Shown here: one piece after another, positions 1 to 64,000 of the stretch
How the letters are laid out: every line of letters starts with the position of its first letter
Numbering within the stretch: position 1 is the first letter of the stretch
The notes under the pieces: generated by a model
The model's input: the letters and a program-made list of their open reading frames with translations, nothing else
What the model was told of the DNA's origin: nothing
The model's database searches: none
Assembly: GCA_009911715.1 (NCBI GenBank)
Contig: CP047880.1
Span: 682,001-746,000 of the forward strand
DNA length: 64,000 nucleotides
DNA from: Methanomassiliicoccaceae archaeon DOK
GTDB taxonomy: Archaea > Thermoplasmatota > Thermoplasmata > Methanomassiliicoccales > Methanomethylophilaceae
Direction of reading: 5' to 3'
Program-made: the position numbers and the translations under genes

Positions 1-1
1 C

Positions 2-109
2 TACAAGCCGGCGTGCGAGCGCGAGATGCCCGATCCGAAGACCGGCAGGATGCGGACATACAGGTTCATGAGGCTGTACCGCAGCGACGTGATGCTCTTC
101 GTGGACTGA
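2..109 (+). CDS. 3' end of an unidentified gene
   Basis: An open frame enters from the left edge and ends at TGA 107-109. The visible 35 residues are rich in Arg, Met and Tyr (ending RLYRSDVMLFVD) and look like coding sequence, but they match no family I recognise. The 3' end converges on the coiled-coil gene on the other strand with an 18-base gap. Function cannot be assigned from this fragment. Confidence 0.5.
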   Translation, partial: YKPACEREMPDPKTGRMRTYRFMRLYRSDVMLFVD

Positions 110-127
110 TGCGCATCTATGGAGAGG

Positions 128-664
128 TCACTCCGGAAGGTTGTCCCTGACCCTCTCTATCTTCCTTACGGCCGCGATGTACTTCTCGTGTTCCGAGTTG
201 GCAGCCCTTCTGCAGGTCTGGCACTGCTCGTGGCATACCTGGGCCTCCTGCCTCAGCTTCTCGGCCTGGTCCATGAGGGTGTGCATCTTCTCGTGGAGCG
301 CCTGTCCGTCCTGGGAGTACTTGACGACCTTCTGATGGTAGCTCTGGGCCTGGGACTTCGCCTCTCCGATGTCCCCGAGTCCGCCCGCCGCTCTCATCCT
401 GGCCGCGCGGTCATTCCACTCGTCGCGCTTCTGCTTGTTCTCCCTGACGGATATGTTGCACTCGTCCCTCTGCTGCTTGTAGACGGATGCCTGGGAGGAG
501 AGCTTCCTGGCCTGGGCCTGGAGTTTGTCCCTCTTGTCGGCGAGGACCTGCGCCTGCCTGTTGTAGTCGTCGCGGGCGTTCCTGTGCCTGATGGCCTCCT
601 TGTTCAGATCGGCGACGATGTCGTCCAGCCTGCGGGCATCCTCCTCTATCATCTCGGAGATCAT
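128..664 (-). CDS. Coiled-coil protein
   Basis: A 178-residue, strongly charged protein that is almost entirely heptad-like helix: Glu, Lys, Arg, Gln and Ala dominate, with one short break near residues 90-100 (Gly-Gly-Leu-Gly). It has no signal peptide, no membrane segment and no enzyme motif. Two Cys pairs in the C-terminal third (CHEQCQTC) could bind a metal or form disulfides. The start overlaps the stop of the prephenate-dehydratase-like gene by 4 bases, so the two are probably translationally coupled. Archaea carry several conserved coiled-coil proteins of this length with no known role; I cannot say more about function. Confidence 0.8.
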   Translation of the reverse strand: MISEMIEEDARRLDDIVADLNKEAIRHRNARDDYNRQAQVLADKRDKLQAQARKLSSQASVYKQQRDECNISVRENKQKRDEWNDRAARMRAAGGLGDIGEAKSQAQSYHQKVVKYSQDGQALHEKMHTLMDQAEKLRQEAQVCHEQCQTCRRAANSEHEKYIAAVRKIERVRDNLPE

Positions 665-1233
665 GCCGACCCCTTGCGGAGAAGATGGAACTCGGTCATG
701 TTGTCAGACCTGTCCTCGATGTTCTCGTGAATCATGCGGAGATTGAACATCTGGCCGGCGTTGCGTCTGCACACCACCGCCGTGTCCTCGCTCAGCTTGC
801 CCTCTGAAAGGTACTCCGCTGCGACAGCGGTGTCCTCCACCTCGATCCTGTCGGCACCGGGGAATAGCCTCTCGAGGTTGCCCTTGGTCTGTAGGAGTGC
901 CTGGATGTGGGATGCGACGTGCCTGATCGGGCCTTCATATCCTTCTCTGATGAAGACGCAATGATGGATAGGCACCCAGAAGCTGAGAACGAACTCGATG
1001 TCATCCCTGCCCTCGAGGGCCTTCCTGGTCTCCTCGACCGGTCCGGCGTTTATGTTGGCCACGGCGACGACACCGTACTCGGCGCCCTCGAGGTCCATCG
1101 CGTCCACGACGCCTCTGGAGTCGACCCTGGGGAGGAGCTCGTACTCATCCCAGCCCATCTTGGCGGCGAATTCCGTCGCCGCCTGTTCGGAGTTGGACCC
1201 GGGTATGCCCATGTAGGCTATCGTGACCGTCAT
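661..1233 (-). CDS. Prephenate-dehydratase-like protein
   Basis: The 190-residue protein begins MTVTIAYMGIPGSNSEQAA, matching the N-terminal PheA dehydratase signature (AYLGPEGTFTEQAA). The fold continues to a DNMTEFHLL segment where the family has its catalytic TRF motif. Here it reads T-E-F, so the Arg is replaced by Glu, and dehydratase activity is doubtful. There is no ACT domain, whereas full-length PheA carries one for Phe feedback. I chose the second ATG because a TATA-like ACTATTTAC lies about 25 bases upstream, fitting a leaderless transcript; the frame could extend 8 codons further. It is coupled to the downstream coiled-coil gene. It may be a true but divergent dehydratase or a repurposed binding fold. 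Confidence 0.7.
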   Translation of the reverse strand: MTVTIAYMGIPGSNSEQAATEFAAKMGWDEYELLPRVDSRGVVDAMDLEGAEYGVVAVANINAGPVEETRKALEGRDDIEFVLSFWVPIHHCVFIREGYEGPIRHVASHIQALLQTKGNLERLFPGADRIEVEDTAVAAEYLSEGKLSEDTAVVCRRNAGQMFNLRMIHENIEDRSDNMTEFHLLRKGSA

Positions 1234-1297
1234 GATGCGTCCGAATCGGTAATTCATGTAAATAGTTGGCGAAAGACGAGAAACGGAAGGGTTCCGA

Positions 1298-1327
1298 GAA
1301 TCAACGTGACCGCACGGTGCCTCCTTT
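1298..1327 (+). promoter_or_regulatory. 30-bp promoter element, copy 1
   Basis: Thirty bases here (core CGTGACCGCACGGTGCC) are identical, in opposite orientation, to 31620-31649, where they abut the TATA box of the pilin-like operon. Here too the element runs into a TATA-like CTCCTTTAAG, pointing rightwards into the structured RNA candidate. An ACCG-CA-CGGT inverted repeat sits inside it. The placement suggests a transcription-factor site shared by two promoters. Confidence 0.6.
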
Positions 1328-1349
1328 AAGAAGCATCGCGGAGAGGTGG

Positions 1350-1545
1350 GATGGCCGGCCGGGCGACGAGACCCGACCGGCGGGAGAAGAGTAAATGAGC
1401 ATTATTCCTCCGGAGGACGTTTAACGTCCGCATCTCGGTCACAATCTTCGGGATTGAGATCGAGATCTCCGTCCAGTGATGGACGGACAAACCCTGGCCG
1501 CAAGGCCCCGGGCCTGCTCCCAACAGGCTCGGTTCGGGTATGTAT
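1350..1545 (+). ncRNA. Candidate structured non-coding RNA
   Basis: About 200 GC-rich bases with no convincing protein frame hold a run of strong hairpins on the + strand. These are a 9-bp stem with one mismatch at 1354-1381; CCTCCGGAGG at 1407-1416; GGACG/CGTCC at 1415-1429; an 8-bp stem closed by GTGA at 1468-1487; GGCC-GCAA-GGCC at 1496-1507; and GCCTG/CAGGC at 1512-1528. Two of the loops are GNRA tetraloops, a mark of folded RNA. A TATA-like box at 1321-1330 predicts a start near 1350. I see no RNase P or SRP signature. A 15-codon frame at 1351 is the only alternative. The 3' end is a guess. Confidence 0.45.
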
Positions 1546-1649
1546 GTTGGAACGATAAGGAAGTATTTAAAGAATCGTTTCGACATTCGATAGCGTTAGT
1601 GCAACATATAACCCTATATTATTTCATACATCGAAGCTTTCGGTGCATC

Positions 1650-1883
1650 ATGGATGAGAGTTACCGCAAATGTCGCACATGCAGATTCTGCAGACATTCG
1701 GACGGGATGTGGGTGTGTCTGCCCGAGTCCAGGTCGACCACATCTGACGGCACATGCGGCAGATATCGTCCCGGTTGCTGCGAGAACTGTCTCTCCTACA
1801 ACGGTGGGAGATGCTCCAGGACGGGGGATGAGACGTTCCCACTCGACGTGTGTTCGGATTACGACCCATCCGGCGTGGCCTGA
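1650..1883 (+). CDS. Small Cys-rich protein
   Basis: A 77-residue protein with about ten cysteines in closely spaced pairs (CRTCRFC near the N-terminus, CCENC in the middle), as in a small zinc-ribbon or iron-sulfur-binding protein. There is no signal peptide. CTATATTATTTC about 30 bases before the ATG supports a leaderless start; an upstream ATG in the same frame at 1476 lies inside the structured RNA candidate and is less likely. It converges with the DUF5685 gene. The product is not recognised. Confidence 0.65.
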   Translation: MDESYRKCRTCRFCRHSDGMWVCLPESRSTTSDGTCGRYRPGCCENCLSYNGGRCSRTGDETFPLDVCSDYDPSGVA

Positions 1884-1926
1884 CGGTTACAAACAATTCG
1901 GGCCTGTTCCCTGGGCCGTTTCCGCA

Positions 1927-2832
1927 TCACTCCGACATCCTGGCGTTCCTGTTGGAGAACATGTTCTTGATGCTGGCCTTGGCCTGCGAGTTTCCAGAGA
2001 TGACCCTTCTGGCCGATTCCGGTATCCCGAAGTACACGATGTTGTCGCAAAGGGACTCGTTGCCTTTCATGGACGGCCTTATCCTGGAGTAGCTTCCCTG
2101 CATCGAGCCGATGGTCTCGTTGACGAGGCCAGTGAATCTGAAGACATCCTTGTCTATGAGGGTCCTGGCGTTGACGTATCCGGACTCGGGCAGGAGGGGG
2201 TTGTAAGTGCCCTCCATGTAGTCCTCGTCCAGGTCGTCTATCGCATCCATGATGTAGACCGCGGTGCTCAGTTCGGTGAAGACCTCTCCCAGGTCGCTGG
2301 TGTAATGGTCTCCGGCAATGTCCTCGAGGGCGCCTATCAGTCCGCTGCCGAACGTGCGGCCCATGAGGCGGGCATCTCTGCAGCCCCCTAGTTCGAGTTT
2401 TCTCAGTTCCTCGAACCCCTTGCCGACCATGTCATCGTAGTCGGGGTGCATCCTCACGGCCTTCTCGATGGCCCGGTTGAGAGTCAGGGATATGAACCTG
2501 CTCTTCAGCGAGGGGTCGTCGGTCTCATCGTCCAGCAGCTCCCATTTGGTAAGGATCAGCGTGTATGCGGCCATGTCGCGCATGAGATCGGCGGAGGTCT
2601 TGCAGCTGTCCAGGACGCAGATCGTCCGCTCTGTGGGGCCGACGTCGAGGGCCTGGCCTGTGACGCCGCAGAGCAGAATCGTGTTGAACGTCATATCGTA
2701 GTTGACAGTCAGCGTGCCGGTGAGTCCGAAGCCATCGTGGAGCTGATGGCAGGTCTCGCAGTAGTATCTGCGATATCTGCTCAGGTCCGCTGGCGACAGT
2801 CTCCCGTAGGCCGGCACGGTGTAGCCGAGCAT
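1927..2832 (-). CDS. DUF5685 family protein
   Basis: A 301-residue protein beginning MLGYTVPAYGRLS and then YYCETCHQL, the N-terminal signature of DUF5685. The rest is helical with Asp/Glu-rich patches (DAIDDLDEDY near residue 220) that could bind a metal. The ATG at 2832 is chosen over an in-frame start 68 codons upstream because the family starts here and a TATA-like CCTTAAATCC lies about 25 bases before it. It is divergent from the Cys-rich peptide and radical SAM pair, 288 bases away. The family has no established function. A role alongside the peptide cassette is possible but rests only on position. Confidence 0.75.
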   Translation of the reverse strand: MLGYTVPAYGRLSPADLSRYRRYYCETCHQLHDGFGLTGTLTVNYDMTFNTILLCGVTGQALDVGPTERTICVLDSCKTSADLMRDMAAYTLILTKWELLDDETDDPSLKSRFISLTLNRAIEKAVRMHPDYDDMVGKGFEELRKLELGGCRDARLMGRTFGSGLIGALEDIAGDHYTSDLGEVFTELSTAVYIMDAIDDLDEDYMEGTYNPLLPESGYVNARTLIDKDVFRFTGLVNETIGSMQGSYSRIRPSMKGNESLCDNIVYFGIPESARRVISGNSQAKASIKNMFSNRNARMSE

Positions 2833-3120
2833 GGAGACGCGGAAAGCGGGTGGGGATTTAAGGCTCTCGTCAGCCGATGCATGTGATATCTCACATCCTA
2901 TCACCGGAAGACCGACGCGGTCGATCCAAATCTCATTTATTCTCATGGATTCATGTAACATAATCGCCATTGCCGCGGATGATAGCCAGATGATGCTTTT
3001 CGATGCCTCTGACAGCATCTTCCAGACGTCTGGCACGGCCCTTCCAGAACCTAATCGTTAAATACGCGCACTAAGTACGCCTTGACTGTACCGAATTCAG
3101 CGTCGGTAGGTGAGTATCCC

Positions 3121-3417
3121 ATGTCGTACGAGTCAGAATCCGTAGACAAATTGACCGCACTTTACGAGAGCCAGTCCCCTTCCGCATTTATCGCGTTCGC
3201 GATGGAGGGACTCCCTGAGACAACCCACGACGAGCGCGTCGACAAGGGTGACCACGACGGATCCACCAAGTGCGACTACTGCTGCTGCGACGACAAGGGA
3301 TGCTGCAGCTCCCCCGGATGGTACGGCTGCCTCGTCGGAGGGGTCGTCGTCTGTGTCATCTGCTGCTGCTACGCCACCAACGGCTTCAACGGCGTCTGGA
3401 CCTACTGGCCCTTCTGA
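3121..3417 (+). CDS. Cys-rich peptide, putative RiPP precursor
   Basis: A 98-residue peptide with two parts. Residues 1-47 form an acidic, Cys-free leader. Residues 48-98 hold eleven Cys (51, 54-56, 61, 62, 70, 78, 81-83) among Gly, Val and Ser, and end in the aromatic tail GVWTYWPF. Its stop lies 15 bases before a radical SAM/SPASM enzyme, the arrangement of sactipeptide and ranthipeptide loci, where the enzyme builds thioether links on Cys. I chose the ATG after GGTAGGTGAG; GTTAAATAC at about 3058 is the likely TATA box. A frame extension to 3082 would add 13 residues. It is also possible that residues 70-83 are a membrane segment of a metal-binding protein. No exporter or peptidase is adjacent. 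Confidence 0.75.
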   Translation: MSYESESVDKLTALYESQSPSAFIAFAMEGLPETTHDERVDKGDHDGSTKCDYCCCDDKGCCSSPGWYGCLVGGVVVCVICCCYATNGFNGVWTYWPF

Positions 3418-3432
3418 TTCCGAAGCAACGGC

Positions 3433-4566
3433 ATGAAACCCTATCTGTCGGTAGTCGTGAAGCCGACGCTGTACTGCAACACGGGATGCAGGCACTGCTA
3501 CCACACACCAGACGAGAGGGTCAGGGGCGAGATGTCCCTTGACACTCTCGATCGTCTTTTCAGGATGGTCTCGCAGGAGTACGAGGCCGCATGGTTCATC
3601 TGGCACGGGGGCGAGCCCCTGACCCTGCCTATGTCGTTCTACAAGGACGCCATCGAGCTCCAGGAGAAGTATTTCGGCAAGAGGAACGGTCGCTGCGGCA
3701 ACACCGTTCAGACGAACGGGACCCTGGTCAACAGGCGCTTCATGGCCTATTGCAGGGAGAAGCAGATCAACGTCGGCGTATCCTACGAGGGCCCGTACAA
3801 CCAGGTCCTGAGGGAAGGAGACCCGTCGAAGGCCCTGGACCTGCTTTCCGCGAAGGAGAACAAGTACTCCGTGTCGGCGACCATATCCGCGGAGACGGCG
3901 CTGAAGCAGAGGGAGCTCTACGAACACTTCAAGGTCAAGGGCACGAACCTGTCGCTCTCCCCCGTGATACCCGCCGGATGCGCCAGGGACAACGGAACCG
4001 TTCCCGATGCGGACGAGTTCATAAGGGGAAGCATCGAGGCCTTCGACGCTTGGTTCCACGATGCCGGATCGAACGTCCCTCTGATTCCCCACTACCTTTA
4101 CATCCTCAACTATCTCGGGGACCCGACGCCGTCCGACTGCGCGCACACGTCGTGTCTCACGAAGTGGCTCTGCGTCAACCCCGACGGCTCCGTATACCCA
4201 TGCGCCAAGGCCTGTCCCGAGGAGTTCTGCATGGGCAACATCAACGAGGTCTCCACCATACAGGAGCTGTTCCAGTCGGAGGGGTTCAGGAGGATACTCC
4301 TCGGCTCCATTAGGAGGCGCGAGAAATGCGCATCTTGCCCCATATTCAGGTACTGCAACGGAGGGTGCAGCATGGACGCCTACCACGAGGGCTGCCTGGA
4401 GGACAACGGCAACGACTCCTGCAGGATATTCAGGGAGGTGTTCACGCACATCTCCCGCGAGGTGCAGGCCGTCCTGGACGGGGGAGGGGACGTGTCCGGA
4501 CTCAACCCGTTCGTCAGGGACGCCATCGTGGGGAAGCTCGTCAATCCCCGGGTCGTCAGCCAGTGA
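3433..4566 (+). CDS. Radical SAM/SPASM peptide-modifying enzyme
   Basis: A 377-residue enzyme. The [4Fe-4S]-SAM motif is C15-N-T-G-C19-R-H-C22, followed by GGEP at 59-62, the SAM-binding motif. A C-terminal SPASM region has Cys at 241, 247, 257, 261, 266, 299, 302, 308, 312, 321 and 330, enough for two auxiliary iron-sulfur clusters. This layout is that of maturases that form thioether or other crosslinks in ribosomal peptides. The Cys-rich peptide immediately upstream is the obvious substrate, and both genes probably share one transcript. A sulfatase-maturase role is the alternative, but no sulfatase is nearby. The family subclass cannot be set by eye. Confidence 0.88.
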   Translation: MKPYLSVVVKPTLYCNTGCRHCYHTPDERVRGEMSLDTLDRLFRMVSQEYEAAWFIWHGGEPLTLPMSFYKDAIELQEKYFGKRNGRCGNTVQTNGTLVNRRFMAYCREKQINVGVSYEGPYNQVLREGDPSKALDLLSAKENKYSVSATISAETALKQRELYEHFKVKGTNLSLSPVIPAGCARDNGTVPDADEFIRGSIEAFDAWFHDAGSNVPLIPHYLYILNYLGDPTPSDCAHTSCLTKWLCVNPDGSVYPCAKACPEEFCMGNINEVSTIQELFQSEGFRRILLGSIRRREKCASCPIFRYCNGGCSMDAYHEGCLEDNGNDSCRIFREVFTHISREVQAVLDGGGDVSGLNPFVRDAIVGKLVNPRVVSQ

Positions 4567-4599
4567 CGGCAGGTCCGGCACATCATCCCCGTATTGTTC

Positions 4600-5523
4600 T
4601 CACGATTCCCTTCCGATCTCGTCGATGTCGAACGGCGTGAGCTGATATACGCAGTAGTTCAGCCAGTTGGTGTAGAACAGGGTCGCGTGGGCCCTCCATC
4701 TGACTATCGGGTCCCGTCTCGGGTCGTCGTCCTCGAAGTAATGCTCGGGGACGTGCGGGTCCTTCCCGGCGTTCAGGTCCCTCTCGTACTCGTACGCCAG
4801 GGTGGCCGCGTCGTACTCCAGATGACCCGTGATGAACGTCTGGTTCCTCTCCGACTGCACCACCGCGACCCCGGACTCCTCCGATGCGCAGACTATGTGC
4901 AGGTGGGGGTTGGCCATGATGTCCTCGGCCCTGACCTCGGTGTGCCTGGACTGTGGCATGAAGAAGCGGTCGTCGAATCCTCTGACTATGGGCTCGTTAG
5001 GGATGAGCACGCGGTGCTCGTATATCCCCGAGACCTTGGACGCCATCTGCCTCTTCTGGATGCCGTAGTGGTGATACAGCCCCGCCATGGCGCCCCAGCA
5101 GATGTAGAGCGTCGAGCACACGTTGGTGAGCGTCCAGTCCATGATGGAGCAGAGCTCGTCCCAGTAGTCGACGTCCTCGTAATCGATGGTCTCCAGCGGA
5201 GCGCCGGTGATGATCATCCCGTCGAACTTGCGGTCGCGGACCTGATCGAACGTCCTGTAGAACCTGGCCAGGTATTCGGCGGAGGTGTTCTTGGACTCGT
5301 GGGTCGCCATCTGCAGCAGCGTGATGTTGGTCTGCAGAGGGCTGTTACTGAGGCACCTCAGGATCTGTGTCTCGGTCTCCACCTTCGTGGGCATCAAGTT
5401 CAGGATGAGGATCTCCAGCGGACGGATGTCCTGGGTGTTGGCCCTCCCCTCTCTCATGACGAAGACGTTCTCGGACTCCAGGATCGAAGCGGCCGGCAGG
5501 TCGTCGGGGATCTTGACAGGCAT
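4600..5523 (-). CDS. metA: Homoserine O-acyltransferase (MetA)
   Basis: A 307-residue MetA-family enzyme of methionine synthesis. It acylates the hydroxyl of homoserine and has the expected length and a full family match. The catalytic Cys is in [14 protein letters not shown]. The [17 protein letters not shown] segment has Glu where succinyl-specific enzymes have Gly; in characterised Bacillus and E. coli enzymes that residue sets donor choice, so acetyl-CoA is the likely donor despite the usual succinyltransferase name. The start is 4 bases after the cysK stop, so the two form an operon: O-acetylhomoserine and sulfide-using enzymes side by side. Confidence 0.93.
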
Positions 5524-5527
5524 CGGA

Positions 5528-6433
5528 TCACTCGTAGATGCCGAGGCTCATGTACTTCTCGCCGCCGTCGGGCAGGATGGCCACAATCTTGGCGGAGGGG
5601 TCTTCCCTTGCCCTTCTGATGGCGGCGAAAACGTTGGCGCCGGAGGATATCCCTGCGAATATCCCCTCCTTCCTGGCGAGTTCCACGGCGGTTCTTATCG
5701 CATCCTCGGTGGCGACGGTCTCGACGGAGTCCACGGCCTCGGGCAGGTAGTTGCCCGGGACGAAGTTCGAGCCGATCCCCTGGATGTTGTGGGGTCCTGC
5801 GTGGCCCTCTGTTATGAGCGGGCTCTCGGCAGGCTCGACCCCGACGACCTTCGCCTTGGAGCCGCTGTCCTTGCAGGCGAGGCCGATGCCGGATGCGGTG
5901 CCCCCGGTTCCGATGCCAGCGTAGATGAAGTCGACGTCCGGGAGGTCCCTGAGGATCTCCTTCCCGGTCCCGACTCTGTGGGCGGCGACGTTGGCGGGGT
6001 TGTCGAACTGTCCTGCGATGAAACCGCCCCTCTCGGACCTGATGCTCTCGGCGAGTTCCACGGCGCCCTGCATGCCCTTGGCGCCTGGCGAGAGGACAAC
6101 TTCCGCCCCGTACGCCTTCATCAGCGAGATGCGTTCTTTGGACATCGTGTCGGGCATGACTATCACCGCCTTGTATCCCCTGGCGGCCGCAATCATCGCG
6201 ATGGCGATGCCGGTGTTCCCGGATGTGGGTTCGATGATGGTGCCGCCCTCCTCGAGGACGCCGCGGGCGACAGCGTCGTTGATCATGGACAGGGCTGCGC
6301 GGTCCTTGATGGATCCCGCGGGGTTCCCCCTCTCGATCTTCACATAGACGTGGGTGCCCGGAGGGTTGATCCTGTTAAGGCGCACAAGGGGCGTCTCCCC
6401 AATCGTCTCAGTGATGCTGTCGTAGATTGTCAT
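5528..6433 (-). CDS. cysK: Cysteine synthase (PLP-dependent)
   Basis: A 301-residue fold-type II PLP enzyme that joins sulfide to O-acetylserine. The PLP lysine is in [12 protein letters not shown], the substrate loop is [10 protein letters not shown], and the phosphate-binding loop is [13 protein letters not shown] chose [12 protein letters not shown] because it matches family N-termini; a longer frame adds 22 residues that overlap the promoter. The TATA-like CTTTTTATC lies about 30 bases upstream and GGTGG just before the ATG. It is transcribed with metA and stands near the divergent siroheme reductase, a coherent sulfur block. Use of O-phosphoserine or O-acetylhomoserine instead cannot be excluded. 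Confidence 0.92.
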
Positions 6434-6470
6434 GCCACCCTGATTGGATGGACGATGATAAAAAGGTCTT

Positions 6471-6494
6471 GCGGAGGGGCTCCGTCCCCTCCGC
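6471..6494 (-). terminator. Terminator hairpin after cobO
   Basis: Nine-base arms GCGGAGGGG and CCCCTCCGC around a 6-base loop, followed on the minus strand by AAGACCTTTTTATC. It sits at the 3' end of the adenosyltransferase gene, and its T-run doubles as the TATA region of cysK. Confidence 0.6.
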
Positions 6495-6498
6495 GGCA

Positions 6499-7047
6499 TC
6501 AGTACTCTATGCCCTTCCTGGCGCCCACTCCCCTGTCGAACGGGTGCTTGATCAGGGTCATCTCGGTGACCAGGTCGGCATAGTCTATTATCTCCTGGGG
6601 CACACCTCTGCCCGTGAGGACGACCTCGGTGTTGGGCGCCCTCCTCTCCAGAAGATCGATGAGGGACTGCGGGGTCATCAGGCCCAGCCTGATGGAGTTG
6701 ATGGCCTCGTCGAGGATGACCATGTCGTACTCGCCCGATGTCAGCACCTCCTCCGCCCTGGCCAGACCCCTGCGCGTGTCCTCAATGTCCTGCTCCCTGG
6801 TGACCTCGCGGCCGCACATGTGGTCCGAGCCCATCGGTTCGATGGTGAATCCGGGGAGCATCTCCGCGGCCATGTGCTCGCCGTATCCCTTCGGGGGCTT
6901 GAGGAACTGCAGCATTATCACGTTGAGCCCGCGTCCGACGGCCCTGAACGCCATGCCCATCGCCGCCGTGGTCTTCCCCTTCCCGTTGCCGGTGTACACC
7001 TGCACCAGGCCGAGCCTCTTCTTGATCTCATCCGGACAATCGGACAT
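6499..7047 (-). CDS. cobO: Corrinoid adenosyltransferase (BtuR/CobO)
   Basis: A 182-residue P-loop enzyme that transfers the adenosyl group of ATP to cob(I)alamin or its precursor. The P-loop is YTGNGKGKTTAAMG near residue 20, and the Walker B-like segment is MVILDEAINS, both typical of BtuR. The start is ambiguous among three Met codons. I prefer the third, because GGTGG lies 5 bases before it and the TATA-like GATTATTA predicts a transcript beginning near the first; the longer form reaches 7065. Corrinoids are central to this organism because MtaC carries one. It is divergent from the siroheme reductase gene. Confidence 0.9.
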   Translation of the reverse strand: MSDCPDEIKKRLGLVQVYTGNGKGKTTAAMGMAFRAVGRGLNVIMLQFLKPPKGYGEHMAAEMLPGFTIEPMGSDHMCGREVTREQDIEDTRRGLARAEEVLTSGEYDMVILDEAINSIRLGLMTPQSLIDLLERRAPNTEVVLTGRGVPQEIIDYADLVTEMTLIKHPFDRGVGARKGIEY

Positions 7048-7110
7048 CATTTCCACCTTGTGCATGTATCACCGTCAGACGTAATAATCACTGTGACGCT
7101 ATCATCAGGT

Positions 7111-8649
7111 ATGAGCAGAGATGTCGATTTCTTCAGGGCCAGGATCCCGGAGTTCAGGGAGGCCGAGGAGAGGTTCTTCGTCAGGAAGGACCTGTCGGCC
7201 AAGGAGTACAAGGGGATCTCGGGCAAGTTCGGAAGCTACGCCCAGAAGGGCGGTGAGCTCGGGATGATAAGGCTCCGCATGTGCGGTGGCCACATGTCCA
7301 AGGACAAACTCTCGTTCATCATCGACGAGTGCAGGAGGTACGGGATCACGAGGATCCACACCACCACCTGCGAGACGGTCCAGCTCCACAACCTCCGCGG
7401 CGACCAGATATGCGAGATAATGGACAGGGCGCTGGACCATGGGATAAACACGCAGGGAGGCGGAGGGGACAATCCGAGGAACGTCTCCGCCACATCACTC
7501 TCGGGTGTGGAGCCGGGAGAGAAGTTCGATGTGTATCCGTACGCCAAAGCGACCGAGACGTACCTGCTGGACATCATGACGGACATCAGGATGCCGAGGA
7601 AGCTCAAGGTCACGTTCTCCAGCTCGGAGAGGAACGAGACCCATGCCACCTTCAGGGATCTGGGGTTCATCGCAAACGACGACGGTACCTTCGACGTCTG
7701 GGCGGCCGGGGGGCTCGGTAACAACCCCAAGCTCGGAATCAGGGTTGCCGAGGGGATAGACCCTTCCAAGACCATCTACTACGTCCGCGCCATGGTTGAC
7801 ACGTTCATGAAGCACGGGAACTACGAGAACCGCTCCCGTGCCCGCACCAGATACATGCGCGACGACCTCGGCGACTCAGGGTTCCTGGAGGCGTACGGCG
7901 AGGCTCTTGTCCCGCTGCTGGAGAAAGGAGGGCTCGACATCCATCCGGAACCCGAGACGTTCCCGGAGAAGGAGCCCGTGGAGGTCTCCGGGGACAGGAT
8001 CTTCAGGCAGAAGCAGCCCGGTCTGTACTATGTGGCGTACCATCCGGTCGGAGGGGATGTGCCACTGGAGGCGCTGGAGAGGATAAGGGACGCCATCGCG
8101 GACGTCTGGGACGCGGAGGTTAGGGTCGCCCCCGACAGCACCCTGTACATCATCAACCTAGGCGGTGACGAGGCCCTCAGGGTGAGGGATGCAACGGAGG
8201 GTGGCGCAAGGACGCTGTTCGAGACATCCGTTTCATGCATCGGGTCGACAATCTGCCAGCAGGGTCTCAGGGATTCCAACGGCACCCTGTACGCCATGAT
8301 CGACGCCGTGCGCGCTGCGGGCATACCGGACAACGCCCTGCCAAGGTTCAGGATATCTGGATGCGCGTCGTCCTGCGGGAACCATCAGGTCGGCATGCTC
8401 GGGCTGCAGGGCGCGTCCAAGAGCGTGGACGGCAAGCCTGTCCCGGTGTACAATCTCACAGTGAACGGCTGCGGGCTGCAGGGCAGGGAGCGCTTCGGCG
8501 ATCTCGTAGGCGCGGTCCCGGTCGACAGATGTCCAGAGATGGCGGTCTTCCTCGGCAGGACCGTAGCAGCCAGTGGCAAGGACTTCGACGCCTGGCTGTC
8601 CACTGAGGGGAAGGATCTCGCAGAGGTCCTGAAGGACTATCTCGTCTGA
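7111..8649 (+). CDS. Siroheme sulfite/nitrite reductase
   Basis: A 512-residue protein with the duplicated ferredoxin-like and siroheme-[4Fe-4S] halves of assimilatory reductases. The cluster ligands are visible: SCIGSTIC (C-X5-C) and GCASSCGNHQ (C-X3-C), in the order expected for binding siroheme and the cluster. Length and motifs fit a ferredoxin-type enzyme reducing sulfite to sulfide by six electrons. Position beside cysK and metA favours sulfite, though nitrite reductases look the same by eye. The ATG at 7111 follows a TATA-like TAATAATC by about 25 bases. Methanogens also use F420-dependent enzymes with this domain, but no F420-binding domain is present here. Confidence 0.88.
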   Translation: MSRDVDFFRARIPEFREAEERFFVRKDLSAKEYKGISGKFGSYAQKGGELGMIRLRMCGGHMSKDKLSFIIDECRRYGITRIHTTTCETVQLHNLRGDQICEIMDRALDHGINTQGGGGDNPRNVSATSLSGVEPGEKFDVYPYAKATETYLLDIMTDIRMPRKLKVTFSSSERNETHATFRDLGFIANDDGTFDVWAAGGLGNNPKLGIRVAEGIDPSKTIYYVRAMVDTFMKHGNYENRSRARTRYMRDDLGDSGFLEAYGEALVPLLEKGGLDIHPEPETFPEKEPVEVSGDRIFRQKQPGLYYVAYHPVGGDVPLEALERIRDAIADVWDAEVRVAPDSTLYIINLGGDEALRVRDATEGGARTLFETSVSCIGSTICQQGLRDSNGTLYAMIDAVRAAGIPDNALPRFRISGCASSCGNHQVGMLGLQGASKSVDGKPVPVYNLTVNGCGLQGRERFGDLVGAVPVDRCPEMAVFLGRTVAASGKDFDAWLSTEGKDLAEVLKDYLV

Positions 8650-8940
8650 AACTTCAACGATCGGACGGGGCCGCTCCCCTCCGATCCAAACCTGTTCCGT
8701 TTCTCCGATTCGTAGCTCACATCAGATTCTGCGAAGGGTCGGTTCCGTCCCGTATGACATGATGCATCGGAGGTGATGCAGACGGTCCGATGTTGTCGTA
8801 CCAACTCATCGAAGCCAAGCGGACATGTCATATCATCGACCGATAGACATTTGTACTGTTGGATGTGAAAATCATAGATATATCGATACATAAAATCTGT
8901 ATTTAAAGAACCATTGAACGAATGTTAGACTTAAAGGGGG
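8650..8940. other. Intergenic, AT-rich to the right
   Basis: No gene is supported. The left half is GC-moderate; the right half is AT-rich with several TATA-like runs (ATCGATACATAAAATC, GTATTTAAAG). An 84-codon frame on the minus strand has no start signal and no recognisable content. The region ends at the palindromic operator of the first MFS gene. Confidence 0.5.
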
Positions 8941-8966
8941 TTGATAGTTGGTCAACCAACTATCAA
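8941..8966. promoter_or_regulatory. Palindromic operator of MFS gene 1
   Basis: A perfect inverted repeat with 12-base arms TTGATAGTTGGT and ACCAACTATCAA around 2 bases. The TATA-like GATTAAATAC follows at once (8967-8976). A similar but shorter repeat precedes the paralogous MFS gene. It has the form of a dimeric repressor site; the cognate factor is not in sight. Confidence 0.7.
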
Positions 8967-8997
8967 GATTAAATACGAGACCACGGAGGGGGCTCCC

Positions 8998-10221
8998 ATG
9001 CAGAGAGAAAAAGGTGTTTTCAAACCGACCAAGCTGACACTGGTCACCATCCTCCTGAGCTCTATGCTGATCCTCATGGGCGGAGCGGTTGTTGCCCCGG
9101 CCCTGAACGATATCAAGCAGGCTTTCCCGGGGGACGACTTCCTAGTATCGCTGATCATCACCCTCCCCTCGCTCGCAGTCGCCATCGTCGGATACGCCGT
9201 TGGCCTGGCCGCGGACAGGTTCGGGAAGGTCAAGGTCCTCTTCATCGCACTCGCGGTCTTCGTCATCGCGGGGGTCGTCAGTTACTTCCTGCCCAGTCTC
9301 GAGAGCATTCTTGTCGCCAGATTCATACTGGGAATCGGAATCGCCGGAATCACGAGCACCGTCACCGCACTCATCGCAGAGTACTACGGCGGCGTCCAGA
9401 GGGTCAAGGTCCTCAGCTACCAGTCCGCAGCCATGGGAATCGGTGTGCTCATCCTCGAGTTCACAGGCGGAACCCTGGCCGAGATATCCTGGAGGACCCC
9501 GTTCCTGGTCTACCTGATAGGCATCCCGATCCTCATCATGGCCATCCTGTCCATGAGGGAGCCCAGGATGTCCGACGAGGACAGGGCGGAGATTGCGGAG
9601 ATAGTGTCCCACGAGAAGTTCAGGAAGGCCAACTACAGGATCGTGGCTCTGTGCTACGTCTCAATCTTCTTCTGCATGAACCTCGTGTTCCTGCTGCCCA
9701 CAAGCATCCCGATCGTCCTCGCAGACCTCGGGGCGTCATCATCCATCGTCGGTCTGTTCCTCGGGTTCCACGGCGTGGCGAACGCCGTCTTCAGCATCCT
9801 GTACAGGAGGATCACGGTCCGTATCCCGCCGTTCAGGATCCTCGGCATGGGGTTCCTCTTCATGGGAATCGGCTTTGCTGTCCTGATCCTGTACCCCAGT
9901 GTGCCTCTGGCGATCTTCACGCTGATCATCACAGGCATCGGCGTGGGGATGATCGTTCCGTCGCTGGTCAACACGCTCGCAGGGGAGGTCACAGGTTCCA
10001 ACTCCGGGTCTATCATGGGAGGCTACGGAACGTGTCTCAACTTCGGGCAGTTCGCGATCTCGCTGCTCAGCGTGCCCCTGCTAGCCATGCTCAGCGACTC
10101 GTACTACGAGGTCTACTGCCTGATGGGAGTCATCGCCATACTGTACGGTGTGGTCATCTCTCTGTGGAGCGTGGGACACTACCGCAGGGCTAAGGCTGCT
10201 GCCGTCGCAGCGCAGGCCTGA
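8998..10221 (+). CDS. MFS transporter, paralogue 1
   Basis: A 407-residue integral membrane protein with twelve predicted hydrophobic segments and the MFS loop 2-3 motif (GLAADRFGKVKVL). A GGVQRVKVLSYQSAAMG stretch lies between segments 4 and 5. It is a close paralogue of the next gene: both begin with the F-x-P-T-K-L-T-L-x-T-I-L-L pattern. The ATG at 8998 follows GGAGGG at good spacing; an earlier in-frame start would lie inside the operator. Substrate is unknown; drug or metabolite efflux is usual for single MFS genes under a palindromic operator. Paired hairpins follow the stop. Confidence 0.85.
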   Translation: MQREKGVFKPTKLTLVTILLSSMLILMGGAVVAPALNDIKQAFPGDDFLVSLIITLPSLAVAIVGYAVGLAADRFGKVKVLFIALAVFVIAGVVSYFLPSLESILVARFILGIGIAGITSTVTALIAEYYGGVQRVKVLSYQSAAMGIGVLILEFTGGTLAEISWRTPFLVYLIGIPILIMAILSMREPRMSDEDRAEIAEIVSHEKFRKANYRIVALCYVSIFFCMNLVFLLPTSIPIVLADLGASSSIVGLFLGFHGVANAVFSILYRRITVRIPPFRILGMGFLFMGIGFAVLILYPSVPLAIFTLIITGIGVGMIVPSLVNTLAGEVTGSNSGSIMGGYGTCLNFGQFAISLLSVPLLAMLSDSYYEVYCLMGVIAILYGVVISLWSVGHYRRAKAAAVAAQA

Positions 10222-10231
10222 ATCCAACAAC

Positions 10232-10280
10232 CGGCCGCATCGGCGGCCGTCTTACCCGGCGTCAGCCGGGTCCCGTATTT
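10232..10280 (+). terminator. Double hairpin and T-run after MFS gene 1
   Basis: Two adjacent hairpins: CGGCCG arms at 10232-10249, then ACCCGGC/GCCGGGT at 10254-10271, followed by CCCGTATTTT. This separates the two MFS genes into independent transcripts. Confidence 0.55.
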
Positions 10281-10299
10281 TAGTTTGAATGCCAAACTA
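10281..10299. promoter_or_regulatory. Operator of MFS gene 2
   Basis: Inverted repeat TAGTTTG-N5-CAAACTA directly before a TATA-like TATGTATAC. The arms resemble the inner arms of the 8941 operator (ATAGTTGGT/ACCAACTAT), so one regulator may bind both. Confidence 0.55.
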
Positions 10300-10326
10300 T
10301 GTATACAACTCCACTTTGAACTACTC

Positions 10327-11529
10327 ATGCAAGAGGTCAAGCAGTTTACACCGACTAAACTGACACTTCTAACCATATTGCTCTGTTCGATGCTCATGCT
10401 GATGGGAGGTGCCGCCGTCGCGCCCGCCCTGCCGCTCATCGAACAGGTGTTTCCCGGACAGGACACCCTGGTGTCCATGATCATCACCATACCCTCTCTG
10501 GCCGTGGCCGTAGTTGGCTTCGCCATGGGCGCCCTTGCCGACAGGCTGGGGAAGGTCAGGGTCCTGGCCACGTCGCTCGTGGTGTTCACAGCGGCCGGTG
10601 CCGTTGGATACCTCATGGAGGGCGGGAGCGACACCCAGCTGTACATCCTGCTCGCATTCAGGTTCGTCGTGGGAATCGGAATCGCCGGAATCTCCAGTGC
10701 CGTAACCGCACTCATCGCGGAGTACTACACGGGGATGGACAGGGTAAGGGCTCTGAGCTACCAGTCTGCCGCGATGGGCGTGGGGGTCCTGATCCTGGAG
10801 TACACCGGGGGTGTGCTCGCAGAGTTCTCCTGGAGGGAGCCGTTCCTCGTCTACCTCATCGGCGTCCCGATCCTGCTCATGGTGCTCCTCACGATGAGGG
10901 AGCCGCAGAGAGAGGACCACGGGTCCATGGGGAGGATCACCCCGGAGAGGAAGGCCAACAAGAGGCTCCTGACGATCTGCTACATCACCATATTCGTGGC
11001 CATGACGATGGCCTTCCTGCTCCCGACGAAGATGCCGACATACCTGCAGACGGAGCTGGCGGTGTCCACATCGGTCACGGGGCTCTTCCTGGGGGTCCAT
11101 GGCGTCACCAACGCATGCTTCAGCCTGATGTACCGCAGGTTCGTCCAGAGGATCAGCCCGTTCTCCATCATCGCCGTGGGGTTCCTGCTCCTGGCGATCG
11201 CCCTGCTGACCCTGGAGGTGTCCGAGTCGGTGGCATCCGCGGTCGTCATGATGATCGTCGCGGGAGCCGGCCTCGGAATGGTGTGTCCCGCCGTGTCCAA
11301 CACGCTTGCGGGGGAGACCACCGCCTCCACATCGGGTAAGATCATGGGAGGGTACAGCACCTGCCTGAACCTCGGACAGTTCTCCATATCCCTGATCAGC
11401 GTACCGCTGTTCGCGGCTGTGGGCAGCTCCTATCCGGACCTGTTCGGTGTAATGGCGGTCGTGGCCGTCGTCGCCTGCATCATGTTCGCCTTCATGTCCA
11501 GGAGGTGGCCTGACAAGGCCACGGCATGA
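10327..11529 (+). CDS. MFS transporter, paralogue 2
   Basis: A 400-residue, twelve-segment MFS protein closely related to the gene before it (shared PTKLTL start and YQSAAMGVGVLILEYTGG region). The loop 2-3 motif reads GALADRLGKVRVL. The start is set by similarity to the paralogue and by TATGTATAC about 25 bases upstream, which implies a leaderless transcript. A frame extension would read through the operator. The two genes arose by tandem duplication and have kept related promoters, so they may handle related substrates. The substrate is not predictable here. Confidence 0.85.
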   Translation: MQEVKQFTPTKLTLLTILLCSMLMLMGGAAVAPALPLIEQVFPGQDTLVSMIITIPSLAVAVVGFAMGALADRLGKVRVLATSLVVFTAAGAVGYLMEGGSDTQLYILLAFRFVVGIGIAGISSAVTALIAEYYTGMDRVRALSYQSAAMGVGVLILEYTGGVLAEFSWREPFLVYLIGVPILLMVLLTMREPQREDHGSMGRITPERKANKRLLTICYITIFVAMTMAFLLPTKMPTYLQTELAVSTSVTGLFLGVHGVTNACFSLMYRRFVQRISPFSIIAVGFLLLAIALLTLEVSESVASAVVMMIVAGAGLGMVCPAVSNTLAGETTASTSGKIMGGYSTCLNLGQFSISLISVPLFAAVGSSYPDLFGVMAVVAVVACIMFAFMSRRWPDKATA

Positions 11530-11613
11530 GCATGCGGGCCTGAAACAGTTTTATCCAACCTGGTATTCGAAGATGGAAGTCCGAACGGAGGTGAGGGAAC
11601 GGCGTACACGATA

Positions 11614-12981
11614 ATGGATAGGAAACTGGTCCTGCTGGCGTGCTGTCTGGCGGGGTTCATCACGCCGCTGCTCAGCACCATGATGAACCTCTCTCTGGTG
11701 AACATAGGGGAGGAGTTCGGAGCGGGCTCGCACATGCTGGCCTATGTCAACACCGCCTTCCTCCTGTCCTCCGTCGTGTTCATGGTCCCGATGGCCAAGT
11801 TCGGGGACATCCATGGGAAGAAGAGGACTTTCATCCTCGGCGTGGTGATAATCGCTGTAGCCTGTCTGATGGCTCCCTTCTCGCCGTCGTTCTGGTTCCT
11901 CATCGGCTGCAGGGTCATCATGGGGCTCGGTTCCGCCTGCATCGTGACCACCAGCATATCGATGATAACCGACGTGTACCCGCACGAGCACAGGGGAGGC
12001 GCCATAGGGCTCCAGACGATGTGCGTCTACATCGGACTGGCCGCCGGTCCCGCGCTGGGGGGTGTGCTGAACGACCTCCTGGGATGGCACAGCCTGTTCC
12101 TGCTTATCGTCCCGATCGCGGTCGCGTCAATCGTCTGCATGACCAGGTTCAAGGCGGAGATCTCGCCCAACAGAGGGGGCAGGTTCGACGGCAAGGGCGC
12201 CGTCGTGTACGGCATAGCCATCGTCCTGAGCATGGGCGGAATGATCAACCTGCCCGAGACGTGGGCGTACGTCATGCTGGTCGTCGGCGTCGTCTTCCTG
12301 GCGGTGTTCGTCGCGGTGGAGCTGAGGACCCCGTACCATCTGCTGAACGTCAGGCTGTTCAAGGGCAGGGTGTTCACAGGCTCCTGCCTGGCGACGTTCA
12401 TGAACTACGCCGCGTCCTACTCCATATCGTACTTCCTGGCGCTCTACCTGCAGAGCATCGGCGGCCTCACCGCCACGCAGGCGGGGATGCTCATGCTGAT
12501 CCAGCCCGCCATCCAGGCGGTGGGGACCCCGTACTTCGGACGCATGTCCGACAGGCTCCGCGACAAGCGCATACTGCCGACGGCGGGGCTGGCAATATCG
12601 GCCGTCGGTATTGCCACAATCCTGTTCTACGGCATCGGCACCCCGCTGTGGCTGATAGTCGTCACGCTCGTGGTGGTCGGGTTCGGGTTCTCCCTGTTCT
12701 CGGCCCCCAACACGTCCATCATCATGGGCTCTGTGGAGCCCCACGAGACGGGGGAGGCCTCCGCGATGGTGGCCGTGATGAGGCAGACCGGGATGATGGT
12801 CAGCATGGGCATAGCGATGCTGTTCATCTCCGTCATAATGGGGTCAGCCGACAACCTGTCGCCGGACACCTACGACAGCTTCATCACCGTCATGAGGTAC
12901 TCCTTCGGCGTCTGCGTCATGATGTGCGCGGTCGGCGCCGCGGTGTCCATGTTCAGGGGGAAGGGTTCAGTCGCGGCTTAA
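11614..12981 (+). CDS. MFS drug exporter, 14-segment DHA2 type
   Basis: A 455-residue protein with about fourteen hydrophobic segments. The motif-A-like loop is AKFGDIHGKKRTF, and the segment-5 region GLAAGPALGGVLND is the antiporter motif C typical of drug exporters. Length and segment count point to the DHA2 (EmrB/QacA) family, distinct from the two 12-segment neighbours. The ATG at 11614 is preceded by a strong GGAGGTGAGG, but about 15-20 bases away, which is unusually far. No in-frame start lies closer to it. No partner membrane-fusion gene is present, as expected in archaea. Confidence 0.85.
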   Translation: MDRKLVLLACCLAGFITPLLSTMMNLSLVNIGEEFGAGSHMLAYVNTAFLLSSVVFMVPMAKFGDIHGKKRTFILGVVIIAVACLMAPFSPSFWFLIGCRVIMGLGSACIVTTSISMITDVYPHEHRGGAIGLQTMCVYIGLAAGPALGGVLNDLLGWHSLFLLIVPIAVASIVCMTRFKAEISPNRGGRFDGKGAVVYGIAIVLSMGGMINLPETWAYVMLVVGVVFLAVFVAVELRTPYHLLNVRLFKGRVFTGSCLATFMNYAASYSISYFLALYLQSIGGLTATQAGMLMLIQPAIQAVGTPYFGRMSDRLRDKRILPTAGLAISAVGIATILFYGIGTPLWLIVVTLVVVGFGFSLFSAPNTSIIMGSVEPHETGEASAMVAVMRQTGMMVSMGIAMLFISVIMGSADNLSPDTYDSFITVMRYSFGVCVMMCAVGAAVSMFRGKGSVAA

Positions 12982-13039
12982 GATTATTAAGAGTATCTAA
13001 TTGACAACTGTTTTAAATAAGGAACTTTTCCGGAAGACC

Positions 13040-14068
13040 ATGGCAAGCGCGGCTGACGAGAACTTCGAGTTCCAGAAGATCATCGTTGTCCTAGGGTTCA
13101 CCCTTCTGATCATCAAGTACATAGCGTACTTCCTGACGGGATCCGTAGCCATCTTCACCGACGCCACGGAGTCCATCGTAAACGTTGTCGCCGCATGCAT
13201 AGGGATCTACGCCCTGTACCTCTCAGCGCAGCCCGCCGACAGGACACACCCCTTCGGCCACGGCAAGATCGAGATCATCTCCTCGGCGATCGAGGGGACG
13301 ATGATCATGGTCGCGGGCGGTATCATCATCCTCGAGTCCGTCAACTCGTTCTTCAACCCCGGGGAGATATCCGACCTGGACATCGGTCTCGTGCTGGTGG
13401 CGCTGGCCGCAGCAGCAAACTACGCCGTGGGAAGGGTCGCCATCCGCAAGGGTAGGAAGAACCGCTCCCCGGCGCTGGAGGCCAGCGGGAAGCACCTCTG
13501 CTCGGACACATACTCCTCGATCGGTATCCTGATCGGTCTGTTCGTCGTGTACATAGCCGAGGGGATGGGATACGACGCACGCTGGCTTGACTCGTCGATC
13601 GCCGTGGTCTTCGGTTTCATCATCCTCTACACGGGGTTCGGCGTCATCAAGAGGTCTGCGGATGAGACCATGGACCGCGCCGACGATGATCTCATCGCCG
13701 AGGTGTCCTCCATGATCAACGAGTACAGGCACGACGACTGGATCGACGTGTACAACCTCCGTCTGATCAAGTACGGGCCGAAGATCTACGTCGACATGAA
13801 GGTCGTCTTCCCCAGGAACATGACAGTCGCACAGGAGTACGTGGAGAAGCAGGAGATCGACGAGGCTGTGATGGCCAAGTACGGGGATTCGGTGGAGACA
13901 TCCATCAACTGCGTCCCGTGCAGCGAGTTCCACTGCCGTCACTGCGCCAGGAACTGTATCGATAGGGCGGAGCCTTTCGAGACTCCGTTGGAGTGGACGC
14001 CCGCGAGGCTGTGCTGCGACAGGCCGCATTCCCCCACCAACAGGGTCATCATCCACGAGGGACGTTAA
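13040..14068 (+). CDS. Cation diffusion facilitator (CDF) exporter
   Basis: A 342-residue metal/proton antiporter. Six hydrophobic segments are followed by a cytoplasmic domain. Metal-site motifs are visible in segment 2 (FTDATESIVN) and segment 5 (HLCSD, the H-x3-D pair), and HPFGHGKIE is the family loop. The C-terminal tail is unusual, with a run of Cys (CVPCSEFHCRHCARNC, then CCD), likely an extra metal-sensing site. The ATG follows TTTTAAATAAGG by about 25 bases, leaderless; a TTG 13 codons upstream lies in the promoter. Zn, Fe, Mn and Co are all possible substrates. Confidence 0.9.
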   Translation: MASAADENFEFQKIIVVLGFTLLIIKYIAYFLTGSVAIFTDATESIVNVVAACIGIYALYLSAQPADRTHPFGHGKIEIISSAIEGTMIMVAGGIIILESVNSFFNPGEISDLDIGLVLVALAAAANYAVGRVAIRKGRKNRSPALEASGKHLCSDTYSSIGILIGLFVVYIAEGMGYDARWLDSSIAVVFGFIILYTGFGVIKRSADETMDRADDDLIAEVSSMINEYRHDDWIDVYNLRLIKYGPKIYVDMKVVFPRNMTVAQEYVEKQEIDEAVMAKYGDSVETSINCVPCSEFHCRHCARNCIDRAEPFETPLEWTPARLCCDRPHSPTNRVIIHEGR

Positions 14069-14131
14069 CGGCCATCTCGGCGACCCTCTTCCGGCAGTCG
14101 GTTTATGTATCGGTTTCCGGATTTCTAGTCC

Positions 14132-14713
14132 ATGGCACAGGCGGAGATTCCGAAAGAGATTGTTGACGCTGGACTCTCGGACTGGTACGAGACCCTTAAC
14201 GATCCGAACAAGGTGAGGATGCGCAGGTACATCCAGGGCATAGACACCTCGTCCCCCCAGGCGTTCCTGGTCCAGCTCATGCAGAGGGCGACGGAGGATC
14301 ACAACTACGGCCTGTCCATAGTCGCTGGCGAGTACGCCGCCAACCACGAGATGGACGACTACAGCAGGTTCATCATCACCGAGGGCTACATCGACGGTCT
14401 GTTCGGGGCGGAGAGGTACGACGAGGCCAAGGAGGCCTGCGCCAGGAACCTCGACCTGTTCCCTCTGATAAAGGTTCGCTTCCTCCAGGAGAACGGGGGA
14501 GAGCTTCCCAAGCACATCGCCTGCCGCAACAGGCTCATCGACATCGTGGTCGGTGTGGAGTCCGGTTACGACCTGGCGGACGAGATCCTAACCCAGTACG
14601 TCAAGATGGGTCTCATCGACGAGGAGGAGAAGGAGTACAGGCTCCAGAGCATCAAGATTCACAGGATGCAGAAGACCTTCGACAACCTCTTCATCTACCG
14701 TCCGAAGCAGTGA
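14132..14713 (+). CDS. Hypothetical helical protein
   Basis: A 193-residue soluble protein with a helical, TPR-like feel (GLFGAERYDEAKEACARNLDLF near residue 90) but no repeat I can define. It has no membrane segment and no catalytic motif. A TATA-like TTTATGTATC about 25 bases before the ATG indicates a leaderless transcript. The 3' end overlaps the convergent YqfO-like gene by 23 bases. It is not recognised; it is probably a lineage-specific conserved protein. Confidence 0.7.
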   Translation: MAQAEIPKEIVDAGLSDWYETLNDPNKVRMRRYIQGIDTSSPQAFLVQLMQRATEDHNYGLSIVAGEYAANHEMDDYSRFIITEGYIDGLFGAERYDEAKEACARNLDLFPLIKVRFLQENGGELPKHIACRNRLIDIVVGVESGYDLADEILTQYVKMGLIDEEEKEYRLQSIKIHRMQKTFDNLFIYRPKQ

Positions 14714-15041
14714 CGGACTTCCACGGGATCAGTGGGATCACGTCGATTGCGGGCTCCTCGTAGGGATGCGCCCTGCGGACAGCCTCGACGGCTCCCGCCA
14801 GATCCCTCCCTTTCACGGCGAACTCCAGACGGAACTCCTCGGCCACCGTTATCTTGCCTACTTCTCCGTCGTAGGGGGACGAGCCTTCGAGTGGCCTCCA
14901 GCAACCCTTCGCGGGCCACCAGCTGAAGACATGATCGTAACCGGGGTACAGGGGCTCGACGACTCCGTCCAGCGAATCCATGACGGTCTCGAGATGACTC
15001 CTGGGGACGGTCACTCCGATTTTATAGGCGTCCCATTCCAT
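14691..15041 (-). CDS. YqfO/NIF3-like domain protein
   Basis: A 116-residue protein consisting only of the CutA-like insert domain found in YqfO/NIF3 proteins. The marker is AHPYEEPAIDVIPL near the C-terminus; the N-terminal strand YKIGVTVPRSHLETVM also fits. The two metal-binding halves of NIF3 are absent, so this stand-alone form is more likely a small binding or regulatory protein than an enzyme. It overlaps the end of the upstream PHP gene by 20 bases in another frame and is probably cotranscribed with it. Confidence 0.75.
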   Translation of the reverse strand: MEWDAYKIGVTVPRSHLETVMDSLDGVVEPLYPGYDHVFSWWPAKGCWRPLEGSSPYDGEVGKITVAEEFRLEFAVKGRDLAGAVEAVRRAHPYEEPAIDVIPLIPWKSVTASDGR

Positions 15042-16065
15042 GCATCGGTCTCCTGTGGGACTGCAGCGCCTCGAGGGCCTCGGTCATCTCGAGGAGGTCA
15101 TCATCCCCTGCGCCAGGGCCTCCGCGGCCGTCGACCGCCCTGATGATCATGTCCACCGCGGAGAGGCGGTCGGGAATCCCGGGAGTCATGTCGCTCGCGC
15201 TCTTCTTCAGATAGGAAGTGCTCAGAACCGTGGCGATGAACGACATCGGCGGCATGACGTACATGAGGCCAGCCATGATCCCGGTGGCCTTCTTCAGGTC
15301 AGTGATGCTGTTGATCTTCTCGATGAGGTGGTCGTGTGGGACATTCTTGAGCTTCCCCAGCAGCGATTTGTACATGAGCTTCTGGGCCCCCAGGACCACG
15401 TCCACGCTCCACTGCACCTGTCCGAAGACCGGTGCCGGCTTCCCCACGGCGACGGTGGACTTGTTCAGCACCGCCCTCCTGAAGTCATCGGCGGAGTTGC
15501 CGGAGAACTCGGTCCAGTTGTACCCGGATGTGTACACGGAGTGCGCGTCGCTCCCGGACATCTCCGACCATCTGCCGGGATATCTGTCCATGACGAGCCT
15601 GGCGAACATGTTCGAGTACGTGTCCGGATGGCCTCCGTTGATGGTCTCGAAGCCGTCTATGTCCAGGTCCAGGATGCGCTCCTGCAGACCCGGGGCGTGC
15701 ATGCTGAACGGATGCGGGGCGATGGCCAGGCCGCCCTGGGAGCGGATTATGTCGATGGTCTCCTCCACGGGCAGCATGTCCGGAATCTTCTCGGTCAGGA
15801 AGAGGCCGATCACCTCGCCGTCGGCGGTGGTGACCTCCTCCCCGACGATCACCTCTATGTCGTTGAAGTTGGCCTTGGCGTACTTCTGGGCGATGAATGC
15901 GCCAGCGATCTCGTCATGGTCGGTGATGGCCATGACATCCATGCCGAGCTGCCTCATCCTGTCCACCTGCCTCTCCGGCATCGTCGTGGACTCGGGGAAC
16001 TTCAGCACCCCTAGTTTGTTGAAGCCGGAGTATTCGGTGTGCAGATGGGTGTCGGCTTTTCCCAT
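15022..16065 (-). CDS. PHP-domain phosphoesterase with C-terminal hydrophobic part
   Basis: A 347-residue protein with the four PHP metal motifs in residues 1-180: DTHLHTEYS, ITDHDE, APHPFS and GSDAH. These bind two or three metals and hydrolyse phosphoesters. The last third has a hydrophobic stretch (GIMAGLMYVMPPMSFIATVL) and a charged tail, suggesting membrane attachment. ATG 16065 is preferred over an upstream GTG since CTAAAATACGG lies about 25 bases away. The substrate is unknown; related archaeal proteins include nucleotide and histidinol-phosphate-type phosphatases. The smaller PHP gene at 22.4 kb is only a distant relative. Confidence 0.85.
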   Translation of the reverse strand: MGKADTHLHTEYSGFNKLGVLKFPESTTMPERQVDRMRQLGMDVMAITDHDEIAGAFIAQKYAKANFNDIEVIVGEEVTTADGEVIGLFLTEKIPDMLPVEETIDIIRSQGGLAIAPHPFSMHAPGLQERILDLDIDGFETINGGHPDTYSNMFARLVMDRYPGRWSEMSGSDAHSVYTSGYNWTEFSGNSADDFRRAVLNKSTVAVGKPAPVFGQVQWSVDVVLGAQKLMYKSLLGKLKNVPHDHLIEKINSITDLKKATGIMAGLMYVMPPMSFIATVLSTSYLKKSASDMTPGIPDRLSAVDMIIRAVDGRGGPGAGDDDLLEMTEALEALQSHRRPMHGMGRL

Positions 16066-16116
16066 GGGACGACTCACCGTGTCAGGCCGTATTTTAGATT
16101 ATCCTAACAGGCTTCG

Positions 16117-17883
16117 TCAGGCGTAGTAGTATTCGCCCTTGGACTTCTGCTCGCGGTCGAGCCTGGAGTCAGGCTTGTTGATCCTGGGTCTGTGGGTGTC
16201 CGCGTCCCTGCGGAAGGTGATGTCCACGGCGGAGAGGAACTTGTTCATCCCGTCCCTCATGTCGAACGGGCCGTCGCCTATTCCGTGGTGTCCCGGCTCG
16301 CCTCCGAACACCATCATGGAGTCGGAGACCATGTCCAGGAAGTAGATGTCGTGGTCGACCACCATCGCGCTGCGTCCGGTCTTCTCCATCATGCGCCTGA
16401 TCGTCTTGGCAGCGTTCATCCTCTGGTTGGAGTCCAGGTACGCCGACGGCTCGTCGAAGAGGTATATGTCGGCCTCGGCGGCGAGGCACATCGTGATGGC
16501 GACCCTCTGCAGCTCTCCGCCGGACAGCTTGGAGACCTGCTTGTCCATGAGGTACTTGATGCCCAGTGGCTCGACGACCTCGCCGTTGAAGAACCCAGAG
16601 TTGACGGTGTCGTAGTACTTGGAGTAGAGGAGGTCCTGGACGGTCCCGTCGAAGTCGCCGGTGATGTACTGCGGCTTGTAGGAAACCTTGACCTTGTTGT
16701 CCATCTCGCCCGAGTCGGGTTCGATGATCCCGGCGAGGATCTTCACGAAGGTGGTCTTACCGGTGGCGTTGGGTCCGACGATTCCCACGGACTCGCCAAT
16801 CCTCACGGCACCTCCCGTGATGTCGAGCTTGAACTCGCCGAAGTCCTTGTTGAGCTGCTTGAAGGAGATGAGGTTGGCCGTCTGCCAGTCCCCTCTGGGA
16901 GGCGAGGCCTCGAACTCGATGGGCCTGTCCCTGAACCTTATGTTCTCCTCGGGGAGGTATCCGTCGAGGTAGACGTTGATGGCGGTCCTCACCTGCCTGG
17001 CAAGGGTGAATACTCCGTACGCGCCCTCGGAACCGTAGACGACGTTGACGTTGTCCGCGAGGAAGTCCAGGATGGCGAGGTCGTGCTCGATGACCATGAC
17101 CTGCTTGTCGACAGCCAGGTCCTTGATGAGACGGGCCATCTTGACCCTCTGGTAGATGTCCAGATAGGAGGTAGGCTCGTCGAAGAAGTACACGTCGGCC
17201 TCCTTCATCATGGTGGATGCCATGGCGACCCTCTGCAGCTCTCCGCCGGACAGCTTGGAGATGTCCCTGTCTATGACCTCCGTGAGGTCGAAAAGCTCAG
17301 CGGCCTCGTCCACGGTCATGCGGTCCTGGACCTTGGACAGGAGGTCCCTGACGACGCCCTTGGCGGCCAGGGGGATCTTGTCGACGTACTGCGGCTTGAC
17401 GGCGACCTTCACCTTTCCGGCGTAGACCCTCTCCAGGTAGTCGTGGAGCTCGGTCCCGGCGAAGTGCTGGAGGACCTCCTCCTTGGTGGGAGGGTTGTCG
17501 TAGCGTCCCAGGTTGGGGATCTCGGTTCCGGACAGCATCCTGATGGCGGTCGTCTTTCCGATTCCGTTGGGTCCGAGGATACCTGTGACGAGGCCCTTCT
17601 TGGGGACGGGGAGCCTGTAGAGCCTGAACGAGTTCTCGCCGTACTGGTGGATCATGTCCTCCTTCAGCTCGTCGGCCAGGCCGATGATCTTCACGGCCTC
17701 GAACTGGCACTTGTTGACGCAGATGCCGCATCCCTGGCAGAGGGTCTCCGAGATGATGGGCTTGCCCCTCTCGCCGAATGTGACGCACTCCACCCCGGTC
17801 CTGTTCAGGGGGCAGAACTTGGCGCACTCCTGGTTGCATTTCTTGTTCTGGCATCTGTCTATCAGCACTGCCGCTATCCGCAT
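16117..17883 (-). CDS. Ribosome recycling ATPase ABCE1
   Basis: A 588-residue twin-ATPase that splits ribosomal subunits after termination. The N-terminal [4Fe-4S] region holds eight Cys (RCQNKKCNQECAKFCP, then CQGCGICVNKC). Two ABC domains follow, with Walker A GPNGIGKTT and GPNATGKTT, and signature LSGGELQRVA in both. Walker B segments read VYFFDEP and IYLFDEP. It is a full-length, universal archaeal gene (Rli1 in yeast). I start at MRIAAVLID, matching other ABCE1 N-termini and lying about 25 bases after ATATTTATTATG; a start 4 codons earlier is possible. Confidence 0.97.
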   Translation of the reverse strand: MRIAAVLIDRCQNKKCNQECAKFCPLNRTGVECVTFGERGKPIISETLCQGCGICVNKCQFEAVKIIGLADELKEDMIHQYGENSFRLYRLPVPKKGLVTGILGPNGIGKTTAIRMLSGTEIPNLGRYDNPPTKEEVLQHFAGTELHDYLERVYAGKVKVAVKPQYVDKIPLAAKGVVRDLLSKVQDRMTVDEAAELFDLTEVIDRDISKLSGGELQRVAMASTMMKEADVYFFDEPTSYLDIYQRVKMARLIKDLAVDKQVMVIEHDLAILDFLADNVNVVYGSEGAYGVFTLARQVRTAINVYLDGYLPEENIRFRDRPIEFEASPPRGDWQTANLISFKQLNKDFGEFKLDITGGAVRIGESVGIVGPNATGKTTFVKILAGIIEPDSGEMDNKVKVSYKPQYITGDFDGTVQDLLYSKYYDTVNSGFFNGEVVEPLGIKYLMDKQVSKLSGGELQRVAITMCLAAEADIYLFDEPSAYLDSNQRMNAAKTIRRMMEKTGRSAMVVDHDIYFLDMVSDSMMVFGGEPGHHGIGDGPFDMRDGMNKFLSAVDITFRRDADTHRPRINKPDSRLDREQKSKGEYYYA

Positions 17884-17945
17884 GGTCGCGTCCATCTTTT
17901 TTCATAATAAATATCTGACGACGGGCGCGGTGCTGATTTGTGTGA

Positions 17946-18263
17946 TCAGGGGAGTCCCTCCCAAAGTCCGGGATCGGAGAGGTCCATTCTGGAGTAAAGT
18001 ACTCTGATCACCTTGACGGAGCTGCCGTCGATGGTGAATGCCAAGAAGTAGTTCATGACAGGTAGGAATCTTATTTCGTTTCCACCGACCCTCAGCGATG
18101 GTCTGATACGCTCTGGCATCATGGCCAAACTGGTGGCGGCGTTTTCGAAGGCATCCATGTGTCTGAGTGCGGCATCGGGATTCTTGAGAGTCTTTGAGAT
18201 GTAAGATGCGATGTTATAGACGTCAGTCTTCGCCTGGAGACCGACATCCACGGTGTATCTCAT
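17946..18263 (-). CDS. RelE/ParE-family toxin
   Basis: A 105-residue protein of the RelE/ParE fold: a helix-rich first half (DVYNIASYISKTL) and a C-terminal strand set ending VIRVLYSRMD, typical of this toxin family. RelE members cleave mRNA on the ribosome; ParE members poison gyrase, and I cannot tell which applies. It overlaps the antitoxin stop by 4 bases, giving the usual antitoxin-first operon. Length is normal for the family, so the pair is likely intact. Confidence 0.82.
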   Translation of the reverse strand: MRYTVDVGLQAKTDVYNIASYISKTLKNPDAALRHMDAFENAATSLAMMPERIRPSLRVGGNEIRFLPVMNYFLAFTIDGSSVKVIRVLYSRMDLSDPGLWEGLP

Positions 18264-18523
18264 GAGAACAGCTCTTTTCTGATATCGGCGAATGCTTCTT
18301 CTGCACTTTGGTATTCTCCGCGTTCGAACGATCTGAGCCCTTCCTCGATTTTACTGAGGATTAGCTTCCGTTCCATGTCTTCAAATGTGCGGACACTCAT
18401 GACCACAGTATCATCCCTTCCATTGCGTGTGATGTAGACTGCGTTTCCCGTGGAGTTGCAGTAATCCGAAATCTCAGGGTACTTGTTCCTCAGATCCGAG
18501 CTGGGCCTGATGATTGTGTCCAT
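18260..18523 (-). CDS. Phd/YefM-family antitoxin
   Basis: An 87-residue antitoxin. The N-terminal part (RPSSDLRNKYPEISDYC) and the central YITRNGRDDTVVMSVRTFE stretch match the Phd/YefM DNA-binding fold. The C-terminal acidic helix (EEGLRSFERGEYQSAEEAF) is the usual toxin-binding tail. It lies first in the operon and overlaps the toxin gene. Such antitoxins repress their own promoter, and an inverted repeat sits just upstream at 18544-18564. Confidence 0.85.
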   Translation of the reverse strand: MDTIIRPSSDLRNKYPEISDYCNSTGNAVYITRNGRDDTVVMSVRTFEDMERKLILSKIEEGLRSFERGEYQSAEEAFADIRKELFS

Positions 18524-18543
18524 GATAATGCAATACAGTTTAT

Positions 18544-18564
18544 TGATATAATCATATCATATCA
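18544..18564. promoter_or_regulatory. Operator-like repeat of the toxin-antitoxin operon
   Basis: TGATAT-N4-ATATCA with a second overlapping ATATCA lies 20-40 bases upstream of the antitoxin ATG. It probably serves as the autoregulatory site of the Phd-type antitoxin. The surrounding DNA is very AT-rich. Confidence 0.5.
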
Positions 18565-18686
18565 GTCGACACGGATTACATGGGGGTCTATGTTCATCCC
18601 TTCTGCTAATGGGATTGAAAAAGCTTCTCCATTTCAGCATGACTGGCCGACGCCACCATTTATATCCAGCCAGCCATGACGCCGTG

Positions 18687-20060
18687 ATGGCCGACGAGAC
18701 CGAGGGGACGAGGACGCTTCTGGGGAACCAGAGGAAGGGTGTGATTGCCCTGGCGATACCGATAGGCGTCGCATTGTTCTTCCAGCAGCTGAACAACATC
18801 GTCGACAGCCTGTGGGTCGCTGGTCTCGGCGGCTCCGCCATGGGCGCTCTGGGTATCGTATACCCGATCTACACGATCCTCATCGGAATAGGTAACGGTC
18901 TAGGCATAGGTGTCGGTGCCGCAATAGCCAGGAACATCGGCCAGAAGAACCACGCCGATGCCAACCGGTCGGCGGCCCAGGGCGTGGTGATCACAGCCGT
19001 CGTCAGCCTTGTGTTGACGCCTGTGCTTCTGCTGACCGCGGAGCAGACGATGGTGCTGATGGGCGCAGGCGACACCCTGGGGGACTGTCTGGAATACGCC
19101 TACCCCATCTACCTGTCCTCGTTCTTCGTGATCCTCAGCGGGGTCATGTCCGGGATGCTCCGCGGCGAGGGGGCGGCCAAGCGCTCAATGGCAATCCAGG
19201 TTGTGGGCGCCCTGGTGAACATAGTCCTGGACCCTGTCCTGATTTACGGACTGGACATGGGTGTGGCCGGTGCCGCATGGGCCACCGTGATCGCGTTCGT
19301 CGTCTCCTGCGCCATGGCGTCGTTCTGGTACCTCCGCAGCAGGGAGATGTACATCACAATCCGCAGGTCGGACTACCGTCCGGACGCCAGGGTATGCAGG
19401 GGGATCCTCTCGGTGGGGGGCCCCGAGGCCCTGGAGCTGTCGATCATGTACCTGTTCAACATCTTCCTGAACTACATGGTGATCGAGTGCGGCGGGACCG
19501 ACATGGTGGGGCTGTACTCCACAGGGTGGAGGGTCGCTAACTTCATCCTCATCATAGCGCAGTCCATGGGAGGGGCGATGGTGGCGGTGTGCGCGGCAGA
19601 GTACGGCATGAGGAGGTTCGACATGATCTGGGACGCATTCAGGTTCTCTGTGGGGAGGTCGGTGGTGTGGACCATCGTACTTTCCGTCGTTCTGGCACTC
19701 GGATCGGGGCTGCTCGCGTCAGTGTTCACCGTCTCGGATGACCTGGCGTACCTCCACGACGAGACCGCCCGGATGTTCCTGTTCTTCGCCCTGTTCCTGC
19801 CTGTGATGTCCCTGGTGTACACCGGGTCATCCCTGATGCAGTCCATCGACAAGGCCTCCGGGGCCATGGTCAACTCCCTGGCGAGGAACGTGATCATGAG
19901 TCTTGCGTTCCTCGCGGCGACTGTCACCTTCGGAACGCTCACCTCGCTGTGGTGGGCGATGGCGCTGTCGGAGATACTGGGCGGGGTAATGATGGGCGCC
20001 CATGCATGGCTGGTTCTGAGGAGGACGGAGGCCCGCGAGGGCGGTGCCCCATCCCCGTGA
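18687..20060 (+). CDS. MATE-family exporter
   Basis: A 457-residue protein with twelve hydrophobic segments in two halves and MATE hallmarks: IPIGVALFFQQLNNIVDSLWV in the first segments and a GVMSGMLRGEGAAKRSMAIQ loop. It extrudes organic cations or other small molecules using Na+ or H+. The ATG at 18687 lies about 25 bases after ATTTATATCC, a leaderless start; a longer frame adds 26 residues of promoter. It is a single gene with no adjacent regulator; metG follows on its own promoter. Confidence 0.88.
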   Translation: MADETEGTRTLLGNQRKGVIALAIPIGVALFFQQLNNIVDSLWVAGLGGSAMGALGIVYPIYTILIGIGNGLGIGVGAAIARNIGQKNHADANRSAAQGVVITAVVSLVLTPVLLLTAEQTMVLMGAGDTLGDCLEYAYPIYLSSFFVILSGVMSGMLRGEGAAKRSMAIQVVGALVNIVLDPVLIYGLDMGVAGAAWATVIAFVVSCAMASFWYLRSREMYITIRRSDYRPDARVCRGILSVGGPEALELSIMYLFNIFLNYMVIECGGTDMVGLYSTGWRVANFILIIAQSMGGAMVAVCAAEYGMRRFDMIWDAFRFSVGRSVVWTIVLSVVLALGSGLLASVFTVSDDLAYLHDETARMFLFFALFLPVMSLVYTGSSLMQSIDKASGAMVNSLARNVIMSLAFLAATVTFGTLTSLWWAMALSEILGGVMMGAHAWLVLRRTEAREGGAPSP

Positions 20061-20096
20061 CCCGTGCATCGTCAGAACGCCATCTATAAATTATGC

Positions 20097-20114
20097 ATGC
20101 GCGTACGCGCGCAT
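20097..20114. promoter_or_regulatory. GC-rich inverted repeat at the metG start
   Basis: ATGCGC-N6-GCGCAT spans the predicted transcription start, right after TCTATAAATTATG. The same arms with an 8-base spacer occur between pyrD and the SufS-like gene (29111-29130). It could be an operator or a hairpin at the RNA 5' end. Confidence 0.4.
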
Positions 20115-22386
20115 GGTCACAATGTCGAAAGTCTGCATAAACATCGCCTGGCCGTACTCGAACGGCCCCATCCATCTCGGACATGTGGCGGGTTCACTTC
20201 TTCCGCCGGACATATTCAGCAGGTACAACCGCCTAATAGGCAACGAGGTCCTCATGGTCGGAGGCTCCGACCAGCACGGCACGCCCATCACCGTCTCCGC
20301 TGAGAAGTGCGGCATGACCCCCGAGGACTACGCCAACAAGTACCACGAGATCAACAAGAAGGCGATAGAGGACCTCGGCATAGAGTACAGTCTGTACAAC
20401 AAGACCCACTGCCCCACCCACTTCGAGGTCGTGCAGAAGGTGTTCCTGGACCTCCAGAAGAAGGGCTACATCTACACGAAGGAGTCCGACCAGTACTACT
20501 GTCCCAAATGCGCCCGCTTCCTCCCGGACAGGTACGTGGAGGGAGTCTGCCCCAAGTGCGGGGCGGAGAAGACTCGCAGCGACCAGTGCGACCAGTGCGG
20601 AACCACTTTCGAGCCCGGGGACCTGATCGACCCGTACTGCACCCTCTGCGGCAGCAGGCCGGAGATAAGGCCGACCGAGCACTTCTTCCTGAGGCTCAGC
20701 GCATTCAGGGACCAGCTCATCGACTTCGTGTCCTCCAAGGACTACTGGAGGGCGAACGTCAAGGCGTTCACCAAGAACTGGCTCGAGGAGGGCCTGAACG
20801 ACAGGGCCATCACCAGGGACATGTCCTGGGGCGTGCCCATACCGGTCGACGGGTGGGATGACAAGGTCATCTACGTGTGGTTCGAGGCCGTCATCGGGTA
20901 CCTCAGCGCGTCCGTGGAGTACTCCAGGATGATCGGGAAGCCGGACTACTGGAAGGAGTTCTGGAAGGACCCCGAGGTCAAGCACTACTACTTCATCGGG
21001 AAGGACAACATCCCGTTCCACTCGATCATCTGGCCGGCCATCCTCATGGGCCTGGGCGACATGGACCTGCCCTACGACATACCCGCCAACGAGTACCTCA
21101 TGATCAGCGGGGGCAAGCTCTCCAAGAGCCGCGGGGGAGCGATCGACGTCCCCACGGTCCTGCAGACCTACGACGCGGACCTGGTCAGGTACTATCTGTC
21201 CGTTAACATGCCGGACACCCATGACTCGGAGTTCTCCTGGGAGGACTTCGAGACCAAGGTCAACAACGAGCTGGTGGCGGCTCTGGGCAACTACTACCAC
21301 AGGTGCCTCAGCTTCACCAGGAAGAACTTCGGAACGGTCCCCGCGGCGAACGACGACGCCGAGGTCACAGTTGAGATCGAGAGGTCCCTGGCCGAGTACA
21401 GGGAGTGCCTCTCCCACTGCGACTTCAAGAAGGGGATCAAGGTCGTCATGGACCTGGCCCGCTTCGGGAACAGGTACTTCGACGCCCAGAAGCCGTGGGC
21501 CCTCGTCAAGGAGGACAAGGAGGCCTGTGGCGGTGTGATGAACAACACACTCAGGATCGCAAAGGCCCTGGCCGTCATGGCCTGGCCGTTCATGCCCAGG
21601 TCCTCCGAGAGAATCTGGGGATTCCTCGGATACGAGGGAAGCCTGGAGAAGGCGGGACTGGACGAGGTCCTCGCGCCCCTCCCGGTCGGACAGGAGCTCA
21701 GGGAGCCCGTCCCGGTATACAAGAAGGTCGAGATCAAGATGGAAGAAGAGAAGCAGGAGACAGTTAAGGAGCAGAAGACCGAGAAGAAGCAGGAGAAGAA
21801 GCAGGAGCCCGCCGCTCCCGCCGGACCCTTCGCAGCGTTCAGGAAGATGGACATCAGGGTCGGTACCGTCATCTCCGTCGAGGACCACCCCGACGCGGAG
21901 AAGCTGTACATCCTGAAGATCGACCTCGGGGAGGAGGAGCCCAGGCAGATCGTCACGAACCTCAAGACGGTCTATTCCAGGGACCAGATGCTGAACAGGA
22001 GGCTCCTGGTCATCTCCAACCTCAAGCCGGCCAAGTTCCGCGGCGTCAAGTCCGACGGAATGCTGATGGCGCTCGACGACGAGGATCTCGGGGGAACCGC
22101 GATCAAGCTCCTGAAGCCCTCGGCCGATGTGCCCAACGGGACCAGGATCGACTGCGCTCTGGAGTGCTCCTCCTCGAGGATCGAGGTCAAGCACTGCGAG
22201 GCCGTGGACATCCGCGTCGGGAAGCTGACCGACGGCCACATCCTCGGAGGGAACGTGCCGGAGGACTGCCCCGACATCTGCGCCCTCGTCTACGACGGCG
22301 ACCTCAGGGTCCCCATGGGAGACGGAAAGGGCTGCTACATCACCGTCGACGATGACGACTTCATCGACGGTGCGAGGGTCAGATGA
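20113..22386 (+). CDS. metG: Methionyl-tRNA synthetase
   Basis: A 757-residue class I synthetase. The HIGH motif reads HLGH (PYSNGPIHLGH) and the KMSKS motif reads KLSKSRGG. Four CxxC knuckles in residues 125-200 (CPKCARF, CPKCG, CDQCG, CTLCG) give two zinc sites, the archaeal form. A Lys/Glu-rich linker (near residue 565) leads to a C-terminal EMAP-like tRNA-binding OB domain starting FRKMDIRVG. The ATG at 20113 is at the predicted RNA start; MSKVCINIAW three codons later is an equally good start. The 3' end overlaps the PHP gene by 4 bases. Confidence 0.96.
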   Translation: MVTMSKVCINIAWPYSNGPIHLGHVAGSLLPPDIFSRYNRLIGNEVLMVGGSDQHGTPITVSAEKCGMTPEDYANKYHEINKKAIEDLGIEYSLYNKTHCPTHFEVVQKVFLDLQKKGYIYTKESDQYYCPKCARFLPDRYVEGVCPKCGAEKTRSDQCDQCGTTFEPGDLIDPYCTLCGSRPEIRPTEHFFLRLSAFRDQLIDFVSSKDYWRANVKAFTKNWLEEGLNDRAITRDMSWGVPIPVDGWDDKVIYVWFEAVIGYLSASVEYSRMIGKPDYWKEFWKDPEVKHYYFIGKDNIPFHSIIWPAILMGLGDMDLPYDIPANEYLMISGGKLSKSRGGAIDVPTVLQTYDADLVRYYLSVNMPDTHDSEFSWEDFETKVNNELVAALGNYYHRCLSFTRKNFGTVPAANDDAEVTVEIERSLAEYRECLSHCDFKKGIKVVMDLARFGNRYFDAQKPWALVKEDKEACGGVMNNTLRIAKALAVMAWPFMPRSSERIWGFLGYEGSLEKAGLDEVLAPLPVGQELREPVPVYKKVEIKMEEEKQETVKEQKTEKKQEKKQEPAAPAGPFAAFRKMDIRVGTVISVEDHPDAEKLYILKIDLGEEEPRQIVTNLKTVYSRDQMLNRRLLVISNLKPAKFRGVKSDGMLMALDDEDLGGTAIKLLKPSADVPNGTRIDCALECSSSRIEVKHCEAVDIRVGKLTDGHILGGNVPEDCPDICALVYDGDLRVPMGDGKGCYITVDDDDFIDGARVR

Positions 22387-23042
22387 AAGCAGACCTGCAT
22401 GTCCATACGTGCTACTCCAACGACGGCAAGACCACGCTGGAGGAGCTGCTCGATTACGCCGAGCGTCACGGGATAGGGTGCGTGGCCGTCACGGACCACA
22501 ACGAGTTCGAGGCCTATCCCAGGCTGAAGGACAACGGCAGGATCATAATCATCCCGGCGGAGGAGGTCTCCTCCGCCGAGGGCCACATCGTCGCCCTGGG
22601 GATCGACAGGCTGATCCCCAGGGACCTCTCCATCCAGGAGACCATCGACAAGATCCACGAGGCGGGGGGATACGCCTTCGCCGCCCATCCGTACAGATGG
22701 TGGTCGGGGCTCGGGGAGAAAAACACCCTGAAGTACCCCTTCGACGGGGTCGAGGCCAGGAACGGACGTTCGACACCCCGCGGTAACAGGAGGTCGGAGA
22801 AGCTGGCGAAGCGCATCGGCAAGCCGATGACCGCCGGGAGCGACGCCCACAGTCCCCACCGCATCGGAGAGGGATACCTGGAGCTCCCGGACGATCTGGC
22901 CACCTGGCAGGAGGTCCTGGACTACATCATGCACAATCCCGCGCCCATCGTCTGCAGCAACAGCCGTCATCTCCAGGCCACGCTCAGATACGGTATCAAA
23001 TCCATAGGGGAGTGGCTGCTCCGCGGATGCAAGAGGATGTGA
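22383..23042 (+). CDS. Small PHP-domain phosphoesterase
   Basis: A 219-residue protein consisting of a PHP domain only. Metal motifs are DLHVHTCYS, VTDHNE, AAHPYR and GSDAH. This compact form resembles the trpH-like phosphoesterases acting on nucleotides or RNA ends. The ATG overlaps the metG stop (ATGA), so it is translated from the same message, an arrangement that suggests a housekeeping role. There is no membrane segment. The substrate cannot be set by sequence inspection. Confidence 0.86.
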   Translation: MKADLHVHTCYSNDGKTTLEELLDYAERHGIGCVAVTDHNEFEAYPRLKDNGRIIIIPAEEVSSAEGHIVALGIDRLIPRDLSIQETIDKIHEAGGYAFAAHPYRWWSGLGEKNTLKYPFDGVEARNGRSTPRGNRRSEKLAKRIGKPMTAGSDAHSPHRIGEGYLELPDDLATWQEVLDYIMHNPAPIVCSNSRHLQATLRYGIKSIGEWLLRGCKRM

Positions 23043-23088
23043 CCAATACTCGATCTGGAAACCTTTTACTATAATTTTATTCGAGTGG

Positions 23089-23120
23089 TCTACATATTTT
23101 GTGGAACAATTCTATGTAGA
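23089..23120. promoter_or_regulatory. Inverted repeat upstream of the Fic gene
   Basis: TCTACATA and TATGTAGA, perfect 8-base arms 16 bases apart, lie in the AT-rich gap before the Fic gene. The form suits an operator or an RNA hairpin in a long leader. Confidence 0.4.
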
Positions 23121-23170
23121 TTATGAGAAATAATAAAATATGATGAAATAAAACTATAAGATTGGTTATA

Positions 23171-24217
23171 ATGCACATCTTCGACTATCGGTTCCTCAAG
23201 GATTTCACAGTGTCCATGGGGGTTCTCAATCGCGTATCAAAGTTGGAGGGATTCAACCAAAAAAGCAAGGTTCTTGGGATGGAGAGACAGTCAATCCTCG
23301 AGAGCATAGAGCGTATCGCGATTGTCCTTTCCACTCGTGACTCCAATGCAATCGAGGGGATAGGTACGACGGCTGAGCGTATGGTGCCCTTGATAGTCGG
23401 AGGTACAAAGCCGATAGGGCATTCCGAATCGGAGATTCTCGGTTATGGCGATTGTCTCAGACGCATTCATCATAATCATGCAGACCTCATACTGTCTACA
23501 GAAACGATTCTCAAACTATACGGCATATTGATGTCGTACACGGACGTGGATCCAGTCTTCAAGACTAGGGATAACGTCACTATCGACAGATCGCCACAGG
23601 GGGAGATTTTGAAAGTTCATAGGGCCGTCCCTTATCAGTATGTGGAGAAGGCCATGGATGACATGATTACATCATACTGGGAAGCCAGGAACGACACAGA
23701 TATCAACAATCTTCTGTTGATTCCATGTTTCATCGTTGATTTCCTTCGTATTCATCCATTCATCGATGGGAACGGACGTATGTCAAGGCTTCTTACGACT
23801 CTGCTTCTCTATCAGGAGGGCTATGACATCTGCAGATATGTGTCATTGGAATCCAAGATCAGGTCCAATCTAAAGGGGTACTATGATGCTCTGGAGAGTT
23901 CCGAGGAGGGTTGGTTTGACAATACATCATCCTACGAGCCGTTCATCGATTACTTCCTGGGAGTACTTTTCCTCTCCTATCGCGAGTATGACCGGAGATT
24001 GGCTCATGCGTTCCAGAATAAGGGCAAATCCGGTGCCGTGAGAGATCTGGTACTCAATATGAACATGCCTGTATCTAAGAGGGACCTCATTTCCATGCTT
24101 CCGGGTATCTCTGAAGCGACGATTTCATCCGAGCTCAAACGTTTGCTCGATGCAGGAGAGATTGTCAAGATAGGTTCCACGCGTTCGGCACGTTATATCT
24201 CCGCCGATCGCAGATGA
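23171..24217 (+). CDS. Fic-domain protein (putative AMPylator)
   Basis: A 348-residue protein. The Fic motif HPFIDGNGRMSRLL (about residue 195) is complete, so nucleotide transfer, usually AMP onto Ser, Thr or Tyr, is possible. A class II inhibitory motif (SNAIEG, the S/T-x3-E-G pattern) lies N-terminally near residue 60 and would hold the enzyme off. The C-terminus (SKRDLISMLPGISEATISSELKR) is a winged-helix-like DNA-binding region. Base composition is lower in GC than neighbours and the promoter is very AT-rich, suggesting transfer. The ATG at 23171 is used; a TTG three codons earlier is unlikely. Confidence 0.88.
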   Translation: MHIFDYRFLKDFTVSMGVLNRVSKLEGFNQKSKVLGMERQSILESIERIAIVLSTRDSNAIEGIGTTAERMVPLIVGGTKPIGHSESEILGYGDCLRRIHHNHADLILSTETILKLYGILMSYTDVDPVFKTRDNVTIDRSPQGEILKVHRAVPYQYVEKAMDDMITSYWEARNDTDINNLLLIPCFIVDFLRIHPFIDGNGRMSRLLTTLLLYQEGYDICRYVSLESKIRSNLKGYYDALESSEEGWFDNTSSYEPFIDYFLGVLFLSYREYDRRLAHAFQNKGKSGAVRDLVLNMNMPVSKRDLISMLPGISEATISSELKRLLDAGEIVKIGSTRSARYISADRR

Positions 24218-24232
24218 TCTGTTTCTGAGAAG

Positions 24233-24495
24233 GGAATCCAGAGAGCCCGAAGGCGAGCATCCTTTCCATTGACAGGAGATTCCCGATGTCCACGGTGAGA
24301 TCCCTGGTCTAGTGTCTAACTAAGAGGAGGACTCGGTCGTGATGACCTCCACATGCGATTATCATGCCAGATGTCTATGGTCGAGTAGGGGTCCGGTTCA
24401 TCCATCCTATAGAATTCGTTGAACCGCAGGACGACCTCGATGTTGTCCTCAGGTCTCCGGACCCGATGTTCTCTGAACGTGGGAATCAAACCCAT
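24233..24495 (-). pseudogene. Possible gene remnant
   Basis: About 400 bases between the Fic gene and tbp hold no intact gene. The minus strand shows two protein-like stretches in different frames: NIEVVLRFNEFYRMDEPDPY in one and DIGNLLSMERMLAFGLSGF in the next, separated by stops and a frame change. This is what a decayed gene looks like, but I cannot name the parent family. A 65-codon frame on the + strand is the mirror of the first stretch and is not credible. Confidence 0.25.
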
Positions 24496-24595
24496 GGGGG
24501 TGACACGATGTCAGTACGCGTCGAAAAGAATCCAGATGCATTAAAGGTGCAAGAACTGTGACGAGGGGAACGGGGAAGTAAAAGGGTTGGATAAT

Positions 24596-24616
24596 GGCGT
24601 CCCTTCGAGGGACGCC
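24596..24616 (-). terminator. Terminator of tbp
   Basis: Eight-base arms GGCGTCCC/GGGACGCC around TTCGA at the tbp 3' end, followed on the minus strand by a T/C-rich tract (CCAACCCTTTTACTTCC). Confidence 0.65.
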
Positions 24617-24620
24617 GTTT

Positions 24621-25169
24621 TCAGACCATCAGGCTCGCGGACCTGAGCTCGGCGGCGATCTTGTCGACCGCGCGGGTCACATCCTCGGGAACCTTGGCGC
24701 CGGTGCAGACCATCTTGCCGGATCCGAACAGGAGGACCACGACCTTGGGGTCGTCCAGTCTGTAGACCAGTCCGGGGAACTGCTCGGGCTCGTACTCAAC
24801 CTTCTCGAGTCCCAGTGTGATGGCCACTGTGTTGAGGTTGATCTCCTGCTCCAGGTCGGAGGAGGCGACGATGTTCTGAACCTCTATCTTGGGCTCGATC
24901 GTGATGTGGACGTCGGCCTTCTCAAGGTCCTTGGCGACCTTGCTGATGGCGACCTTGACGTCCTCGCGGCACTTGGCACCCGTGCAGACGACCTTTCCGC
25001 TCCTGAAGATCAGAGTGGCGGTCTTGGGCTCCTTGAGTCTGTAGACGAGACCGGGGAACTGCTGGGGGTTGTATTCGGCACCCTCCAGAGCGTCTTCAAT
25101 CTTGTTCAGGTCCAGTTCCTGACCAAGGTATGTCGAAGCTACCACGTTCTCAATGTTCATTTTGGCCAT
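24621..25169 (-). CDS. tbp: TATA-box-binding protein
   Basis: A 182-residue protein made of the two direct TBP repeats (residues about 5-90 and 95-182). Each holds FPGLVYRL, an LIFRSGK/LLFGSGK strand and VCTGAK. It binds the TATA box and recruits TFB and RNA polymerase. Length and repeat structure are those of a normal archaeal TBP. Start MAKMNIENVV is supported by GGTGA 8 bases upstream. Two TATA-like boxes stand in tandem in its own promoter, which would allow the protein to control its own synthesis. Confidence 0.97.
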   Translation of the reverse strand: MAKMNIENVVASTYLGQELDLNKIEDALEGAEYNPQQFPGLVYRLKEPKTATLIFRSGKVVCTGAKCREDVKVAISKVAKDLEKADVHITIEPKIEVQNIVASSDLEQEINLNTVAITLGLEKVEYEPEQFPGLVYRLDDPKVVVLLFGSGKMVCTGAKVPEDVTRAVDKIAAELRSASLMV

Positions 25170-25188
25170 CTTTTCACCAATCGGGCCT

Positions 25189-25210
25189 ATTTATAAACCA
25201 TTTATAAATG
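25189..25210 (-). promoter_or_regulatory. Tandem TATA boxes of tbp
   Basis: On the minus strand TTTATAAATGG is followed within 10 bases by TTTATAAATAGG, two near-identical TATA elements, the nearer about 25 bases from the expected start. Either could drive tbp; the pair could give two starts or autoregulation. Confidence 0.6.
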
Positions 25211-25298
25211 TTTCCATAAAGAACAAATCATATGCCGATTTTTTCCGACTAAGGGAATTGGACAATTATACAAAAATCAATCGATAATTTATAAATTT

Positions 25299-25318
25299 GT
25301 ACTAAGCAAATTTAGTAC
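25299..25318. promoter_or_regulatory. Operator of the YczE-like gene
   Basis: GTACTAA-N6-TTAGTAC lies between the TATA-like ATTTATAAATT and the ATG at 25320. A protein bound here would cover the transcription start, so repression is the likely mode. No regulator gene is adjacent. Confidence 0.55.
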
Positions 25319-25319
25319 C

Positions 25320-25994
25320 ATGGACAGGCGGGAAGTCGAGAGGATCAAGACCGTTCCGACCCCTGTCGACCTCGTCGAGATGACCGCCTCCGTGCTCATC
25401 ATGGCGTTCGGGGTGATCATCACCGTGCGGTCCCTTCAGGGCGTCTCGCCGGTGTCGTCCCTCATATACGTCATGAGCGAGGCCTCCGGTCTGACCCTTG
25501 GAACGATGACGTTCATCGTCTATCTCGTGTTCGTTCTGGTGCAGTGCGCCGTGTACAGGGACAGGGGGATGACGGTCAGGGTCTTCTCGCAGCTTCCGTA
25601 CACCGTCCTCTACAGCGTGTGCATGGATTTGTTCGATTACGTGCTCGCTTCCCTGGGTGCGGAGACACTGGCCGGGCAGTGGGGACTGGTCCTGGCGGGA
25701 TGTCTGCTCACCAGCCTCGCCATAGCGATGGAGGCGGATGCCAACGTATCGATGCTCCCCGACGACGGTCTGATGCTGGCCGTTCACAGGGCCACGGGGA
25801 TCCCCCTGGGAAGGAGTATCATCGTCGTCAATGTGGTCTCCGTTATCCTGGCCTTCGTGCTCTCTCTTGCCCTGCTCCGCGGCCTCCACGGCGTGGGACT
25901 CGGGACGGTGTTCTTGATGGTCGCGCAGGGATACGTCGTGAAGGCGCTAACGCCGGTGTTCAAGAAGATACGGCGCAACGGACACTTGGATTGA
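25320..25994 (+). CDS. YczE-like membrane protein
   Basis: A 224-residue protein with five or six hydrophobic segments and the pattern of the YczE/YyaS/YitT family: a first segment with AFGVIITVRS, a central cytoplasmic LPDDGLMLAVHRATGIPLGRS motif between segments, and a basic tail. The family is found in bacteria and some archaea and has no firm function; the Bacillus member is linked to surfactin production. The start abuts an inverted repeat, so expression is probably switched. tRNA-Cys lies just downstream on the other strand. Confidence 0.75.
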   Translation: MDRREVERIKTVPTPVDLVEMTASVLIMAFGVIITVRSLQGVSPVSSLIYVMSEASGLTLGTMTFIVYLVFVLVQCAVYRDRGMTVRVFSQLPYTVLYSVCMDLFDYVLASLGAETLAGQWGLVLAGCLLTSLAIAMEADANVSMLPDDGLMLAVHRATGIPLGRSIIVVNVVSVILAFVLSLALLRGLHGVGLGTVFLMVAQGYVVKALTPVFKKIRRNGHLD

Positions 25995-26001
25995 AAAGGA
26001 A

Positions 26002-26075
26002 TGGAGTCGAGGGAGGGGATCGAACCCCCGTCTGCGGATCTGCAGTCCGCCCCATAGCCACTGTGGTACCTCGAC
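26002..26075 (-). tRNA. tRNA-Cys (GCA)
   Basis: A cloverleaf on the minus strand. The acceptor arms are GTCGAGG and CCTCGAC, the anticodon stem is GCGGA/TCCGC with loop CTGCAGA giving anticodon GCA, and the T arm holds GGTTCGATCC. The discriminator is U73 and CCA is encoded in the DNA (26002-26004). No intron is seen. U73 and GCA are the cysteine identity set. Confidence 0.95.
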
Positions 26076-26144
26076 GCACGGCTCCCGATTGTTTGAACCT
26101 ATATATTCTTTATCGTGGTCGGCCCAGGTGCCAGACTTTGAAAT

Positions 26145-27002
26145 ATGGCATCCCGATTAGGGTCCATGCACTGCAAGGACGTCTCCATGCGCGATGTCGG
26201 CATCCCTCTGGACGAGGACTCCATAGCCTCGCTCATGGAGGACTGGACGGCTTACGTCCGCACGGACGACCTCATCCTCAGGAACGGCGACGGATACGCC
26301 GCACTTCATCTGGAGAAGGAGCCGGGAACAGGCCTGTTCAGAAAGGTGACGGGGTACGAGATCCTCTCGCTGCCCGATGAAACCGTCTATGTGGAGGTCC
26401 CCGACATGGACGTCCTGAACGTCCCCGCGCTGGCGGAGCTGCAGGCGCGCCATCTGGGCAAGGCGGTGGTGGTGCGCGGGATGTTCTCCCACATCAACTA
26501 CATCAAGGACATGGAGCCGCTCAGGCTAATGGTCGTTGACAACGTCCCGCCTTCCCCGGCGAAGCTCGGGGTTCTCGTCGAGAGGGCACTGGCGTCGGGA
26601 TTCGTCGACCTGCCGGTGGTCCCGGAGGTACGCATAATAGACATGGCGGACAAGGTGGCAGACGTGCGCACGGAGGAGGTCATGTTCCCATGCAGGGTGT
26701 CTCATCTGGAGGCGCCCATGCCGTACTCGTTCCTGGACGACGCCCCGTCCGAGGTCGGCGACGTCACCCTGATAGGCTGCCATCTGTCCCAGAGGATATT
26801 CAGGTCGCTGTACGGTCGTGACGTCCCATTTATAAACGTCTGTCCCGCCGACTACGTGGAGCCGGGGGTGAAGACAATCGTGAAATGCTGCAAGGTGAAG
26901 CAGGGTCACGAGCTGGACGGCGACGTGGTCAGGGTCCCGTGGGGCGCCACGGTGCCCGAGGTCGTGGACGCGATCAACGCCCTTTTCTCTGCTGCTGACT
27001 GA
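26145..27002 (+). CDS. Hypothetical protein, conserved-looking
   Basis: A 285-residue soluble protein with alternating strand and helix pattern, no signal peptide and no membrane segment. Features include FSHINYIKDMEPLRLMVVDN in the middle and a C-terminal INVCPADYVEP followed by a CC pair (KCCKVKQGH) that might bind a metal. I do not recognise the family. TATA-like ATATATTC lies about 40 bases upstream, giving a short leader with GGTG; a start 7 codons later is possible. The 3' end overlaps the convergent TPR gene by 29 bases. Confidence 0.7.
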   Translation: MASRLGSMHCKDVSMRDVGIPLDEDSIASLMEDWTAYVRTDDLILRNGDGYAALHLEKEPGTGLFRKVTGYEILSLPDETVYVEVPDMDVLNVPALAELQARHLGKAVVVRGMFSHINYIKDMEPLRLMVVDNVPPSPAKLGVLVERALASGFVDLPVVPEVRIIDMADKVADVRTEEVMFPCRVSHLEAPMPYSFLDDAPSEVGDVTLIGCHLSQRIFRSLYGRDVPFINVCPADYVEPGVKTIVKCCKVKQGHELDGDVVRVPWGATVPEVVDAINALFSAAD

Positions 27003-27420
27003 CCGCCAGCTCCCTTCCGTGGTTCAGGGCCCTGTAGCCCTCGTCGGCCCTACCGGCCTTGCAGAGGAGCTCCCCCAGCTTGTACCACGAATCGGCGTCC
27101 CGTGGATTGGACTCCAGGTGGAGCTGGAGGTGCGCTATGGCCTCATCCAGCTTCCCCTTGGCGGCCAGGTTCGCGCTGTGGCTGCGGCCGTTCGTCTCCT
27201 CGTCCCTGACGCGGATCATCTCCTTGCGGGCCTTGTTGAGCAGGACGTCCATGGAATTGTCCGTTATCCAGGGGTACCTGTCCTGGATCATCCTCCTGAA
27301 AGGCTCCGCGCGCTCGGGGTCGATCTCGAGCTCCGCACCTCTGAAGATGCTGCGGGGCACGTCCACCGTGAGGCTCCCGTGGACGACTGTGATGTGGTCG
27401 GCCTGGGCCAGGGGGATCAC
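26974..27420 (-). CDS. TPR-like protein coupled to pyrK
   Basis: A 148-residue protein. Its C-terminal half has at least two tetratricopeptide-like helices (LDEAIAHLQLHLESNPRDAD and SWYKLGELLCKAGRADEGY). The N-terminal half (VVHGSLTVDVPRSIFRGAE) is not recognised. I place the start at a GTG that overlaps the pyrK stop (GTGA); the frame stays open further upstream but only inside pyrK. TPR proteins mediate contacts, so this may be a partner in the pyrimidine operon, though that is inference. Confidence 0.7.
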   Translation of the reverse strand: MIPLAQADHITVVHGSLTVDVPRSIFRGAELEIDPERAEPFRRMIQDRYPWITDNSMDVLLNKARKEMIRVRDEETNGRSHSANLAAKGKLDEAIAHLQLHLESNPRDADSWYKLGELLCKAGRADEGYRALNHGRELAVSQQQRKGR

Positions 27421-28181
27421 CTGAATTTGACGGTGCGCCCGCAGGCGTCCCTGTTGGACTTGCCGAACTCGGTGAGCTTCGCGAGCTTCTCCATGTCGAA
27501 AACAGGTCCGTCCCTGCACACGCGGGAGTCGTCCATCACGCAGCACCCGCAGACGCCGGCGCCGCACTTCATGTACCTCTCAAGGGACAGCTGGCAGTCG
27601 ATCCCCAGCTCCTTGCAGGCCTGGTACGTGAACCAGAGCATGACCTCGGGGCCGCAGGCGATGACGCAGTCGTAGTGCCTCTCAGCCACCTTCCCCCTCA
27701 TGAGCTGGACTGCGTTCCCGTGGAACCCGCGGCTGCCGTCGTCGGTGGCGATCCACAGGTTCCTGGCGTGCTCCGCCGCGACGCCGTCGAGGATGACATC
27801 GTTGTGGGTCCTGGCGGCGATGATCGTGTCTGCTCCGGATGCGGTGACCGCGGGCATGATCGAAGCGGTCCCCACGCCTCCGCCGATGATCAGGAGCTCG
27901 CCCCTAGAGAGGTCGTAGCCGTTCCCGTAGGGTCCTCTGATCCTCAGGCGGTCGCCGGCCTTGAACTCGTGCAGCCTCCTGGTCGCCTCCCCGATCGCCT
28001 TGACGGTGATGCTCTTCTCCATCCCGTCGATCCCGGAGATAGACATGGGGATCTCGTCGGTCCCGGGTATCCAGACCATGATGAACTGGCCGGGCCTGGC
28101 GTCGGCGTCCCAGTCGAACCTGAACGTCTTGGTGTCGTAGCACTCCTGCACGACCTCTTTTATGGTGACGACGTCAGTCAT
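27417..28181 (-). CDS. pyrK: Dihydroorotate dehydrogenase electron-transfer subunit
   Basis: A 254-residue flavoprotein that passes electrons from PyrD to NAD. N-terminal FAD-binding barrel (RPGQFIMVWIPG, then RIRGPYGNGYDL), a GGGVGTA nucleotide-binding loop, and a C-terminal [2Fe-2S] site CGAGVCGCCVMDDSRVC. It overlaps pyrD by 8 bases and the TPR gene by 4, so all three are one transcript. The pair forms the class 1B enzyme of pyrimidine synthesis. Confidence 0.93.
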   Translation of the reverse strand: MTDVVTIKEVVQECYDTKTFRFDWDADARPGQFIMVWIPGTDEIPMSISGIDGMEKSITVKAIGEATRRLHEFKAGDRLRIRGPYGNGYDLSRGELLIIGGGVGTASIMPAVTASGADTIIAARTHNDVILDGVAAEHARNLWIATDDGSRGFHGNAVQLMRGKVAERHYDCVIACGPEVMLWFTYQACKELGIDCQLSLERYMKCGAGVCGCCVMDDSRVCRDGPVFDMEKLAKLTEFGKSNRDACGRTVKFR

Positions 28182-29079
28182 GTGCCACCCCCGTCATGTC
28201 GGCGATGGATGAGTAGCCGTACTCCTCCATGAAGGCGGAGAGCCCCTCGTTGATCCTCGCGAAGACGTCCGTCCCGACGGTGCCGATTGCGCTACCGACC
28301 TGGAACGCGCACGCTCCGGCCATGATGTACTCTGCGGCGTCGCGCCAGTTCTCGATGCCCCCGACCCCGATGATGGGGATGTCGAGGACGGTCCTGAGGT
28401 CGTAGACGGCCCTGACTCCGACGGGTTTGACGGCGGCTCCGGACAGGCCCCCGAACTTGTTGCTCAGCAGGGGCTTGCCGATCTCAGGGCAGATGACCAT
28501 GGCCTTGAGCGTGTTGATCGCCACGACCGCGTCGCCTCCCGCGTCCTGCACGGCCATCCCGATGTCGCCGAGGATGTGCGTGTTGGGGGTCAGCTTGGCC
28601 CAGACGGGGATGGAGACCGCTGATTTGACGGCCGAGACGATGGCCTTCACCATGGCGGGGTCCGTGCCGACCTCCATACCGTATCCCTTCGCGTGGGGGC
28701 ACGAGAGGTTGAGCTCCACCGCGCATGCGCCGTAGTCCTCCATCCTCCCGGCGAGCCTGGAGAAGTCGTCGGGTCCTGCGCCGTATATCGATCCCACGAT
28801 CCTGCCCTTGGGGACGGCGACCTCCATCTCCTCTCTGAAGAGCTCGATACCGGGGTTCGGCAGTCCCATGGCGTTGACGTAGCCGCCCGTGACCTCGGTG
28901 AAGCAAGGGTTGGCATGTCCCGCGTTGGGTTCCAGGCCGACGGACTTCGTGACAACGGCGCCCGCGCCGCTCTCAATCATGCGGACCATCGAGGGCCCGG
29001 TCTCGTCCATGATCCCGGAGGCCACGATCCCAGGCTTCTCCAGTGAAATGCTGCCAATATCGGTCTTAAGCGACACCAT
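28174..29079 (-). CDS. pyrD: Dihydroorotate dehydrogenase catalytic subunit
   Basis: A 301-residue FMN-dependent TIM barrel that oxidises dihydroorotate to orotate. Motifs include VELNLSCPH (substrate and FMN contact), the KLTPNTH lysine strand, and the phosphate-binding GVGGIENWRDAAEYIMAGA. It partners with PyrK downstream. ATG 29079 (MVSLKTDIG) is supported by family N-termini and by ATTTTAAAGAG about 25 bases upstream; the longer frame reads through the promoter. The gene is divergent from the SufS-like gene. Confidence 0.95.
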   Translation of the reverse strand: MVSLKTDIGSISLEKPGIVASGIMDETGPSMVRMIESGAGAVVTKSVGLEPNAGHANPCFTEVTGGYVNAMGLPNPGIELFREEMEVAVPKGRIVGSIYGAGPDDFSRLAGRMEDYGACAVELNLSCPHAKGYGMEVGTDPAMVKAIVSAVKSAVSIPVWAKLTPNTHILGDIGMAVQDAGGDAVVAINTLKAMVICPEIGKPLLSNKFGGLSGAAVKPVGVRAVYDLRTVLDIPIIGVGGIENWRDAAEYIMAGACAFQVGSAIGTVGTDVFARINEGLSAFMEEYGYSSIADMTGVAHD

Positions 29080-29110
29080 GTGCCTTGGGATGCAGACGCT
29101 CTTTAAAATC

Positions 29111-29130
29111 ATGCGCATGGGCGCGCGCAT
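29111..29130. promoter_or_regulatory. Inverted repeat between pyrD and the SufS-like gene
   Basis: ATGCGC-N8-GCGCAT in the 82-base divergent promoter, between the two TATA-like boxes. It shares its arms with the repeat at the metG start. Confidence 0.35.
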
Positions 29131-29161
29131 ATCATTAATAGGGGAAGCAGATAGACGGGGC

Positions 29162-30367
29162 ATGGACGTAGACGCAATCCGCAAAGACTTCCCCACCATC
29201 CGCGCCGGTCAGGGGATATACCTCGACAGCGCATGCCAGTCCCTCAGGCCGGACAGCGTCATACGGGCCATAACGGACTACTACGAGAACTATCCCGCCT
29301 GCGGCGGCCGCAGCGTTCACTCCATGGCGACGAAGGTCTCCATGGCGATGGACGAGACCCGCGAGGCCCTGGCCGGGTTCTTCGGCACGGACGACCCTGA
29401 CTGCTACGTCTTCACCAAGAACTGCACCGAGGGTCTGAACACCGCGGCCTACGGTCTCGGACTGAAGAGGGGGGACGTGGTGGTCACTACCGACTCCGAG
29501 CACAACTCCAATCACGTGCCCTGGCTGTACCTCCAGGAGAACATCGGCATAGAGAGGAGGTTCGCCAGGTCCGACAAGGACGGCAGGTTCGACATGGAGT
29601 CATTCTACAACTGCATGAGTCACGGCGTGAAGGTCGTCTCCGTGCAGCACGCCAGCAATGTCACAGGGTGCTCCGTCCCTGTAAAGGCCGTCACAGAGAT
29701 AGCCCACGACTTCGGGGCCAAGGTGATCATCGACGGCGCCCAGGCCGCTCCGCACATGCCGGTGAACCTGAGCGACATCGATGCGGACATCTACTGCATG
29801 TCCATCCACAAGATGCTCGGCCCCTCGGGGATGGGGGTCATGTACGGGAAGAGGGAGATCCTGGAGGAGATGAGGCCGCTGTCACTCGGAGGCGGCACCG
29901 TCGGTCTCGCGACCTACAATTCGGTCAACCTCGCACCGATCCCGGACAAGTTCGAGGCCGGGCTCCACGACTACGCGGGGATCGTCGGCACGAAGGCCGC
30001 GCTGGAGTACCTGTCCGGGGTTGGGATGGAGAACATCCAGCTCTGGGACCTTAAGCTCATGAGGAGGATCCTGTCCAACCTGGAGGAAGTCAGGAACGTC
30101 CATCCCGTCGGACCGACCGAGGCCGCGTACAGAGGCGGGGTTTTCTCGTTCAACATCGACGGTCTCGGAGCCCACGACATAGCGATGATGCTGGACAGCA
30201 TGGCGGGGGTCATGATCCGCTCCGGCATGCACTGCGCCCATCCGTTCTACGTCTCGAGGGGCATCGACGGCAGCGCCCGCGCCTCGACCTACCTGTACAA
30301 CACCGTAGAGGAGATCGACGTGTTCACCGACACCGTCAGGCACATCGCCGAGACGTTCGGCGACTGA
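29162..30367 (+). CDS. Class V aminotransferase, SufS-like cysteine desulfurase
   Basis: A 401-residue PLP enzyme. The PLP lysine is in MSIHKMLGPSGMGVMYG and the active-site Cys loop is RSGMHCAHPFY, which matches the RxGxHCA loop of SufS desulfurases; DSEHNSNHVPW and IIDGAQAAPHM are the usual PLP contacts. It would release sulfur from cysteine for cluster assembly. No SufBC or SufE is adjacent, so partners are elsewhere or the role differs. The ATG lies after a CATTAATAGG TATA-like box. Its 3' end is overlapped on the other strand by an unusually long frame of the pilin-like operon. Confidence 0.88.
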   Translation: MDVDAIRKDFPTIRAGQGIYLDSACQSLRPDSVIRAITDYYENYPACGGRSVHSMATKVSMAMDETREALAGFFGTDDPDCYVFTKNCTEGLNTAAYGLGLKRGDVVVTTDSEHNSNHVPWLYLQENIGIERRFARSDKDGRFDMESFYNCMSHGVKVVSVQHASNVTGCSVPVKAVTEIAHDFGAKVIIDGAQAAPHMPVNLSDIDADIYCMSIHKMLGPSGMGVMYGKREILEEMRPLSLGGGTVGLATYNSVNLAPIPDKFEAGLHDYAGIVGTKAALEYLSGVGMENIQLWDLKLMRRILSNLEEVRNVHPVGPTEAAYRGGVFSFNIDGLGAHDIAMMLDSMAGVMIRSGMHCAHPFYVSRGIDGSARASTYLYNTVEEIDVFTDTVRHIAETFGD

Positions 30368-30712
30368 TCCCTTCACCAGGACGATCTCCCCTGAACCCCA
30401 GCTCAGAGTGAACTCCCCGGGGTACGCGGTGTGGGCGGTGTACACTCTCCCGCCGTGTTCCAGTTTCACCAGGTTGTCCTCCACACACAGCAGGTGGTCA
30501 CCGGACGGGAGGAGGTCGCGGGGATCCAGCACGCACTCATCCGCGACGGATCCATTGAACCCGTCCAGGGCGGCAGCTATCCTGTCGGCGGTTTCCTGGT
30601 CCAGGTCGGAATCGATCCTGTCGCCGGCCCCATCCACGGCGGCCATCGCCACTGCGAGTACCGCGACCCCGCATGCCATCAGGACGACGCGGGATAGCGT
30701 GAACTCGATCAC
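29882..30712 (-). CDS. Third gene of the pilin-like operon, frame runs antisense
   Basis: The GTG at 30712 overlaps the stop of the preceding gene (GTGA). Residues 1-115 look real: an N-terminal hydrophobic helix (VVLMACGVAVLAVAMAAV) and a beta-rich part with VKLEHGGRVYTAHTAYPG and LSWGSGEIVLV. That part ends almost exactly where the SufS-like gene ends (30367). Beyond it the frame stays open for about 160 residues opposite that gene with typical antisense composition. The true product is probably about 115 residues, with a missed stop or frameshift near 30370, or it truly carries an antisense-encoded tail. The type is a secreted, membrane-anchored pilin-like protein of unknown role. Confidence 0.5.
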   Translation of the reverse strand: MIEFTLSRVVLMACGVAVLAVAMAAVDGAGDRIDSDLDQETADRIAAALDGFNGSVADECVLDPRDLLPSGDHLLCVEDNLVKLEHGGRVYTAHTAYPGEFTLSWGSGEIVLVKGSVAERLGDVPDGVGEHVDLLYGVVQVGRGAGAAVDAPRDVERMGAVHAGADHDPRHAVQHHRYVVGSETVDVERENPASVRGLGRSDGMDVPDFLQVGQDPPHELKVPELDVLHPNPGQVLQRGLRADDPRVVVEPGLELVRDRCEVDRIVGRETDGAASE

Positions 30713-31131
30713 GTCACGACCTCCACGCCGTAGTTCCCGTCGGCATCGACCGTCGCGTTGAGCCGGACCGTCGTGTGTCCGGATATGACGATGCCGTCGC
30801 CGAGGGTCTGCGCAGCTCCGAGGCTGACGGTTCCGACCTGCTCCCCATCGACTAGCAGCCTCAGCACGTATCCCTTTCCGTCGGATCCTCCGACGGAGAT
30901 GGACCGCCCCGAAGGCAGGTCAATCTCATGGGTGACGGTGCAGTCCTGGAAGTACGCCCGCTGTATGGCGTCCCTCAGGGATTCGGCCTCCTGCAGGATC
31001 CCGTACGAGGACATCTCGTCCTCGGCATCCTCGACAGCATCCAGAACCAAGGGGACCATGAGGCCAAGTACAAGGATGCAGACCGCCAGCTTCACGGGCA
31101 TGCCGATGATCCCGCGGCGATCGGATATCAA
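30709..31131 (-). CDS. Pilin-like protein, second gene
   Basis: A 140-residue protein. After DRRGIIGMPVKL comes one hydrophobic helix (AVCILVLGLMVPLVLDAVED), the layout of an archaeal type IV pilin-like protein with a short class III leader, then a beta-rich secreted part. I use the TTG at 31131 because it overlaps the previous stop (TTGA), as the next junction does (GTGA); ATG 31101 would remove the basic leader. It has a single Cys in the secreted part. Position in the operon suggests surface assembly with its neighbours. Confidence 0.7.
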   Translation of the reverse strand: MISDRRGIIGMPVKLAVCILVLGLMVPLVLDAVEDAEDEMSSYGILQEAESLRDAIQRAYFQDCTVTHEIDLPSGRSISVGGSDGKGYVLRLLVDGEQVGTVSLGAAQTLGDGIVISGHTTVRLNATVDADGNYGVEVVT

Positions 31132-31586
31132 CCGAGCACCACCGTTATCTCCAGATCCTTCTCCCCGTAGTCCGTCTTGCTTATGGACAGATGCATGTCG
31201 AAGTGGCTGACGTTCCCGGGCGGGTTGACCGTCAGGTTGCCGAACGACGCCGTTCCGTCCGTTCCGGTGACGACCACGGGACTCTTCGTTCCGCCCGCCC
31301 CGTCGTCCATGGTTATGTAGCTGTTCTCGATGATGACGACAGCCCCCTCCAGGTAGTTGCCGTCCTGGTCCCTGACCTCCACAGAGAAGCCGGTTATCTG
31401 GCCGTTGTTGCAGTACACGATGTCCTCCACGCCGACATCGCCGATCGAATGCGGTGTCTCGATGTTTCCCATCCAGCCCACGATGATGGCCGTTCCCATG
31501 GTCGCCACGAGGATCACGATCATCAGCTGCAGGGGGAGGCCCTCTATGCCTCCGGCCCTGTCCGTTCTCAAGTGACGTATGTTCAT
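31128..31586 (-). CDS. Pilin-like protein, first gene
   Basis: A 152-residue protein with a short basic leader (RTDRAGGIEGLPLQ), one hydrophobic helix (LMIVILVATMGTAIIVGWM) and a secreted beta domain that reads like a carboxypeptidase-regulatory or Ig-like fold (GFSVEVRDQDGNYLEGAVV, then VTGTDGTASFGNLTV). This suggests a pilin or surface-anchored adhesin. A TATA-like CTTTTTATCC about 30 bases upstream drives the operon, and the 30-base element sits directly before it. No pilus ATPase is in the window. Confidence 0.75.
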   Translation of the reverse strand: MNIRHLRTDRAGGIEGLPLQLMIVILVATMGTAIIVGWMGNIETPHSIGDVGVEDIVYCNNGQITGFSVEVRDQDGNYLEGAVVIIENSYITMDDGAGGTKSPVVVTGTDGTASFGNLTVNPPGNVSHFDMHLSISKTDYGEKDLEITVVLG

Positions 31587-31619
31587 GTCTCTCGGACGGT
31601 TCTCGCGGACTGAGGATAA

Positions 31620-31649
31620 AAAGGAGGCACCGTGCGGTCACGTTGATTC
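31620..31649 (-). promoter_or_regulatory. 30-bp promoter element, copy 2
   Basis: Identical over 30 bases to 1298-1327 in the opposite orientation. On the minus strand it ends in CCTCCTTT and runs straight into TTATCC, the TATA region of the pilin-like operon, so it occupies the upstream activator or BRE position. Confidence 0.65.
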
Positions 31650-31758
31650 ACGGGACAAGGCCCGTAGGCATCAAGGATGCGGGTTTTGAAGAGAAACCAG
31701 CGGATGAGAGTGCCGGAGTAGATTCCCGGACCGGTCACCCCACGTCGATGCCGTCCCC

Positions 31759-32304
31759 TCAGTTCAGGGGGATCCTTCTCAGGACGGTGTGCTTGGCGCC
31801 GCTGGGTCCGAGGACGCTCCTCATGACGAGGATCTCGTCGCATTGGAACTCTGTGAAATCGGATCCGGAGAACCTCTCGAAGAATCCGGACAGGTCCGCT
31901 GGCCCCCTGCATCTGCCCACGGTGATGTGCGACTTGAACGGTTTCCCGTCGAAATCGATCCCAGCTCTGCGGAGGTTGTCGCCGATGCGGTCGGCTATGG
32001 CGGCCATCTCCTTCTGCGGTGAGGCGCCGATCCATACCACCGACGGTCTCTCGCGCTTCGGGAACGCACCTGCCCCGGACACCCTGATGTTGAAAGGACC
32101 GATGCCGCTGACGGCCCTCCTCACGCAGTCCTCCACGGTGTCGACCTTCGATTCATCGATGTCGCCGATGAATCTGAGGGTGATGTGGATCTGCTCGGCC
32201 GGGGACGTCCTCACGCCTTTGATTCCCCCGAGGTAGGAGAGCGGGCCGTCCAGGGACGTCTTGTCGGGGATCCCTATCGATATGAAGACCCTGATGTCGG
32301 TCAT
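31759..32304 (-). CDS. thpR: RNA 2',3'-cyclic phosphodiesterase (ThpR/LigT)
   Basis: A 181-residue 2H phosphoesterase. Two H-x-T motifs, HITLRF near residue 40 and HITVGR near 125, form the catalytic pair. It starts MTDIRVFISIG, the family N-terminus. It opens 2',3'-cyclic phosphates at RNA ends; the enzyme was first seen as a tRNA-ligating activity. The ATG overlaps the stop of the low-molecular-weight phosphatase gene, so the two are coupled. Confidence 0.93.
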   Translation of the reverse strand: MTDIRVFISIGIPDKTSLDGPLSYLGGIKGVRTSPAEQIHITLRFIGDIDESKVDTVEDCVRRAVSGIGPFNIRVSGAGAFPKRERPSVVWIGASPQKEMAAIADRIGDNLRRAGIDFDGKPFKSHITVGRCRGPADLSGFFERFSGSDFTEFQCDEILVMRSVLGPSGAKHTVLRRIPLN

Positions 32305-32777
32305 CCCATCAGCTCCGGGTGCTCTTCCCTGATGTGGTCGAGCAGGGCCCTGCAACCCCTGGAGACGTCGCGGTACGTCCTGCCGAAGTCTCCTGTGTAG
32401 TAAGGGTCGGCGACCTCGCCGCCGTCCGCATGGTCCATGAGCATCGATATCTCGCATGTCGGTTCCGCGGGCGCGGTCCATCTGATGTACTCCATGTTGC
32501 GGTTGTCCATGCCCACTATGTAGTCGTAGTCTGTGAAGTCCGAACGCTTCAGCCTTCTGCCGCGCTTCCCCTCGCACGAGATGCCGTGCATGCGCAGCTC
32601 CGCCGCGGCCCTGCTGTCCACAGGGTCGCCTATGTGGTCGCCGCTGGTGGCGGCGGATGCGACGTAGAAGCGGTCCGCCAGACCCTCCTCGTCAAGTAGT
32701 TTCCTGAACACGAACTCCGCCATCGGGCTGCGGCATATGTTGCCGTAGCATACGAAGAGAACTCCTATCTTTCCCAT
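32301..32777 (-). CDS. Low-molecular-weight protein-tyrosine phosphatase family
   Basis: A 158-residue enzyme. The P-loop is FVCYGNICRSPMAEF (C-X5-R), with the general-acid Asp in ADPYYTG near residue 125. These are complete, so phosphatase activity on protein phosphotyrosine or small phosphoesters is likely. The arsenate reductase branch shares the fold, but the Cys pair it needs is not obvious and DPY favours a phosphatase. It is first in the operon with thpR. Confidence 0.9.
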   Translation of the reverse strand: MGKIGVLFVCYGNICRSPMAEFVFRKLLDEEGLADRFYVASAATSGDHIGDPVDSRAAAELRMHGISCEGKRGRRLKRSDFTDYDYIVGMDNRNMEYIRWTAPAEPTCEISMLMDHADGGEVADPYYTGDFGRTYRDVSRGCRALLDHIREEHPELMG

Positions 32778-32855
32778 CAAGGGGGTGCAGTCCCTCGATG
32801 CATAACTACCTTCCCGATGGATTTTCCATAAATATGATGAACTGGATTCGGAACC

Positions 32856-32960
32856 ATGGAAGAGAAGATCTCGACCCAGGACAAGATTGTCAACGCCATG
32901 CCCATGATCGCGCTGGCCATCCTGGCTGTCGCCACCATCGTAGCATACTTCGTCATCTGA
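32856..32960 (+). CDS. 34-residue single-span membrane protein
   Basis: A tiny gene: nine charged or polar residues (MEEKISTQDK), then a single hydrophobic helix of about 20 residues ending AYFVI. ATG 32856 lies about 25 bases after a TATA-like CCATAAATATG, and a GC hairpin at 32989-33014 follows the stop, so it looks like an independent transcript. The pattern matches small secE-like or regulatory membrane peptides, but no partner is evident. Confidence 0.6.
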   Translation: MEEKISTQDKIVNAMPMIALAILAVATIVAYFVI

Positions 32961-32988
32961 AGTGCTGAAACGGATTACATTCTCCGAT

Positions 32989-33014
32989 CCGGCCGTCCGG
33001 CATTGGTCGGCCGG
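32989..33014 (+). terminator. Hairpin after the small membrane protein
   Basis: CCGGCCG and CGGCCGG arms with a 12-base loop. It ends the + strand transcript of the 34-residue gene. Confidence 0.4.
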
Positions 33015-33078
33015 GTCTCGTCCCATATTGTTCGGAATGCATACGGCCCGCTTCGCGGACCGTTTCAAGAAATGATTC

Positions 33079-33100
33079 GGGGCCCGGTTGCCCGGACCCC
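33079..33100 (-). terminator. Terminator of the Sel1 gene
   Basis: GGGG-CCGG arms with one mismatch and a 4-base loop just past the Sel1 stop, followed on the minus strand by GAATCATTTCTTGAAACG. Confidence 0.45.
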
Positions 33101-33111
33101 TGTTTGGAGTT

Positions 33112-34932
33112 TCACTCGGAGGTCTGCTGGTTCCTTCTCTGCTGGGCCAGCATCCTCTTGGCTGCCGCGTTGCCCTTGGAGACGGCCTTGTTGAGCCACA
33201 TGTGGGCCTTCTCGGCGTCAGCCTCGACTCCCACACCGTCCATGTAGCAGCGTCCGACGATGAACATCGCGTCGTCGTCGCCGTTCTCCGCTGCGCGGAG
33301 ATAGCTCTCGAACGGGGACTCCTCGGGCTTGAACTGGACCTTCTCGCCGGTGAGCCTCTCCACAATCTGCCTGGAGAGGACGTGTCCGAGCTCGGCGGCG
33401 CGCTTGTACCACACGATCGCCTGCTTCTCGTTCTTCTCCACGCCGATGCCGTTCTCGAGGCAGTATCCGGCGTAGTACTGGCAGATCGCGTTGTCGTTCT
33501 TCGCTCCCTTGACGAACCACTCGTAGGCCTGCTTCTCGTCCTTGGCGACGCCGTCGCCCTCGAAGTAGGCGTATGCGACGTGGTACTGGGACTTTCCGAA
33601 GCCGTTCTCGGCCAGTTTGAGGTGCATGTCGAAGGCCTTCGCGGAGTCCTTCTTTGTGCCCCTTCCCTTGGCGTACGCCTCGGCGACGGAGAACTGGGCC
33701 TTCATGTAGTTGTCCTCGGCGGACCTGCTCAGCCAGACGAACGCCTGGGAGTCGCTCTTGGCGACGCCGCGTCCGAGCGCGTAGGCGGTACCGACGTTGA
33801 AGCAGGCCACGGAGTTGCCGTTGGCAGCGGACATCAGGTAGTACCTCAGGGCGGTCTTGCCGTCCTTCTTGACGCCGGATCCGTTGGCGTAGTTGTCGCC
33901 GGTGACCAGCTGGGCGTATCCGTCGCCCAGGTCCGCCGCCCTCTTGAACCATGCCGCGGAGGCCTTGGTGTTCTTGGGCACCTGCCTTCCCTTGGCGTAG
34001 AGCTGGCCGAGCATGATCATGGCGTTGGTCTGGCCCATGTAGGACGCGCTCTCCAGGAGCTTCAGTCCCCTGTCCCTGTTCTTGTCGACGCCAACGCCGC
34101 CGAGGTAGCACCTGGCGATGCCGTAGATGCCGTCCCTGCTGGCCCTTCCGACCGCGGCGCAGTACCAGGCGTAGGAGGCGTTGTTGTCCTTCTCCACGCC
34201 GATGCCGTCCATGTAGCACCTGCCGAGGTTGTACATCCCCTCGGGGGCTCCCAGGTCGGCGATCTCCTGGTAGATCGAGAACGCCTTGTCGTAGCTCCTC
34301 TCCACGCCGATTCCGTACTCGTAGCACTCGGCGAGGCTCACGCAGGCGGGGGAGTAGCCGATGTCGGCCAGGGCCTGGAGCATCTCGACGCCCTTGGGGC
34401 GGTCGCGGCCGGTGCCGGTGCCGTTCAGCACGCAGAGGGCCTCGCGGTGCTGGGCCTCGATGTGTCCCGCGGCGGCGGCCTGTTTGTACAGGTCGTAGGC
34501 CCCTGCGGGGTTGAAGTCGGTGCCAACGGCGAGCTCTGTCAGCCTGGCGAGAACGTACGTGGCGTCCGGGTCCTCGGGGGAGGACCTCGCCTTGAAATAT
34601 TCGTATACATCGCCGTCATCCGGCGTATCGTGCGTTTCGTAGTAGTCGGACAGGGCCGCGTATGCGTCGTATCCGCCTTTGATCGCGGAGCGGAAGAGCC
34701 ACATGTGTGCCTCTGAGGGATCCTCCGCCGCAGCGACTCCGTTGGCGTAGCAGTGGCCCACCACGAACTCCGCCGTGGGGTGACCCATCCTGGCGGCGCG
34801 GAGGTACCATTCGAACGCGGCGGATTCGTCCGCATCGGTCCCTTCTCCGATCGCAAACCTCTGCCCAAGCTCGAAGCAGGACTGCACGTCCCCTGCATCG
34901 GCCTTGGAAATCAACTGCTCTAAGGTTTCCAT
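33112..34932 (-). CDS. Sel1-repeat protein, 606 residues
   Basis: A long helical-repeat protein of roughly fourteen Sel1-like repeats of 36 residues, each with the A-x-x-W/F-Y-x-x-A-A-x-x-G-x-x-x-A core (for example AFEWYLRAARMGHPTAEF). Sel1 repeats are scaffolds for protein contacts; nothing suggests catalysis. There is no signal peptide. ATG 34932 is about 23 bases after TATTATATC; a start 4 codons earlier is possible. A palindrome covers that promoter. A second Sel1 protein lies at 62.9 kb near the chaperone operon. Confidence 0.9.
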   Translation of the reverse strand: METLEQLISKADAGDVQSCFELGQRFAIGEGTDADESAAFEWYLRAARMGHPTAEFVVGHCYANGVAAAEDPSEAHMWLFRSAIKGGYDAYAALSDYYETHDTPDDGDVYEYFKARSSPEDPDATYVLARLTELAVGTDFNPAGAYDLYKQAAAAGHIEAQHREALCVLNGTGTGRDRPKGVEMLQALADIGYSPACVSLAECYEYGIGVERSYDKAFSIYQEIADLGAPEGMYNLGRCYMDGIGVEKDNNASYAWYCAAVGRASRDGIYGIARCYLGGVGVDKNRDRGLKLLESASYMGQTNAMIMLGQLYAKGRQVPKNTKASAAWFKRAADLGDGYAQLVTGDNYANGSGVKKDGKTALRYYLMSAANGNSVACFNVGTAYALGRGVAKSDSQAFVWLSRSAEDNYMKAQFSVAEAYAKGRGTKKDSAKAFDMHLKLAENGFGKSQYHVAYAYFEGDGVAKDEKQAYEWFVKGAKNDNAICQYYAGYCLENGIGVEKNEKQAIVWYKRAAELGHVLSRQIVERLTGEKVQFKPEESPFESYLRAAENGDDDAMFIVGRCYMDGVGVEADAEKAHMWLNKAVSKGNAAAKRMLAQQRRNQQTSE

Positions 34933-34942
34933 TAGCCCTGCC

Positions 34943-34959
34943 ATATCTTCCGAAGATAT
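34943..34959. promoter_or_regulatory. Palindrome in the Sel1 promoter
   Basis: ATATCTTC-C-GAAGATAT, perfect 8-base arms, overlaps the TATA-like box and predicted start of the Sel1 gene, a typical repressor position. Confidence 0.45.
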
Positions 34960-35002
34960 AATAGGATTGCACGACCGGACAGTCGCTGTAAATGCTGGCA
35001 CA

Positions 35003-36331
35003 TCAGCTGTCCGATGCCTTCCTCACGAGCTCCACGCCGACCGGCGGGTCCTCGGGGCGCTTCTCGACCGACAGTACCAGCAGGACCACGGCGACCGCGG
35101 AGAACAGGAGCATCAGGCCCCAGAGGACCGTGAAGTTGCCCAGGGTGTACGCGGTGCCGATGATGGCTCCCGAGATCGTGGTGCAGACGCTGGCCCCCAG
35201 GAACAGGAATATGTTCGTACCAGACACGGCGGTGCCCGAGATGGCTATGGGGTACCATTCCTTCACCTGCGTGAACGACAGGGTCATGAACCCTCCGAAG
35301 AAGCCGAAGGCGAAGCTGACCGCGAACCAGAACCAGTAGCTGTCTATGTCCCCGGCGAAGACGAATATGACCGCCCATAGCACGGTGAACACGGATGTCC
35401 CGTAGATCATCGCCTTCCTCTTGGAGCGGATGATCCCGCGGCTAGTCATACCGCCGATCGCGAGGGTGCTGAGGATCTTCCCCACTCCCAGGGCCGTCAC
35501 CATCCAGGATGCGGAGAGAACGAAGTCGTACACGTTGTTGAAGTAGGTCACCGCCCAGGTCCCCTGGAACGTCATGATGGACCCGTAGACCAGGAAGTAG
35601 GCCAGGGCGCAGGTCCAGAACTTCCTGCCTCCGGACAGGACGATGCGCAGACCCTTCATGACGGGTATCCTCGCGGCGGAGGACTCCACCACGGCCGTGC
35701 CGTGCTCCGACAGCTCGACGGCCTCCACCGATGGGAGCCCCCTGTCCTTGGGGTGGTTGCGTATGACCGTGGCGCAGAGGACGGCGAGAACGAGCGTGAT
35801 CACGCCCAGCACCAGGAAGACCTCCCTCCAGCCGAGCGCCTGGGCCATCAGCTCCAGGGGGCCTGTGGCGGCTATCGCGCCCACGTTGCCCACCGCGATG
35901 ACGACCCCGCTGAGGACGGCGAAGTCGGACTTGGGGAACCAGACGGAGACGAGCTTCATCAGCGGGACGTAGACGACCGCCATGCCGGCCGCGATCATGA
36001 CCTTGCCGAGGACGATCATCCAGAACTCTGTGCCCACGCAGGTCACCAGCGACCCTATCGACGCTATCAGCAGGAAGACGGTGGAAGCGGCTCTCGCCCC
36101 GAACCTGTCGGCCATCACGCCGGACGGGATCTGCATGGCGGTGTACGTCCAGTAGTACACGCTGCTGAGGAATCCGATCGATCCCCCGACGTCGGCGACG
36201 ATGTCCTGGCCGACGACGCTCACGGAGATCCTGTGAAAGTAGACGAAGAAGTACCCGACCGTCAGGACGGCGAATATCGCCCACCTGTAGCGACGGAGGG
36301 CTGACAGTGCATCAGAGGCTATCTCGCTCAT
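35003..36331 (-). CDS. MFS transporter
   Basis: A 442-residue, twelve-segment MFS protein. The N-terminus (RYRWAIFAVLTVGYFFVYFHRISVSVV) and the loop MADRFGARAAS resemble the anion:cation symporter and hexuronate branches rather than drug exporters. The YYWTYTAMQIPSGVMADRFG segment is the family signature. The substrate is probably an organic anion, uncertain. A perfect 11-base inverted repeat brackets its TATA box, so it is likely tightly regulated. It is unrelated to the MFS pair at 9-11 kb. Confidence 0.82.
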   Translation of the reverse strand: MSEIASDALSALRRYRWAIFAVLTVGYFFVYFHRISVSVVGQDIVADVGGSIGFLSSVYYWTYTAMQIPSGVMADRFGARAASTVFLLIASIGSLVTCVGTEFWMIVLGKVMIAAGMAVVYVPLMKLVSVWFPKSDFAVLSGVVIAVGNVGAIAATGPLELMAQALGWREVFLVLGVITLVLAVLCATVIRNHPKDRGLPSVEAVELSEHGTAVVESSAARIPVMKGLRIVLSGGRKFWTCALAYFLVYGSIMTFQGTWAVTYFNNVYDFVLSASWMVTALGVGKILSTLAIGGMTSRGIIRSKRKAMIYGTSVFTVLWAVIFVFAGDIDSYWFWFAVSFAFGFFGGFMTLSFTQVKEWYPIAISGTAVSGTNIFLFLGASVCTTISGAIIGTAYTLGNFTVLWGLMLLFSAVAVVLLVLSVEKRPEDPPVGVELVRKASDS

Positions 36332-36339
36332 CTGGAATG

Positions 36340-36381
36340 CTCCGACATGGTCCTACTATATGAACGGAACCCATGTCGGAG
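36340..36381. promoter_or_regulatory. Inverted repeat bracketing the MFS promoter
   Basis: CTCCGACATGG at 36340-36350 and CCATGTCGGAG at 36371-36381, perfect 11-base arms with a 20-base spacer that contains the TATA-like box (TTCATATAGTAGG on the minus strand). A factor bound to both arms would clamp the promoter. Confidence 0.6.
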
Positions 36382-36410
36382 GTAAATTTTATTCTTTTAC
36401 GAATATCGGA

Positions 36411-36716
36411 TTATTCGGCATCGGCCCTTCCGGCCCTGTCGATGGCCCTGTTCCTGAAGTACAGGATCACACCGATGAGTACCAGGCAGAAGTCGAGGAT
36501 GTAGAACGCCAGCACGTAGTTGAACACGCCGTCGATGAACACCTCGTCGTTCACCACCTTGTTCAGCATGCCGCATACGTAGCCCACCTCTATGATGAGC
36601 ATGAACGGGAGGCTGGTCCCCACGGCGGTCCTCGCCCTGTAGGCCTTCAGTATGTTGGCCGGCCACGCTGCGGCGAAGCACAGCAGCATTATGACCTCGA
36701 ATATCCCGCCGATCAT
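36411..36716 (-). CDS. SemiSWEET-like small membrane protein
   Basis: A 101-residue protein with three hydrophobic segments. The first loop, FAAAWPANILKAYRARTAVGTSLP, matches the PQ-loop pattern (WP/PQ, then KxxRxKTxxGxSLP) of half-SWEET sugar transporters, which work as dimers. Start MIGGIFEVIM is chosen; a GTG three codons earlier overlaps the DUF362 stop and is equally possible. It is coupled to the DUF362 gene, which is an odd pairing. The substrate is unknown. Confidence 0.65.
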   Translation of the reverse strand: MIGGIFEVIMLLCFAAAWPANILKAYRARTAVGTSLPFMLIIEVGYVCGMLNKVVNDEVFIDGVFNYVLAFYILDFCLVLIGVILYFRNRAIDRAGRADAE

Positions 36717-36721
36717 GACGG

Positions 36722-37828
36722 TCACCCGATCTCCACGAGCTCGTAGTCGGACGTGCCGAAGCCCAAGCGCTCGGCGTGTTCGAAGGTGCTCTGCCAGTGG
36801 GTCGACGGCTGAACGCACTTGAATATGTCCGCGGGCTTCCTTCCGTCGCAGTTCCTGTAAAGGAGGGACCCCGGCACCATCGGCTGCCTCTGCACGAGGT
36901 CTATGCAGGCCCTGTCCAGGGCGACGGGGTCAAAGGACGCGAGGATGCCGACGTTGGGGACGACGGGCATGTCGTTCTCGCCGTGGCAGTCGCAGAACGG
37001 CGACACGTCGCATATGATGCTGATGTGGAAGCTCGGCTTGTCCTTCACCGCGGCCATGGCGTACTCCACGATCTTGCAGTTGAGCACGTCAGGGGCCTCG
37101 TCGTAGAGCGGATCGATGGCGTCGAAGGGGCATGTGGCGATGCACCTCCCGCAGCCCACGCATCTTTCCTGGTCGATGACGGCCTTCTTGTCAATTGTTA
37201 TGGCGGACACCGCGCAGAATCTGACGCACTTCCCGCAGGACCTGCAGACGTCGGGGTCCACGCTCGGCTTCCCTGCCGCGTGCATCTCAAGCTTGCCCCT
37301 GCGGGACCCGCAACCCATGGCGAGGTTCTTCAGCGCACCCCCGTAGCCGGTCTGCTCGTGGCACTTGAAGTGGGAGAGCGATATGATGACGTCGGAGTCC
37401 ACGATGGCTCTGCCGATCTTGGCGTTCCTGACGTACTCGCCGTCGATGGGGACCTCCACGTCGTCGGTACCCTTCAGTCCGTCGGCGATGACGATCTGGC
37501 ATCCAGTCGTCATGGGTCCGTACCCGTTGAGGTTGGCCGTGTCCATGTGCTCCAGCGCGTGCTTCCTCCTCCCGATGTAGAGGGTGTTGCAGTCGGTGAG
37601 GAACGGCATACCCCCGTTCTCCCTCACGATGTCCGCGATTACCTTGGCGTAGTTCGGTCTCAGGAACGAGAGGTTGCCGTACTCGCCGAAGTGCAGCTTG
37701 ATGGCGACGAACTTCCTCTCCATGTCGATGTCGCAGATCCCTGCGGCGCGGACCACTCTCCCGAGCTTGTCCAGGAGGCTGTCGCCGATGCGGCAGTTCA
37801 TGTCGGTGAAGTATACCTTGGAGCCCAT
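36722..37828 (-). CDS. DUF362 protein with two [4Fe-4S] clusters
   Basis: A 368-residue protein: DUF362 region (residues 1-180, LSHFKCHEQTGYGGALKNL) followed by two ferredoxin motifs, CRSCGKCVRFC and CVGCGRCIATCP, near residues 195-240, then a C-terminal part ending ELVEIG. Proteins of this design are thought to be iron-sulfur electron carriers or cluster proteins; none has a firm role. A TATA-like TTTATACCG about 25 bases upstream gives a leaderless start. The downstream SemiSWEET-like gene overlaps or nearly overlaps it. Confidence 0.85.
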   Translation of the reverse strand: MGSKVYFTDMNCRIGDSLLDKLGRVVRAAGICDIDMERKFVAIKLHFGEYGNLSFLRPNYAKVIADIVRENGGMPFLTDCNTLYIGRRKHALEHMDTANLNGYGPMTTGCQIVIADGLKGTDDVEVPIDGEYVRNAKIGRAIVDSDVIISLSHFKCHEQTGYGGALKNLAMGCGSRRGKLEMHAAGKPSVDPDVCRSCGKCVRFCAVSAITIDKKAVIDQERCVGCGRCIATCPFDAIDPLYDEAPDVLNCKIVEYAMAAVKDKPSFHISIICDVSPFCDCHGENDMPVVPNVGILASFDPVALDRACIDLVQRQPMVPGSLLYRNCDGRKPADIFKCVQPSTHWQSTFEHAERLGFGTSDYELVEIG

Positions 37829-38074
37829 GCCACGTCAAGATGGTTCTCGGTATAAAGGCCTCGCCGGGACAGTTCCGAAGGCTCCGACGCCGGACGGGCC
37901 GTGGGAAGCCACCCCTATGGAGGCCGTGTGATCGCAGGCCGTGACCGTAGACTACATATGATGACGCCTGGGAGACACTGCGGGCCGGAGATTATCTCCC
38001 AGGAGACAGGCCGAGGGTCAGTTTCAAATAGGGTACTCCGATGCATGCGTCAGCGGGAAACCGCGGTGATTACG

Positions 38075-38500
38075 ATGTACAGCATGAGCCATTGTTCAGG
38101 CCCACTCCTCAGCGACGAGGACTCGATCAAGAAGTACAACGACGAGAGCCAGTGGGGCTTGCATATAGCCATCGACCTCGGAGAGTGCGACCACCAGAAG
38201 ATCTCCGACGGCGAATACATCAAGCAGTTCGCGATCGACCTCGCGGACCACATACACATGAAGAGGTACGGCGAGCCCATCGCCGTCAGGTTCGGGGCGG
38301 AGCCCAAAGTGGAGGGCTACTCCCTGATCCAGCTCATCGAGACATCCTGCATAGCCGGCCATTTCGCCGAGGACACGGACCGCGCCTTCATCGACGTGTT
38401 CTCCTGCAGGGAGTTCCCTCCGGAGGCCACCGCCCAGTACTGCAAGGAGTACTTCGGTGCCAAGGCCATGGAGTACGCCACACTTTTCAGGAACATCTGA
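38075..38500 (+). CDS. S-adenosylmethionine-decarboxylase-like protein
   Basis: A 141-residue protein similar to the AdoMetDC fold: WGLHIAIDLGECDH at the start and a VDIFTCG-like IDVFSCREFPPE near the C-terminus. The processing site region reads LIQLIETSCIAGHFAED, where pyruvoyl enzymes have an E-S-H-x-S-x-H motif with the self-cleaving Ser; a Thr-Ser pair is present but the context differs. It may be an active divergent decarboxylase or a non-enzymatic relative. ATG 38075 follows GGTGAT at 5 bases; TTTCAAATAGG is the likely TATA. No spermidine synthase is adjacent. Confidence 0.65.
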   Translation: MYSMSHCSGPLLSDEDSIKKYNDESQWGLHIAIDLGECDHQKISDGEYIKQFAIDLADHIHMKRYGEPIAVRFGAEPKVEGYSLIQLIETSCIAGHFAEDTDRAFIDVFSCREFPPEATAQYCKEYFGAKAMEYATLFRNI

Positions 38501-38512
38501 GAGTCAAACCAC

Positions 38513-38545
38513 GGGGCCTGCTGGCCCCTTCATCGTTTCTTCATC
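38513..38545 (+). terminator. Terminator of the AdoMetDC-like gene
   Basis: GGGGCC-TGCT-GGCCCC followed by TTCATCGTTTCTTCATC, 12 bases after the stop. Confidence 0.65.
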
Positions 38546-38578
38546 AACTCTTAATAAACCGGAATCCGTCGGGAACCC

Positions 38579-39109
38579 ATGGACCTGTCCGACGCCGTCT
38601 CCAGACACGAGAGGGGGAACGCCATCCTGTTCACCAGAGACAGCCCCTGCCTCTCCGCACTGCGCTCGCTTCTAGAATCATCGGACAGGCGCACGGTCGC
38701 GCTATGGGGACTGGAGAGGGCGGAACGCACGGCTGAGGAGCTGGCCAGGAGGCATCCCGAGGATCCCAGGCCGTCGGTCGCCGTCGAGACCTGCAGCAGA
38801 TGGTGCAGGGGAGAGATCAAGATGCCCGAGGCGAAGAGGGCGATACTGGACGTGCACGCCATGGCCCGGGACATGCGGTCCCCCGCGGACGCGGCCTTGT
38901 GCCACGCGGTCGGTCAGGGTTGCTCCTGCGTACACACTCCGAAGCACGCCCTGGGTCTCCCCGTGTACGAGCTCACCGCGGTGTTTCTGGAGGGAGGGGA
39001 GGGCCGCACAGGGGCGGTCGCATGGAGGGCGACGTCGTATCTGGTCGACCTCAAGCGCATCAGGGATGCGGAGAAGGATGGGATGCAGTGGGCGCCCTTT
39101 CTCCAATGA
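38579..39109 (+). CDS. Imm5-like putative immunity protein
   Basis: A 176-residue helical protein. The AALCHAVGQGCSCVHTPKHALG stretch near residue 105 and the RHPEDPRPSVAVETCSRW stretch near residue 60 resemble the Imm5-like immunity family attached to bacterial toxin systems. No toxin gene is adjacent, so it is either an orphan that guards against others' toxins or a relative with another task. TATA-like CTTAATAAACC about 25 bases before the ATG gives a leaderless start. Family assignment is by recall of the pattern and needs a profile search. Confidence 0.6.
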   Translation: MDLSDAVSRHERGNAILFTRDSPCLSALRSLLESSDRRTVALWGLERAERTAEELARRHPEDPRPSVAVETCSRWCRGEIKMPEAKRAILDVHAMARDMRSPADAALCHAVGQGCSCVHTPKHALGLPVYELTAVFLEGGEGRTGAVAWRATSYLVDLKRIRDAEKDGMQWAPFLQ

Positions 39110-39271
39110 TATGGATACGATGGGGGATTTGTTCTCATCGTGTAATTTTTAGACATTTTTATCATTATCTGAATATGACAATATTATCCTTATAGTAATA
39201 ATATTCTCTAACAATTCTACAATTTAACTTATTTTAACACTGTTGAAGTTGAAAATTTTATTAAAATCCTT

Positions 39272-39871
39272 ATGGATTTGGTACGACGTGATGTCAGGTT
39301 CTGTCTGGACAAGCATGTCGCCCAGCCGACCATGACGCGTCTCGAAGCGATATCGGCTCTAGCAGACGCCGTCGGGGAGGAAGACATCCTTGTGTCCAAC
39401 ATAGGCGTCCCATCCAAGGAGCTCTTCGCATCTCTCGACCGTCCTCTGAACTTCTACATGCTGGGCAGCTACACTTAGGCCACGCCGATCGCACTGGGGA
39501 TGGCTCTTTCCAGTGACAGACGCGTCTTCGTGGTCGACGGCGACGGCAGTCTGCTGGGATCGTCGATTTTCCCAGTCCTGGCTGCTGAAAAGCCGGTCAA
39601 CCTCACGATCCTGTGTGTGGACAACGGCACATTCGGCTCGACGGGCAACCAGATCAATCAGGCCTACGATACTGTGGACATCGGTGCCGTTGCCATCGCA
39701 TTCGGACTCGATGTGGAGACTGTCTATGATTCCGAGGGTGTCAGATGTGCTGTATCCGAGCGTCATGGGATGAGGTTCGTCCAGGCGATGATAGTTCCGA
39801 AGAACTCGGATTCGAGAAACATCCCGTTCGCTGCGGTGGACATAAAGGAGCGTTTCATGGACGCCTTGTGA
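39272..39871 (+). CDS. comE: Sulfopyruvate-decarboxylase-like subunit (ComE) with in-frame UAG
   Basis: Reading through one TAG (39476-39478) gives a 199-residue protein. Start region: TRLEAISALADAVGEEDIL, then VSNIGVPSKELF and FYMLGSYT; after the TAG: ATPIALGMAL, VVDGDGSLLGSS and NGTFGSTGNQ. This is the TPP-binding beta subunit that, with ComD, decarboxylates sulfopyruvate in coenzyme M synthesis. The TAG replaces the Leu or Gln of the family's LGSMGxAS loop. Everything else is intact and a terminator follows, so UAG may be read as pyrrolysine; a recent amber mutation is the alternative. MTRLEAI at 39332 is another possible start. No comD is in the window. Confidence 0.7.
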
Positions 39872-39934
39872 CGAACGGATGTCGATTCCGTCTCACAGAC
39901 GGGATGTTCAAATACTCTGCAAACATCTTCTATG

Positions 39935-39968
39935 CCGTGCCTTCGCACGGTTCTATATTTCTTTCCCG
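39935..39968 (+). terminator. Terminator after the comE-like gene
   Basis: CCGTGC-CTTC-GCACGG followed by TTCTATATTTCTTTCC, 64 bases past the TGA. Confidence 0.6.
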
Positions 39969-40082
39969 AGGAGGAAAGATGCGATAAAACGCTTATTGAA
40001 TTAGTACAATTGTATGAAAGGTATCATACTACGGTTAAATAAGGATACTTCGTTAGGTCGCCCCAACGGAAGGTGTCCCTAA

Positions 40083-41285
40083 ATGGACAAGAAAGTAGTG
40101 CTAACGGCGGCCATCGTTGTCGCCTTCCTCCTTTCCTCGTCGATTCTGGTCCTGTTCTACAATCAGGACACGGAGGACAAGGAGATCAACCTGATCGCAA
40201 GGGTCAATACCGAGGGATCGGGAATTTACATCGACGCCAAATACGAGGCGAGCGACTTCATCGTCGTGGATTCCGAAGGCAATCCTCTTCCGGATGCCGA
40301 CGGCAACATACAGTACCACAAGGAGTTCTGGGAGGGGAAGATCTTCGGAACCCCCGGATCCACAGCGATCCAGCATGTGCAGTTGCGTCAGATTGTGGAA
40401 AGTATGGGGTACACATTCACTGTGTATACCAATGGCGCTAACACATCCCCTGGTTGCAATACAGTCTACTTCAATGACAGTATAACCAATGCGGCAGCTT
40501 TCGAGAACTCGCCACAGCTGGACGGAGGAATCATCTGGCAGCCTCAGTACCAGGCTCTTCTGGAGAGCACCGTGCGTCCCTGCAACTCCCTCATGACGAC
40601 CGCCGATTTCGATCCCGGACACACCTGCTGTGTCATCGGAGCCTCTCACAACTTCATAACCAACAACTCCGATGTCACCGTGAGGTTCCTTGCGGCCTAC
40701 ATAGAGTCAGTCAACTGGGTGAACAACGCCCTTCAGGACAAGAGCTCCGAGGACTACGCCTACCTGGTGGACCTCGCCATCCAGAGGACCGGTATAACCG
40801 ACCGCACGGTCATCGAAGCCTCGCTTGATTCCGTCATCTACACGTACGGGTACGATGAGAATCTCGGGGACACGCAGGAGCGTCCGCTGGCGAGTCTGGA
40901 GAGTTCTATCGCCGATCTCGTCCAGAATCTCAATCTCACCAACAGGCTCAGCAATCAGGGATTCAGCAGCCCCTATGAGTTCGCCCAGAGGTACGTCAAC
41001 GATGGTTACCTGTCACAGGCACTGTCATACGAGAAGAGCACCTCGGGTTACTCCATGAGGACCGTGACTGTGGCTGTCATCGCAGGTGACATCCATCAGA
41101 TCGCCGTTCACCTCGGAGACGAACTCGGAATCTTCGAGTCCTATGGAATAAACCTCAACATCAGCAGTGCCTCCAATGGAGCCGGTGTCGCGACATCCCT
41201 GCAGAACGGTGAGGCCGATGTGGGATTCGTCGGAGCGCCTCCCATGACGACCACAGTGGTCAACGGCGGACTGATCCCGGCATGA
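40083..41285 (+). CDS. ABC transporter binding protein, apparently circularly permuted
   Basis: A 400-residue protein with an N-terminal membrane anchor (residues 5-27). Residues 35-250 match the second lobe of NitT/TauT/SsuA-type binding proteins (INLIARVNTEGSG, FGTPGSTAIQHVQ, IIWQPQY). Residues 326-400 match their first lobe (VAVIAGDIHQIAVHLGDELG, then GEADVGFVGAPP) and stop at VVNGGLIPA, which is where canonical proteins continue into the INLIARVN segment. So the lobes are in swapped order. The permease and ATPase follow at once. The substrate may be a sulfonate, nitrate-like anion, or a thiamine precursor. Start ATG 40083 follows GGAAGGTG. Confidence 0.8.
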   Translation: MDKKVVLTAAIVVAFLLSSSILVLFYNQDTEDKEINLIARVNTEGSGIYIDAKYEASDFIVVDSEGNPLPDADGNIQYHKEFWEGKIFGTPGSTAIQHVQLRQIVESMGYTFTVYTNGANTSPGCNTVYFNDSITNAAAFENSPQLDGGIIWQPQYQALLESTVRPCNSLMTTADFDPGHTCCVIGASHNFITNNSDVTVRFLAAYIESVNWVNNALQDKSSEDYAYLVDLAIQRTGITDRTVIEASLDSVIYTYGYDENLGDTQERPLASLESSIADLVQNLNLTNRLSNQGFSSPYEFAQRYVNDGYLSQALSYEKSTSGYSMRTVTVAVIAGDIHQIAVHLGDELGIFESYGINLNISSASNGAGVATSLQNGEADVGFVGAPPMTTTVVNGGLIPA

Positions 41286-41295
41286 AGGTGTCATC

Positions 41296-42120
41296 ATGAC
41301 CACTATACTGAACTGGACCTATGATGACAACAACAGGTATCATCGTTGGTTCAGAACCGCCGTCATCACGATTACGTCGTTGGTGTGCTTCGTGTTCGCA
41401 TGGTGGGATGTATCCATCCTGCTGAACTCGACAGCTATCCCTACACCGCTGGAGACCTGGCATGCCCTGGTGGACCTGGTGGTCAACGGTGATTCCATCA
41501 CCGGAGGGCGCACCGTATGGGCGTACATAGCATCCAGTCTCAGGACGTTCCTCTTGGGATTCCTGCTGGCTCTGGTAGTGGCAGTACCTCTCGGACTGAT
41601 CATCGGGTACTCCAAGACAATCAGGGAGTTCGCCAATCCGGTCATCGAGGTCATGAGGCCGATCGCACCAATCGCTTGGGCTCCGATCTTCATCCTGGCC
41701 ATCGACTACACCATCGGACCAATCCTGGTGGTGTTCATCGGTATATTCTTCCCGGTGCTCACCAACGTCGTGTTCGGAGTGCAGAAGATAGATCCGAATC
41801 TCATGGATGCGGCGAGGACGATGGGTGCGTCCTCAACACAGGTGTTCTACAAGGTAATGGTCCCGAGCGCGGTCCCATACCTGATGAACGGTGTCAAGGT
41901 CGGTCTGGGAGTCGGATGGATGTGTATCGTCGCTGCTGAGTTGTACGCGCCTCAGCTGGGCGGTATCGGATACTATCTGTCCACTATGGCCACCAACGGT
42001 CTGTGGCCCAACGCGTTCGCCGCCATCGTGGTCATTGCGATCCTGGGAATTCTGACGACCGGGCTTGCTGAGTACATACACAAGGTAATCACGAGAAGGA
42101 TGGGGATGTCGAATGTCTGA
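41296..42120 (+). CDS. ABC transporter permease, SsuC/TauC type
   Basis: A 274-residue protein with about six hydrophobic segments and the permease EAA loop MDAARTMGASSTQVFYKVMVPSA, which docks on the ATPase. The family imports sulfonates, taurine, nitrate or similar anions. The start lies 10 bases after the binding-protein stop; the end overlaps the ATPase gene by 8 bases. The three genes form one operon. No specificity marker is visible. Confidence 0.9.
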   Translation: MTTILNWTYDDNNRYHRWFRTAVITITSLVCFVFAWWDVSILLNSTAIPTPLETWHALVDLVVNGDSITGGRTVWAYIASSLRTFLLGFLLALVVAVPLGLIIGYSKTIREFANPVIEVMRPIAPIAWAPIFILAIDYTIGPILVVFIGIFFPVLTNVVFGVQKIDPNLMDAARTMGASSTQVFYKVMVPSAVPYLMNGVKVGLGVGWMCIVAAELYAPQLGGIGYYLSTMATNGLWPNAFAAIVVIAILGILTTGLAEYIHKVITRRMGMSNV

Positions 42121-42958
42121 ACTGATAGAGGAAGGAGTGATATCCGGGGACGCTGTCGAGACGGATACGTTCGTCCCCGAGTCTGATGTCAAAGAGGGCG
42201 AGGACCAGATCCACATAAGGAACCTCAGCAAGACCTATGTCACCGATGAGTCGGAGACGGTGGTCCTGGAGGATTTCTCGCTGGACATCCGCAAGGGCGA
42301 ACTGATCACCATCGTCGGACCGTCTGGATGCGGCAAGACAACAATCCTGAGGATGCTGGCCGGGCTCATCCCGCCAACATCCGGACAGATCCTCATCGGG
42401 AACCGTGAGTGCACAGCACCGGGCGCAGACCGCGGAATGGTGTTCCAGGACTTCGCTCTGTTCCCATGGAGGTCGGTCAGGAAGAACGTCGAGTTCGGCC
42501 TGGAGATCGCAGGTCTGTCCAAGGAGGAGCGTCGCGAGAGGGCGGACAAGTACCTCAAGATCGTCGGACTGGAGAAGTTTGCGGATCACAGGGTGCACGA
42601 GCTCTCCGGTGGGATGAAACAGCGTGTCGCCATCGCAAGGGCGATGGTCACGAATCCCGATGTGATTCTGATGGACGAACCGTTCGGTGCCTTGGATGCT
42701 CAGACCCGTAACATCATGCAGGCGGGTCTCCTGAGGATACTGGAGAAGACCGACCAGACGATCATCTTCATCACCCACTCGGTCGATGAGGCAGTCTATC
42801 TATCAGACAGGATCGTGGTGCTGACCAAGCGTCCTGCGAAGATCAAGGAGGTCATCCAGATCGACTGGCCGCGTCCCAGGGACCGTGCCTCCGTGGAGTT
42901 CACCGCCCTGAGGAAGAGGATCCTGGAAGAACTCGAGAAAGAGAACGTCATGGACTGA
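42113..42958 (+). CDS. ABC transporter ATPase, SsuB/TauB type
   Basis: A 281-residue ATPase. Walker [11 protein letters not shown]-loop FQDFALFPW, signature [14 protein letters not shown], Walker [13 protein letters not shown] and the switch His in [12 protein letters not shown] are complete. The N-terminal 30 residues are acidic and absent from typical relatives. It powers the permease upstream. A nitroreductase-ferredoxin gene follows on its own promoter. Confidence 0.94.
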
Positions 42959-43001
42959 TTCAAACCGCTTTCCTTTTACAGGCCCGTGGGGATTCACCCC
43001 C

Positions 43002-43793
43002 ATGGGCCGCCACATAAACATTGACGAACAGCTCTGCACCGGATGCGGACTCTGTCGTTCCGTGTGCATCAGGGGCGGCATCTCCATCAAAGACGGGAAG
43101 GCCCTTGAATCCGACTCGGGTGCGTGCTTCGACTGCGGCCAGTGCTTCGCTGTCTGCCCTTCAGGTGCCATAACCATGTCCAGGTTCCCGGGTTCGGTCC
43201 CGGAGAGGATGGCGGTGCATGGAATAGTCGCGGATCCGGACGGGATCATGGGTCTTCTGTCCCGCAGAAGGAGCTGCAGGCTGTTCACGGGAGAGCCTGT
43301 GTCCGACGGGGAGCTCGAACTGCTTTTCGAGGCCGCGCGCCTGTCGCCGACGGCTCAGAACGTCATGGATGTCGAGTTCGTGGTCATCGATGAAAGGCTG
43401 GACGGATTCCGCAGGATGCTGGCGGACGTACTGGAACCTCTGAGTGGGGAATATCCCCGCATAGCGCAGTATGTGGAGCACGTCAGGACGGGAGAGGGTC
43501 CCGACCCCTTCATGTGGGAGGGGAGGCAGGTGATCCTCGCGTTCTCCGGGGATCCGGCCAACGCATGCATCGCCATGTCCAGGGTGGAGATCATGGCACA
43601 GGCCATGGGACTCGGAGGGTTCTACTCCATGTGGATACGCATGGCGGACGATGCGGACCATCGGGAGCTGATGTCGTTCATAGGCTGCGTCGATCCCGGG
43701 AAGAGGCTCGGATGCGCGTTCGTCATCGGTCATCCGAGGATACGCTACAGGCGCATGGCTCCCAGGCCCGAGCCGACGGTGCACCGTCTCTGA
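43002..43793 (+). CDS. Nitroreductase with N-terminal two-[4Fe-4S] ferredoxin
   Basis: A 263-residue fusion. Residues 1-65 hold CTGCGLCRSVC and CFDCGQCFAVCP, two cluster motifs. Residues 80-263 form an FMN nitroreductase-like fold (SRRRSCRLFTGEPV, then AARLSPTAQN). Such proteins reduce flavin-linked substrates with ferredoxin-type electrons; in methanogens they are common and mostly uncharacterised. A TATA-like CCTTTTACAGG precedes the ATG. It converges on ramA. Confidence 0.9.
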   Translation: MGRHINIDEQLCTGCGLCRSVCIRGGISIKDGKALESDSGACFDCGQCFAVCPSGAITMSRFPGSVPERMAVHGIVADPDGIMGLLSRRRSCRLFTGEPVSDGELELLFEAARLSPTAQNVMDVEFVVIDERLDGFRRMLADVLEPLSGEYPRIAQYVEHVRTGEGPDPFMWEGRQVILAFSGDPANACIAMSRVEIMAQAMGLGGFYSMWIRMADDADHRELMSFIGCVDPGKRLGCAFVIGHPRIRYRRMAPRPEPTVHRL

Positions 43794-43827
43794 ATATTCT
43801 ATATTATAATAAGGGGAAATGGAAGGT

Positions 43828-43841
43828 GGGCCCGGAGGCCC
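43828..43841 (-). terminator. Terminator of the ramA operon
   Basis: GGGCC-N4-GGCCC between the convergent nitroreductase and ramA genes, followed on the minus strand by ACCTTCCATTTCCCCTTATT. Its sequence closely resembles the terminator at 53367. Confidence 0.6.
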
Positions 43842-43852
43842 CTTGATGGGTT

Positions 43853-45469
43853 TCAGAAGGTCAGCTTCAGCTGGTCGTACTTGTAGACCTTGCTGGGGCA
43901 GCTGAACTGGCACCTGTAGCAGGCGGTTCCGAGGCAGTTCTTGGTCTTGACGACGATCTCCTTGTCGTCTGTGACCGTGAGAGCGTTCTCGGGGCACTCC
44001 TTCTCGCACTTCTTGCATCCAGTGCAGCCCTCCATGTATCCGCGGAGCTCGGTTCCGATGTCGTGGAGGATGTACAGTCCCCTCTCTCCGAGGTCGGGGA
44101 TGTCACGATGGACCATGCGGTGGACGGTGGGGGTTCCCTTGGGCTTGGGCAGCTCCTGGATGCCGACCATGGCGTTGTTCTTGTTGTACATCTCCATGGG
44201 CATTCCCTCGTCGCACAGGGCGAGCTCCTGGGTGTAGATCTGCTCGAAGATCTTGTCGCCGGCGAACATGATGTGGTTGGCCCTGATTCCGTTGGCGATG
44301 CTCTGCAGCTCGTCGAGGAGCTCGGGGTTCCTCAGGATGTCGGTGGCCATGGCCAGAGAGGTGTTGCCGTACTGGTAGATCGTGTTGCAGCTCGGGGGCA
44401 GGAGTCCTACGTCCCTGGCCTTTACGGCGTCGACGTATGTTCCGGAGGCTCCGGCCATGTACATGATGTCGAGCTCGTCGAACTTGATTCCGGCGTGCTC
44501 GAGCAGGGTGAAGTGTCCTGCGCGCATCGCACCGATGGCCTTCAGGGCCTCGGAGATGTCGTGGGAGTCGATGTAGACCCCGTCCTGGAAGTGCATCTTC
44601 CCGTCGGAGGTGGTCAGCTTCCCCTTCCTCCAGAGGTGCTCGTCGAGGGCGACGGCGACCGCGGCGATGACACCGGTCCCGGTGATTCCCTTGGCCTTCC
44701 CGTGCATGGGCCCGTTCTCCTCGATCATCTCGAGTCCGAAGTCGATCTTGTCCCCGTCCTTGGGGAGGATGTCCTCGTCGAGGATCTTGGTGATCCAGCG
44801 GAAGTCGTACTCCAGGTCGGAGATGGCTCCGGGTCCCGCGAGCATTCCGCATTTGATCGACTGTCCCTCCATGGCGGGTCCGGCGGCGGCGGATCCGGTG
44901 AAGATGTCGTCTCCTACCTTGAGCGCCATCTCGGCATTGGTTCCGTAGTCGGTGACGAGGCAGTTCTCCTTCTGGTCGAGGAACCCGCTCTTGTACATCA
45001 TGGCAAGAGCATCCGCACCGATCTCGTGCCTGATCGCGGGGGGAACCAGAAGCTCGCATCCGTCCTTGACGTTGAGTCCGACGTCGACGGCGGAGAACGA
45101 TCCTGCGTCCCTCTTCTGCTCCTTGATCCCGCGTGCCTTGTGCGCGTTCTCTCCTGCGAACGCGAGGTCGTCGACGGGTATGCCCTGGAACAGCGAGAGC
45201 TGGATCGGGTTTCCGCAAATGCTCACCCTCTCGACCTGGTTGAGGTCGACGCCGAGGGTGGCGATAAGTTTGTTCACAGTGTCGATCAGAATCTTGTGGG
45301 CCATTTCGGTTCCGACATTGATGCAGAACGTCAGATGGTCCATGATGTTGGCACCCGGGAGCGGGTGGCACTCGGTGACGGAAGTCGAGATGATCTTGCC
45401 GGTCTCGAGCTCGATCGCATGCCCCCTGGTACCGCTGGTTCCGATGTCCAGAGATATTCCATAGCTCAT
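43853..45469 (-). CDS. ramA: Corrinoid reductive activator, RamA type
   Basis: A 538-residue iron-sulfur ATPase that reduces oxidised Co(II) corrinoid in methyltransferase partner proteins back to Co(I). N-terminal ASKHA-type part starts GISLDIGTSGTRGHAIEL; the central DYGTNAEMAL and GAAGAAPAME-like region match the family; the C-terminus carries two cluster motifs (CTGCKKCEKEC and CLGTACYRCQFSC). The start overlaps the His-rich gene's stop (ATGA). It lies back to back with mtaCB, so MtaC is its likely target. Confidence 0.93.
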   Translation of the reverse strand: MSYGISLDIGTSGTRGHAIELETGKIISTSVTECHPLPGANIMDHLTFCINVGTEMAHKILIDTVNKLIATLGVDLNQVERVSICGNPIQLSLFQGIPVDDLAFAGENAHKARGIKEQKRDAGSFSAVDVGLNVKDGCELLVPPAIRHEIGADALAMMYKSGFLDQKENCLVTDYGTNAEMALKVGDDIFTGSAAAGPAMEGQSIKCGMLAGPGAISDLEYDFRWITKILDEDILPKDGDKIDFGLEMIEENGPMHGKAKGITGTGVIAAVAVALDEHLWRKGKLTTSDGKMHFQDGVYIDSHDISEALKAIGAMRAGHFTLLEHAGIKFDELDIMYMAGASGTYVDAVKARDVGLLPPSCNTIYQYGNTSLAMATDILRNPELLDELQSIANGIRANHIMFAGDKIFEQIYTQELALCDEGMPMEMYNKNNAMVGIQELPKPKGTPTVHRMVHRDIPDLGERGLYILHDIGTELRGYMEGCTGCKKCEKECPENALTVTDDKEIVVKTKNCLGTACYRCQFSCPSKVYKYDQLKLTF

Positions 45470-46128
45470 TCCTTTCTCCTCCTTAGCCTGTCGAGGAAGG
45501 ATTTCTTCTCCTTCGGCTCGGCGGCTTCCTTTGCCTTTTTGGCTTCGCACTCCGGGCAGTGGCATTCGCCGTGCTCGTGGTGGTGGCCCTCATCGTGATG
45601 GTGATCATGGTCATGGTCGTGGCAGTGGCACTCCTCGCCGTCTTGGTGATGGTGGTGCTCATGGTCGTGATCATGGTCATGGTGGTGATCGTGGTCGTGG
45701 CAGTGGCACTCGACGTGCTCCTCCAGCTCGTAGTCCAGGCCGGTGTCGTCGATGGCGTGGAACATCTGGTGCCTGAGCTCGTGCTCGTCGACGTCCAGGA
45801 CCGCGCACATGAATGTGAAGCTGACCTTCTCCTGGGGGTCCAAGGTCCCGTGGTGCTCGACGCCGTTCTCCACGTCGGTGAGGTTCAGGGTGATCCCGCT
45901 ACCGTCCTCCTTGACGATCGCGGCCTTGATGTGTCCCAGGAGGCAGCCGGATTCGGCTGTGACCCACTGTCCGACCTGCATCAGCGCCTTGGCGAACCTT
46001 GCCTCGGCGTCGGCGTTGAAGCCTGTGATGGTTCCGCTAAGTCCGACCGCGCATCCCCCGGCCTGCTCGATGGAGGTCGGCTCATGGTCGTGATCGTGGT
46101 CATGGTGGTGTTCGTGCTCTCCGCTCAT
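45466..46128 (-). CDS. Histidine-rich metal-binding protein
   Basis: A 220-residue protein with His/Asp runs at both ends: HEHHHDHDHDHE at residues 5-16 and a long His-Asp-Glu region with CHCH and CHCPEC motifs from residue 140 on. The middle (residues 20-135) is a folded domain with CAVGLSGTITGFNADAEARF and SFTFMCAVLDVDEHEL, not recognised. Metal storage or delivery (Zn for MtaB, Co or Ni) is inferred from composition and from its place between a CobW-like GTPase and RamA, overlapping both by 4 bases. It is cytoplasmic. Confidence 0.8.
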   Translation of the reverse strand: MSGEHEHHHDHDHDHEPTSIEQAGGCAVGLSGTITGFNADAEARFAKALMQVGQWVTAESGCLLGHIKAAIVKEDGSGITLNLTDVENGVEHHGTLDPQEKVSFTFMCAVLDVDEHELRHQMFHAIDDTGLDYELEEHVECHCHDHDHHHDHDHDHEHHHHQDGEECHCHDHDHDHHHDEGHHHEHGECHCPECEAKKAKEAAEPKEKKSFLDRLRRRKE

Positions 46129-46712
46129 CTCATCATCTCGTACAGCTTGTCGATGTTCTCATCGGTCTTGGCGGAGATCGCCATGACGGGCTTGTCGGGG
46201 TACTGCGACTTCAGCCAGCCGGAGACCTCCTCGATCTGTCCGGGCTTGGCCAGGTCCATCTTGTTGATCAGGATGAAGTCGGCCTTGGACATCTGCATCT
46301 TGAAGAACTGCTCCTTCTTCTTGATCAGGTCCTCGAACCTCTGGACGTCGGCGACGCCGATGATGAAGGTTCCGTCGTCGTCGATCATGGAGACGCGGAC
46401 GAGATCCTTGACCTTGTGGGGGAGGGCGAGTCCGGTGGGCTCGATGATGATTATGTCGGGGTCGATGTCCTTCTTGATGTTCTTGAGAGCGGACTGCAGA
46501 GTGCCGGACAGGGAGCAGCAGATGCATCCGTCGGGGAGCTCGACCGCGTCGTAGTCCTCCGCCTTCAGTGTGGCCCCGTCGACTCCGACGGAACCGGATT
46601 CGTTTACGACAAGCGCGGTCTTGAGTCCGCGCTTGGTGTACATGGAGGCTAGTTTCATGAGAAGGGTGGTCTTCCCGCTTCCGAGGAATCCTCCCATGAT
46701 GTAAACATACAT
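46125..46712 (-). CDS. CobW/COG0523-type metallochaperone GTPase, short form
   Basis: A 195-residue G3E GTPase. P-loop GGFLGSGKTTLL, metal motif CICCS (the C-x-C-C of COG0523), switch-like IIIEPTGLALP, and NKMD for guanine specificity. The usual C-terminal CobW domain (about 120 residues) is absent, so it is a truncated or minimal form. These proteins load Zn, Co or Ni into client enzymes. It leads the operon with the His-rich protein and RamA, so it may supply metal for the methanol system. A TATA-like AATATTATAATAG lies about 30 bases upstream. Confidence 0.87.
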   Translation of the reverse strand: MYVYIMGGFLGSGKTTLLMKLASMYTKRGLKTALVVNESGSVGVDGATLKAEDYDAVELPDGCICCSLSGTLQSALKNIKKDIDPDIIIIEPTGLALPHKVKDLVRVSMIDDDGTFIIGVADVQRFEDLIKKKEQFFKMQMSKADFILINKMDLAKPGQIEEVSGWLKSQYPDKPVMAISAKTDENIDKLYEMMR

Positions 46713-46752
46713 GGTTGTGCCTATAATTCCCCCTATTATAATATTGTTCCAA

Positions 46753-46781
46753 CTAACAAGAATGAAGTCGTAGATTGTTAG
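46753..46781. promoter_or_regulatory. Inverted repeat before the CobW-like operon
   Basis: CTAACAA and TTGTTAG, 7-base arms, 15 bases apart, upstream of the TATA-like box of the CobW-like operon. It is a possible operator. Confidence 0.4.
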
Positions 46782-46900
46782 GATTGACAGTGGAAAAAGA
46801 TGCTCGGATATTTCATTCCCTCAACTCATAGTATATATAGATTATACATACATGCCTAATAATGTTGAGTGAGCCAGCATTTTGGAGACCTCCATATTCA

Positions 46901-46919
46901 TGGATGTATGATTCATCCA
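46901..46919. promoter_or_regulatory. mta operator candidate, copy 1
   Basis: TGGATG-TATGATT-CATCCA. The same arms and nearly the same spacer (TATGAAA) occur before mtaC2 at 49788-49806. This copy lies about 330 bases upstream of mtaC1. Confidence 0.55.
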
Positions 46920-47250
46920 ACATATGGATACTCCCGACGATTGGTGCATCCAACTGTGAGCAGGTTCAATTTTAACCTGTTATAGTTAAGAATCAAATGA
47001 ATTTCCTAATTAGGATAACAATCAATTTCTTTATAAACAAACCCCGGTTATTTATATATCCAGTATTTAAAGCAGATTGTAGAAATGATGAGCTTAACAC
47101 TATTTGTTGAAACAACATTATTTATAGATTTTTACTTCATTTAAATACTATGGTCAAATCATCCATCCGCAAAATCGGTTAAATAAGGTCCCGTTCCATC
47201 TCATCACTACAGGTTTCGGGCAACCGAGGCCTGGAAAAGGAGGAAAATAG

Positions 47251-48030
47251 ATGATAGACTACAAAGGAGTAGACTTCTCCAAGATCCTCAAACGCTACGA
47301 CGTTGAGGCTCAGAACGAGACAACCCCCGAGGCCGTCGCTAAGAAGATGCTGCCTGCGGACCCCGTCCTGAAGAATGTCGCCGAGTGCGTCCTGTACATG
47401 AAGTTCAAGGACGTCGGACCGGCCACCTCCGAGGCTCTGAAGACCCACAAGCCTCTGGACATTATCAACAACGGACTGGTTGTCGGAATGGAGTGCGTTG
47501 CTAAGCTGTACGCTGAGCACATCTACTACCTGCCCGAGATCATGATGGCTGCCAAGACCATGGAGATTGGAATCGCCATCGCCGAGAAGCAGATCCCCGG
47601 CGGAAGGGAGGCCAAAGCCACCGTCGTCATGCACGCTGCCGAGGGAGACCCCCACGACATCGGAAAGAACATCGCCGCTGTCATGATGAGGTCCGCCGGA
47701 TACGATGTCATCGACATGGGTAAGGACGTCGCCGTCACCGACGCCGTCGCTAAATGCGTCGAGGTCAAGCCCCTGTTCATCTCCGGTACCGCTCTGATGA
47801 CCACCACCATGACCGCGTTCCCCAGGGTCGCCCAGGGACTCATCGACGCCGGCCTCAACATCCCCATGATGGGATGCGGTGGAGCCGTCAACAGGGACTA
47901 CGCCAACTCCTATGACCTCGGAATCTACTCCGAGAAGGCACCCCAGACCCCCCTGATCGCCGACAAGATCCTTGCCGGATACGACTGGAAGAGAGTAAGG
48001 GACGAGTGGGACGACATCGTTGGAGCGTGA
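47251..48030 (+). CDS. mtaC: Methanol corrinoid protein MtaC, copy 1
   Basis: A 259-residue corrinoid carrier. N-terminal helical bundle (residues 1-125) and a Rossmann-like B12 domain with GDPHDIGKN (the DxHxxG cobalt-ligand motif) near residue 133, SGTALMTTTM and GCGGAVN. It accepts the methyl group of methanol from MtaB and passes it on toward coenzyme M. Codon use is strongly biased, as in a highly expressed gene. The ATG follows AAGGAGG. Its 3' part shares long identical DNA with mtaC2. mtaB follows 5 bases later. Confidence 0.95.
   Translation: MIDYKGVDFSKILKRYDVEAQNETTPEAVAKKMLPADPVLKNVAECVLYMKFKDVGPATSEALKTHKPLDIINNGLVVGMECVAKLYAEHIYYLPEIMMAAKTMEIGIAIAEKQIPGGREAKATVVMHAAEGDPHDIGKNIAAVMMRSAGYDVIDMGKDVAVTDAVAKCVEVKPLFISGTALMTTTMTAFPRVAQGLIDAGLNIPMMGCGGAVNRDYANSYDLGIYSEKAPQTPLIADKILAGYDWKRVRDEWDDIVGA
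47524..47720 (+). repeat. Block identical to mtaC2 (197 bp), copy A
   Basis: All 197 bases match 50155-50351, including third codon positions, while flanking parts of the two genes differ widely. A second block (47739-47912) is also identical to 50370-50543. This mosaic is the mark of gene conversion between the tandem operons. Confidence 0.8.
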
Positions 48031-48035
48031 TTACA

Positions 48036-49436
48036 ATGGCAGCAACAAGATACACAAAAATGGCATACAGCAGTGCAGACGAGATGGTCTTCGGAACCGC
48101 TAAACAGCCCGTTTCCTACGGATTCGGAATCAAGGTCGGAGCCGGAAGGGTCATCCCTGAGCTGAACTACGGACCCAGGCCCGGAAAAGAGAAGGACCCC
48201 GAGACCCTGAGGAAAGAGTACGTCGACTACATCTCCAAGGACGCTTTCAACAGGGCCGTCACCATCGGACTTCCCGACCTCCAGCTCGAGACCGAGTGGG
48301 TTTCCCAGATGGGTAACCCCAAGATGGCTACCCCCGTCGTCGAGGGACAGAAGGCCATCTGCGAGAAGTACCACGAGGAGTACGGAATCAACTGCGCCGT
48401 GAGGCAGACCATCCCTGACCAGCGTGAGGCTGAGGAGGGATACAGGCCCGGCATGGGTGGCAAACACGCCTACCCCGAGGCACTCTTCCAGTGCGCCGAG
48501 ATCGCCTGTGAGAACGGAGCCGATGTCCTGTCCTGTGAGACCCTCGGCGGAAAAGAGCTCGCCGACTACGCCGTCACCAACGGAGACATCACCGCCTTCC
48601 TGTTCGGAGTCGGATACCTCGGATCCATCGACATGGAGTACGTCTGGTCCCAGTTCGTCGACATCGCCAAGAAGAACAAGGTCGTCGCTGGAGGAGACAC
48701 GAACTGCTCCGGAGCCAACACCTCTATGTTCATGGCTGGAGGATACCTCGACAACGATGTCCAGAGGACCTTCTCCGCCGTCACCAGGGCTATCTCCGCT
48801 GCCAGGACTCTCGTTGCCTGGGAGTGCGGCGCCGCCGGACCCGACAAGGACTGCGGATACGAGGGACCCATCGTGAAGGCCATCGCCGGAAAGCCCACCG
48901 CCCAGGAGGGTAAGAACTGCCAGTGCGCCCACTGCGACCTTCAGGGTAACCTGATCGCCCAGTGCTGCGACCTGTGGTCCAACGAGTCCGTCGAGTACCA
49001 CCCCGAGTTCGGAGGATCCTCCGTCCAGTGCTGGCTCGGATCCCTCGGATACGAGGTTGCTCTGATGAACACCGCCATCCAGACCGGCCAGGAGAAGACC
49101 CTCAGGGACCTCTACATGATCACCGACAGGGCCCGTGGACCCGAGGGATACATCCTCGCCTACGACAACGCCTACAAGATCGGACAGGCCATCGCTGAGA
49201 ACGGTGACAACATCTACCTCAGGGCCAAGGCTGCCGGACTCACCGCTGCCAAGATCATCAAGGGCGGCTACGAGGGCAAGGAGATCCAGCTGACCAACAA
49301 GCAGCTGGAGGTTCTCGAGGCCATCATCAAGGACCTCGAGGCTCTCCCCGACAGCGAGGACAAGTTCTTCGAGTACTGCGACAAGAAGTACTCCGAGCTC
49401 GTGCCTCTGTACAACAAGAAGAACTACGGCCTCTGA
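48036..49436 (+). CDS. mtaB: Methanol:corrinoid methyltransferase MtaB, copy 1
   Basis: A 466-residue zinc enzyme that cleaves the C-O bond of methanol and methylates MtaC. It begins MAATRYTKMAYSSADEMVFG, the family N-terminus, and includes GGDTNCSGANTSMFMAGG with a likely Zn-ligand Cys and QCAHCDLQGNLIAQCCDLW. It is full length with no in-frame TAG, as expected for the methanol (not methylamine) enzyme. The ATG is 5 bases past the mtaC stop. A strong terminator follows. Confidence 0.96.
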   Translation: MAATRYTKMAYSSADEMVFGTAKQPVSYGFGIKVGAGRVIPELNYGPRPGKEKDPETLRKEYVDYISKDAFNRAVTIGLPDLQLETEWVSQMGNPKMATPVVEGQKAICEKYHEEYGINCAVRQTIPDQREAEEGYRPGMGGKHAYPEALFQCAEIACENGADVLSCETLGGKELADYAVTNGDITAFLFGVGYLGSIDMEYVWSQFVDIAKKNKVVAGGDTNCSGANTSMFMAGGYLDNDVQRTFSAVTRAISAARTLVAWECGAAGPDKDCGYEGPIVKAIAGKPTAQEGKNCQCAHCDLQGNLIAQCCDLWSNESVEYHPEFGGSSVQCWLGSLGYEVALMNTAIQTGQEKTLRDLYMITDRARGPEGYILAYDNAYKIGQAIAENGDNIYLRAKAAGLTAAKIIKGGYEGKEIQLTNKQLEVLEAIIKDLEALPDSEDKFFEYCDKKYSELVPLYNKKNYGL

Positions 49437-49464
49437 GCTGAGTGAATCTTAACTAAACCCCTTA

Positions 49465-49504
49465 GGCGGGCTTCCGCCCGCCATCTTATTTTATTCTTTT
49501 CCTT
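49465..49504 (+). terminator. Terminator of mtaCB operon 1
   Basis: GGCGGGC-TTCC-GCCCGCC followed by ATCTTATTTTATTCTTTTCC, about 28 bases after the mtaB stop. Confidence 0.8.
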
Positions 49505-49881
49505 TGGATTCGTCTGCAACATCTGTCGAATCAAGGCAGATTTGAGTTGGATTCATTATCCATCATTGTTTTTCCATCAATTCCGGCTCACACTCAAAAC
49601 CATGCATCTGCGTTTTATAGAATCTCCGAAATCGGCGGCGATCCGCGTTTCAGTATTTGAATCAAGGTTGGATGATATTGGATGAATCTTTAGACCGTTA
49701 ACAGCAAACTTTAAATAACGATGGTTACGAATATGGAGTTGGATGTATTAATTACAGTTTATTTAAATACAAAATCCTAAAAATGTATGGATGTATGAAA
49801 CATCCATGAAATGCACTAAATACGACATTAGCTTTTAGTCGAATCGCAAGGGGTCGAAAGGCCCTTTGCAGAGGAGATAGA
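49505..49881. promoter_or_regulatory. Promoter region of mtaCB operon 2
   Basis: 377 bases with no gene. AT-rich; repeated TTGGATGA/TGGATGTA words are scattered from 49670 to 49790. A TATA-like ACTAAATACG at about 49814 predicts a start near 49842, giving a leader of about 40 bases; GAGGAGAT precedes the ATG. It carries the same TGGATG-N7-CATCCA repeat as the first operon, here only about 75-95 bases upstream of mtaC. Confidence 0.6.
49788..49806. promoter_or_regulatory. mta operator candidate, copy 2
   Basis: TGGATG-TATGAAA-CATCCA, just upstream of the likely TATA box of mtaC2 and close in sequence to 46901-46919. Confidence 0.6.
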
Positions 49882-50661
49882 ATGCTTAGTTGCGAAGGTG
49901 CAGATTTTAGCAAAGTACTGAAGCGCTACGACATCGACCTTCAGGTCGAGATGACTCCCCAGGAGATGGCTGCAAAGCTGCTCCCCCAGGACCCTGTTTT
50001 CCACAAGGTCGCCGAGGAAGTCATGTACATGAGGTTCAAGACCGTTGGACCCGTCGTCGCCGAGGCCATCAAAGAGAGGAGCCCTCTCGATGTGATCAAC
50101 AACGGACTTGTCGCCGGAATGGAGATCGTGGCCAAACTGTACGCCGAGCACGTTTACTACCTGCCCGAGATCATGATGGCTGCCAAGACCATGGAGATTG
50201 GAATCGCCATCGCCGAGAAGCAGATCCCCGGCGGAAGGGAGGCCAAAGCCACCGTCGTCATGCACGCTGCCGAGGGAGACCCCCACGACATCGGAAAGAA
50301 CATCGCCGCTGTCATGATGAGGTCCGCCGGATACGATGTCATCGACATGGGAAGGGACGTTCCTGTCGTCGACGCCGTCGCTAAATGCGTCGAGGTCAAG
50401 CCCCTGTTCATCTCCGGTACCGCTCTGATGACCACCACCATGACCGCGTTCCCCAGGGTCGCCCAGGGACTCATCGACGCCGGCCTCAACATCCCCATGA
50501 TGGGATGCGGTGGAGCCGTCAACAGGGACTACGCCAACTCCTACGACCTCGGAATCTACTCCGAGAAGGCCCCCCAGACACCTCTGCTCGCCCAGAAGAT
50601 GCTCGAGGGCTACGACTGGAAGAAGATCAGGGAAGAGTGGGACGACATCGTTGGAGCGTGA
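49882..50661 (+). CDS. mtaC: Methanol corrinoid protein MtaC, copy 2
   Basis: A 259-residue paralogue of the copy at 47251 with the same length and B12 motif (GDPHDIGKN). The first 90 residues differ clearly (MLSCEGADFSKVLKRYDIDL), the rest is nearly identical in protein and in large part in DNA. The N-terminal helical part contacts MtaB, so the divergence may tune partner choice. GAGGAGAT lies before the ATG and mtaB2 starts 5 bases after the stop. Confidence 0.95.
   Translation: MLSCEGADFSKVLKRYDIDLQVEMTPQEMAAKLLPQDPVFHKVAEEVMYMRFKTVGPVVAEAIKERSPLDVINNGLVAGMEIVAKLYAEHVYYLPEIMMAAKTMEIGIAIAEKQIPGGREAKATVVMHAAEGDPHDIGKNIAAVMMRSAGYDVIDMGRDVPVVDAVAKCVEVKPLFISGTALMTTTMTAFPRVAQGLIDAGLNIPMMGCGGAVNRDYANSYDLGIYSEKAPQTPLLAQKMLEGYDWKKIREEWDDIVGA
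50155..50351 (+). repeat. Block identical to mtaC1 (197 bp), copy B
   Basis: Partner of 47524-47720; offset 2631 bases. The second shared block is 50370-50543. Confidence 0.8.
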
Positions 50662-50666
50662 TTACA

Positions 50667-52067
50667 ATGGCAGTTACAAGATACACAAAGATGGCATACG
50701 ACTGTGCTGATGACATGGTCTTCGGAAAAGCGAAACAGCCCGTTTCCTACGGATTCGGACTCAAGATCGGAGCCGGAGAGGTCATCCCCGAGGTCAACTA
50801 CGCTCCCAGGCCCGGAACCGAGAAGGACGCCGACAGGCTCAGAAAGGAGTACGTCGACTACATCTCCAAGGACATCCTCAACAGGGCCGTCACCGCCGGA
50901 TTCCCCAACGTCCAGCTCGAGACCGAGTGGGTCTCCCAGATGAACCAGGCCAAGCTGTCCGTCCCCGTCGTCGAGGGCCAGAAGGCCATCTGCGAGAAGT
51001 ACCACGAGGAGTACGGAGTCAACTGCGCCGTGAGGCAGACCATCCCCGACCAGCGTGAGGCCGAGGAGGGACTCAGGCCCGGCATGGGTGGCAAACACGC
51101 CTACCCCGAGGCACTCTTCCAGTGCGCCGAGATCGCCTGTGAGAACGGTGCCGACAACCTCTCCTGTGAGTCCGTCGGAGGAAAAGAGTTCGCTGACTAC
51201 GCCGTCACCAACGGAGACATCGTTGCCTTCCTGTTCGGAGTCGGATACCTCGGATCCATCGACATGACCTACATCTGGAGCGAGTTCTCCGAGATCGCCA
51301 AGAAGAACAAGTGCGTCGCTGGAGGAGACACCAACTGCTCCGGAGCCAACGTTTCCATGTTCATGGCCGGAGGATTCCTCGACAACGATGTCCAGAAGAC
51401 CTTCTCCGCCGTCACCAGGTGCATCTCCGCCGCCAGGACCCTGGCTGCTTGGGAGGCCGGTGCCGTCGGTCCCGACAAGGACTGCGGATACGAGGGAGTC
51501 ATCTGCAAAGCCATCGCCGGAAAGCCCACCGCCCAGGAGGGTAAGAACTGCCAGTGCGCCCACTGCGACCTTCAGGGTAACCTGATCGCCCAGTGCTGCG
51601 ACCTGTGGTCCAACGAGTCCGTCGAGTACCACCCCGAGTTCGGAGGATCCTCCGTCCAGTGCTGGTTCGGATCCCTCGGATACGAGTGCGCTCTGATGAA
51701 CACCGCCACCCAGCTCGGAACCGAGAAGCAGCTCAGGGACATGTACATGTACGCCGACAGGTTCAGAGGACCCGAGGCCTACGTGCTCGCCTACGACCAC
51801 GCCTACGAGGTCGGAAAGGCCATCGCCGAGAACGGCAACGACCTGTACCTCAGGGCCAAGGCCGCTGGACTGACCGGTGCCAAGATCATCCTCAAGGGAT
51901 ACGAGTCCAAGGAGCTCGGACTGACCAACAAGCAGCTCGACACCCTCCAGGACATCATCAAGAAGCTCGAGGCTCTCCCTGACGACACAGACAAGTTCTA
52001 CGACTACTGTGTCAAGGAGTTCAAGGACACCGTTCCTCTGTACAACCCCAAGTCCTACGACCTGTGA
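50667..52067 (+). CDS. mtaB: Methanol:corrinoid methyltransferase MtaB, copy 2
   Basis: A 466-residue paralogue of the first MtaB, starting MAVTRYTKMAYDCADDMVFG, with the same zinc-region Cys (GGDTNCSGANVSMFMAGG) and QCAHCDLQGN segment. Differences cluster in the C-terminal 130 residues and around residues 85-105. Together with mtaC2 it gives the cell a second methanol system, which in Methanosarcina allows different expression under different methanol levels; that such a split operates here is inference. A hairpin terminator follows. Confidence 0.96.
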   Translation: MAVTRYTKMAYDCADDMVFGKAKQPVSYGFGLKIGAGEVIPEVNYAPRPGTEKDADRLRKEYVDYISKDILNRAVTAGFPNVQLETEWVSQMNQAKLSVPVVEGQKAICEKYHEEYGVNCAVRQTIPDQREAEEGLRPGMGGKHAYPEALFQCAEIACENGADNLSCESVGGKEFADYAVTNGDIVAFLFGVGYLGSIDMTYIWSEFSEIAKKNKCVAGGDTNCSGANVSMFMAGGFLDNDVQKTFSAVTRCISAARTLAAWEAGAVGPDKDCGYEGVICKAIAGKPTAQEGKNCQCAHCDLQGNLIAQCCDLWSNESVEYHPEFGGSSVQCWFGSLGYECALMNTATQLGTEKQLRDMYMYADRFRGPEAYVLAYDHAYEVGKAIAENGNDLYLRAKAAGLTGAKIILKGYESKELGLTNKQLDTLQDIIKKLEALPDDTDKFYDYCVKEFKDTVPLYNPKSYDL

Positions 52068-52085
52068 GTTCGTACACACTCCAAA

Positions 52086-52111
52086 CCGGATGGGTGTCAT
52101 TTCCCATCCGG
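52086..52111 (+). terminator. Terminator of mtaCB operon 2
   Basis: Nine-base arms CCGGATGGG/CCCATCCGG with an 8-base loop, then CAAACCCCTTCCATTTCTTC, 19 bases after the mtaB2 stop. Confidence 0.75.
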
Positions 52112-52181
52112 CAAACCCCTTCCATTTCTTCGAATCTGGCTCAGTAATGTTTATAGCCAGTCAGCCCCGTCCAGATATGCT

Positions 52182-52583
52182 ATGACAACACTGCTGGCAT
52201 ATGATGGCAGACCCAGCTGCAAACGCGCTCTGGACTATGCCATCAGGTATGCTGTCAACTTCAACGAGCCGCTCTACATCCTGACCGTTGTATCCAAGGA
52301 CAAGATGGATCCGGAGGATCCGGACCCCACCGTCCGCGAGTACATGGAGGCAGCCCAGAAGAAGGCGTCCGCAGAGGGCGCCATCGTCCATTCGATCATC
52401 GAGACCGGCAAAGCGGACGAGATGGTTCTCGACGTCGCCGACCGTTTCAACTGCGAAACCATCGTGGTCGGGAGGTCTGACAGGTCGTCTCTGGACAGGC
52501 TGTTCCTGGGCAGCGTGTCGGATTACGTTATCAAGAATGCCGAGTGCACCGTGATCCTGGTCACCGATGGGGACAGGGACTGA
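52182..52583 (+). CDS. Universal stress protein (UspA family)
   Basis: A 133-residue single-domain Usp. It starts TTLLAYDGRPSCKRALDYA (conserved Asp near the start) and ends with the ATP-binding pattern G-R-S-D-R-S-S-L-D-R-L-F-L-G-S-V-S plus ILV strand, so it probably binds ATP. The leaderless start is about 25 bases after ATGTTTATAGCC. It may act in starvation or stress survival; the partner is unknown. Confidence 0.9.
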   Translation: MTTLLAYDGRPSCKRALDYAIRYAVNFNEPLYILTVVSKDKMDPEDPDPTVREYMEAAQKKASAEGAIVHSIIETGKADEMVLDVADRFNCETIVVGRSDRSSLDRLFLGSVSDYVIKNAECTVILVTDGDRD

Positions 52584-52589
52584 GTCGGA

Positions 52590-53348
52590 TCACCTTGACG
52601 CGGTGAAGAAGAATCTCTCATACCTCATCAGAATCCTCCCGTCCGATGCGGGCTTGTACGCCGCCTCCAGACGTTGAAGGATCTCGTTCTTGAGCCTGTT
52701 CCCTTCGGACTCATCCAGGGCATCCAGGTACGGTCTCAGGTGGGTACCGCTTTTCCATTCCACGAGTTCCACGTGGGACTTCAGGGCATGGTAGTACGTC
52801 GTAGTCCACATCTCGAAAGAGTCCGAGCATCCGGCAAGGATCCTGTAGTAGTCATCCGGGGAGAGTGTTCCGTGCCTGCGTGGCTTCCCCTCGGAGTAGT
52901 GCCACACCGGCAGAGAGGCCACCTCCTCGCATATGATCGAAACGGGTTCTGTATCGTTCATGGGGATCTGCACCGCCAGCGTCCCGTGTTATTCGAGACG
53001 TCCCATCAGCCATGGGATCAGAGTGTCATGGTCGTCGATCCATTGTATGCAGGAGTTAGAGAAGATCAGGTCGTAGCCCCCGGGGATCCCCCGGGCATCC
53101 ATCACCTCGAACGTGACGTCCGGGAGCCTCTCCCGGGCCTGTGACACCATCTCCGGGGAGCTGTCGATCCCCAGTATCTCCGCATCAGGGAATGCCCTGC
53201 GGAGCACCTCCGTACTGTTGCCGGGCCCGCAGCCGATGTCGATGACCGAACGCGGCCTCAGTCCTGATATGCGGGAGACGAGGTCGATGGCGGGCAAAGT
53301 GCGCTCACGGTCGAAGCGGGTGTAGTCCGAGGGACTCCAGGAGAACAT
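52590..53348 (-). pseudogene. tam: Trans-aconitate methyltransferase-like gene broken by a stop
   Basis: Two frames in the same register make one Tam-like SAM methyltransferase. The N-terminal part (WSPSDYTRFDRERTLPAIDL, then VIDIGCGPGNST, the SAM motif I) ends at a TAA (52989-52991). The C-terminal part resumes at once (HGTLAVQIPMNDTEP) and runs to MRYERFFFTAS. One base change (a sense codon to TAA) explains it. A GTG at 52973 could start the second half, but a lone C-terminal half has no SAM site. It is either a true pseudogene or a sequencing error; TAA is not a recoded codon. Confidence 0.75.
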
Positions 53349-53366
53349 GAAAGTAAAAGGAAGGGT

Positions 53367-53382
53367 GGGGCCCGAAGGCCCC
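53367..53382 (-). terminator. Terminator of the Hsp70 operon
   Basis: GGGGCC-CGAA-GGCCCC, followed on the minus strand by ACCCTTCCTTTTACTTTC. It closes the five-gene chaperone operon. Confidence 0.7.
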
Positions 53383-53390
53383 TTGTGAAA

Positions 53391-54968
53391 TCAGTTGGCG
53401 TTGCTGACCTTCTCCATCAGTCCCTGGGACTTGGCGATGGCGTCGGCGGACATCTTCAGGTCGTTCTCGATCTGGTAGTCCGTGTGCTGGTCCATGCAGT
53501 CCACGGAGGCGATCAGGATACCCTCGTCGGTGGCCGTGAACTTCACGGTGATGGGGGTGTTCTTGGTCACATCCATCGGAAGCTCCATCATGAACTCTCC
53601 GACGGGGGCTCCGTCGATGACGGCGGTCTTCTTGCCCTCCTCGTCGTTCATGGCAGCATCCTCGTAGATCTCGACCTTGATGGTGGACTGTCCGTCATCG
53701 ACCGGGTAGTAGGTCTTGATGGACTCGATGGGCAGGACCTCGTTCCTGAAGATGATGTTGGAGATCATCTCGGTTCCGTCCTCGTACATGGCCTTGATTC
53801 CGAAGGTCTTGCTCAGGACGTTGTGGACGCTGAGGACTCCCTCGATGGGCTCGGCGGGGGCCCCGGTCTCCGGGTTCACGGGTGTGCCCTCGGGGATCAT
53901 GGAGTTGGACTTGGCGAACAGGGCCGCTCCCTTGGCGACGGACTGGTCGGGGTCGAACACCTTGATGTCGGCGTCGGGGTATTTCGCGGAGATGGCGTTC
54001 TTGACCTGGGGCATCCTGGAGGAACCTCCGACGAGGATGACCTCGTCGATGTCTCCCATGGAGAAGCTCTTGGATGCGAGCACGCGGTCGATGATCTCGA
54101 TGGTCGTCTGGATCAGACCCGCGGATGCGGCCTCGAACTCGTCCCTGGTGATGGTGAACACGATCTTCTGTCCCTCTACGGTCAGGGTTCCCTTGGTGGA
54201 CTCGGCTGTGGAGAGCCTCTTCTTGATGGTCTCGGAGTCGTTGACGAGGGTCTGTTTGATGTCCTCGTCCTCGTCGAGGGTCTCGATGTCGATTCCGGAC
54301 TCCTCGGCGACCTTCTCCTTGATGATCTTCGAGATCACGGCGTCCCAGTCCTTTCCTCCCAGGAGCCTCTCTCCGTCGGTGGCGACGGCGGTGAACGAGG
54401 ATCCGTCGATCTCGAGGATGGTGACATCGAAGGTTCCTCCTCCGAGGTCGTAGACCAGGACCCTCTTCTTCCCGTCGGCGGCGTTTCCGAATCCGAAGGA
54501 GATCGCGGCCGCGGTGGGCTCGTTGATGACGGTGACGTCGTCGAGACCGGCGATGGTTCCGGCGGTCTTGGTGGCATCCCTCTCGTTCTGTCCGAAGTAG
54601 GCGGGGCATGTGATGACGGCTTTCTTGACATCGCAGCCGTGGTTCTCGTTGAAGTCGTTGATCATCTTCCTGAGGATGACCGCGGAGAGCATGATGGGGT
54701 TGTACTTCTCCCCGTCGATGTCCACCTCGTAGTCGGTTCCCATCTGCCTCTTGATGGAGGTGATGATCCTCTCGGGGGGATACATCATGGCCATGTCCTT
54801 CGCCGGGGATCCGACGATGATCTCTCCGTTCTCGTTGAAGAGGATGACGGACGGTGTTGTGTCTTCCTGTTCGAAGTTTTTCTCAACAACCGGGTCCCCA
54901 TCCTCGTCGATATAGGCAAGGCACGAGTAGGTCGTACCGAGGTCGATACCGATGCAGTAGTCTGTCAT
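53391..54968 (-). CDS. Hsp70-family protein without lid
   Basis: A 525-residue Hsp70. The nucleotide-binding domain (residues 1-345) has IGIDLGTTYSCLAY, VYDLGGGTFDVTI and ILVGGSSRMPQ; the beta substrate-binding part follows to about residue 500, and the helical lid is nearly absent (ends EKVSNAN). It differs clearly from canonical DnaK. It is the last gene of the operon; the ATG overlaps the GrpE-like stop. Together with that GrpE-like factor it may form a dedicated chaperone pair for the proteins encoded upstream. Confidence 0.88.
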   Translation of the reverse strand: MTDYCIGIDLGTTYSCLAYIDEDGDPVVEKNFEQEDTTPSVILFNENGEIIVGSPAKDMAMMYPPERIITSIKRQMGTDYEVDIDGEKYNPIMLSAVILRKMINDFNENHGCDVKKAVITCPAYFGQNERDATKTAGTIAGLDDVTVINEPTAAAISFGFGNAADGKKRVLVYDLGGGTFDVTILEIDGSSFTAVATDGERLLGGKDWDAVISKIIKEKVAEESGIDIETLDEDEDIKQTLVNDSETIKKRLSTAESTKGTLTVEGQKIVFTITRDEFEAASAGLIQTTIEIIDRVLASKSFSMGDIDEVILVGGSSRMPQVKNAISAKYPDADIKVFDPDQSVAKGAALFAKSNSMIPEGTPVNPETGAPAEPIEGVLSVHNVLSKTFGIKAMYEDGTEMISNIIFRNEVLPIESIKTYYPVDDGQSTIKVEIYEDAAMNDEEGKKTAVIDGAPVGEFMMELPMDVTKNTPITVKFTATDEGILIASVDCMDQHTDYQIENDLKMSADAIAKSQGLMEKVSNAN

Positions 54969-55774
54969 TCTTCTTCCTCCTTGCTGTTTTCAGCCTTGTT
55001 GTCCGCCTCTTCGTTTCCGGCGGGTTCCGAAACCGTTTCGGAAGGTGTTTCTGAAGACGTTTCCTCGGGCGCAGCCAGCTTGGCGTCGTACTTGAAGACC
55101 TTGACCTTCTCCTTGAGGAGGACCTTGTCCCCGATCTTGTACCCGTCCGAGAGCCTCTCGGCGATCATGCCGTCCTTGTCCGCCTCGCCGGTCGGCACGA
55201 CGCCGACGATGCGATGGTGGAGCGTGTTGAGCCTGTCGTATGGGAAGGCGCCGATGAACACGCCCCCGTCCGTTAGGATGTTCTCCATGTCGACGCTGTA
55301 GGCCTCGAAGCTGGAGAGCACCGTCTCGGCACTCATCTCGTCTATGCGCTCCCTCATTCCCTGGCAGAGCTTGAAGAAGTCCTCCCTCATCACTGAGACG
55401 GCCTCCATCGCGTTCACCAGGGCCTTGTATCCCGCTTCGGCGTCGCGTTTGGACACGGCCGCCGTCACGGATTTGAACTGTTCCCTTGTGGTCATGTACT
55501 GGGACATGTCCGGCATGGCCGGCTCGCTGTCCCTCAGGTCCTCAACGAGGTACCTGATCCTGATCAGCTCGGTCTCCAGGTCCTTCATGGAGGTCCTTAT
55601 GTCGAAGTCGTCCTCGGGGAGCTCCCTCGGGCTTCTGTCTTCGACCTCGTAGTCCTCCGTGTCGTCGGTGACCTCGTCGATCCTCTCCTCTCCGGACCCC
55701 TCGTCGGGGTCCTCGCGCTCCTCCTTGGGCTGGAACCCGTTGATGAGGAAGTTCTTCAGCTTGTTCTCGTCCAT
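54965..55774 (-). CDS. GrpE-like nucleotide exchange factor, divergent
   Basis: A 269-residue protein. Acidic, disordered N-terminus (DEGSGEERIDEVTDDTEDYE), a long helical middle (residues 65-165) and a beta-head that resembles GrpE: HHRIVGVVPTGEADKDG, then LSDGYKIGDKVLLKEKVKV, the place where GrpE contacts Hsp70. A Glu/Lys-rich tail follows. It overlaps the Hsp70 gene by 4 bases and the GTPase gene by 1. The call rests on the C-terminal motif and the neighbour; overall similarity to GrpE is weak. Confidence 0.72.
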   Translation of the reverse strand: MDENKLKNFLINGFQPKEEREDPDEGSGEERIDEVTDDTEDYEVEDRSPRELPEDDFDIRTSMKDLETELIRIRYLVEDLRDSEPAMPDMSQYMTTREQFKSVTAAVSKRDAEAGYKALVNAMEAVSVMREDFFKLCQGMRERIDEMSAETVLSSFEAYSVDMENILTDGGVFIGAFPYDRLNTLHHRIVGVVPTGEADKDGMIAERLSDGYKIGDKVLLKEKVKVFKYDAKLAAPEETSSETPSETVSEPAGNEEADNKAENSKEEEE

Positions 55775-57036
55775 CACTGTCCCTCCCTGTTGAGGAGCCA
55801 GATGAATGGGTCCTCCACCCTCATCGGTGACACTCCCCTCGGCAGGCTGCTGCCGGTGGGGTTGCACCCGAGGGCGGACACGGCGAAGTAGCAGTGCTCC
55901 CTGAACCCGTTCACTATCTGGATGAAGTTGTCCCCGAGGCATCTGCGCAGGTACTCCTCGAGCTCGGCGTCGATCTGGTCGAAGTTCTCCTTGTCGAACT
56001 TGCCGTGCTTGCGGGGGATGTGCAGGGCGGAGCTGGGTCCGAAGAGGACCTTGTCCTCCTCCTCGTTCTCGGGCGCCTTGAAGAGCACGTCGCTCTTGGT
56101 CAGACACACGGCCAGCGGTATGTCGATCCTCTCCTTCGCCTTCAGCTTCTTGTTGGTGCGGATGATCTGGCATATGTTGTTCAGTATGTCGGATTCGTCC
56201 GGGCCGACCGGGGGCTTGTTGTCGACGTGGATCCTCTGGTTGATGTAGCGCACCTGCAGCGGGTCCACGAGGTAGACTATCCCCGCGGCGTTGGAGATGA
56301 ACGAGTTGAGGCTCAGCGCCATCATCCTGTCGGTGGAGGTGAGGTCCTCCCCGGCGGTGTCGAAGAAGGCGAAGGTGAAGACCTTGGGCTCCTTGGCGTC
56401 GAACATCCTCAGATAGTAGATCAACGGCTCCCTCCCCTCGTCCGACACGTCGAAGGACCTGGTCGGTGGGAGCTTGCGCTTCTCCTCGAAGAGCCTGCGG
56501 TAGTACATGTCCCTGTACTTCAGGGTCGTGTTGTCGGTGGCGGCGTTCAGGACGCCGTTGAACTCCTTGGACACGAAGTTCTTGAGCTGGTTGATCAGGA
56601 CCGCGATGTAGTGGCTCTTGCCCACCCCCTTCGGGCCGAGGATGACGAAGATCTTGTTGCCCTCGTCCTCCGCTCCGGGCGGGATCAGGTTGTGGCACAC
56701 CGGGCAGACCCTGGTGTACACGGGCCTCCTGCAGACGTCGCACAGTCCCGAGGAGTTGCGTATGATGTGCTGCTTCGCGATGACGGCGTTGGGGCTGTTG
56801 GGGTCCTTGCCGTAGAACAGGCTCTTCTCCGGGTCGATCTCGTTCTGGCCGTCCCTGGAGACGTACTTCATGAGCTCGGCGTTCCTGGTGCTCGCGACCG
56901 TGGACGCGAAGGTCTTCGCGCAGGTCTGACCGGAGCACAGGTAGTGCACGTTGGCCATGTCGATCCTGGCGAAGCAGTACGGGCAGATGTACTCCTTGCC
57001 CGACGGCGTCACGGTCTCCTTCTGCTTTCTCATCAT
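55774..57036 (-). CDS. P-loop GTPase with N-terminal zinc ribbons
   Basis: A 420-residue protein. CxxC pairs at the N-terminus (CPYCFARI, CDVCRR, CPVCHN) make zinc ribbons across residues 15-115. A GTPase domain follows: G1 GPKGVGKSHY, G3 FFDTAGEDLTS, G4 CLTKSDVL. It resembles the double-GTPase families described in bacterial conflict and signalling operons, though only one GTPase core is obvious here. Possible targets are the Hsp70 proteins or a membrane complex. The start (Met 1 or 2) is 1 base after the next gene's stop. Confidence 0.78.
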   Translation of the reverse strand: MMRKQKETVTPSGKEYICPYCFARIDMANVHYLCSGQTCAKTFASTVASTRNAELMKYVSRDGQNEIDPEKSLFYGKDPNSPNAVIAKQHIIRNSSGLCDVCRRPVYTRVCPVCHNLIPPGAEDEGNKIFVILGPKGVGKSHYIAVLINQLKNFVSKEFNGVLNAATDNTTLKYRDMYYRRLFEEKRKLPPTRSFDVSDEGREPLIYYLRMFDAKEPKVFTFAFFDTAGEDLTSTDRMMALSLNSFISNAAGIVYLVDPLQVRYINQRIHVDNKPPVGPDESDILNNICQIIRTNKKLKAKERIDIPLAVCLTKSDVLFKAPENEEEDKVLFGPSSALHIPRKHGKFDKENFDQIDAELEEYLRRCLGDNFIQIVNGFREHCYFAVSALGCNPTGSSLPRGVSPMRVEDPFIWLLNREGQ

Positions 57037-57037
57037 G

Positions 57038-60031
57038 TCAGCTCCTCCCGTAGAGCGGGTGTATGAACCTGAACAGGTTGTAGTCCGCGTCGTTCTCGAA
57101 GAACAGCCTCATCCTGGAGACGTCCTCCAGGTTCTTGCACTGGACGGTGAGGCTGCCCTTACCCTGGACGATGGCCACTGGGTTGTGGGACCTCCATATG
57201 ACCTCCCCGTCGCTCCTCTTGAGCGGGATCCCCACGGCCACCTGCACCGCGATTATGGGCGGTATCTCGGTCACGTCGGGGTCGGTGGAGAACTCCATCC
57301 TCATGCCGCCCCTCTCGGCCTTGACGGTGTACCTGACCTTCCTGCATTCGGCGGAGTAGACGTCCACCACTATGCCGCGGGAGGCGATCATCTCGTCGTT
57401 GACCTTGTAGAGCGCGAAGATGTTGATGCACTTCTTGGCGGAGTGCCCCATGGGGATACGGATCTGCTTCTCGTCCATGTACTCCTCGCGCCTGACTGTC
57501 TTGATCTCTGCGTCGATGTCGTCGAGTCCGCGGGCCTCCCCGTTGGAGATGACCAGCTTCGCCTCCACGGCGTCGTCGGGCCAGGCCATGGTGATTATGC
57601 AGTCCTTGTTGCTGATTGTCTTCTCGACATCCCTGAAGGGCTTGAGGTTGGCGACCAGCATCTCCGTCCCCTTGATACCCACCTTGCCGCGGGGGATGAT
57701 GGGGTAGATGTACTGCACGGAGCCGTCCGGGAGCGAGAAGCGCATACCGTCGGAGTACTCCATGATGGGCTCTATGGGCTTCATCCAGGACACGATGTCG
57801 TCCATCTTGACCATGTTGCCCGGGATGGTGATCTTCTTCGGCGTGTAGAACAGCTTGACCGGTTCGGTGGTCCCCCACTTCGCTGTGTAGGTGCCGTCGG
57901 CCTTGTTCCACTTGATCTTCATGTCCTTGACGGGCTTTGGCGCGTCTACGGTGGTGCCGCTGAACACGACGCCCTGCGACCTCTCGACCTTGTTCCTGCC
58001 CTCGTACTCGGCGACGAACAGGTAGTGGTACTTCCTGCCGCCCACGAGCCCCATGTCGTCGTAGACGGTCTGGCCGTTCAGGGCGATCTCGGTGCCGATG
58101 CCGCTCCCGGTGCCGTCGGTCCTCCAGAGGCGGACTCTGGTGGCGCCGCGCGGCTTCTCGTACATAATGCGCAGTCCGCCGTCGATGGGCTCGAGGGTCA
58201 CGGCGTCGACCTCGGAGATGGTCATTACCGGGCCGATGTGGGCGCCCTCCTTGGAGAGGATGCCCCAGCGCTTGGAGTATATGGAGTAGTAGTACTCCAC
58301 CCCGGGCTCCAGGGTCTTGTCCACGTACACTGTGCCGGGGATCTCCGCCAGCGGGCGGGTCTCCTCGGTGATCTTCGGCAGGGAGTTCTTCTCCCTGTAG
58401 ATGCAGTAGGTGATCCCCGACGCGTCCGGCGGGGCCTCGAACTTGATGGTGAACGACCTGTCCCCGAGCTTGCCTATGGCGTCCGCGGGCCCCAGCGGGG
58501 GGTCGTCCCTCAGCTTGGCCTTGGCGACGGGGTGGTCGGGGCAGATCTCCACGGCCGCGACGTACAGGGCCATCTTCTGTGATTTGCTGTCCGCGACGGC
58601 CGCCTTCTGGCAGTACATCTCCGCAGCCTTGTGGCGCGTGACGCAGTCGCCGTACTTCTGCTTCAGCTCCAGGTCGTCGGCGAGGGCGTCGGGGAACTGG
58701 TCCACCATGCTCTCGCAGGCGGCCTTGGCCTCTGCGAACTTGCCCTTGTTGTACGAGTCCAGGATGAGCTTCCTCATCGTGGACAGGTTGGTCTTGGCCT
58801 TCTGGAGCTCCAGGTCCATGCCGGCGATGCCGTTGAACCCCGAGTAGACGTCCTTGAGCTGCGTGAGGGACTTCTCGGCCTTGCCGATCTTCCCCTTCTG
58901 CATGTTCATGCGGAAGTCCAGGGCGAGCCTGTTGGCCTTCTCCATCCCCTCCTTGAAGTTGAACCCGCACTTTATGCAGATCACGTTCTTGGACTGCTGC
59001 GCGGTGCCGCAGGCGGGACAGACGGTCTTGAAGTTCTTGCCGCATGAGGGGCAGAACACGGTGTTCGGACCCGCCTGGACCATGAGGCCGCACTCCGGGC
59101 AGCGGATCATGGTCGACTCGGCGTCCGAGAAGTTGGCCGCGATCTTCTTCTTGTGGCAGAAGGACTGCAGGATCTGGATGGCCATCTTGGAGTCGATGTC
59201 CTTGGTCAGGTGGGCGTTCATCAGCTCGTCGATGTACTTCCTGGTGAGCTGCGTGGTGTACTCCTGCTCGATGGTCTCCATGACGGGGACCAGGGCGCGG
59301 TTGCACTTCCCGTAGGCTATGAGTGTCGCCAGCTCCTTGTCCGGCTCCAGGACGAGCTTCACGCTCCTCATGCTCTGGATGTAGGAGTCCTGCTCGGGCA
59401 GAACGTCCGGGCGGACGCTGTTGACCCTCTTGTCGCAGACATCGAACGCGGACCTGATCTGGGAGTACGAGCTGCCCTCGGTGAGAGGGTCGATGTTGAT
59501 CTCGAGGTTGGGGTGGCCGATGAGCGTGTTGAGCATCTCGATCGGCGTGTAGACGTCGACCGCCCTGAGTCCCTTGTAGGCGTTGAGCACCTTGTCGCTG
59601 GCGGGCTTGGGGGGATTTCCCTCCTTGATGCCGGCGAGCTTGAGGACGTCGCTCTTGGTCACGCCCTCCCAGTGGAGCTTCTTGGTGTAGCTGTCCGCCG
59701 CGCCGGGGAGGGCTATGTAGGAGCCGTCGCTGAGGATGATGCAGTCCATCCTCAGCTTCTGGACCTTGCCCTTGAGGATGCTCTGGGCGTCGCTGAACTC
59801 CTTCCTCTTCAGGACGGGGTCCTTCATGACCCTCTCCATGTCGGAGGTCATCTCGACCAGGCGCTCGGACTTGAAGCGCTGCTCGGTGTCGTTCTGCTTG
59901 TTCCTGCTGTCGTTGGCCCATTTGCCCCTCTTGGTGTCGATCTTCTTGAGGATGGCCTCGGTGCTGTAGGTGGACTCCTTCAGAGGGTTGAGTCCCAGCA
60001 GCTGACAGTAGTTCTGTCTCTTCTCTGCCAT
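57038..60031 (-). CDS. 997-residue J-like, zinc-ribbon and FN3-like protein
   Basis: A large multidomain protein. Residues 1-75 (YCQLLGLNPLKESTYSTEAI, then MKDPVLKRKEF) have the spacing of a J-domain but lack the HPD tripeptide that stimulates Hsp70. Residues 315-380 hold three CxxC zinc ribbons (CPECG, CPSCG, CPACG, CIKCG). Residues 385-530 are helical. From about 540 to the end are at least four beta repeats like fibronectin type III (ITYCIYREKNSLP, then RVRLWRTDG). It is probably a scaffold linking Hsp70 to the GTPase. No signal peptide or membrane segment is visible. Confidence 0.75.
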   Translation of the reverse strand: MAEKRQNYCQLLGLNPLKESTYSTEAILKKIDTKRGKWANDSRNKQNDTEQRFKSERLVEMTSDMERVMKDPVLKRKEFSDAQSILKGKVQKLRMDCIILSDGSYIALPGAADSYTKKLHWEGVTKSDVLKLAGIKEGNPPKPASDKVLNAYKGLRAVDVYTPIEMLNTLIGHPNLEINIDPLTEGSSYSQIRSAFDVCDKRVNSVRPDVLPEQDSYIQSMRSVKLVLEPDKELATLIAYGKCNRALVPVMETIEQEYTTQLTRKYIDELMNAHLTKDIDSKMAIQILQSFCHKKKIAANFSDAESTMIRCPECGLMVQAGPNTVFCPSCGKNFKTVCPACGTAQQSKNVICIKCGFNFKEGMEKANRLALDFRMNMQKGKIGKAEKSLTQLKDVYSGFNGIAGMDLELQKAKTNLSTMRKLILDSYNKGKFAEAKAACESMVDQFPDALADDLELKQKYGDCVTRHKAAEMYCQKAAVADSKSQKMALYVAAVEICPDHPVAKAKLRDDPPLGPADAIGKLGDRSFTIKFEAPPDASGITYCIYREKNSLPKITEETRPLAEIPGTVYVDKTLEPGVEYYYSIYSKRWGILSKEGAHIGPVMTISEVDAVTLEPIDGGLRIMYEKPRGATRVRLWRTDGTGSGIGTEIALNGQTVYDDMGLVGGRKYHYLFVAEYEGRNKVERSQGVVFSGTTVDAPKPVKDMKIKWNKADGTYTAKWGTTEPVKLFYTPKKITIPGNMVKMDDIVSWMKPIEPIMEYSDGMRFSLPDGSVQYIYPIIPRGKVGIKGTEMLVANLKPFRDVEKTISNKDCIITMAWPDDAVEAKLVISNGEARGLDDIDAEIKTVRREEYMDEKQIRIPMGHSAKKCINIFALYKVNDEMIASRGIVVDVYSAECRKVRYTVKAERGGMRMEFSTDPDVTEIPPIIAVQVAVGIPLKRSDGEVIWRSHNPVAIVQGKGSLTVQCKNLEDVSRMRLFFENDADYNLFRFIHPLYGRS

Positions 60032-60044
60032 GTGACGTCCTCAA

Positions 60045-62108
60045 TCACTCGTGCTCGGAGAGGTTGGTGCGTCCGGGTCCGCCCTCCCTGACGGAGAGTC
60101 CCATGTTGCCGGACGTGATCGCGGTCGCGATGGTTCCGAACGTGTCGCCGAGCCTGTCGATGGTTGTGAACAGGGCGCCGTCGTCGACGGTGGCGATCTG
60201 CCTGAGGAACGATGTGTCGGCCTCGCCGAGACCGACCGCGATGATCGTGATGTTGTCGGACCTGCATCCCATGGCCTGCTCGACAGCCTTGTCCCTCTTG
60301 CCCCAGATTCCGTCGGTCAGCACGACGATGATGCCGACTCCGGGCCTGGCGAGCATGCTGCGGGCGACGTCGAGCGGGCTGGCGTCCGTTCCCCTTCCGA
60401 CCATCTTGACCTTGAGGTCGTCGATGGAACCGAGGATCGTGCGCGGGTCGTTGCTGAGCTCCTGGACGACCTTGATCTTGTCGCCGAAACCGATGAGGGC
60501 GAAGTAGGTGTCCCTGTCCTGCAGGGTGTTGACGAAGTCGCGGATGGACTGCTTGGCGGCCTCGATGGGCTCGCCGTCCATGCTCCTGGACAGGTCGACG
60601 CAGATCGCGATGTTCTTGAGGATGGCCTCGTCGCTGGGTCTGTCCCTCGGGCTTCCGCCCATCCACCTGATGTCCTCGGGCACGGGCTGCGCCTCCACCT
60701 GGAGGGGCTCCCCGTCCTGGAAGGCGGTGATGTTGACGACCCCGTTCTCGTCGTAGTTGTACTCGATGTCGACGATGACTCCCTGGCCCCTGTTGTAGAA
60801 GCCGGAGATGACGACCTTGGCGAGGACGTTGCAGTCGAGGGGCACCCTGGACTCGCCCTGGAGGGTGAAGACCTCGATCTTGTCCGTGACGTTGCCCTTC
60901 TTGATGGTGAACTGCCTGCGGACGGTGCAGGGGACCTTGGAGTTCCTCTTGATCATGATCTCGTTGACGAACTTCTTCCCGTCCTGGCTGACGGAGAGGA
61001 TCCCGAGGCTGTGGGCGGTGACGTCGGCGATCTGCATGGCCCTGAGGCCGGTGGCGTTGCTGCAGTAGAGCTCCGCCGTGATGGCGGCTCCCTTGGCGAC
61101 CGCGAGGTCGGTGTCGCTGTGTGCGATGACCTCCCTGCCGGTGAGGTCCTTGAGGAACCTGGCGACGGACGGCATCCTGGTGGATCCGCCCACGAGCAGG
61201 ATCTCGTCGATGTCGGTCCAGGACATTCCGAGGTCCTGGATCAGGTCGACGCAGACGTCCTTGGTGGCCACGAGGAGATGCTCGGTCATGGACTCGAACT
61301 CGTCCCTGGTCAGGGTGTACTTTGCGCTGTAGCCGTCGTAGTTCAGGGGGATCGTGACGCTCTCGGCGATGGACAGCGTCTTCTTGTATCCCTCCGCGGC
61401 GACGATGAGCTCGTTCTTTGTGGGGAGGTCGTCCCTGGGGTCCACGTCGAACTCGTCGATGAACTGGTCGCAGACGTATTTGACGATGGCAGCGTCCCAG
61501 TCCTTCCCTCCGAGGATGTGGTTCCCCTCGGTTCCGACGACCTCGATGTTCCCCTTGCTGATCCTGACTATGGTGACGTCGAAGGTTCCTCCTCCCAGGT
61601 CGTAGACCATGACGGTCTTGTCGGAGGAGTGCTTGTACCCGTACGAGATCGCGGCCGCGGTGGGCTCGTTGATGATCTTCGGGACCTTGACGCCGCAGGA
61701 CTCGCCGGCGCGGATGGTGGCGGTCCTCTGGAAGTCGTTGAAGTAGGCGGGGACCGTGATGACTGCCTCGTCGATCTTCTCGCCGGTGGCCTTCTCGGCA
61801 TCGGCGATGAGGTGCTTGAGGAGCATGGCGCTCAGGTCCTCGGAGGTGTAGTCCTTTCCGTTGAAGCTGACCGCGATGGATCCGTCTCCCATGTTCCTCT
61901 TGAAAGCCGCGGCATTGACTCCGGTTCCGTTGGACTGCATGTCCTTGGCGTCCTCGCCCACGAGAATGTCGCCGTCGTCGAGGAAGCATATCACAGAGGG
62001 GGTGATCTCCTTTCCGAAGGCGTTGGGAATCATAATCGGTTTGTTGGAGTTTCTGTCATATCTTGCAACTGCAGAGTACGTTGTTCCGAGGTCTATTCCA
62101 ACCTTCAT
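60045..62108 (-). CDS. Hsp70 fused to a VWA domain
   Basis: A 687-residue fusion. Residues 1-480 are a typical Hsp70 (KVGIDLGTTYSAVARY, VYDLGGGTFDVTIV, ILLVGGSTRMP, then the beta substrate-binding part with LGILSVSQDG). From about residue 500 a VWA domain follows with a full MIDAS metal site: DLSRS, the Thr in GRGTDAS, and VLTDG. The lid helix is replaced by the VWA, so the chaperone may present clients through VWA contacts. MKVGIDLG is the start; the frame extension of 19 residues covers the promoter. It leads the operon and its start lies under palindromic operators. Confidence 0.9.
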   Translation of the reverse strand: MKVGIDLGTTYSAVARYDRNSNKPIMIPNAFGKEITPSVICFLDDGDILVGEDAKDMQSNGTGVNAAAFKRNMGDGSIAVSFNGKDYTSEDLSAMLLKHLIADAEKATGEKIDEAVITVPAYFNDFQRTATIRAGESCGVKVPKIINEPTAAAISYGYKHSSDKTVMVYDLGGGTFDVTIVRISKGNIEVVGTEGNHILGGKDWDAAIVKYVCDQFIDEFDVDPRDDLPTKNELIVAAEGYKKTLSIAESVTIPLNYDGYSAKYTLTRDEFESMTEHLLVATKDVCVDLIQDLGMSWTDIDEILLVGGSTRMPSVARFLKDLTGREVIAHSDTDLAVAKGAAITAELYCSNATGLRAMQIADVTAHSLGILSVSQDGKKFVNEIMIKRNSKVPCTVRRQFTIKKGNVTDKIEVFTLQGESRVPLDCNVLAKVVISGFYNRGQGVIVDIEYNYDENGVVNITAFQDGEPLQVEAQPVPEDIRWMGGSPRDRPSDEAILKNIAICVDLSRSMDGEPIEAAKQSIRDFVNTLQDRDTYFALIGFGDKIKVVQELSNDPRTILGSIDDLKVKMVGRGTDASPLDVARSMLARPGVGIIVVLTDGIWGKRDKAVEQAMGCRSDNITIIAVGLGEADTSFLRQIATVDDGALFTTIDRLGDTFGTIATAITSGNMGLSVREGGPGRTNLSEHE

Positions 62109-62113
62109 TTCCC

Positions 62114-62246
62114 ATCGAATTTCGTAAACGCATATTAATATAAAAACATCAAGACGCAGTGACACTTTGTCCTACGAAATTCGTAGCAGATATAACACTG
62201 GCACCTAAACTAATTTCACGGGTCAGGTCGGATACGAATGTCGTAG
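62114..62246. promoter_or_regulatory. Three TACGAA-TTCGTA operators before the chaperone operon
   Basis: Site A at 62114-62127 (ATCGAATTTCGTAA) lies between TATA and ATG, site B at 62172-62186 (CTACGAAATTCGTAG) is a perfect 7-base-arm palindrome, and site C at 62232-62246 (ATACGAATGTCGTAG) is a near match. Centres are about 59 bases apart, roughly six helical turns. The TATA-like TTTTATATTAATATG lies between A and B. Confidence 0.7.
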
Positions 62247-62255
62247 GCGCCGGCG

Positions 62256-62615
62256 TCATCCCTCCTCGCCCACATGTTCCAGGGCCGTCTCGAGGACCGT
62301 CTTCACGTGGTCGTCGCAAAGTGAGTAGTAGATGGACCTCCCCTCCCTGCGCGAGGTCACGAGGTGGGCGTCCCTAAGCATCCTGAGCTGATGTGAGACC
62401 GCCGACATGGACATACCCAGGGTCTCGCTGATGTCGCACACGCACATCTCCCCGGCGTCTAGTGCCAGCATTATTTTCACCCTGGTGCCGTCCCCGAAGA
62501 TCTTGAAGAAGTCGGCAAGCTGTTCGACCGTCTCGGGGTCGGGCATGAATCCGCTGGCTCTCTCGACAGCGTCCTTGTGCACCTCATGTGCCTGGCATAC
62601 GAGTTCCTCGTCCAT
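62256..62615 (-). CDS. ArsR/SmtB-family regulator
   Basis: A 119-residue winged-helix regulator: FKIFGDGTRVKIMLAL, the recognition helix in MSMSAVSHQLRMLRDA, and the wing VTSRREGRSIYYSL. The metal-sensing motif in helix 3 is present as EMCVCDI (C-x-C), so it may respond to a soft metal or to thiol oxidation. It is cotranscribed with the small membrane gene upstream (1-base gap). The palindrome before that gene (62845) and those before the Hsp70 operon make it the prime candidate regulator of both. Confidence 0.92.
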   Translation of the reverse strand: MDEELVCQAHEVHKDAVERASGFMPDPETVEQLADFFKIFGDGTRVKIMLALDAGEMCVCDISETLGMSMSAVSHQLRMLRDAHLVTSRREGRSIYYSLCDDHVKTVLETALEHVGEEG

Positions 62616-62616
62616 C

Positions 62617-62799
62617 TCAGCTCTGCCCCTTCATGCGGAAGAACATGATGACCATCACTATGACGGCGATCAGGGCAACCACGCCGGCGACGGCCCCGAT
62701 GACCGCGATGTGCTCTGGGACGAGAACCACTGCGAAGGACAGGATGATGAGAATCGTGGCGAGAATCGCCGCGGCTGTGACCAAAGGTCCCTTCGTCAT
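62617..62799 (-). CDS. 60-residue two-span membrane protein
   Basis: Two hydrophobic segments (ILATILIILSFAVVLV and IAVIGAVAGVVALIAVIV) with a short loop and a basic tail (FFRMKGQS). It is a small gene in front of the ArsR gene with a 1-base gap. The function is unknown; it might sense or export the ArsR effector, but nothing in the sequence shows this. Confidence 0.65.
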   Translation of the reverse strand: MTKGPLVTAAAILATILIILSFAVVLVPEHIAVIGAVAGVVALIAVIVMVIMFFRMKGQS

Positions 62800-62844
62800 G
62801 GAGACGGGATTGTCATTCTCATTGAAAAACTGTCCAGTCCCGGA

Positions 62845-62859
62845 CTACGAAAATCGAAG
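62845..62859. promoter_or_regulatory. ArsR-operon copy of the operator
   Basis: CTACGAAAATCGAAG matches site B of the chaperone promoter at 13 of 15 positions. It lies about 45 bases upstream of the small membrane gene, in its promoter. Confidence 0.6.
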
Positions 62860-62907
62860 ACGATCCGACGGCAAGGCTCATATCGTCCGCTGGCTCATGC
62901 GGGTTGC

Positions 62908-63837
62908 ATGACGGATCCCGCGGAGCTCTGCGACAGGGCTGTTAGATTGTACCCCACCGACCCGGAGGCGGCTTACGACCTCTTCGTCGAGGCCGCCCAG
63001 CAGGGCTTCCCCAACGCCTTCTTCGGACTGGCGGAGATGAAGATGTCCGGCGTAGGCACGGAGCGCGACCCCGAAGGGGCACTAGAACTCTACACAGCGG
63101 CTGCGGAGGCCGGTCATCCGCCGTCGATGTACCGTCTTGGCGCCTACTACAGCGGAGCCGCCGGGGCGGGGGAGGACCCCGAGAAGTGCAGGTTCTGGTT
63201 CGAGAGGGCGGCCAACGCCGGGATGGCGCAGGCCTATCCGGAGATCGCGGGGATATACCTCTACGGCTACGGCACCCCTCAGGACACCGTCAAGGCTTTC
63301 CACTGGTACAGCAAGGCGGCCGAGGCGGGAGACCCCCTGTCGATGTTCAAGGTCGGGTACATGCGCTCCGAGGGTGTGGGTGCCGAGAAGGACATGGACG
63401 AGGCGGTCAGGATGTTCAGGATGTCGGCGGTCGCCGGGGTCCCTGAGGCGATGTTCAAGATGGCCACCCTGGCGAGGGACGGTGTCGTCCCGGGCGGCGC
63501 GAAGGCGGCTCTGTCATGGTACCGTTCCGCGTCAGACGCGGGGTTCATGCCGGCCACGTTCAACATGGCCACGATGTACTACGAGGGCGAGGGGACCGGC
63601 AAGGACCTGGAGAAGGCGTTCGAGCTCTACAGCAGGGTCGCCGACACGGGGGACGGCGACGCGCTGTTCATGGTCGGCAGGATGTACTTCGAGGGTCTAG
63701 GGGTGGAGAAGGATCAGGTAAGGGGTTTCGAGTTCTTCGGGAGGGCGGCGGCTGCCGGCAACAGGATCGCCCAGGAGTTCGTCGAGGACATCCGTCGCAG
63801 GCAGAACACGCAGCTCATCCACATAGACGGGAGCTGA
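62908..63837 (+). CDS. Sel1-repeat protein, 309 residues
   Basis: About seven Sel1-like repeats (YDLFVEAAQQGFPNAFFGLA, ALELYTAAAEAGHPPSMYRL and so on). There is no signal peptide. Same family as the 606-residue protein at 33 kb, shorter and more divergent. It is divergent from the ArsR operon, 108 bases apart. ATG 62908 follows a weak TATA-like CTCATATCG; a frame extension covers the ArsR promoter. It probably scaffolds protein contacts. Confidence 0.88.
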   Translation: MTDPAELCDRAVRLYPTDPEAAYDLFVEAAQQGFPNAFFGLAEMKMSGVGTERDPEGALELYTAAAEAGHPPSMYRLGAYYSGAAGAGEDPEKCRFWFERAANAGMAQAYPEIAGIYLYGYGTPQDTVKAFHWYSKAAEAGDPLSMFKVGYMRSEGVGAEKDMDEAVRMFRMSAVAGVPEAMFKMATLARDGVVPGGAKAALSWYRSASDAGFMPATFNMATMYYEGEGTGKDLEKAFELYSRVADTGDGDALFMVGRMYFEGLGVEKDQVRGFEFFGRAAAAGNRIAQEFVEDIRRRQNTQLIHIDGS

Positions 63838-63838
63838 A

Positions 63839-63976
63839 TCACTCCTCGAGGGGCTGGAACTCGGACTTGGGCTCTCCGCAGACGGGGCAGCACCAGTCAT
63901 CGGGGAGGTCGGCGAACTTGACGCCTTCCGCCTCCTCATCGTAGATGTATCCGCAAAGGGGGCATCTGTATTTCAT
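63839..63976 (-). CDS. Rubredoxin
   Basis: A 45-residue iron protein, complete: [18 protein letters not shown] at the start and [12 protein letters not shown] near the end give the four Cys of the Fe(SCys)4 site, with DLPDDW between. It carries single electrons, commonly to superoxide reductase or rubrerythrin in anaerobes; no partner gene is visible before the window ends. It converges with the Sel1 gene, 1 base between the two stops. Confidence 0.95.
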
Positions 63977-64000
63977 GTAACGGCGTTATCCCCCATTGCT

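Follow-up and report, generated by a model that had tools for sequence, protein, structure and literature searches.

The window, the whole stretch of 64,000 nucleotides that was analysed, carries on its forward strand at 39272-39871 a reading frame that is open except for one internal stop codon. A TAG at 39476-39478 interrupts the sequence MLGSYT-TAG-ATPIALG, the frame then continues to a TGA at 39869-39871, and it contains neither a frameshift nor a further stop. The frame corresponds to the ComE half of comDE, a gene of coenzyme M (CoM) synthesis, and lies among the following features.

37979-38500, forward strand: AdoMet decarboxylase-like gene, left flank of the deletion described below (PF02675; synteny in five relatives)
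38539-39286, forward strand: 748-bp replacement stretch, delimited by blastn collinearity with the related genome G015
38579-39109, forward strand: Imm5-like gene, 176 aa (PF21805, E-value 8e-39; at the same place in the relatives G023 and G014)
39110-39271, no strand: AT-rich non-coding stretch from the Imm5-like gene to the comDE remnant, with several stops in the remnant's frame
39272-39871, forward strand: comDE remnant, ComE (TPP-binding, PP) half only, 199 codons plus stop with one internal TAG (TIGR03846, PF02775)
39476-39478, forward strand: in-frame TAG replacing an almost invariant Gln codon, as judged from the relatives' codons
40083-42958, forward strand: ABC importer operon, SsuABC-like, intact, right flank of the deletion (PF00528, PF00005, weak SsuA_fam)
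40083-41285, forward strand: importer binding protein, with relatives in 30 of 31 genus genomes
41296-42120, forward strand: importer permease
42113-42958, forward strand: importer ATPase

Translated with X at the TAG, the frame matched the sulfopyruvate decarboxylase beta model TIGR03846 with an E-value of 2e-58 and 197 bits, which is below the curated cut-off of 221.5 of a model on which the intact relative G015 scores only 199. Pfam TPP_enzyme_C (PF02775) also matched the read-through product, and the DGDGS...DNG motif for TPP binding is present. Judged from these sequence matches, the identity of the product as a ComE half is far beyond chance, and this half of a functional ComDE is represented together with its TPP-binding motif. 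A terminator-like hairpin follows the remnant on its 3' side at 39934-39951, in a region where three such sites were found in 1.7 kb and about one is expected. The preliminary description of this locus had reported an in-frame UAG with both sides in frame, an intact TPP motif and a terminator after the gene, all of which we recovered. It had also taken the comE homologue to be otherwise intact, and this did not hold. In close relatives ComD and ComE are encoded by a single fused gene of about 370 codons (one frame of 374-421 codons in G015, G004 and G016, with ComD followed by ComE), and the whole ComD half is missing here.

The extent of the loss can be read from the comparison with G015. When the ComDE protein of G015 was used as a query against the genome of the window, only residues 173-366 of 366 matched, with the homology starting at about 39287; the remaining ComE half is 73-75% identical to that of G015. 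Of 80 related loci (named genomes), 76 have more than 150 open codons ahead of the ComE part, and some of the other four are near the start of their contig. The break coincides with the domain linker, so that the PP domain is complete and is preceded by an ATG. Three collinear blocks were identified by blastn between the window and G015, namely 37956-38538 with 3493-4074, 39287-39864 with 9368-9942, and 40084-42959 with 10148-13020. At the place of the break G015 has 5293 bp and the window has 748 bp, and about 5.3 kb were lost. Missing in comparison with G015 are an Fe-S protein, an ABC-type ATPase, further ORFs, methanogenesis marker 16 (MMP16; TIGR03287, 497 bits), cysteate synthase (TIGR03844, 548 bits) and the ComD half of comDE. 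Methanogenesis marker 16 is the CoM synthase ComF (PMC12068725). An essential part retained by the intact orthologues is therefore lost, since both the ComD half and the upstream cluster are deleted. In G015 itself (locus L041 on contig C21, reverse strand, about 8055-13812) the Fe-S protein, MMP16/ComF, cysteate synthase and comDE form a compact cluster with the ABC-type ATPase at its head.

The cluster is also absent from this place in the close relatives G023, G014, G020 and G008, which indicates that loss at this place is frequent, and comDE is kept in 3 of 30 other genus genomes, a count that includes incomplete genomes. The CoM module of the G015 type seems to have been lost as a block in relatives. 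In the window, G023 and G014 the Imm5-like gene (38579-39109 in the window; L169:9276-9800, L170:8312-8821 and L171:6544-7071 in the other loci compared) is located in the interval from the AdoMet decarboxylase to the importer, and G015 carries its Imm5-like gene elsewhere in the genome. The ComE part of a Candidatus Methanoplasma comDE frame (L055:413-949) is interrupted by a stop (EEI*DAVSG), which may reflect an error or a further decaying copy.

The identity of the interrupted codon was examined in the relatives, as the preliminary description had suggested. The codon is CAG in all nine nearest relatives, and Gln occupies the position in 79 of the 80 related loci, Met being found in the remaining one. 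A single C-to-T change converts CAG to TAG. No relative among the 80 loci has a TAG at the site, so the conservation that a pyrrolysine protein should show was not observed. The loop expected in relatives, LGSMGxAS, is actually LGSYTQATPI in the close ones, and the TAG falls on its near-invariant Gln. With the conserved codon only one base away, the TAG might be a sequencing error for a true CAG. We consider this quite improbable, as the rest of the frame is undisturbed; moreover, the truncation is independent of the TAG and the gene would still be broken.

Whether the TAG could be translated depends on the rest of the genome, which is a single contig of 1,889,135 bases with 99.8% completeness. 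It contains a complete pyl set in the order pylT-pylS-pylB-pylC-pylD, with profile scores of 270 bits for PylS, 441 for PylB, 320 for PylC and 194 for PylD, all over the curated cut-offs. ARAGORN missed pylT in the genome; a sequence search beside pylS found it just upstream of that gene, where it was identified by its anticodon-loop sequence. The PylSn N-terminal model had no match in the genome. We did not read this blank as the absence of PylS because the C-terminal catalytic model matches well, and PylSn represents the N-terminal part, which the short PylS of this order lacks (PMC3941956). Directly upstream of pylT-pylS are two mtmB genes with an in-frame TAG. Each of these TAGs is followed by a PYLIS-like match (L040:3084-3186 and 4700-4802; E-values 0.24 and 4e-6), both of them scoring under the gathering cut-off. 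The two TAG-carrying mtmB genes and the pyl genes together indicate, by gene content, that the organism can decode UAG as pyrrolysine. The preliminary description had guessed this from the lineage and had named a genome without pyl genes as a finding that would speak against its proposal; the search for pylS, pylT and pylBCD found all of them.

This capacity bears on the possibility that a 199-residue protein with pyrrolysine at the UAG works as the ComE subunit in CoM synthesis. The complete pyl set and the TAG-containing mtmB agree with it, as does the lack of relaxed selection on both sides of the TAG (see below), and in Ca. M. alvus ordinary conserved genes carry in-frame UAG codons, which are interpreted as tolerated owing to UAG suppression (PMC4153887). 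On the other side, an invariant Gln speaks against free substitution at the site, and no PYLIS-like element was found near the remnant's TAG. The heaviest evidence against it is the absence of the partners. No ComD was found in the 1.89-Mb single contig with either TIGR03845 or the G015 ComDE as query, so that the PYR component of a functional ComDE is present neither in fused nor in separate form. No cysteate synthase match in the genome was above the cut-off; a 108-bit match was rejected because it reads as a threonine synthase, and a 20-bit match was rejected as a weak match to a PLP enzyme. ComA was not found in the genome, and the rest of the CoM pathway is thus not represented by either of these two enzymes. 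One HcyBio protein is present and was tentatively taken to be the homocysteine paralogue.

We also considered a spare PYR domain as a substitute for ComD. The genome's PYR-domain matches comprise two acetolactate synthases, each with a PP domain of its own, and two oxidoreductase-type proteins whose sequences point to a 2-oxoacid and an indolepyruvate oxidoreductase; the substitute was rejected on these identities. Enzymes of this class bind TPP between a PYR and a PP domain, and the active site of the decarboxylase needs the PYR domain of ComD. Among solved structures the nearest relative is 9iz3, a phosphonopyruvate decarboxylase of two subunits. Because ComD and cysteate synthase are deleted and are found nowhere else in the genome, there should be no sulfopyruvate decarboxylase here, with or without read-through. 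The full-length pyrrolysine-containing CoM enzyme put forward in the preliminary description is strongly disfavoured, given that ComD, cysteate synthase and ComA are all missing from a single-contig genome of this completeness.

We therefore favour the reading that the remnant is a recently formed comDE pseudogene in a lineage without CoM synthesis, with a probability of roughly 85%. In the ancestor, the interval from the AdoMet decarboxylase to the importer would have held the Fe-S protein, MMP16/ComF, cysteate synthase and fused comDE, as it does in G015 today. A deletion, placed by synteny, would have taken everything up to the ComD-ComE linker, and a change of C to T, seen against the relatives, would have replaced the conserved Gln codon. 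The amber codon could precede the deletion, as its effect on its own may have been mild where UAG is decoded as pyrrolysine. The remnant would not work as ComE, read through or not, because the PYR domain from ComD is missing, and the organism would be expected to depend on an outside supply of coenzyme M or of a precursor. Of the two options in the preliminary description, a fresh amber mutation is the one supported, by the CAG in relatives; beyond this, the gene that holds the amber is itself truncated and, on this reading, recently dead.

The selection analysis does not fit an old pseudogene. In a branch test the remnant's branch had an omega of about 0.03, as compared with 0.05 elsewhere, and a neutral branch was worse by 13 lnL units, or about 10 for the part after the TAG alone; synonymous sites are near saturation, which makes the branch lengths unreliable and leaves the direction clear. 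Relaxed selection, expected of a pseudogene only when the break is old enough, was not found by this test on either side of the TAG. Eight assignable amino-acid changes (TAG included) fall on the window's side and nine on that of G015, and the protein branch of the remnant is not longer than that of the intact G015. The closest relative in a tree of the flanking genes is G023, at a synonymous distance of 0.4-0.8, and comE is absent from the stretch of G023 that runs from the Imm5-like gene to the importer. Neutral evolution of the remnant from the G023 split onwards should have left, as a rough estimate, 90-160 amino-acid changes along with several stops in 182 codons. The age of a neutral break is estimated, again roughly, at no more than about 0.04 neutral substitutions per site, versus 0.2-0.4 since the G023 split. 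The constraint and the missing lesions therefore mean that either the break occurred well after the G023 split, the loss in G023 being separate, or the remnant is still selected.

The second choice would make the remnant a stand-alone PP domain, with or without pyrrolysine, under selection in another role. The strong constraint on the branch, which extends to the part after the TAG, is in its favour, as are the intact frame, the break exactly in the linker and the usable ATG. The same constraint would result from a recent break, no stand-alone version without ComD occurs among the relatives in the sets searched, and we know of no activity of a PP domain without a PYR domain. We regard such a role as very doubtful. 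A lone TPP-binding domain derived from ComDE, with pyrrolysine in place of an invariant Gln, that is made and selected in a methanogen without CoM synthesis is likewise a distant prospect. The young pseudogene has to accommodate the strong constraint, the lack of a frameshift or other stop and a protein branch no longer than that of G015, together with a break in the linker that leaves the whole PP domain and an ATG ahead of it. Nevertheless, a recent break with a separate loss in G023 is simpler than continued selection, since loss of comDE is frequent in the genus.

Three known systems are closest to the remnant. It shares with the fused ComDE of the MA3298 type (TIGR03845 plus TIGR03846) the ComE half, the TPP-binding motif and the neighbourhood seen in G015, and it differs in lacking the ComD half and in having an internal TAG at the conserved Gln. 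In Methanosarcina acetivorans the genes for cysteate synthase (cs), comDE and MMP16 have consecutive gene numbers, and a knock-out of cs or comDE results in a CoM auxotroph (PMC12068725). In the rumen isolate ISO4-H5 of the same order, CoM synthesis genes are absent and external CoM is likely needed (PMC5011839). The present organism is similar in belonging to a lineage of pyrrolysine-using methylotrophic methanogens and in being without CoM synthesis genes, whereas a large comDE remnant is still in place here, and for this reason the loss looks recent. The putative non-methyltransferase pyrrolysine proteins of Ca. M. alvus (PMC4153887) and ISO4-H5 (PMC5011839) are likewise encoded by conserved genes with an in-frame UAG, in methanogens that decode UAG. 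Those proteins are predicted to be full-length, whereas the remnant is truncated and its partner is missing. The present case most likely joins both situations, an amber codon inside a gene past its use, and is ordinary gene decay. It appears to catch an early stage in the loss of a cofactor pathway, with most relatives in the genus showing no trace of comDE, three having it whole, and a fresh remnant here. It also illustrates that an in-frame UAG and pyl genes are insufficient to call a pyrrolysine protein, and that the completeness of the gene and the partner subunit need to be checked.

The neighbouring importer may be SsuABC-like, as suggested by weak family scores; uptake of CoM by it is speculation. 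In its binding protein the recognisable NMT1-type match is confined to the last 55 residues, and the protein ends inside the match. The protein is of equal length in G015, and a tandem version of 766-793 codons exists in some relatives. A search of viral contigs returned one distant match. Further downstream, 47110-48632 and 49895-51263 of the window both match one region of G015 and look, from their sequence, like a duplicated gene pair.

Follow-up and report, generated by a model that had tools for sequence, protein, structure and literature searches.

A five-gene operon in the window (the whole 64,000-nucleotide stretch of the Methanomassiliicoccaceae archaeon DOK genome that was analysed) is, judging from sequence comparison, a stripped-down archaeal version, found in the family Methanomethylophilaceae, of a predicted bacterial system. 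Among described systems, the Hsp70 theme of the GAP1-N2 GTPase-centric systems (Kaur et al., 2020; PMC7159879) comes closest, and by predicted gene content the operon is a GAP1-less archaeal derivative related to this bacterial GAP1-N2/DO-GTPase Hsp70 theme. The genes, their domains and order, the absence of GAP1, the presence of a TM-anchored GTPase and the bacterial relationship are established at the level of sequence. In this family of gut methanogens the operon takes a minimal, stable and effector-free form, in which the core function of chaperones and GTPase stands apart from the supposed role in conflict and can be tested with five proteins. Its Hsp70s are also a natural example of chaperones that seemingly function with no HPD-Arg contact and with a VWA domain replacing the lid.

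The two Hsp70s and the proteins encoded between them

The first gene (60045..62108, minus strand, start ATG at 62108) encodes a 687-aa Hsp70-VWA fusion with a nucleotide-binding domain, a beta substrate-binding domain and a VWA domain (Pfam HSP70, 370 bits; VWA, 62.9 bits against a cut-off of 23.8). The last gene (53391..54968, minus strand) encodes a second Hsp70 of 525 aa (Pfam HSP70, 314 bits) with no helical lid beyond the lid's start. Intact actin-like ATPase motifs (DLGTT, EPTAA, DLGGGTFD) together with a beta substrate-binding domain identify these proteins as Hsp70s, and the AlphaFold2 model of the fusion (mean pLDDT 85) matched DnaK/BiP when compared with the PDB by Foldseek. The Pfam HSP70 match ends at 488/599 in the fusion and at 515/599 in the second Hsp70, which indicates that the helical lid is missing in both; in the fusion, the VWA domain occupies its place. 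Motif alignment showed that the MIDAS motif of this domain (DxSxS...T...D) is intact (DLSRS, GRGTD, LTDG). The first-pass annotation, which had described one Hsp70 fused to a VWA domain with an intact MIDAS site and another without its lid, was therefore correct on both proteins. A plasmid search for the fusion returned ordinary Hsp70 matches only, none of them covering 80% of the query.

J-domains activate Hsp70 through the HPD-Arg contact, and the HPD motif of J-domain proteins sits between helices II and III. The role of R167 in this contact has been described (PMC7289447). The equivalent residue, R in canonical DnaK, is K in most Hsp70-VWA proteins and T in 44 of 51 lid-less Hsp70s, and HPD is absent in all archaeal orthologs of the J-like protein that were examined. 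Since both sides of the contact are altered, the classical trigger of ATP hydrolysis is probably not used, and the operon appears from these residues to have abandoned the usual way of switching on Hsp70.

The J-like protein itself (997 aa; 57038..60031, minus strand) was analysed with an AlphaFold2 model, Foldseek and hhalign, and consists of a weakly J-like part, zinc ribbons, TPR-like helices and tandem FNIII domains. The best Foldseek match of the model was fibronectin (1fnf, E 7e-12). The model contains helices at 24-43 and 49-70, and hhalign against canonical J domains gave a weak match that was in register (probability 31%, P 5e-4), while a Pfam scan detected no DnaJ match. Of the earlier description of a J-like protein without HPD, the lack of HPD stands and the likeness to a J domain is weak. 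The FNIII part is conserved as much as, or more than, the rest of the protein, and the hypervariability of FNIII that an arms race might leave was not seen.

The other two products were named correctly in the first-pass annotation. The 420-aa protein encoded at 55774..57036 (minus strand) is a zinc-ribbon DO-GTPase2 (Pfam PF19993, 34.0 bits; cut-off 27), with N-terminal zinc ribbons whose Cys pairs are conserved and with intact motifs in the alignment: Walker A GPKGVGKS, Walker B DTAGED (of the Walker B-Glu type) and a G4-like TKSD (TKxD). The 269-aa GrpE-like protein (54965..55774, minus strand) passes the PF01025 cut-off of 25.8 narrowly, with 26.6 bits, and its match spans profile positions 32-164 of 165, covering both the coiled coil and the beta domain. 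It did not match an unrelated family, and from its sequence it is predicted to be a nucleotide exchange factor.

Operon layout, flanking genes and related loci

The five genes are all encoded on the minus strand, in the order already described, with gaps of +13, +1, -1 and -4 nt, in agreement with the reported overlaps and spacings of 1-13 bases. In relatives the genes stay together: intact orthologs of the window type keep the order in five genera of the Methanomethylophilaceae, a conservation far beyond chance, with the GTPase gene in mid-operon in all of them. Hsp70-VWA was found, with conserved flanks, in every congener searched; the grpE-like gene is absent from the operon in one genus (g20). 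A TATA-like tract, TTTTTATATTAATAT (62132..62146, minus strand, read from 62146 to 62132), is a likely archaeal promoter on sequence grounds. After the last stop, a GGGGCC-TTCG-GGCCCC hairpin followed by a T-rich tract (53367..53382, minus strand) is a possible terminator, of ordinary stability (-16.3 kcal/mol, z = -1.4).

In the promoter region, upstream of the TATA-like tract, the palindrome TACGANNNTCGTA occurs at 62233..62245 and, 60 nt away, at 62173..62185, the latter being 77 nt upstream of the ATG. A degenerate third copy with two mismatches (62114..62126) lies 59 nt from the second site and adjoins the start codon. The tandem palindrome is kept upstream of nearly all window-type operons. 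Genome-wide there are six exact sites at four places, including sites near the unrelated genes RNase III/apt, malic enzyme and a PAS protein, which points to a wider regulator; this set of nearby genes is not coherent and gave no clue to function. An ArsR/SmtB-family regulator gene (62256..62615, minus strand; NF033788, 101.8 bits, cut-off 55) lies just upstream of the operon and is kept in only part of the relatives. It was rejected as the operon regulator, since several loci with the palindrome showed no such gene nearby. Beyond it, a gene for a 60-aa membrane protein (MTKGPLV...; 62617..62799, minus strand), conserved in this position, is followed by a divergent gene for a Sel1-repeat protein (62908..63837, plus strand; PF08238, 180 bits in seven stretches). 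The Sel1 gene adjoins the operon in nearly every congener, is co-directional in some and lies several kilobases away in some genera. The palindromes, the small membrane ORF, the Sel1-repeat gene and the unlinked TM-GTPase had been missed by the first-pass annotation. A universal stress protein gene adjoins the operon in many relatives. For a broken neighbouring methyltransferase gene, read-through by pyrrolysine was discarded, the stop being TAA and not TAG.

The genome carries a canonical grpE-dnaK-dnaJ cluster elsewhere (G000:C1, about 1.76 Mb), in keeping with the proposal that the operon encodes a dedicated set rather than a general heat-shock set. GAP1-N2 was absent from the five operon proteins and from the window genome, as well as from 41 of 45 genomes of the family; the other four have it within paralogous operons, which come and go within the genus. 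All the GAP1-less copies form one clade (support 100/99). A second, TM-anchored DO-GTPase with three hydrophobic segments is encoded away from the operon (L116:9198-10718; PF19993, 31.8 bits) and was found in all 17 same-genus genomes of the search, its own included. Being unlinked here and missing from some operon-bearing family members (genus g20 and part of g19), it is not obligatory. The proposal of a self-contained machine did not hold: GAP1 and the TM-GTPase, both present in the bacterial versions, are respectively absent from the genome and encoded elsewhere, and the Sel1 and small membrane protein genes are tightly linked. DO-GTPase matches in other Thermoplasmatota families (L086-L091) were rejected as the same operon, for their neighbourhoods differ.

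Proposed function and alternatives

The operon is probably a GAP1-less archaeal derivative of the Hsp70 theme that handles envelope or membrane-linked proteins under a GTP switch and does not serve defence. The zinc-ribbon DO-GTPase would pair with the unlinked TM-anchored DO-GTPase, the two forming a membrane switch that depends on GTP. As a scaffold, the J-like/zinc-ribbon/TPR/FNIII protein would gather clients and partners, and Hsp70-VWA would grip clients by its beta domain and, a second time, by the metal-binding VWA that replaces the lid. The nucleotide cycle would be set by GrpE and the lid-less Hsp70, and the GTPase may supply the control of ATP hydrolysis in place of the classical trigger. 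Complex, switch and client role are predictions, as is the membrane location, which is suggested by partners encoded beyond the operon. More tentatively, the products could form a GTPase-gated Hsp70 machine: the J trigger would be dismantled on both sides, the metal-binding VWA would replace the lid, and the GTP switch instead of a J-domain would control client capture.

Homology to systems interpreted in this way by Kaur et al. (2020), and the coming and going of paralogous GAP1 operons within the genus, would fit a biological conflict system (anti-virus or self-sacrifice), in which FNIII would detect the invader, the GTPase act as the switch and a large effector complex be built by the Hsp70s. 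However, no effector gene was found in or beside the operon, whose neighbourhood is neither variable in effectors nor mobile, the five proteins gave no meaningful PADLOC match, and the fusion was not found on plasmids. Besides, Hsp70-VWA with its conserved flanks is present throughout the congeners searched and the FNIII part is at least as conserved as the rest of its protein, all of which makes a conflict role unlikely. The lack of variable effectors and of PADLOC matches, together with the stable synteny, favours the handling of membrane-linked clients over defence, and the former is the likely job of the operon.

An accessory heat-shock set, in which a second Hsp70/J/GrpE team arisen by duplication assists general folding during stress and the GTPase is a bystander, would explain why Hsp70, GrpE and a J-like protein share one operon, and the neighbouring universal stress protein gene of many relatives points the same way. 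This explanation is improbable given the missing HPD, the altered R167 position, the lack of a lid in either Hsp70 and the constant mid-operon position of a GTPase that also co-occurs in bacteria. MoxR-VWA pairs mature specific enzymes and, by analogy, the set could be dedicated to assembling a single partner, such as the Sel1-repeat protein or an envelope complex, with the VWA as a client-specific grip. The persistent linkage of the Sel1 and small membrane protein genes and the intact MIDAS agree with this; linkage, however, is not interaction, and the Sel1 gene is divergently oriented in the window and distant in some genera, so that such dedication to one partner seems rather improbable.

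Comparison with known systems

The DO-GTPase/GAP1 systems were defined by computational prediction (Kaur et al., 2020), and no functional study of them was found in the literature searched. The suggestion that the GTPase and VWA parts recall conflict operons proved right, since they descend from the GTPase-centric conflict systems of Kaur et al. (2020). The Hsp70 theme (PMC7159879) and the window operon have in common a zinc-ribbon DO-GTPase, an Hsp70, GrpE, a second Hsp70 and a protein that joins FNIII domains to a J-like or TPR part (the J part being weak here), as well as a TM-anchored second GTPase in the genome, unlinked in the window genome. In contrast to the theme so described, the window operon has neither GAP1 nor an effector, is stable and not mobile, has linked Sel1 and small membrane protein genes, and its second Hsp70 retains the beta peptide-binding domain. 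Its fusion of Hsp70 to VWA is not mentioned in the text passages of Kaur et al. (2020) consulted. The same fusion occurs in bacterial versions (L208 and L213), which have GAP1 and a further, membrane-anchored DO-GTPase as well; the gene set of L208 comprises GrpE, Hsp70, Hsp70-VWA, J/FNIII, ZnR-GTPase, GAP1 and TM-GTPase. The bacterial GrpE counterpart scores 33.6 bits.

In the tubulin-theme GAP1-N2 systems of Firmicutes (Paenibacillus/Bacillus, L171-L202), where Kaur et al. (2020; PMC7159879) place tubulins, a VWA protein also lies upstream of a zinc-ribbon DO-GTPase, which is about 30% identical to the window GTPase over its full length, and in several of these loci the J-like model matches, with its FNIII end, a short ORF between the two. 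Their VWA is a separate protein, unlike the window fusion, and in the neighbourhoods retrieved the Hsp70 models found no Hsp70 domain. CoCoNuT/McrBC-Hsp70 operons (PMC11090510) likewise combine a GTPase with Hsp70-like proteins, but with the AAA+ McrB as the GTPase and an Hsp70 described as degenerate, whereas the window GTPase is a DO-GTPase2 (Pfam found no McrB-type AAA+ GTPase among the five proteins) and the Hsp70 motifs are intact. With canonical DnaK-DnaJ-GrpE, the window set shares the Hsp70 ATPase motifs, the beta substrate-binding domain and the GrpE family, and differs from it in having VWA instead of the lid, no HPD, a changed R167 position and a GTPase.

Composition of the operon

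The window genome is a single archaeal contig of 1.89 Mb, whose named relatives belong to the Methanomassiliicoccales, family Methanomethylophilaceae, and the window carries a methanol methyltransferase mtaB/mtaC-like region at 48-52 kb. The operon under study is real. Five minus-strand genes, coding for an Hsp70-VWA fusion (60045-62108), a J-like protein (57038-60031), a GTPase (55774-57036), a GrpE-like factor (54965-55774) and a second Hsp70 (53391-54968), follow each other with gaps of +13, +1, -1 and -4 nt, which bears out the first-pass annotation of overlapping or almost contiguous genes. Pfam searches matched the first protein to HSP70 and, directly after it, to VWA (residues 498-646), the third to DO-GTPase2 (34.0 bits; cut-off 27), the fourth to GrpE (26.6 bits; cut-off 25.8) and the fifth to HSP70; in neither Hsp70 did the profile match reach the helical lid. 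Alignment showed that the MIDAS and the Hsp70 ATPase motifs are complete, as are the Walker A, Walker B-Glu and TKxD motifs of the GTPase. These results uphold the proposed VWA fusion with its intact MIDAS, the lid-less Hsp70 and the GrpE-like factor. The same genome also encodes a canonical full-length DnaK (C1:1762291-1764021) adjoined by GrpE, and an HPD-bearing DnaJ, which supports the earlier view of the operon as a dedicated set and not a general heat-shock one.

Zinc ribbons, weakly scored, were the sole Pfam matches of the J-like protein. Its AlphaFold2 model (mean pLDDT 85.5), whose domain arrangement is not reliable given a pTM of 0.38, begins with a helical hairpin of J-like pattern, followed by another helical region, zinc ribbons, TPR-like helices (residues 359-507) and, from there to the C-terminus, tandem beta sandwiches resembling fibronectin type III (FNIII) domains (1fnf, E 7e-12; Foldseek). 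Compared by profile with three canonical J domains, the protein aligned in register but weakly (probability 31%, P 5e-4), and HPD was found in none of the archaeal orthologs, so that the name J-like is a lead and membership of the J-domain family is not established; of the earlier description, the lack of HPD stood and the J-likeness proved weak. In DnaK, the HPD motif is placed towards R167, and DnaJ D35N is suppressed by R167H (PMC7289447). The equivalent residue is Arg in the canonical DnaKs of this comparison, mostly Lys in archaeal Hsp70-VWA proteins (41 of 57 sequences, in a class where a few Arg-bearing canonical DnaKs are counted too) and Thr in 44 of 51 lid-less Hsp70s; among bacterial Hsp70-VWA proteins, Arg is kept in locus L208 and not in L213. 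Together with the missing HPD, this change suggests, at the level of sequence, that the archaeal machine has lost the classical J-domain trigger or had it replaced.

Conservation, neighbouring genes and promoter palindromes

Relatives of Hsp70-VWA, some complete and some fragmentary, were found in 31 of 31 searched genomes of the genus. Scattering of the five genes was looked for, and their order was instead constant across the genus and four other genera of the family (g4, g19, g20 and g21), the g20 operon being without the GrpE gene. The same order recurs in an independent collection of 46 named archaeal loci wherever the contig is long enough, except in paralogous operons with GAP1 (GAP1-type). 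Distribution within the Methanomethylophilaceae is patchy, and the operon was not seen in the order's other families searched. A very divergent fourth form (L063, G006:C94) has a co-directional Sel1 gene immediately upstream and is cut by the contig end within the GrpE gene.

Two neighbouring genes had escaped the first-pass annotation. A Sel1-repeat protein gene (62908-63837, plus strand) adjoins the operon in almost all congeners, where it is mostly divergent but in some comes first in line and is co-directional, and a probably unannotated 60-aa membrane protein (62617-62799, minus strand; MTKGPLV...) has counterparts starting MxKGPLV, with at least 15 operon-linked loci, the window included. 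L068 and L069 come from other family genera, in which searches did not turn up the operon; there, an Hsp70 that shares about 32-34% identity with the lid-less one adjoins Sel1-repeat genes, which hints at an older link between Hsp70 and Sel1. Just downstream of the operon lies a methyltransferase-like gene (52590-53348, minus strand) that a TAA stop interrupts at codon 120 and of which L037 (989-1747) holds an unbroken relative; in most window-type (GAP1-less) congeners, a universal stress protein gene (52182-52583, plus strand, in the window) is convergent with the end of the operon.

Upstream of the operon are two perfect copies of the palindrome TACGANNNTCGTA, spaced 60 nt, and a degenerate third adjoining the start codon, none of which the first-pass annotation had noted. 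Window-type relatives have between one and three copies, with spacings of mostly 59-61 nt, against a shuffle expectation of about 0.1 sites per region with two mismatches allowed, and none was found upstream of GAP1-type operons. The window genome holds six exact copies at four places. Besides the operon, the palindrome precedes the gene for RNase III, with apt in divergent orientation (L215:6171-6262), a PAS protein gene (L216:6505) and a malic enzyme gene (L217:6533).

GAP1-bearing relatives and the membrane-anchored GTPase

Paralogous operons of the same genus (L056, L058, L059, L061, L062) carry GAP1 (PF20013; 65 bits in L058, 44 in L061) adjoining GTPase, Hsp70-VWA and J-like genes of the same kinds. 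The window genome has no GAP1-N2, nor do 41 of 45 family genomes. In the Hsp70-VWA tree, GAP1-less copies stand apart from GAP1-bearing ones (support 100/99), and the bacterial rows lie on long branches that leave the branching order among them unsure. The simplest reading is that GAP1 was lost once and that inheritance was largely vertical afterwards. The Hsp70-VWA fusion is rare, yet it occurs outside archaea too: in the phylum of L169, a search of 39 genomes gave one with a bacterial seven-gene operon (L208) of GrpE, Hsp70, Hsp70-VWA, J/FNIII, zinc-ribbon GTPase, GAP1 and a second, membrane-anchored DO-GTPase (TM-GTPase), and 2 of 398 genomes searched in the Paenibacillus phylum carry the fusion (L213, nearly complete; L214, partial).

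The window genome encodes its TM-GTPase apart from the operon (G000:C1:1235197-1236717; PF19993, 31.8 bits), with zinc ribbons and three hydrophobic segments. This gene is present in 17 of 17 genus genomes searched, the window's own included, and in g4, g21 and one g19 genome; in g4 and g21, several genomes have it at a distance of a few kilobases from the operon. Its company is usual and not obligatory, since it was not found in g20 and part of g19, though the operon is present there. Two copies stand in tandem at L117:8664-11458, and several congeners with GAP1 operons have four to six.

Function and comparison with GTPase-centric systems

The GTPase and VWA parts had been said to recall bacterial conflict and signalling operons. 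Relationship to the GTPase-centric systems with DO-GTPases and GAP1, set out by Kaur et al. (2020; PMC7159879), sustains the resemblance to conflict operons; a defence role is not favoured. No effector genes were found with the window operon, its proteins gave no meaningful PADLOC hit, synteny is stable, every congener searched has Hsp70-VWA relatives, and hypervariability was looked for in the FNIII part of the J-like protein and not seen. On this basis of absence and ancestry, a chaperone machine that is linked to the membrane, controlled by a GTPase and devoted to specific clients is favoured over defence. One theme described there, mainly from actinobacteria and firmicutes, combines two Hsp70s and GrpE with an FNIII protein that carries a fused DnaJ or TPR part (PMC7159879). 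The window operon has the Hsp70s, GrpE, FNIII protein and DO-GTPase in common with it and differs in the missing GAP1 of the window genome, which makes it a variant of a predicted kind of system, known from sequence.
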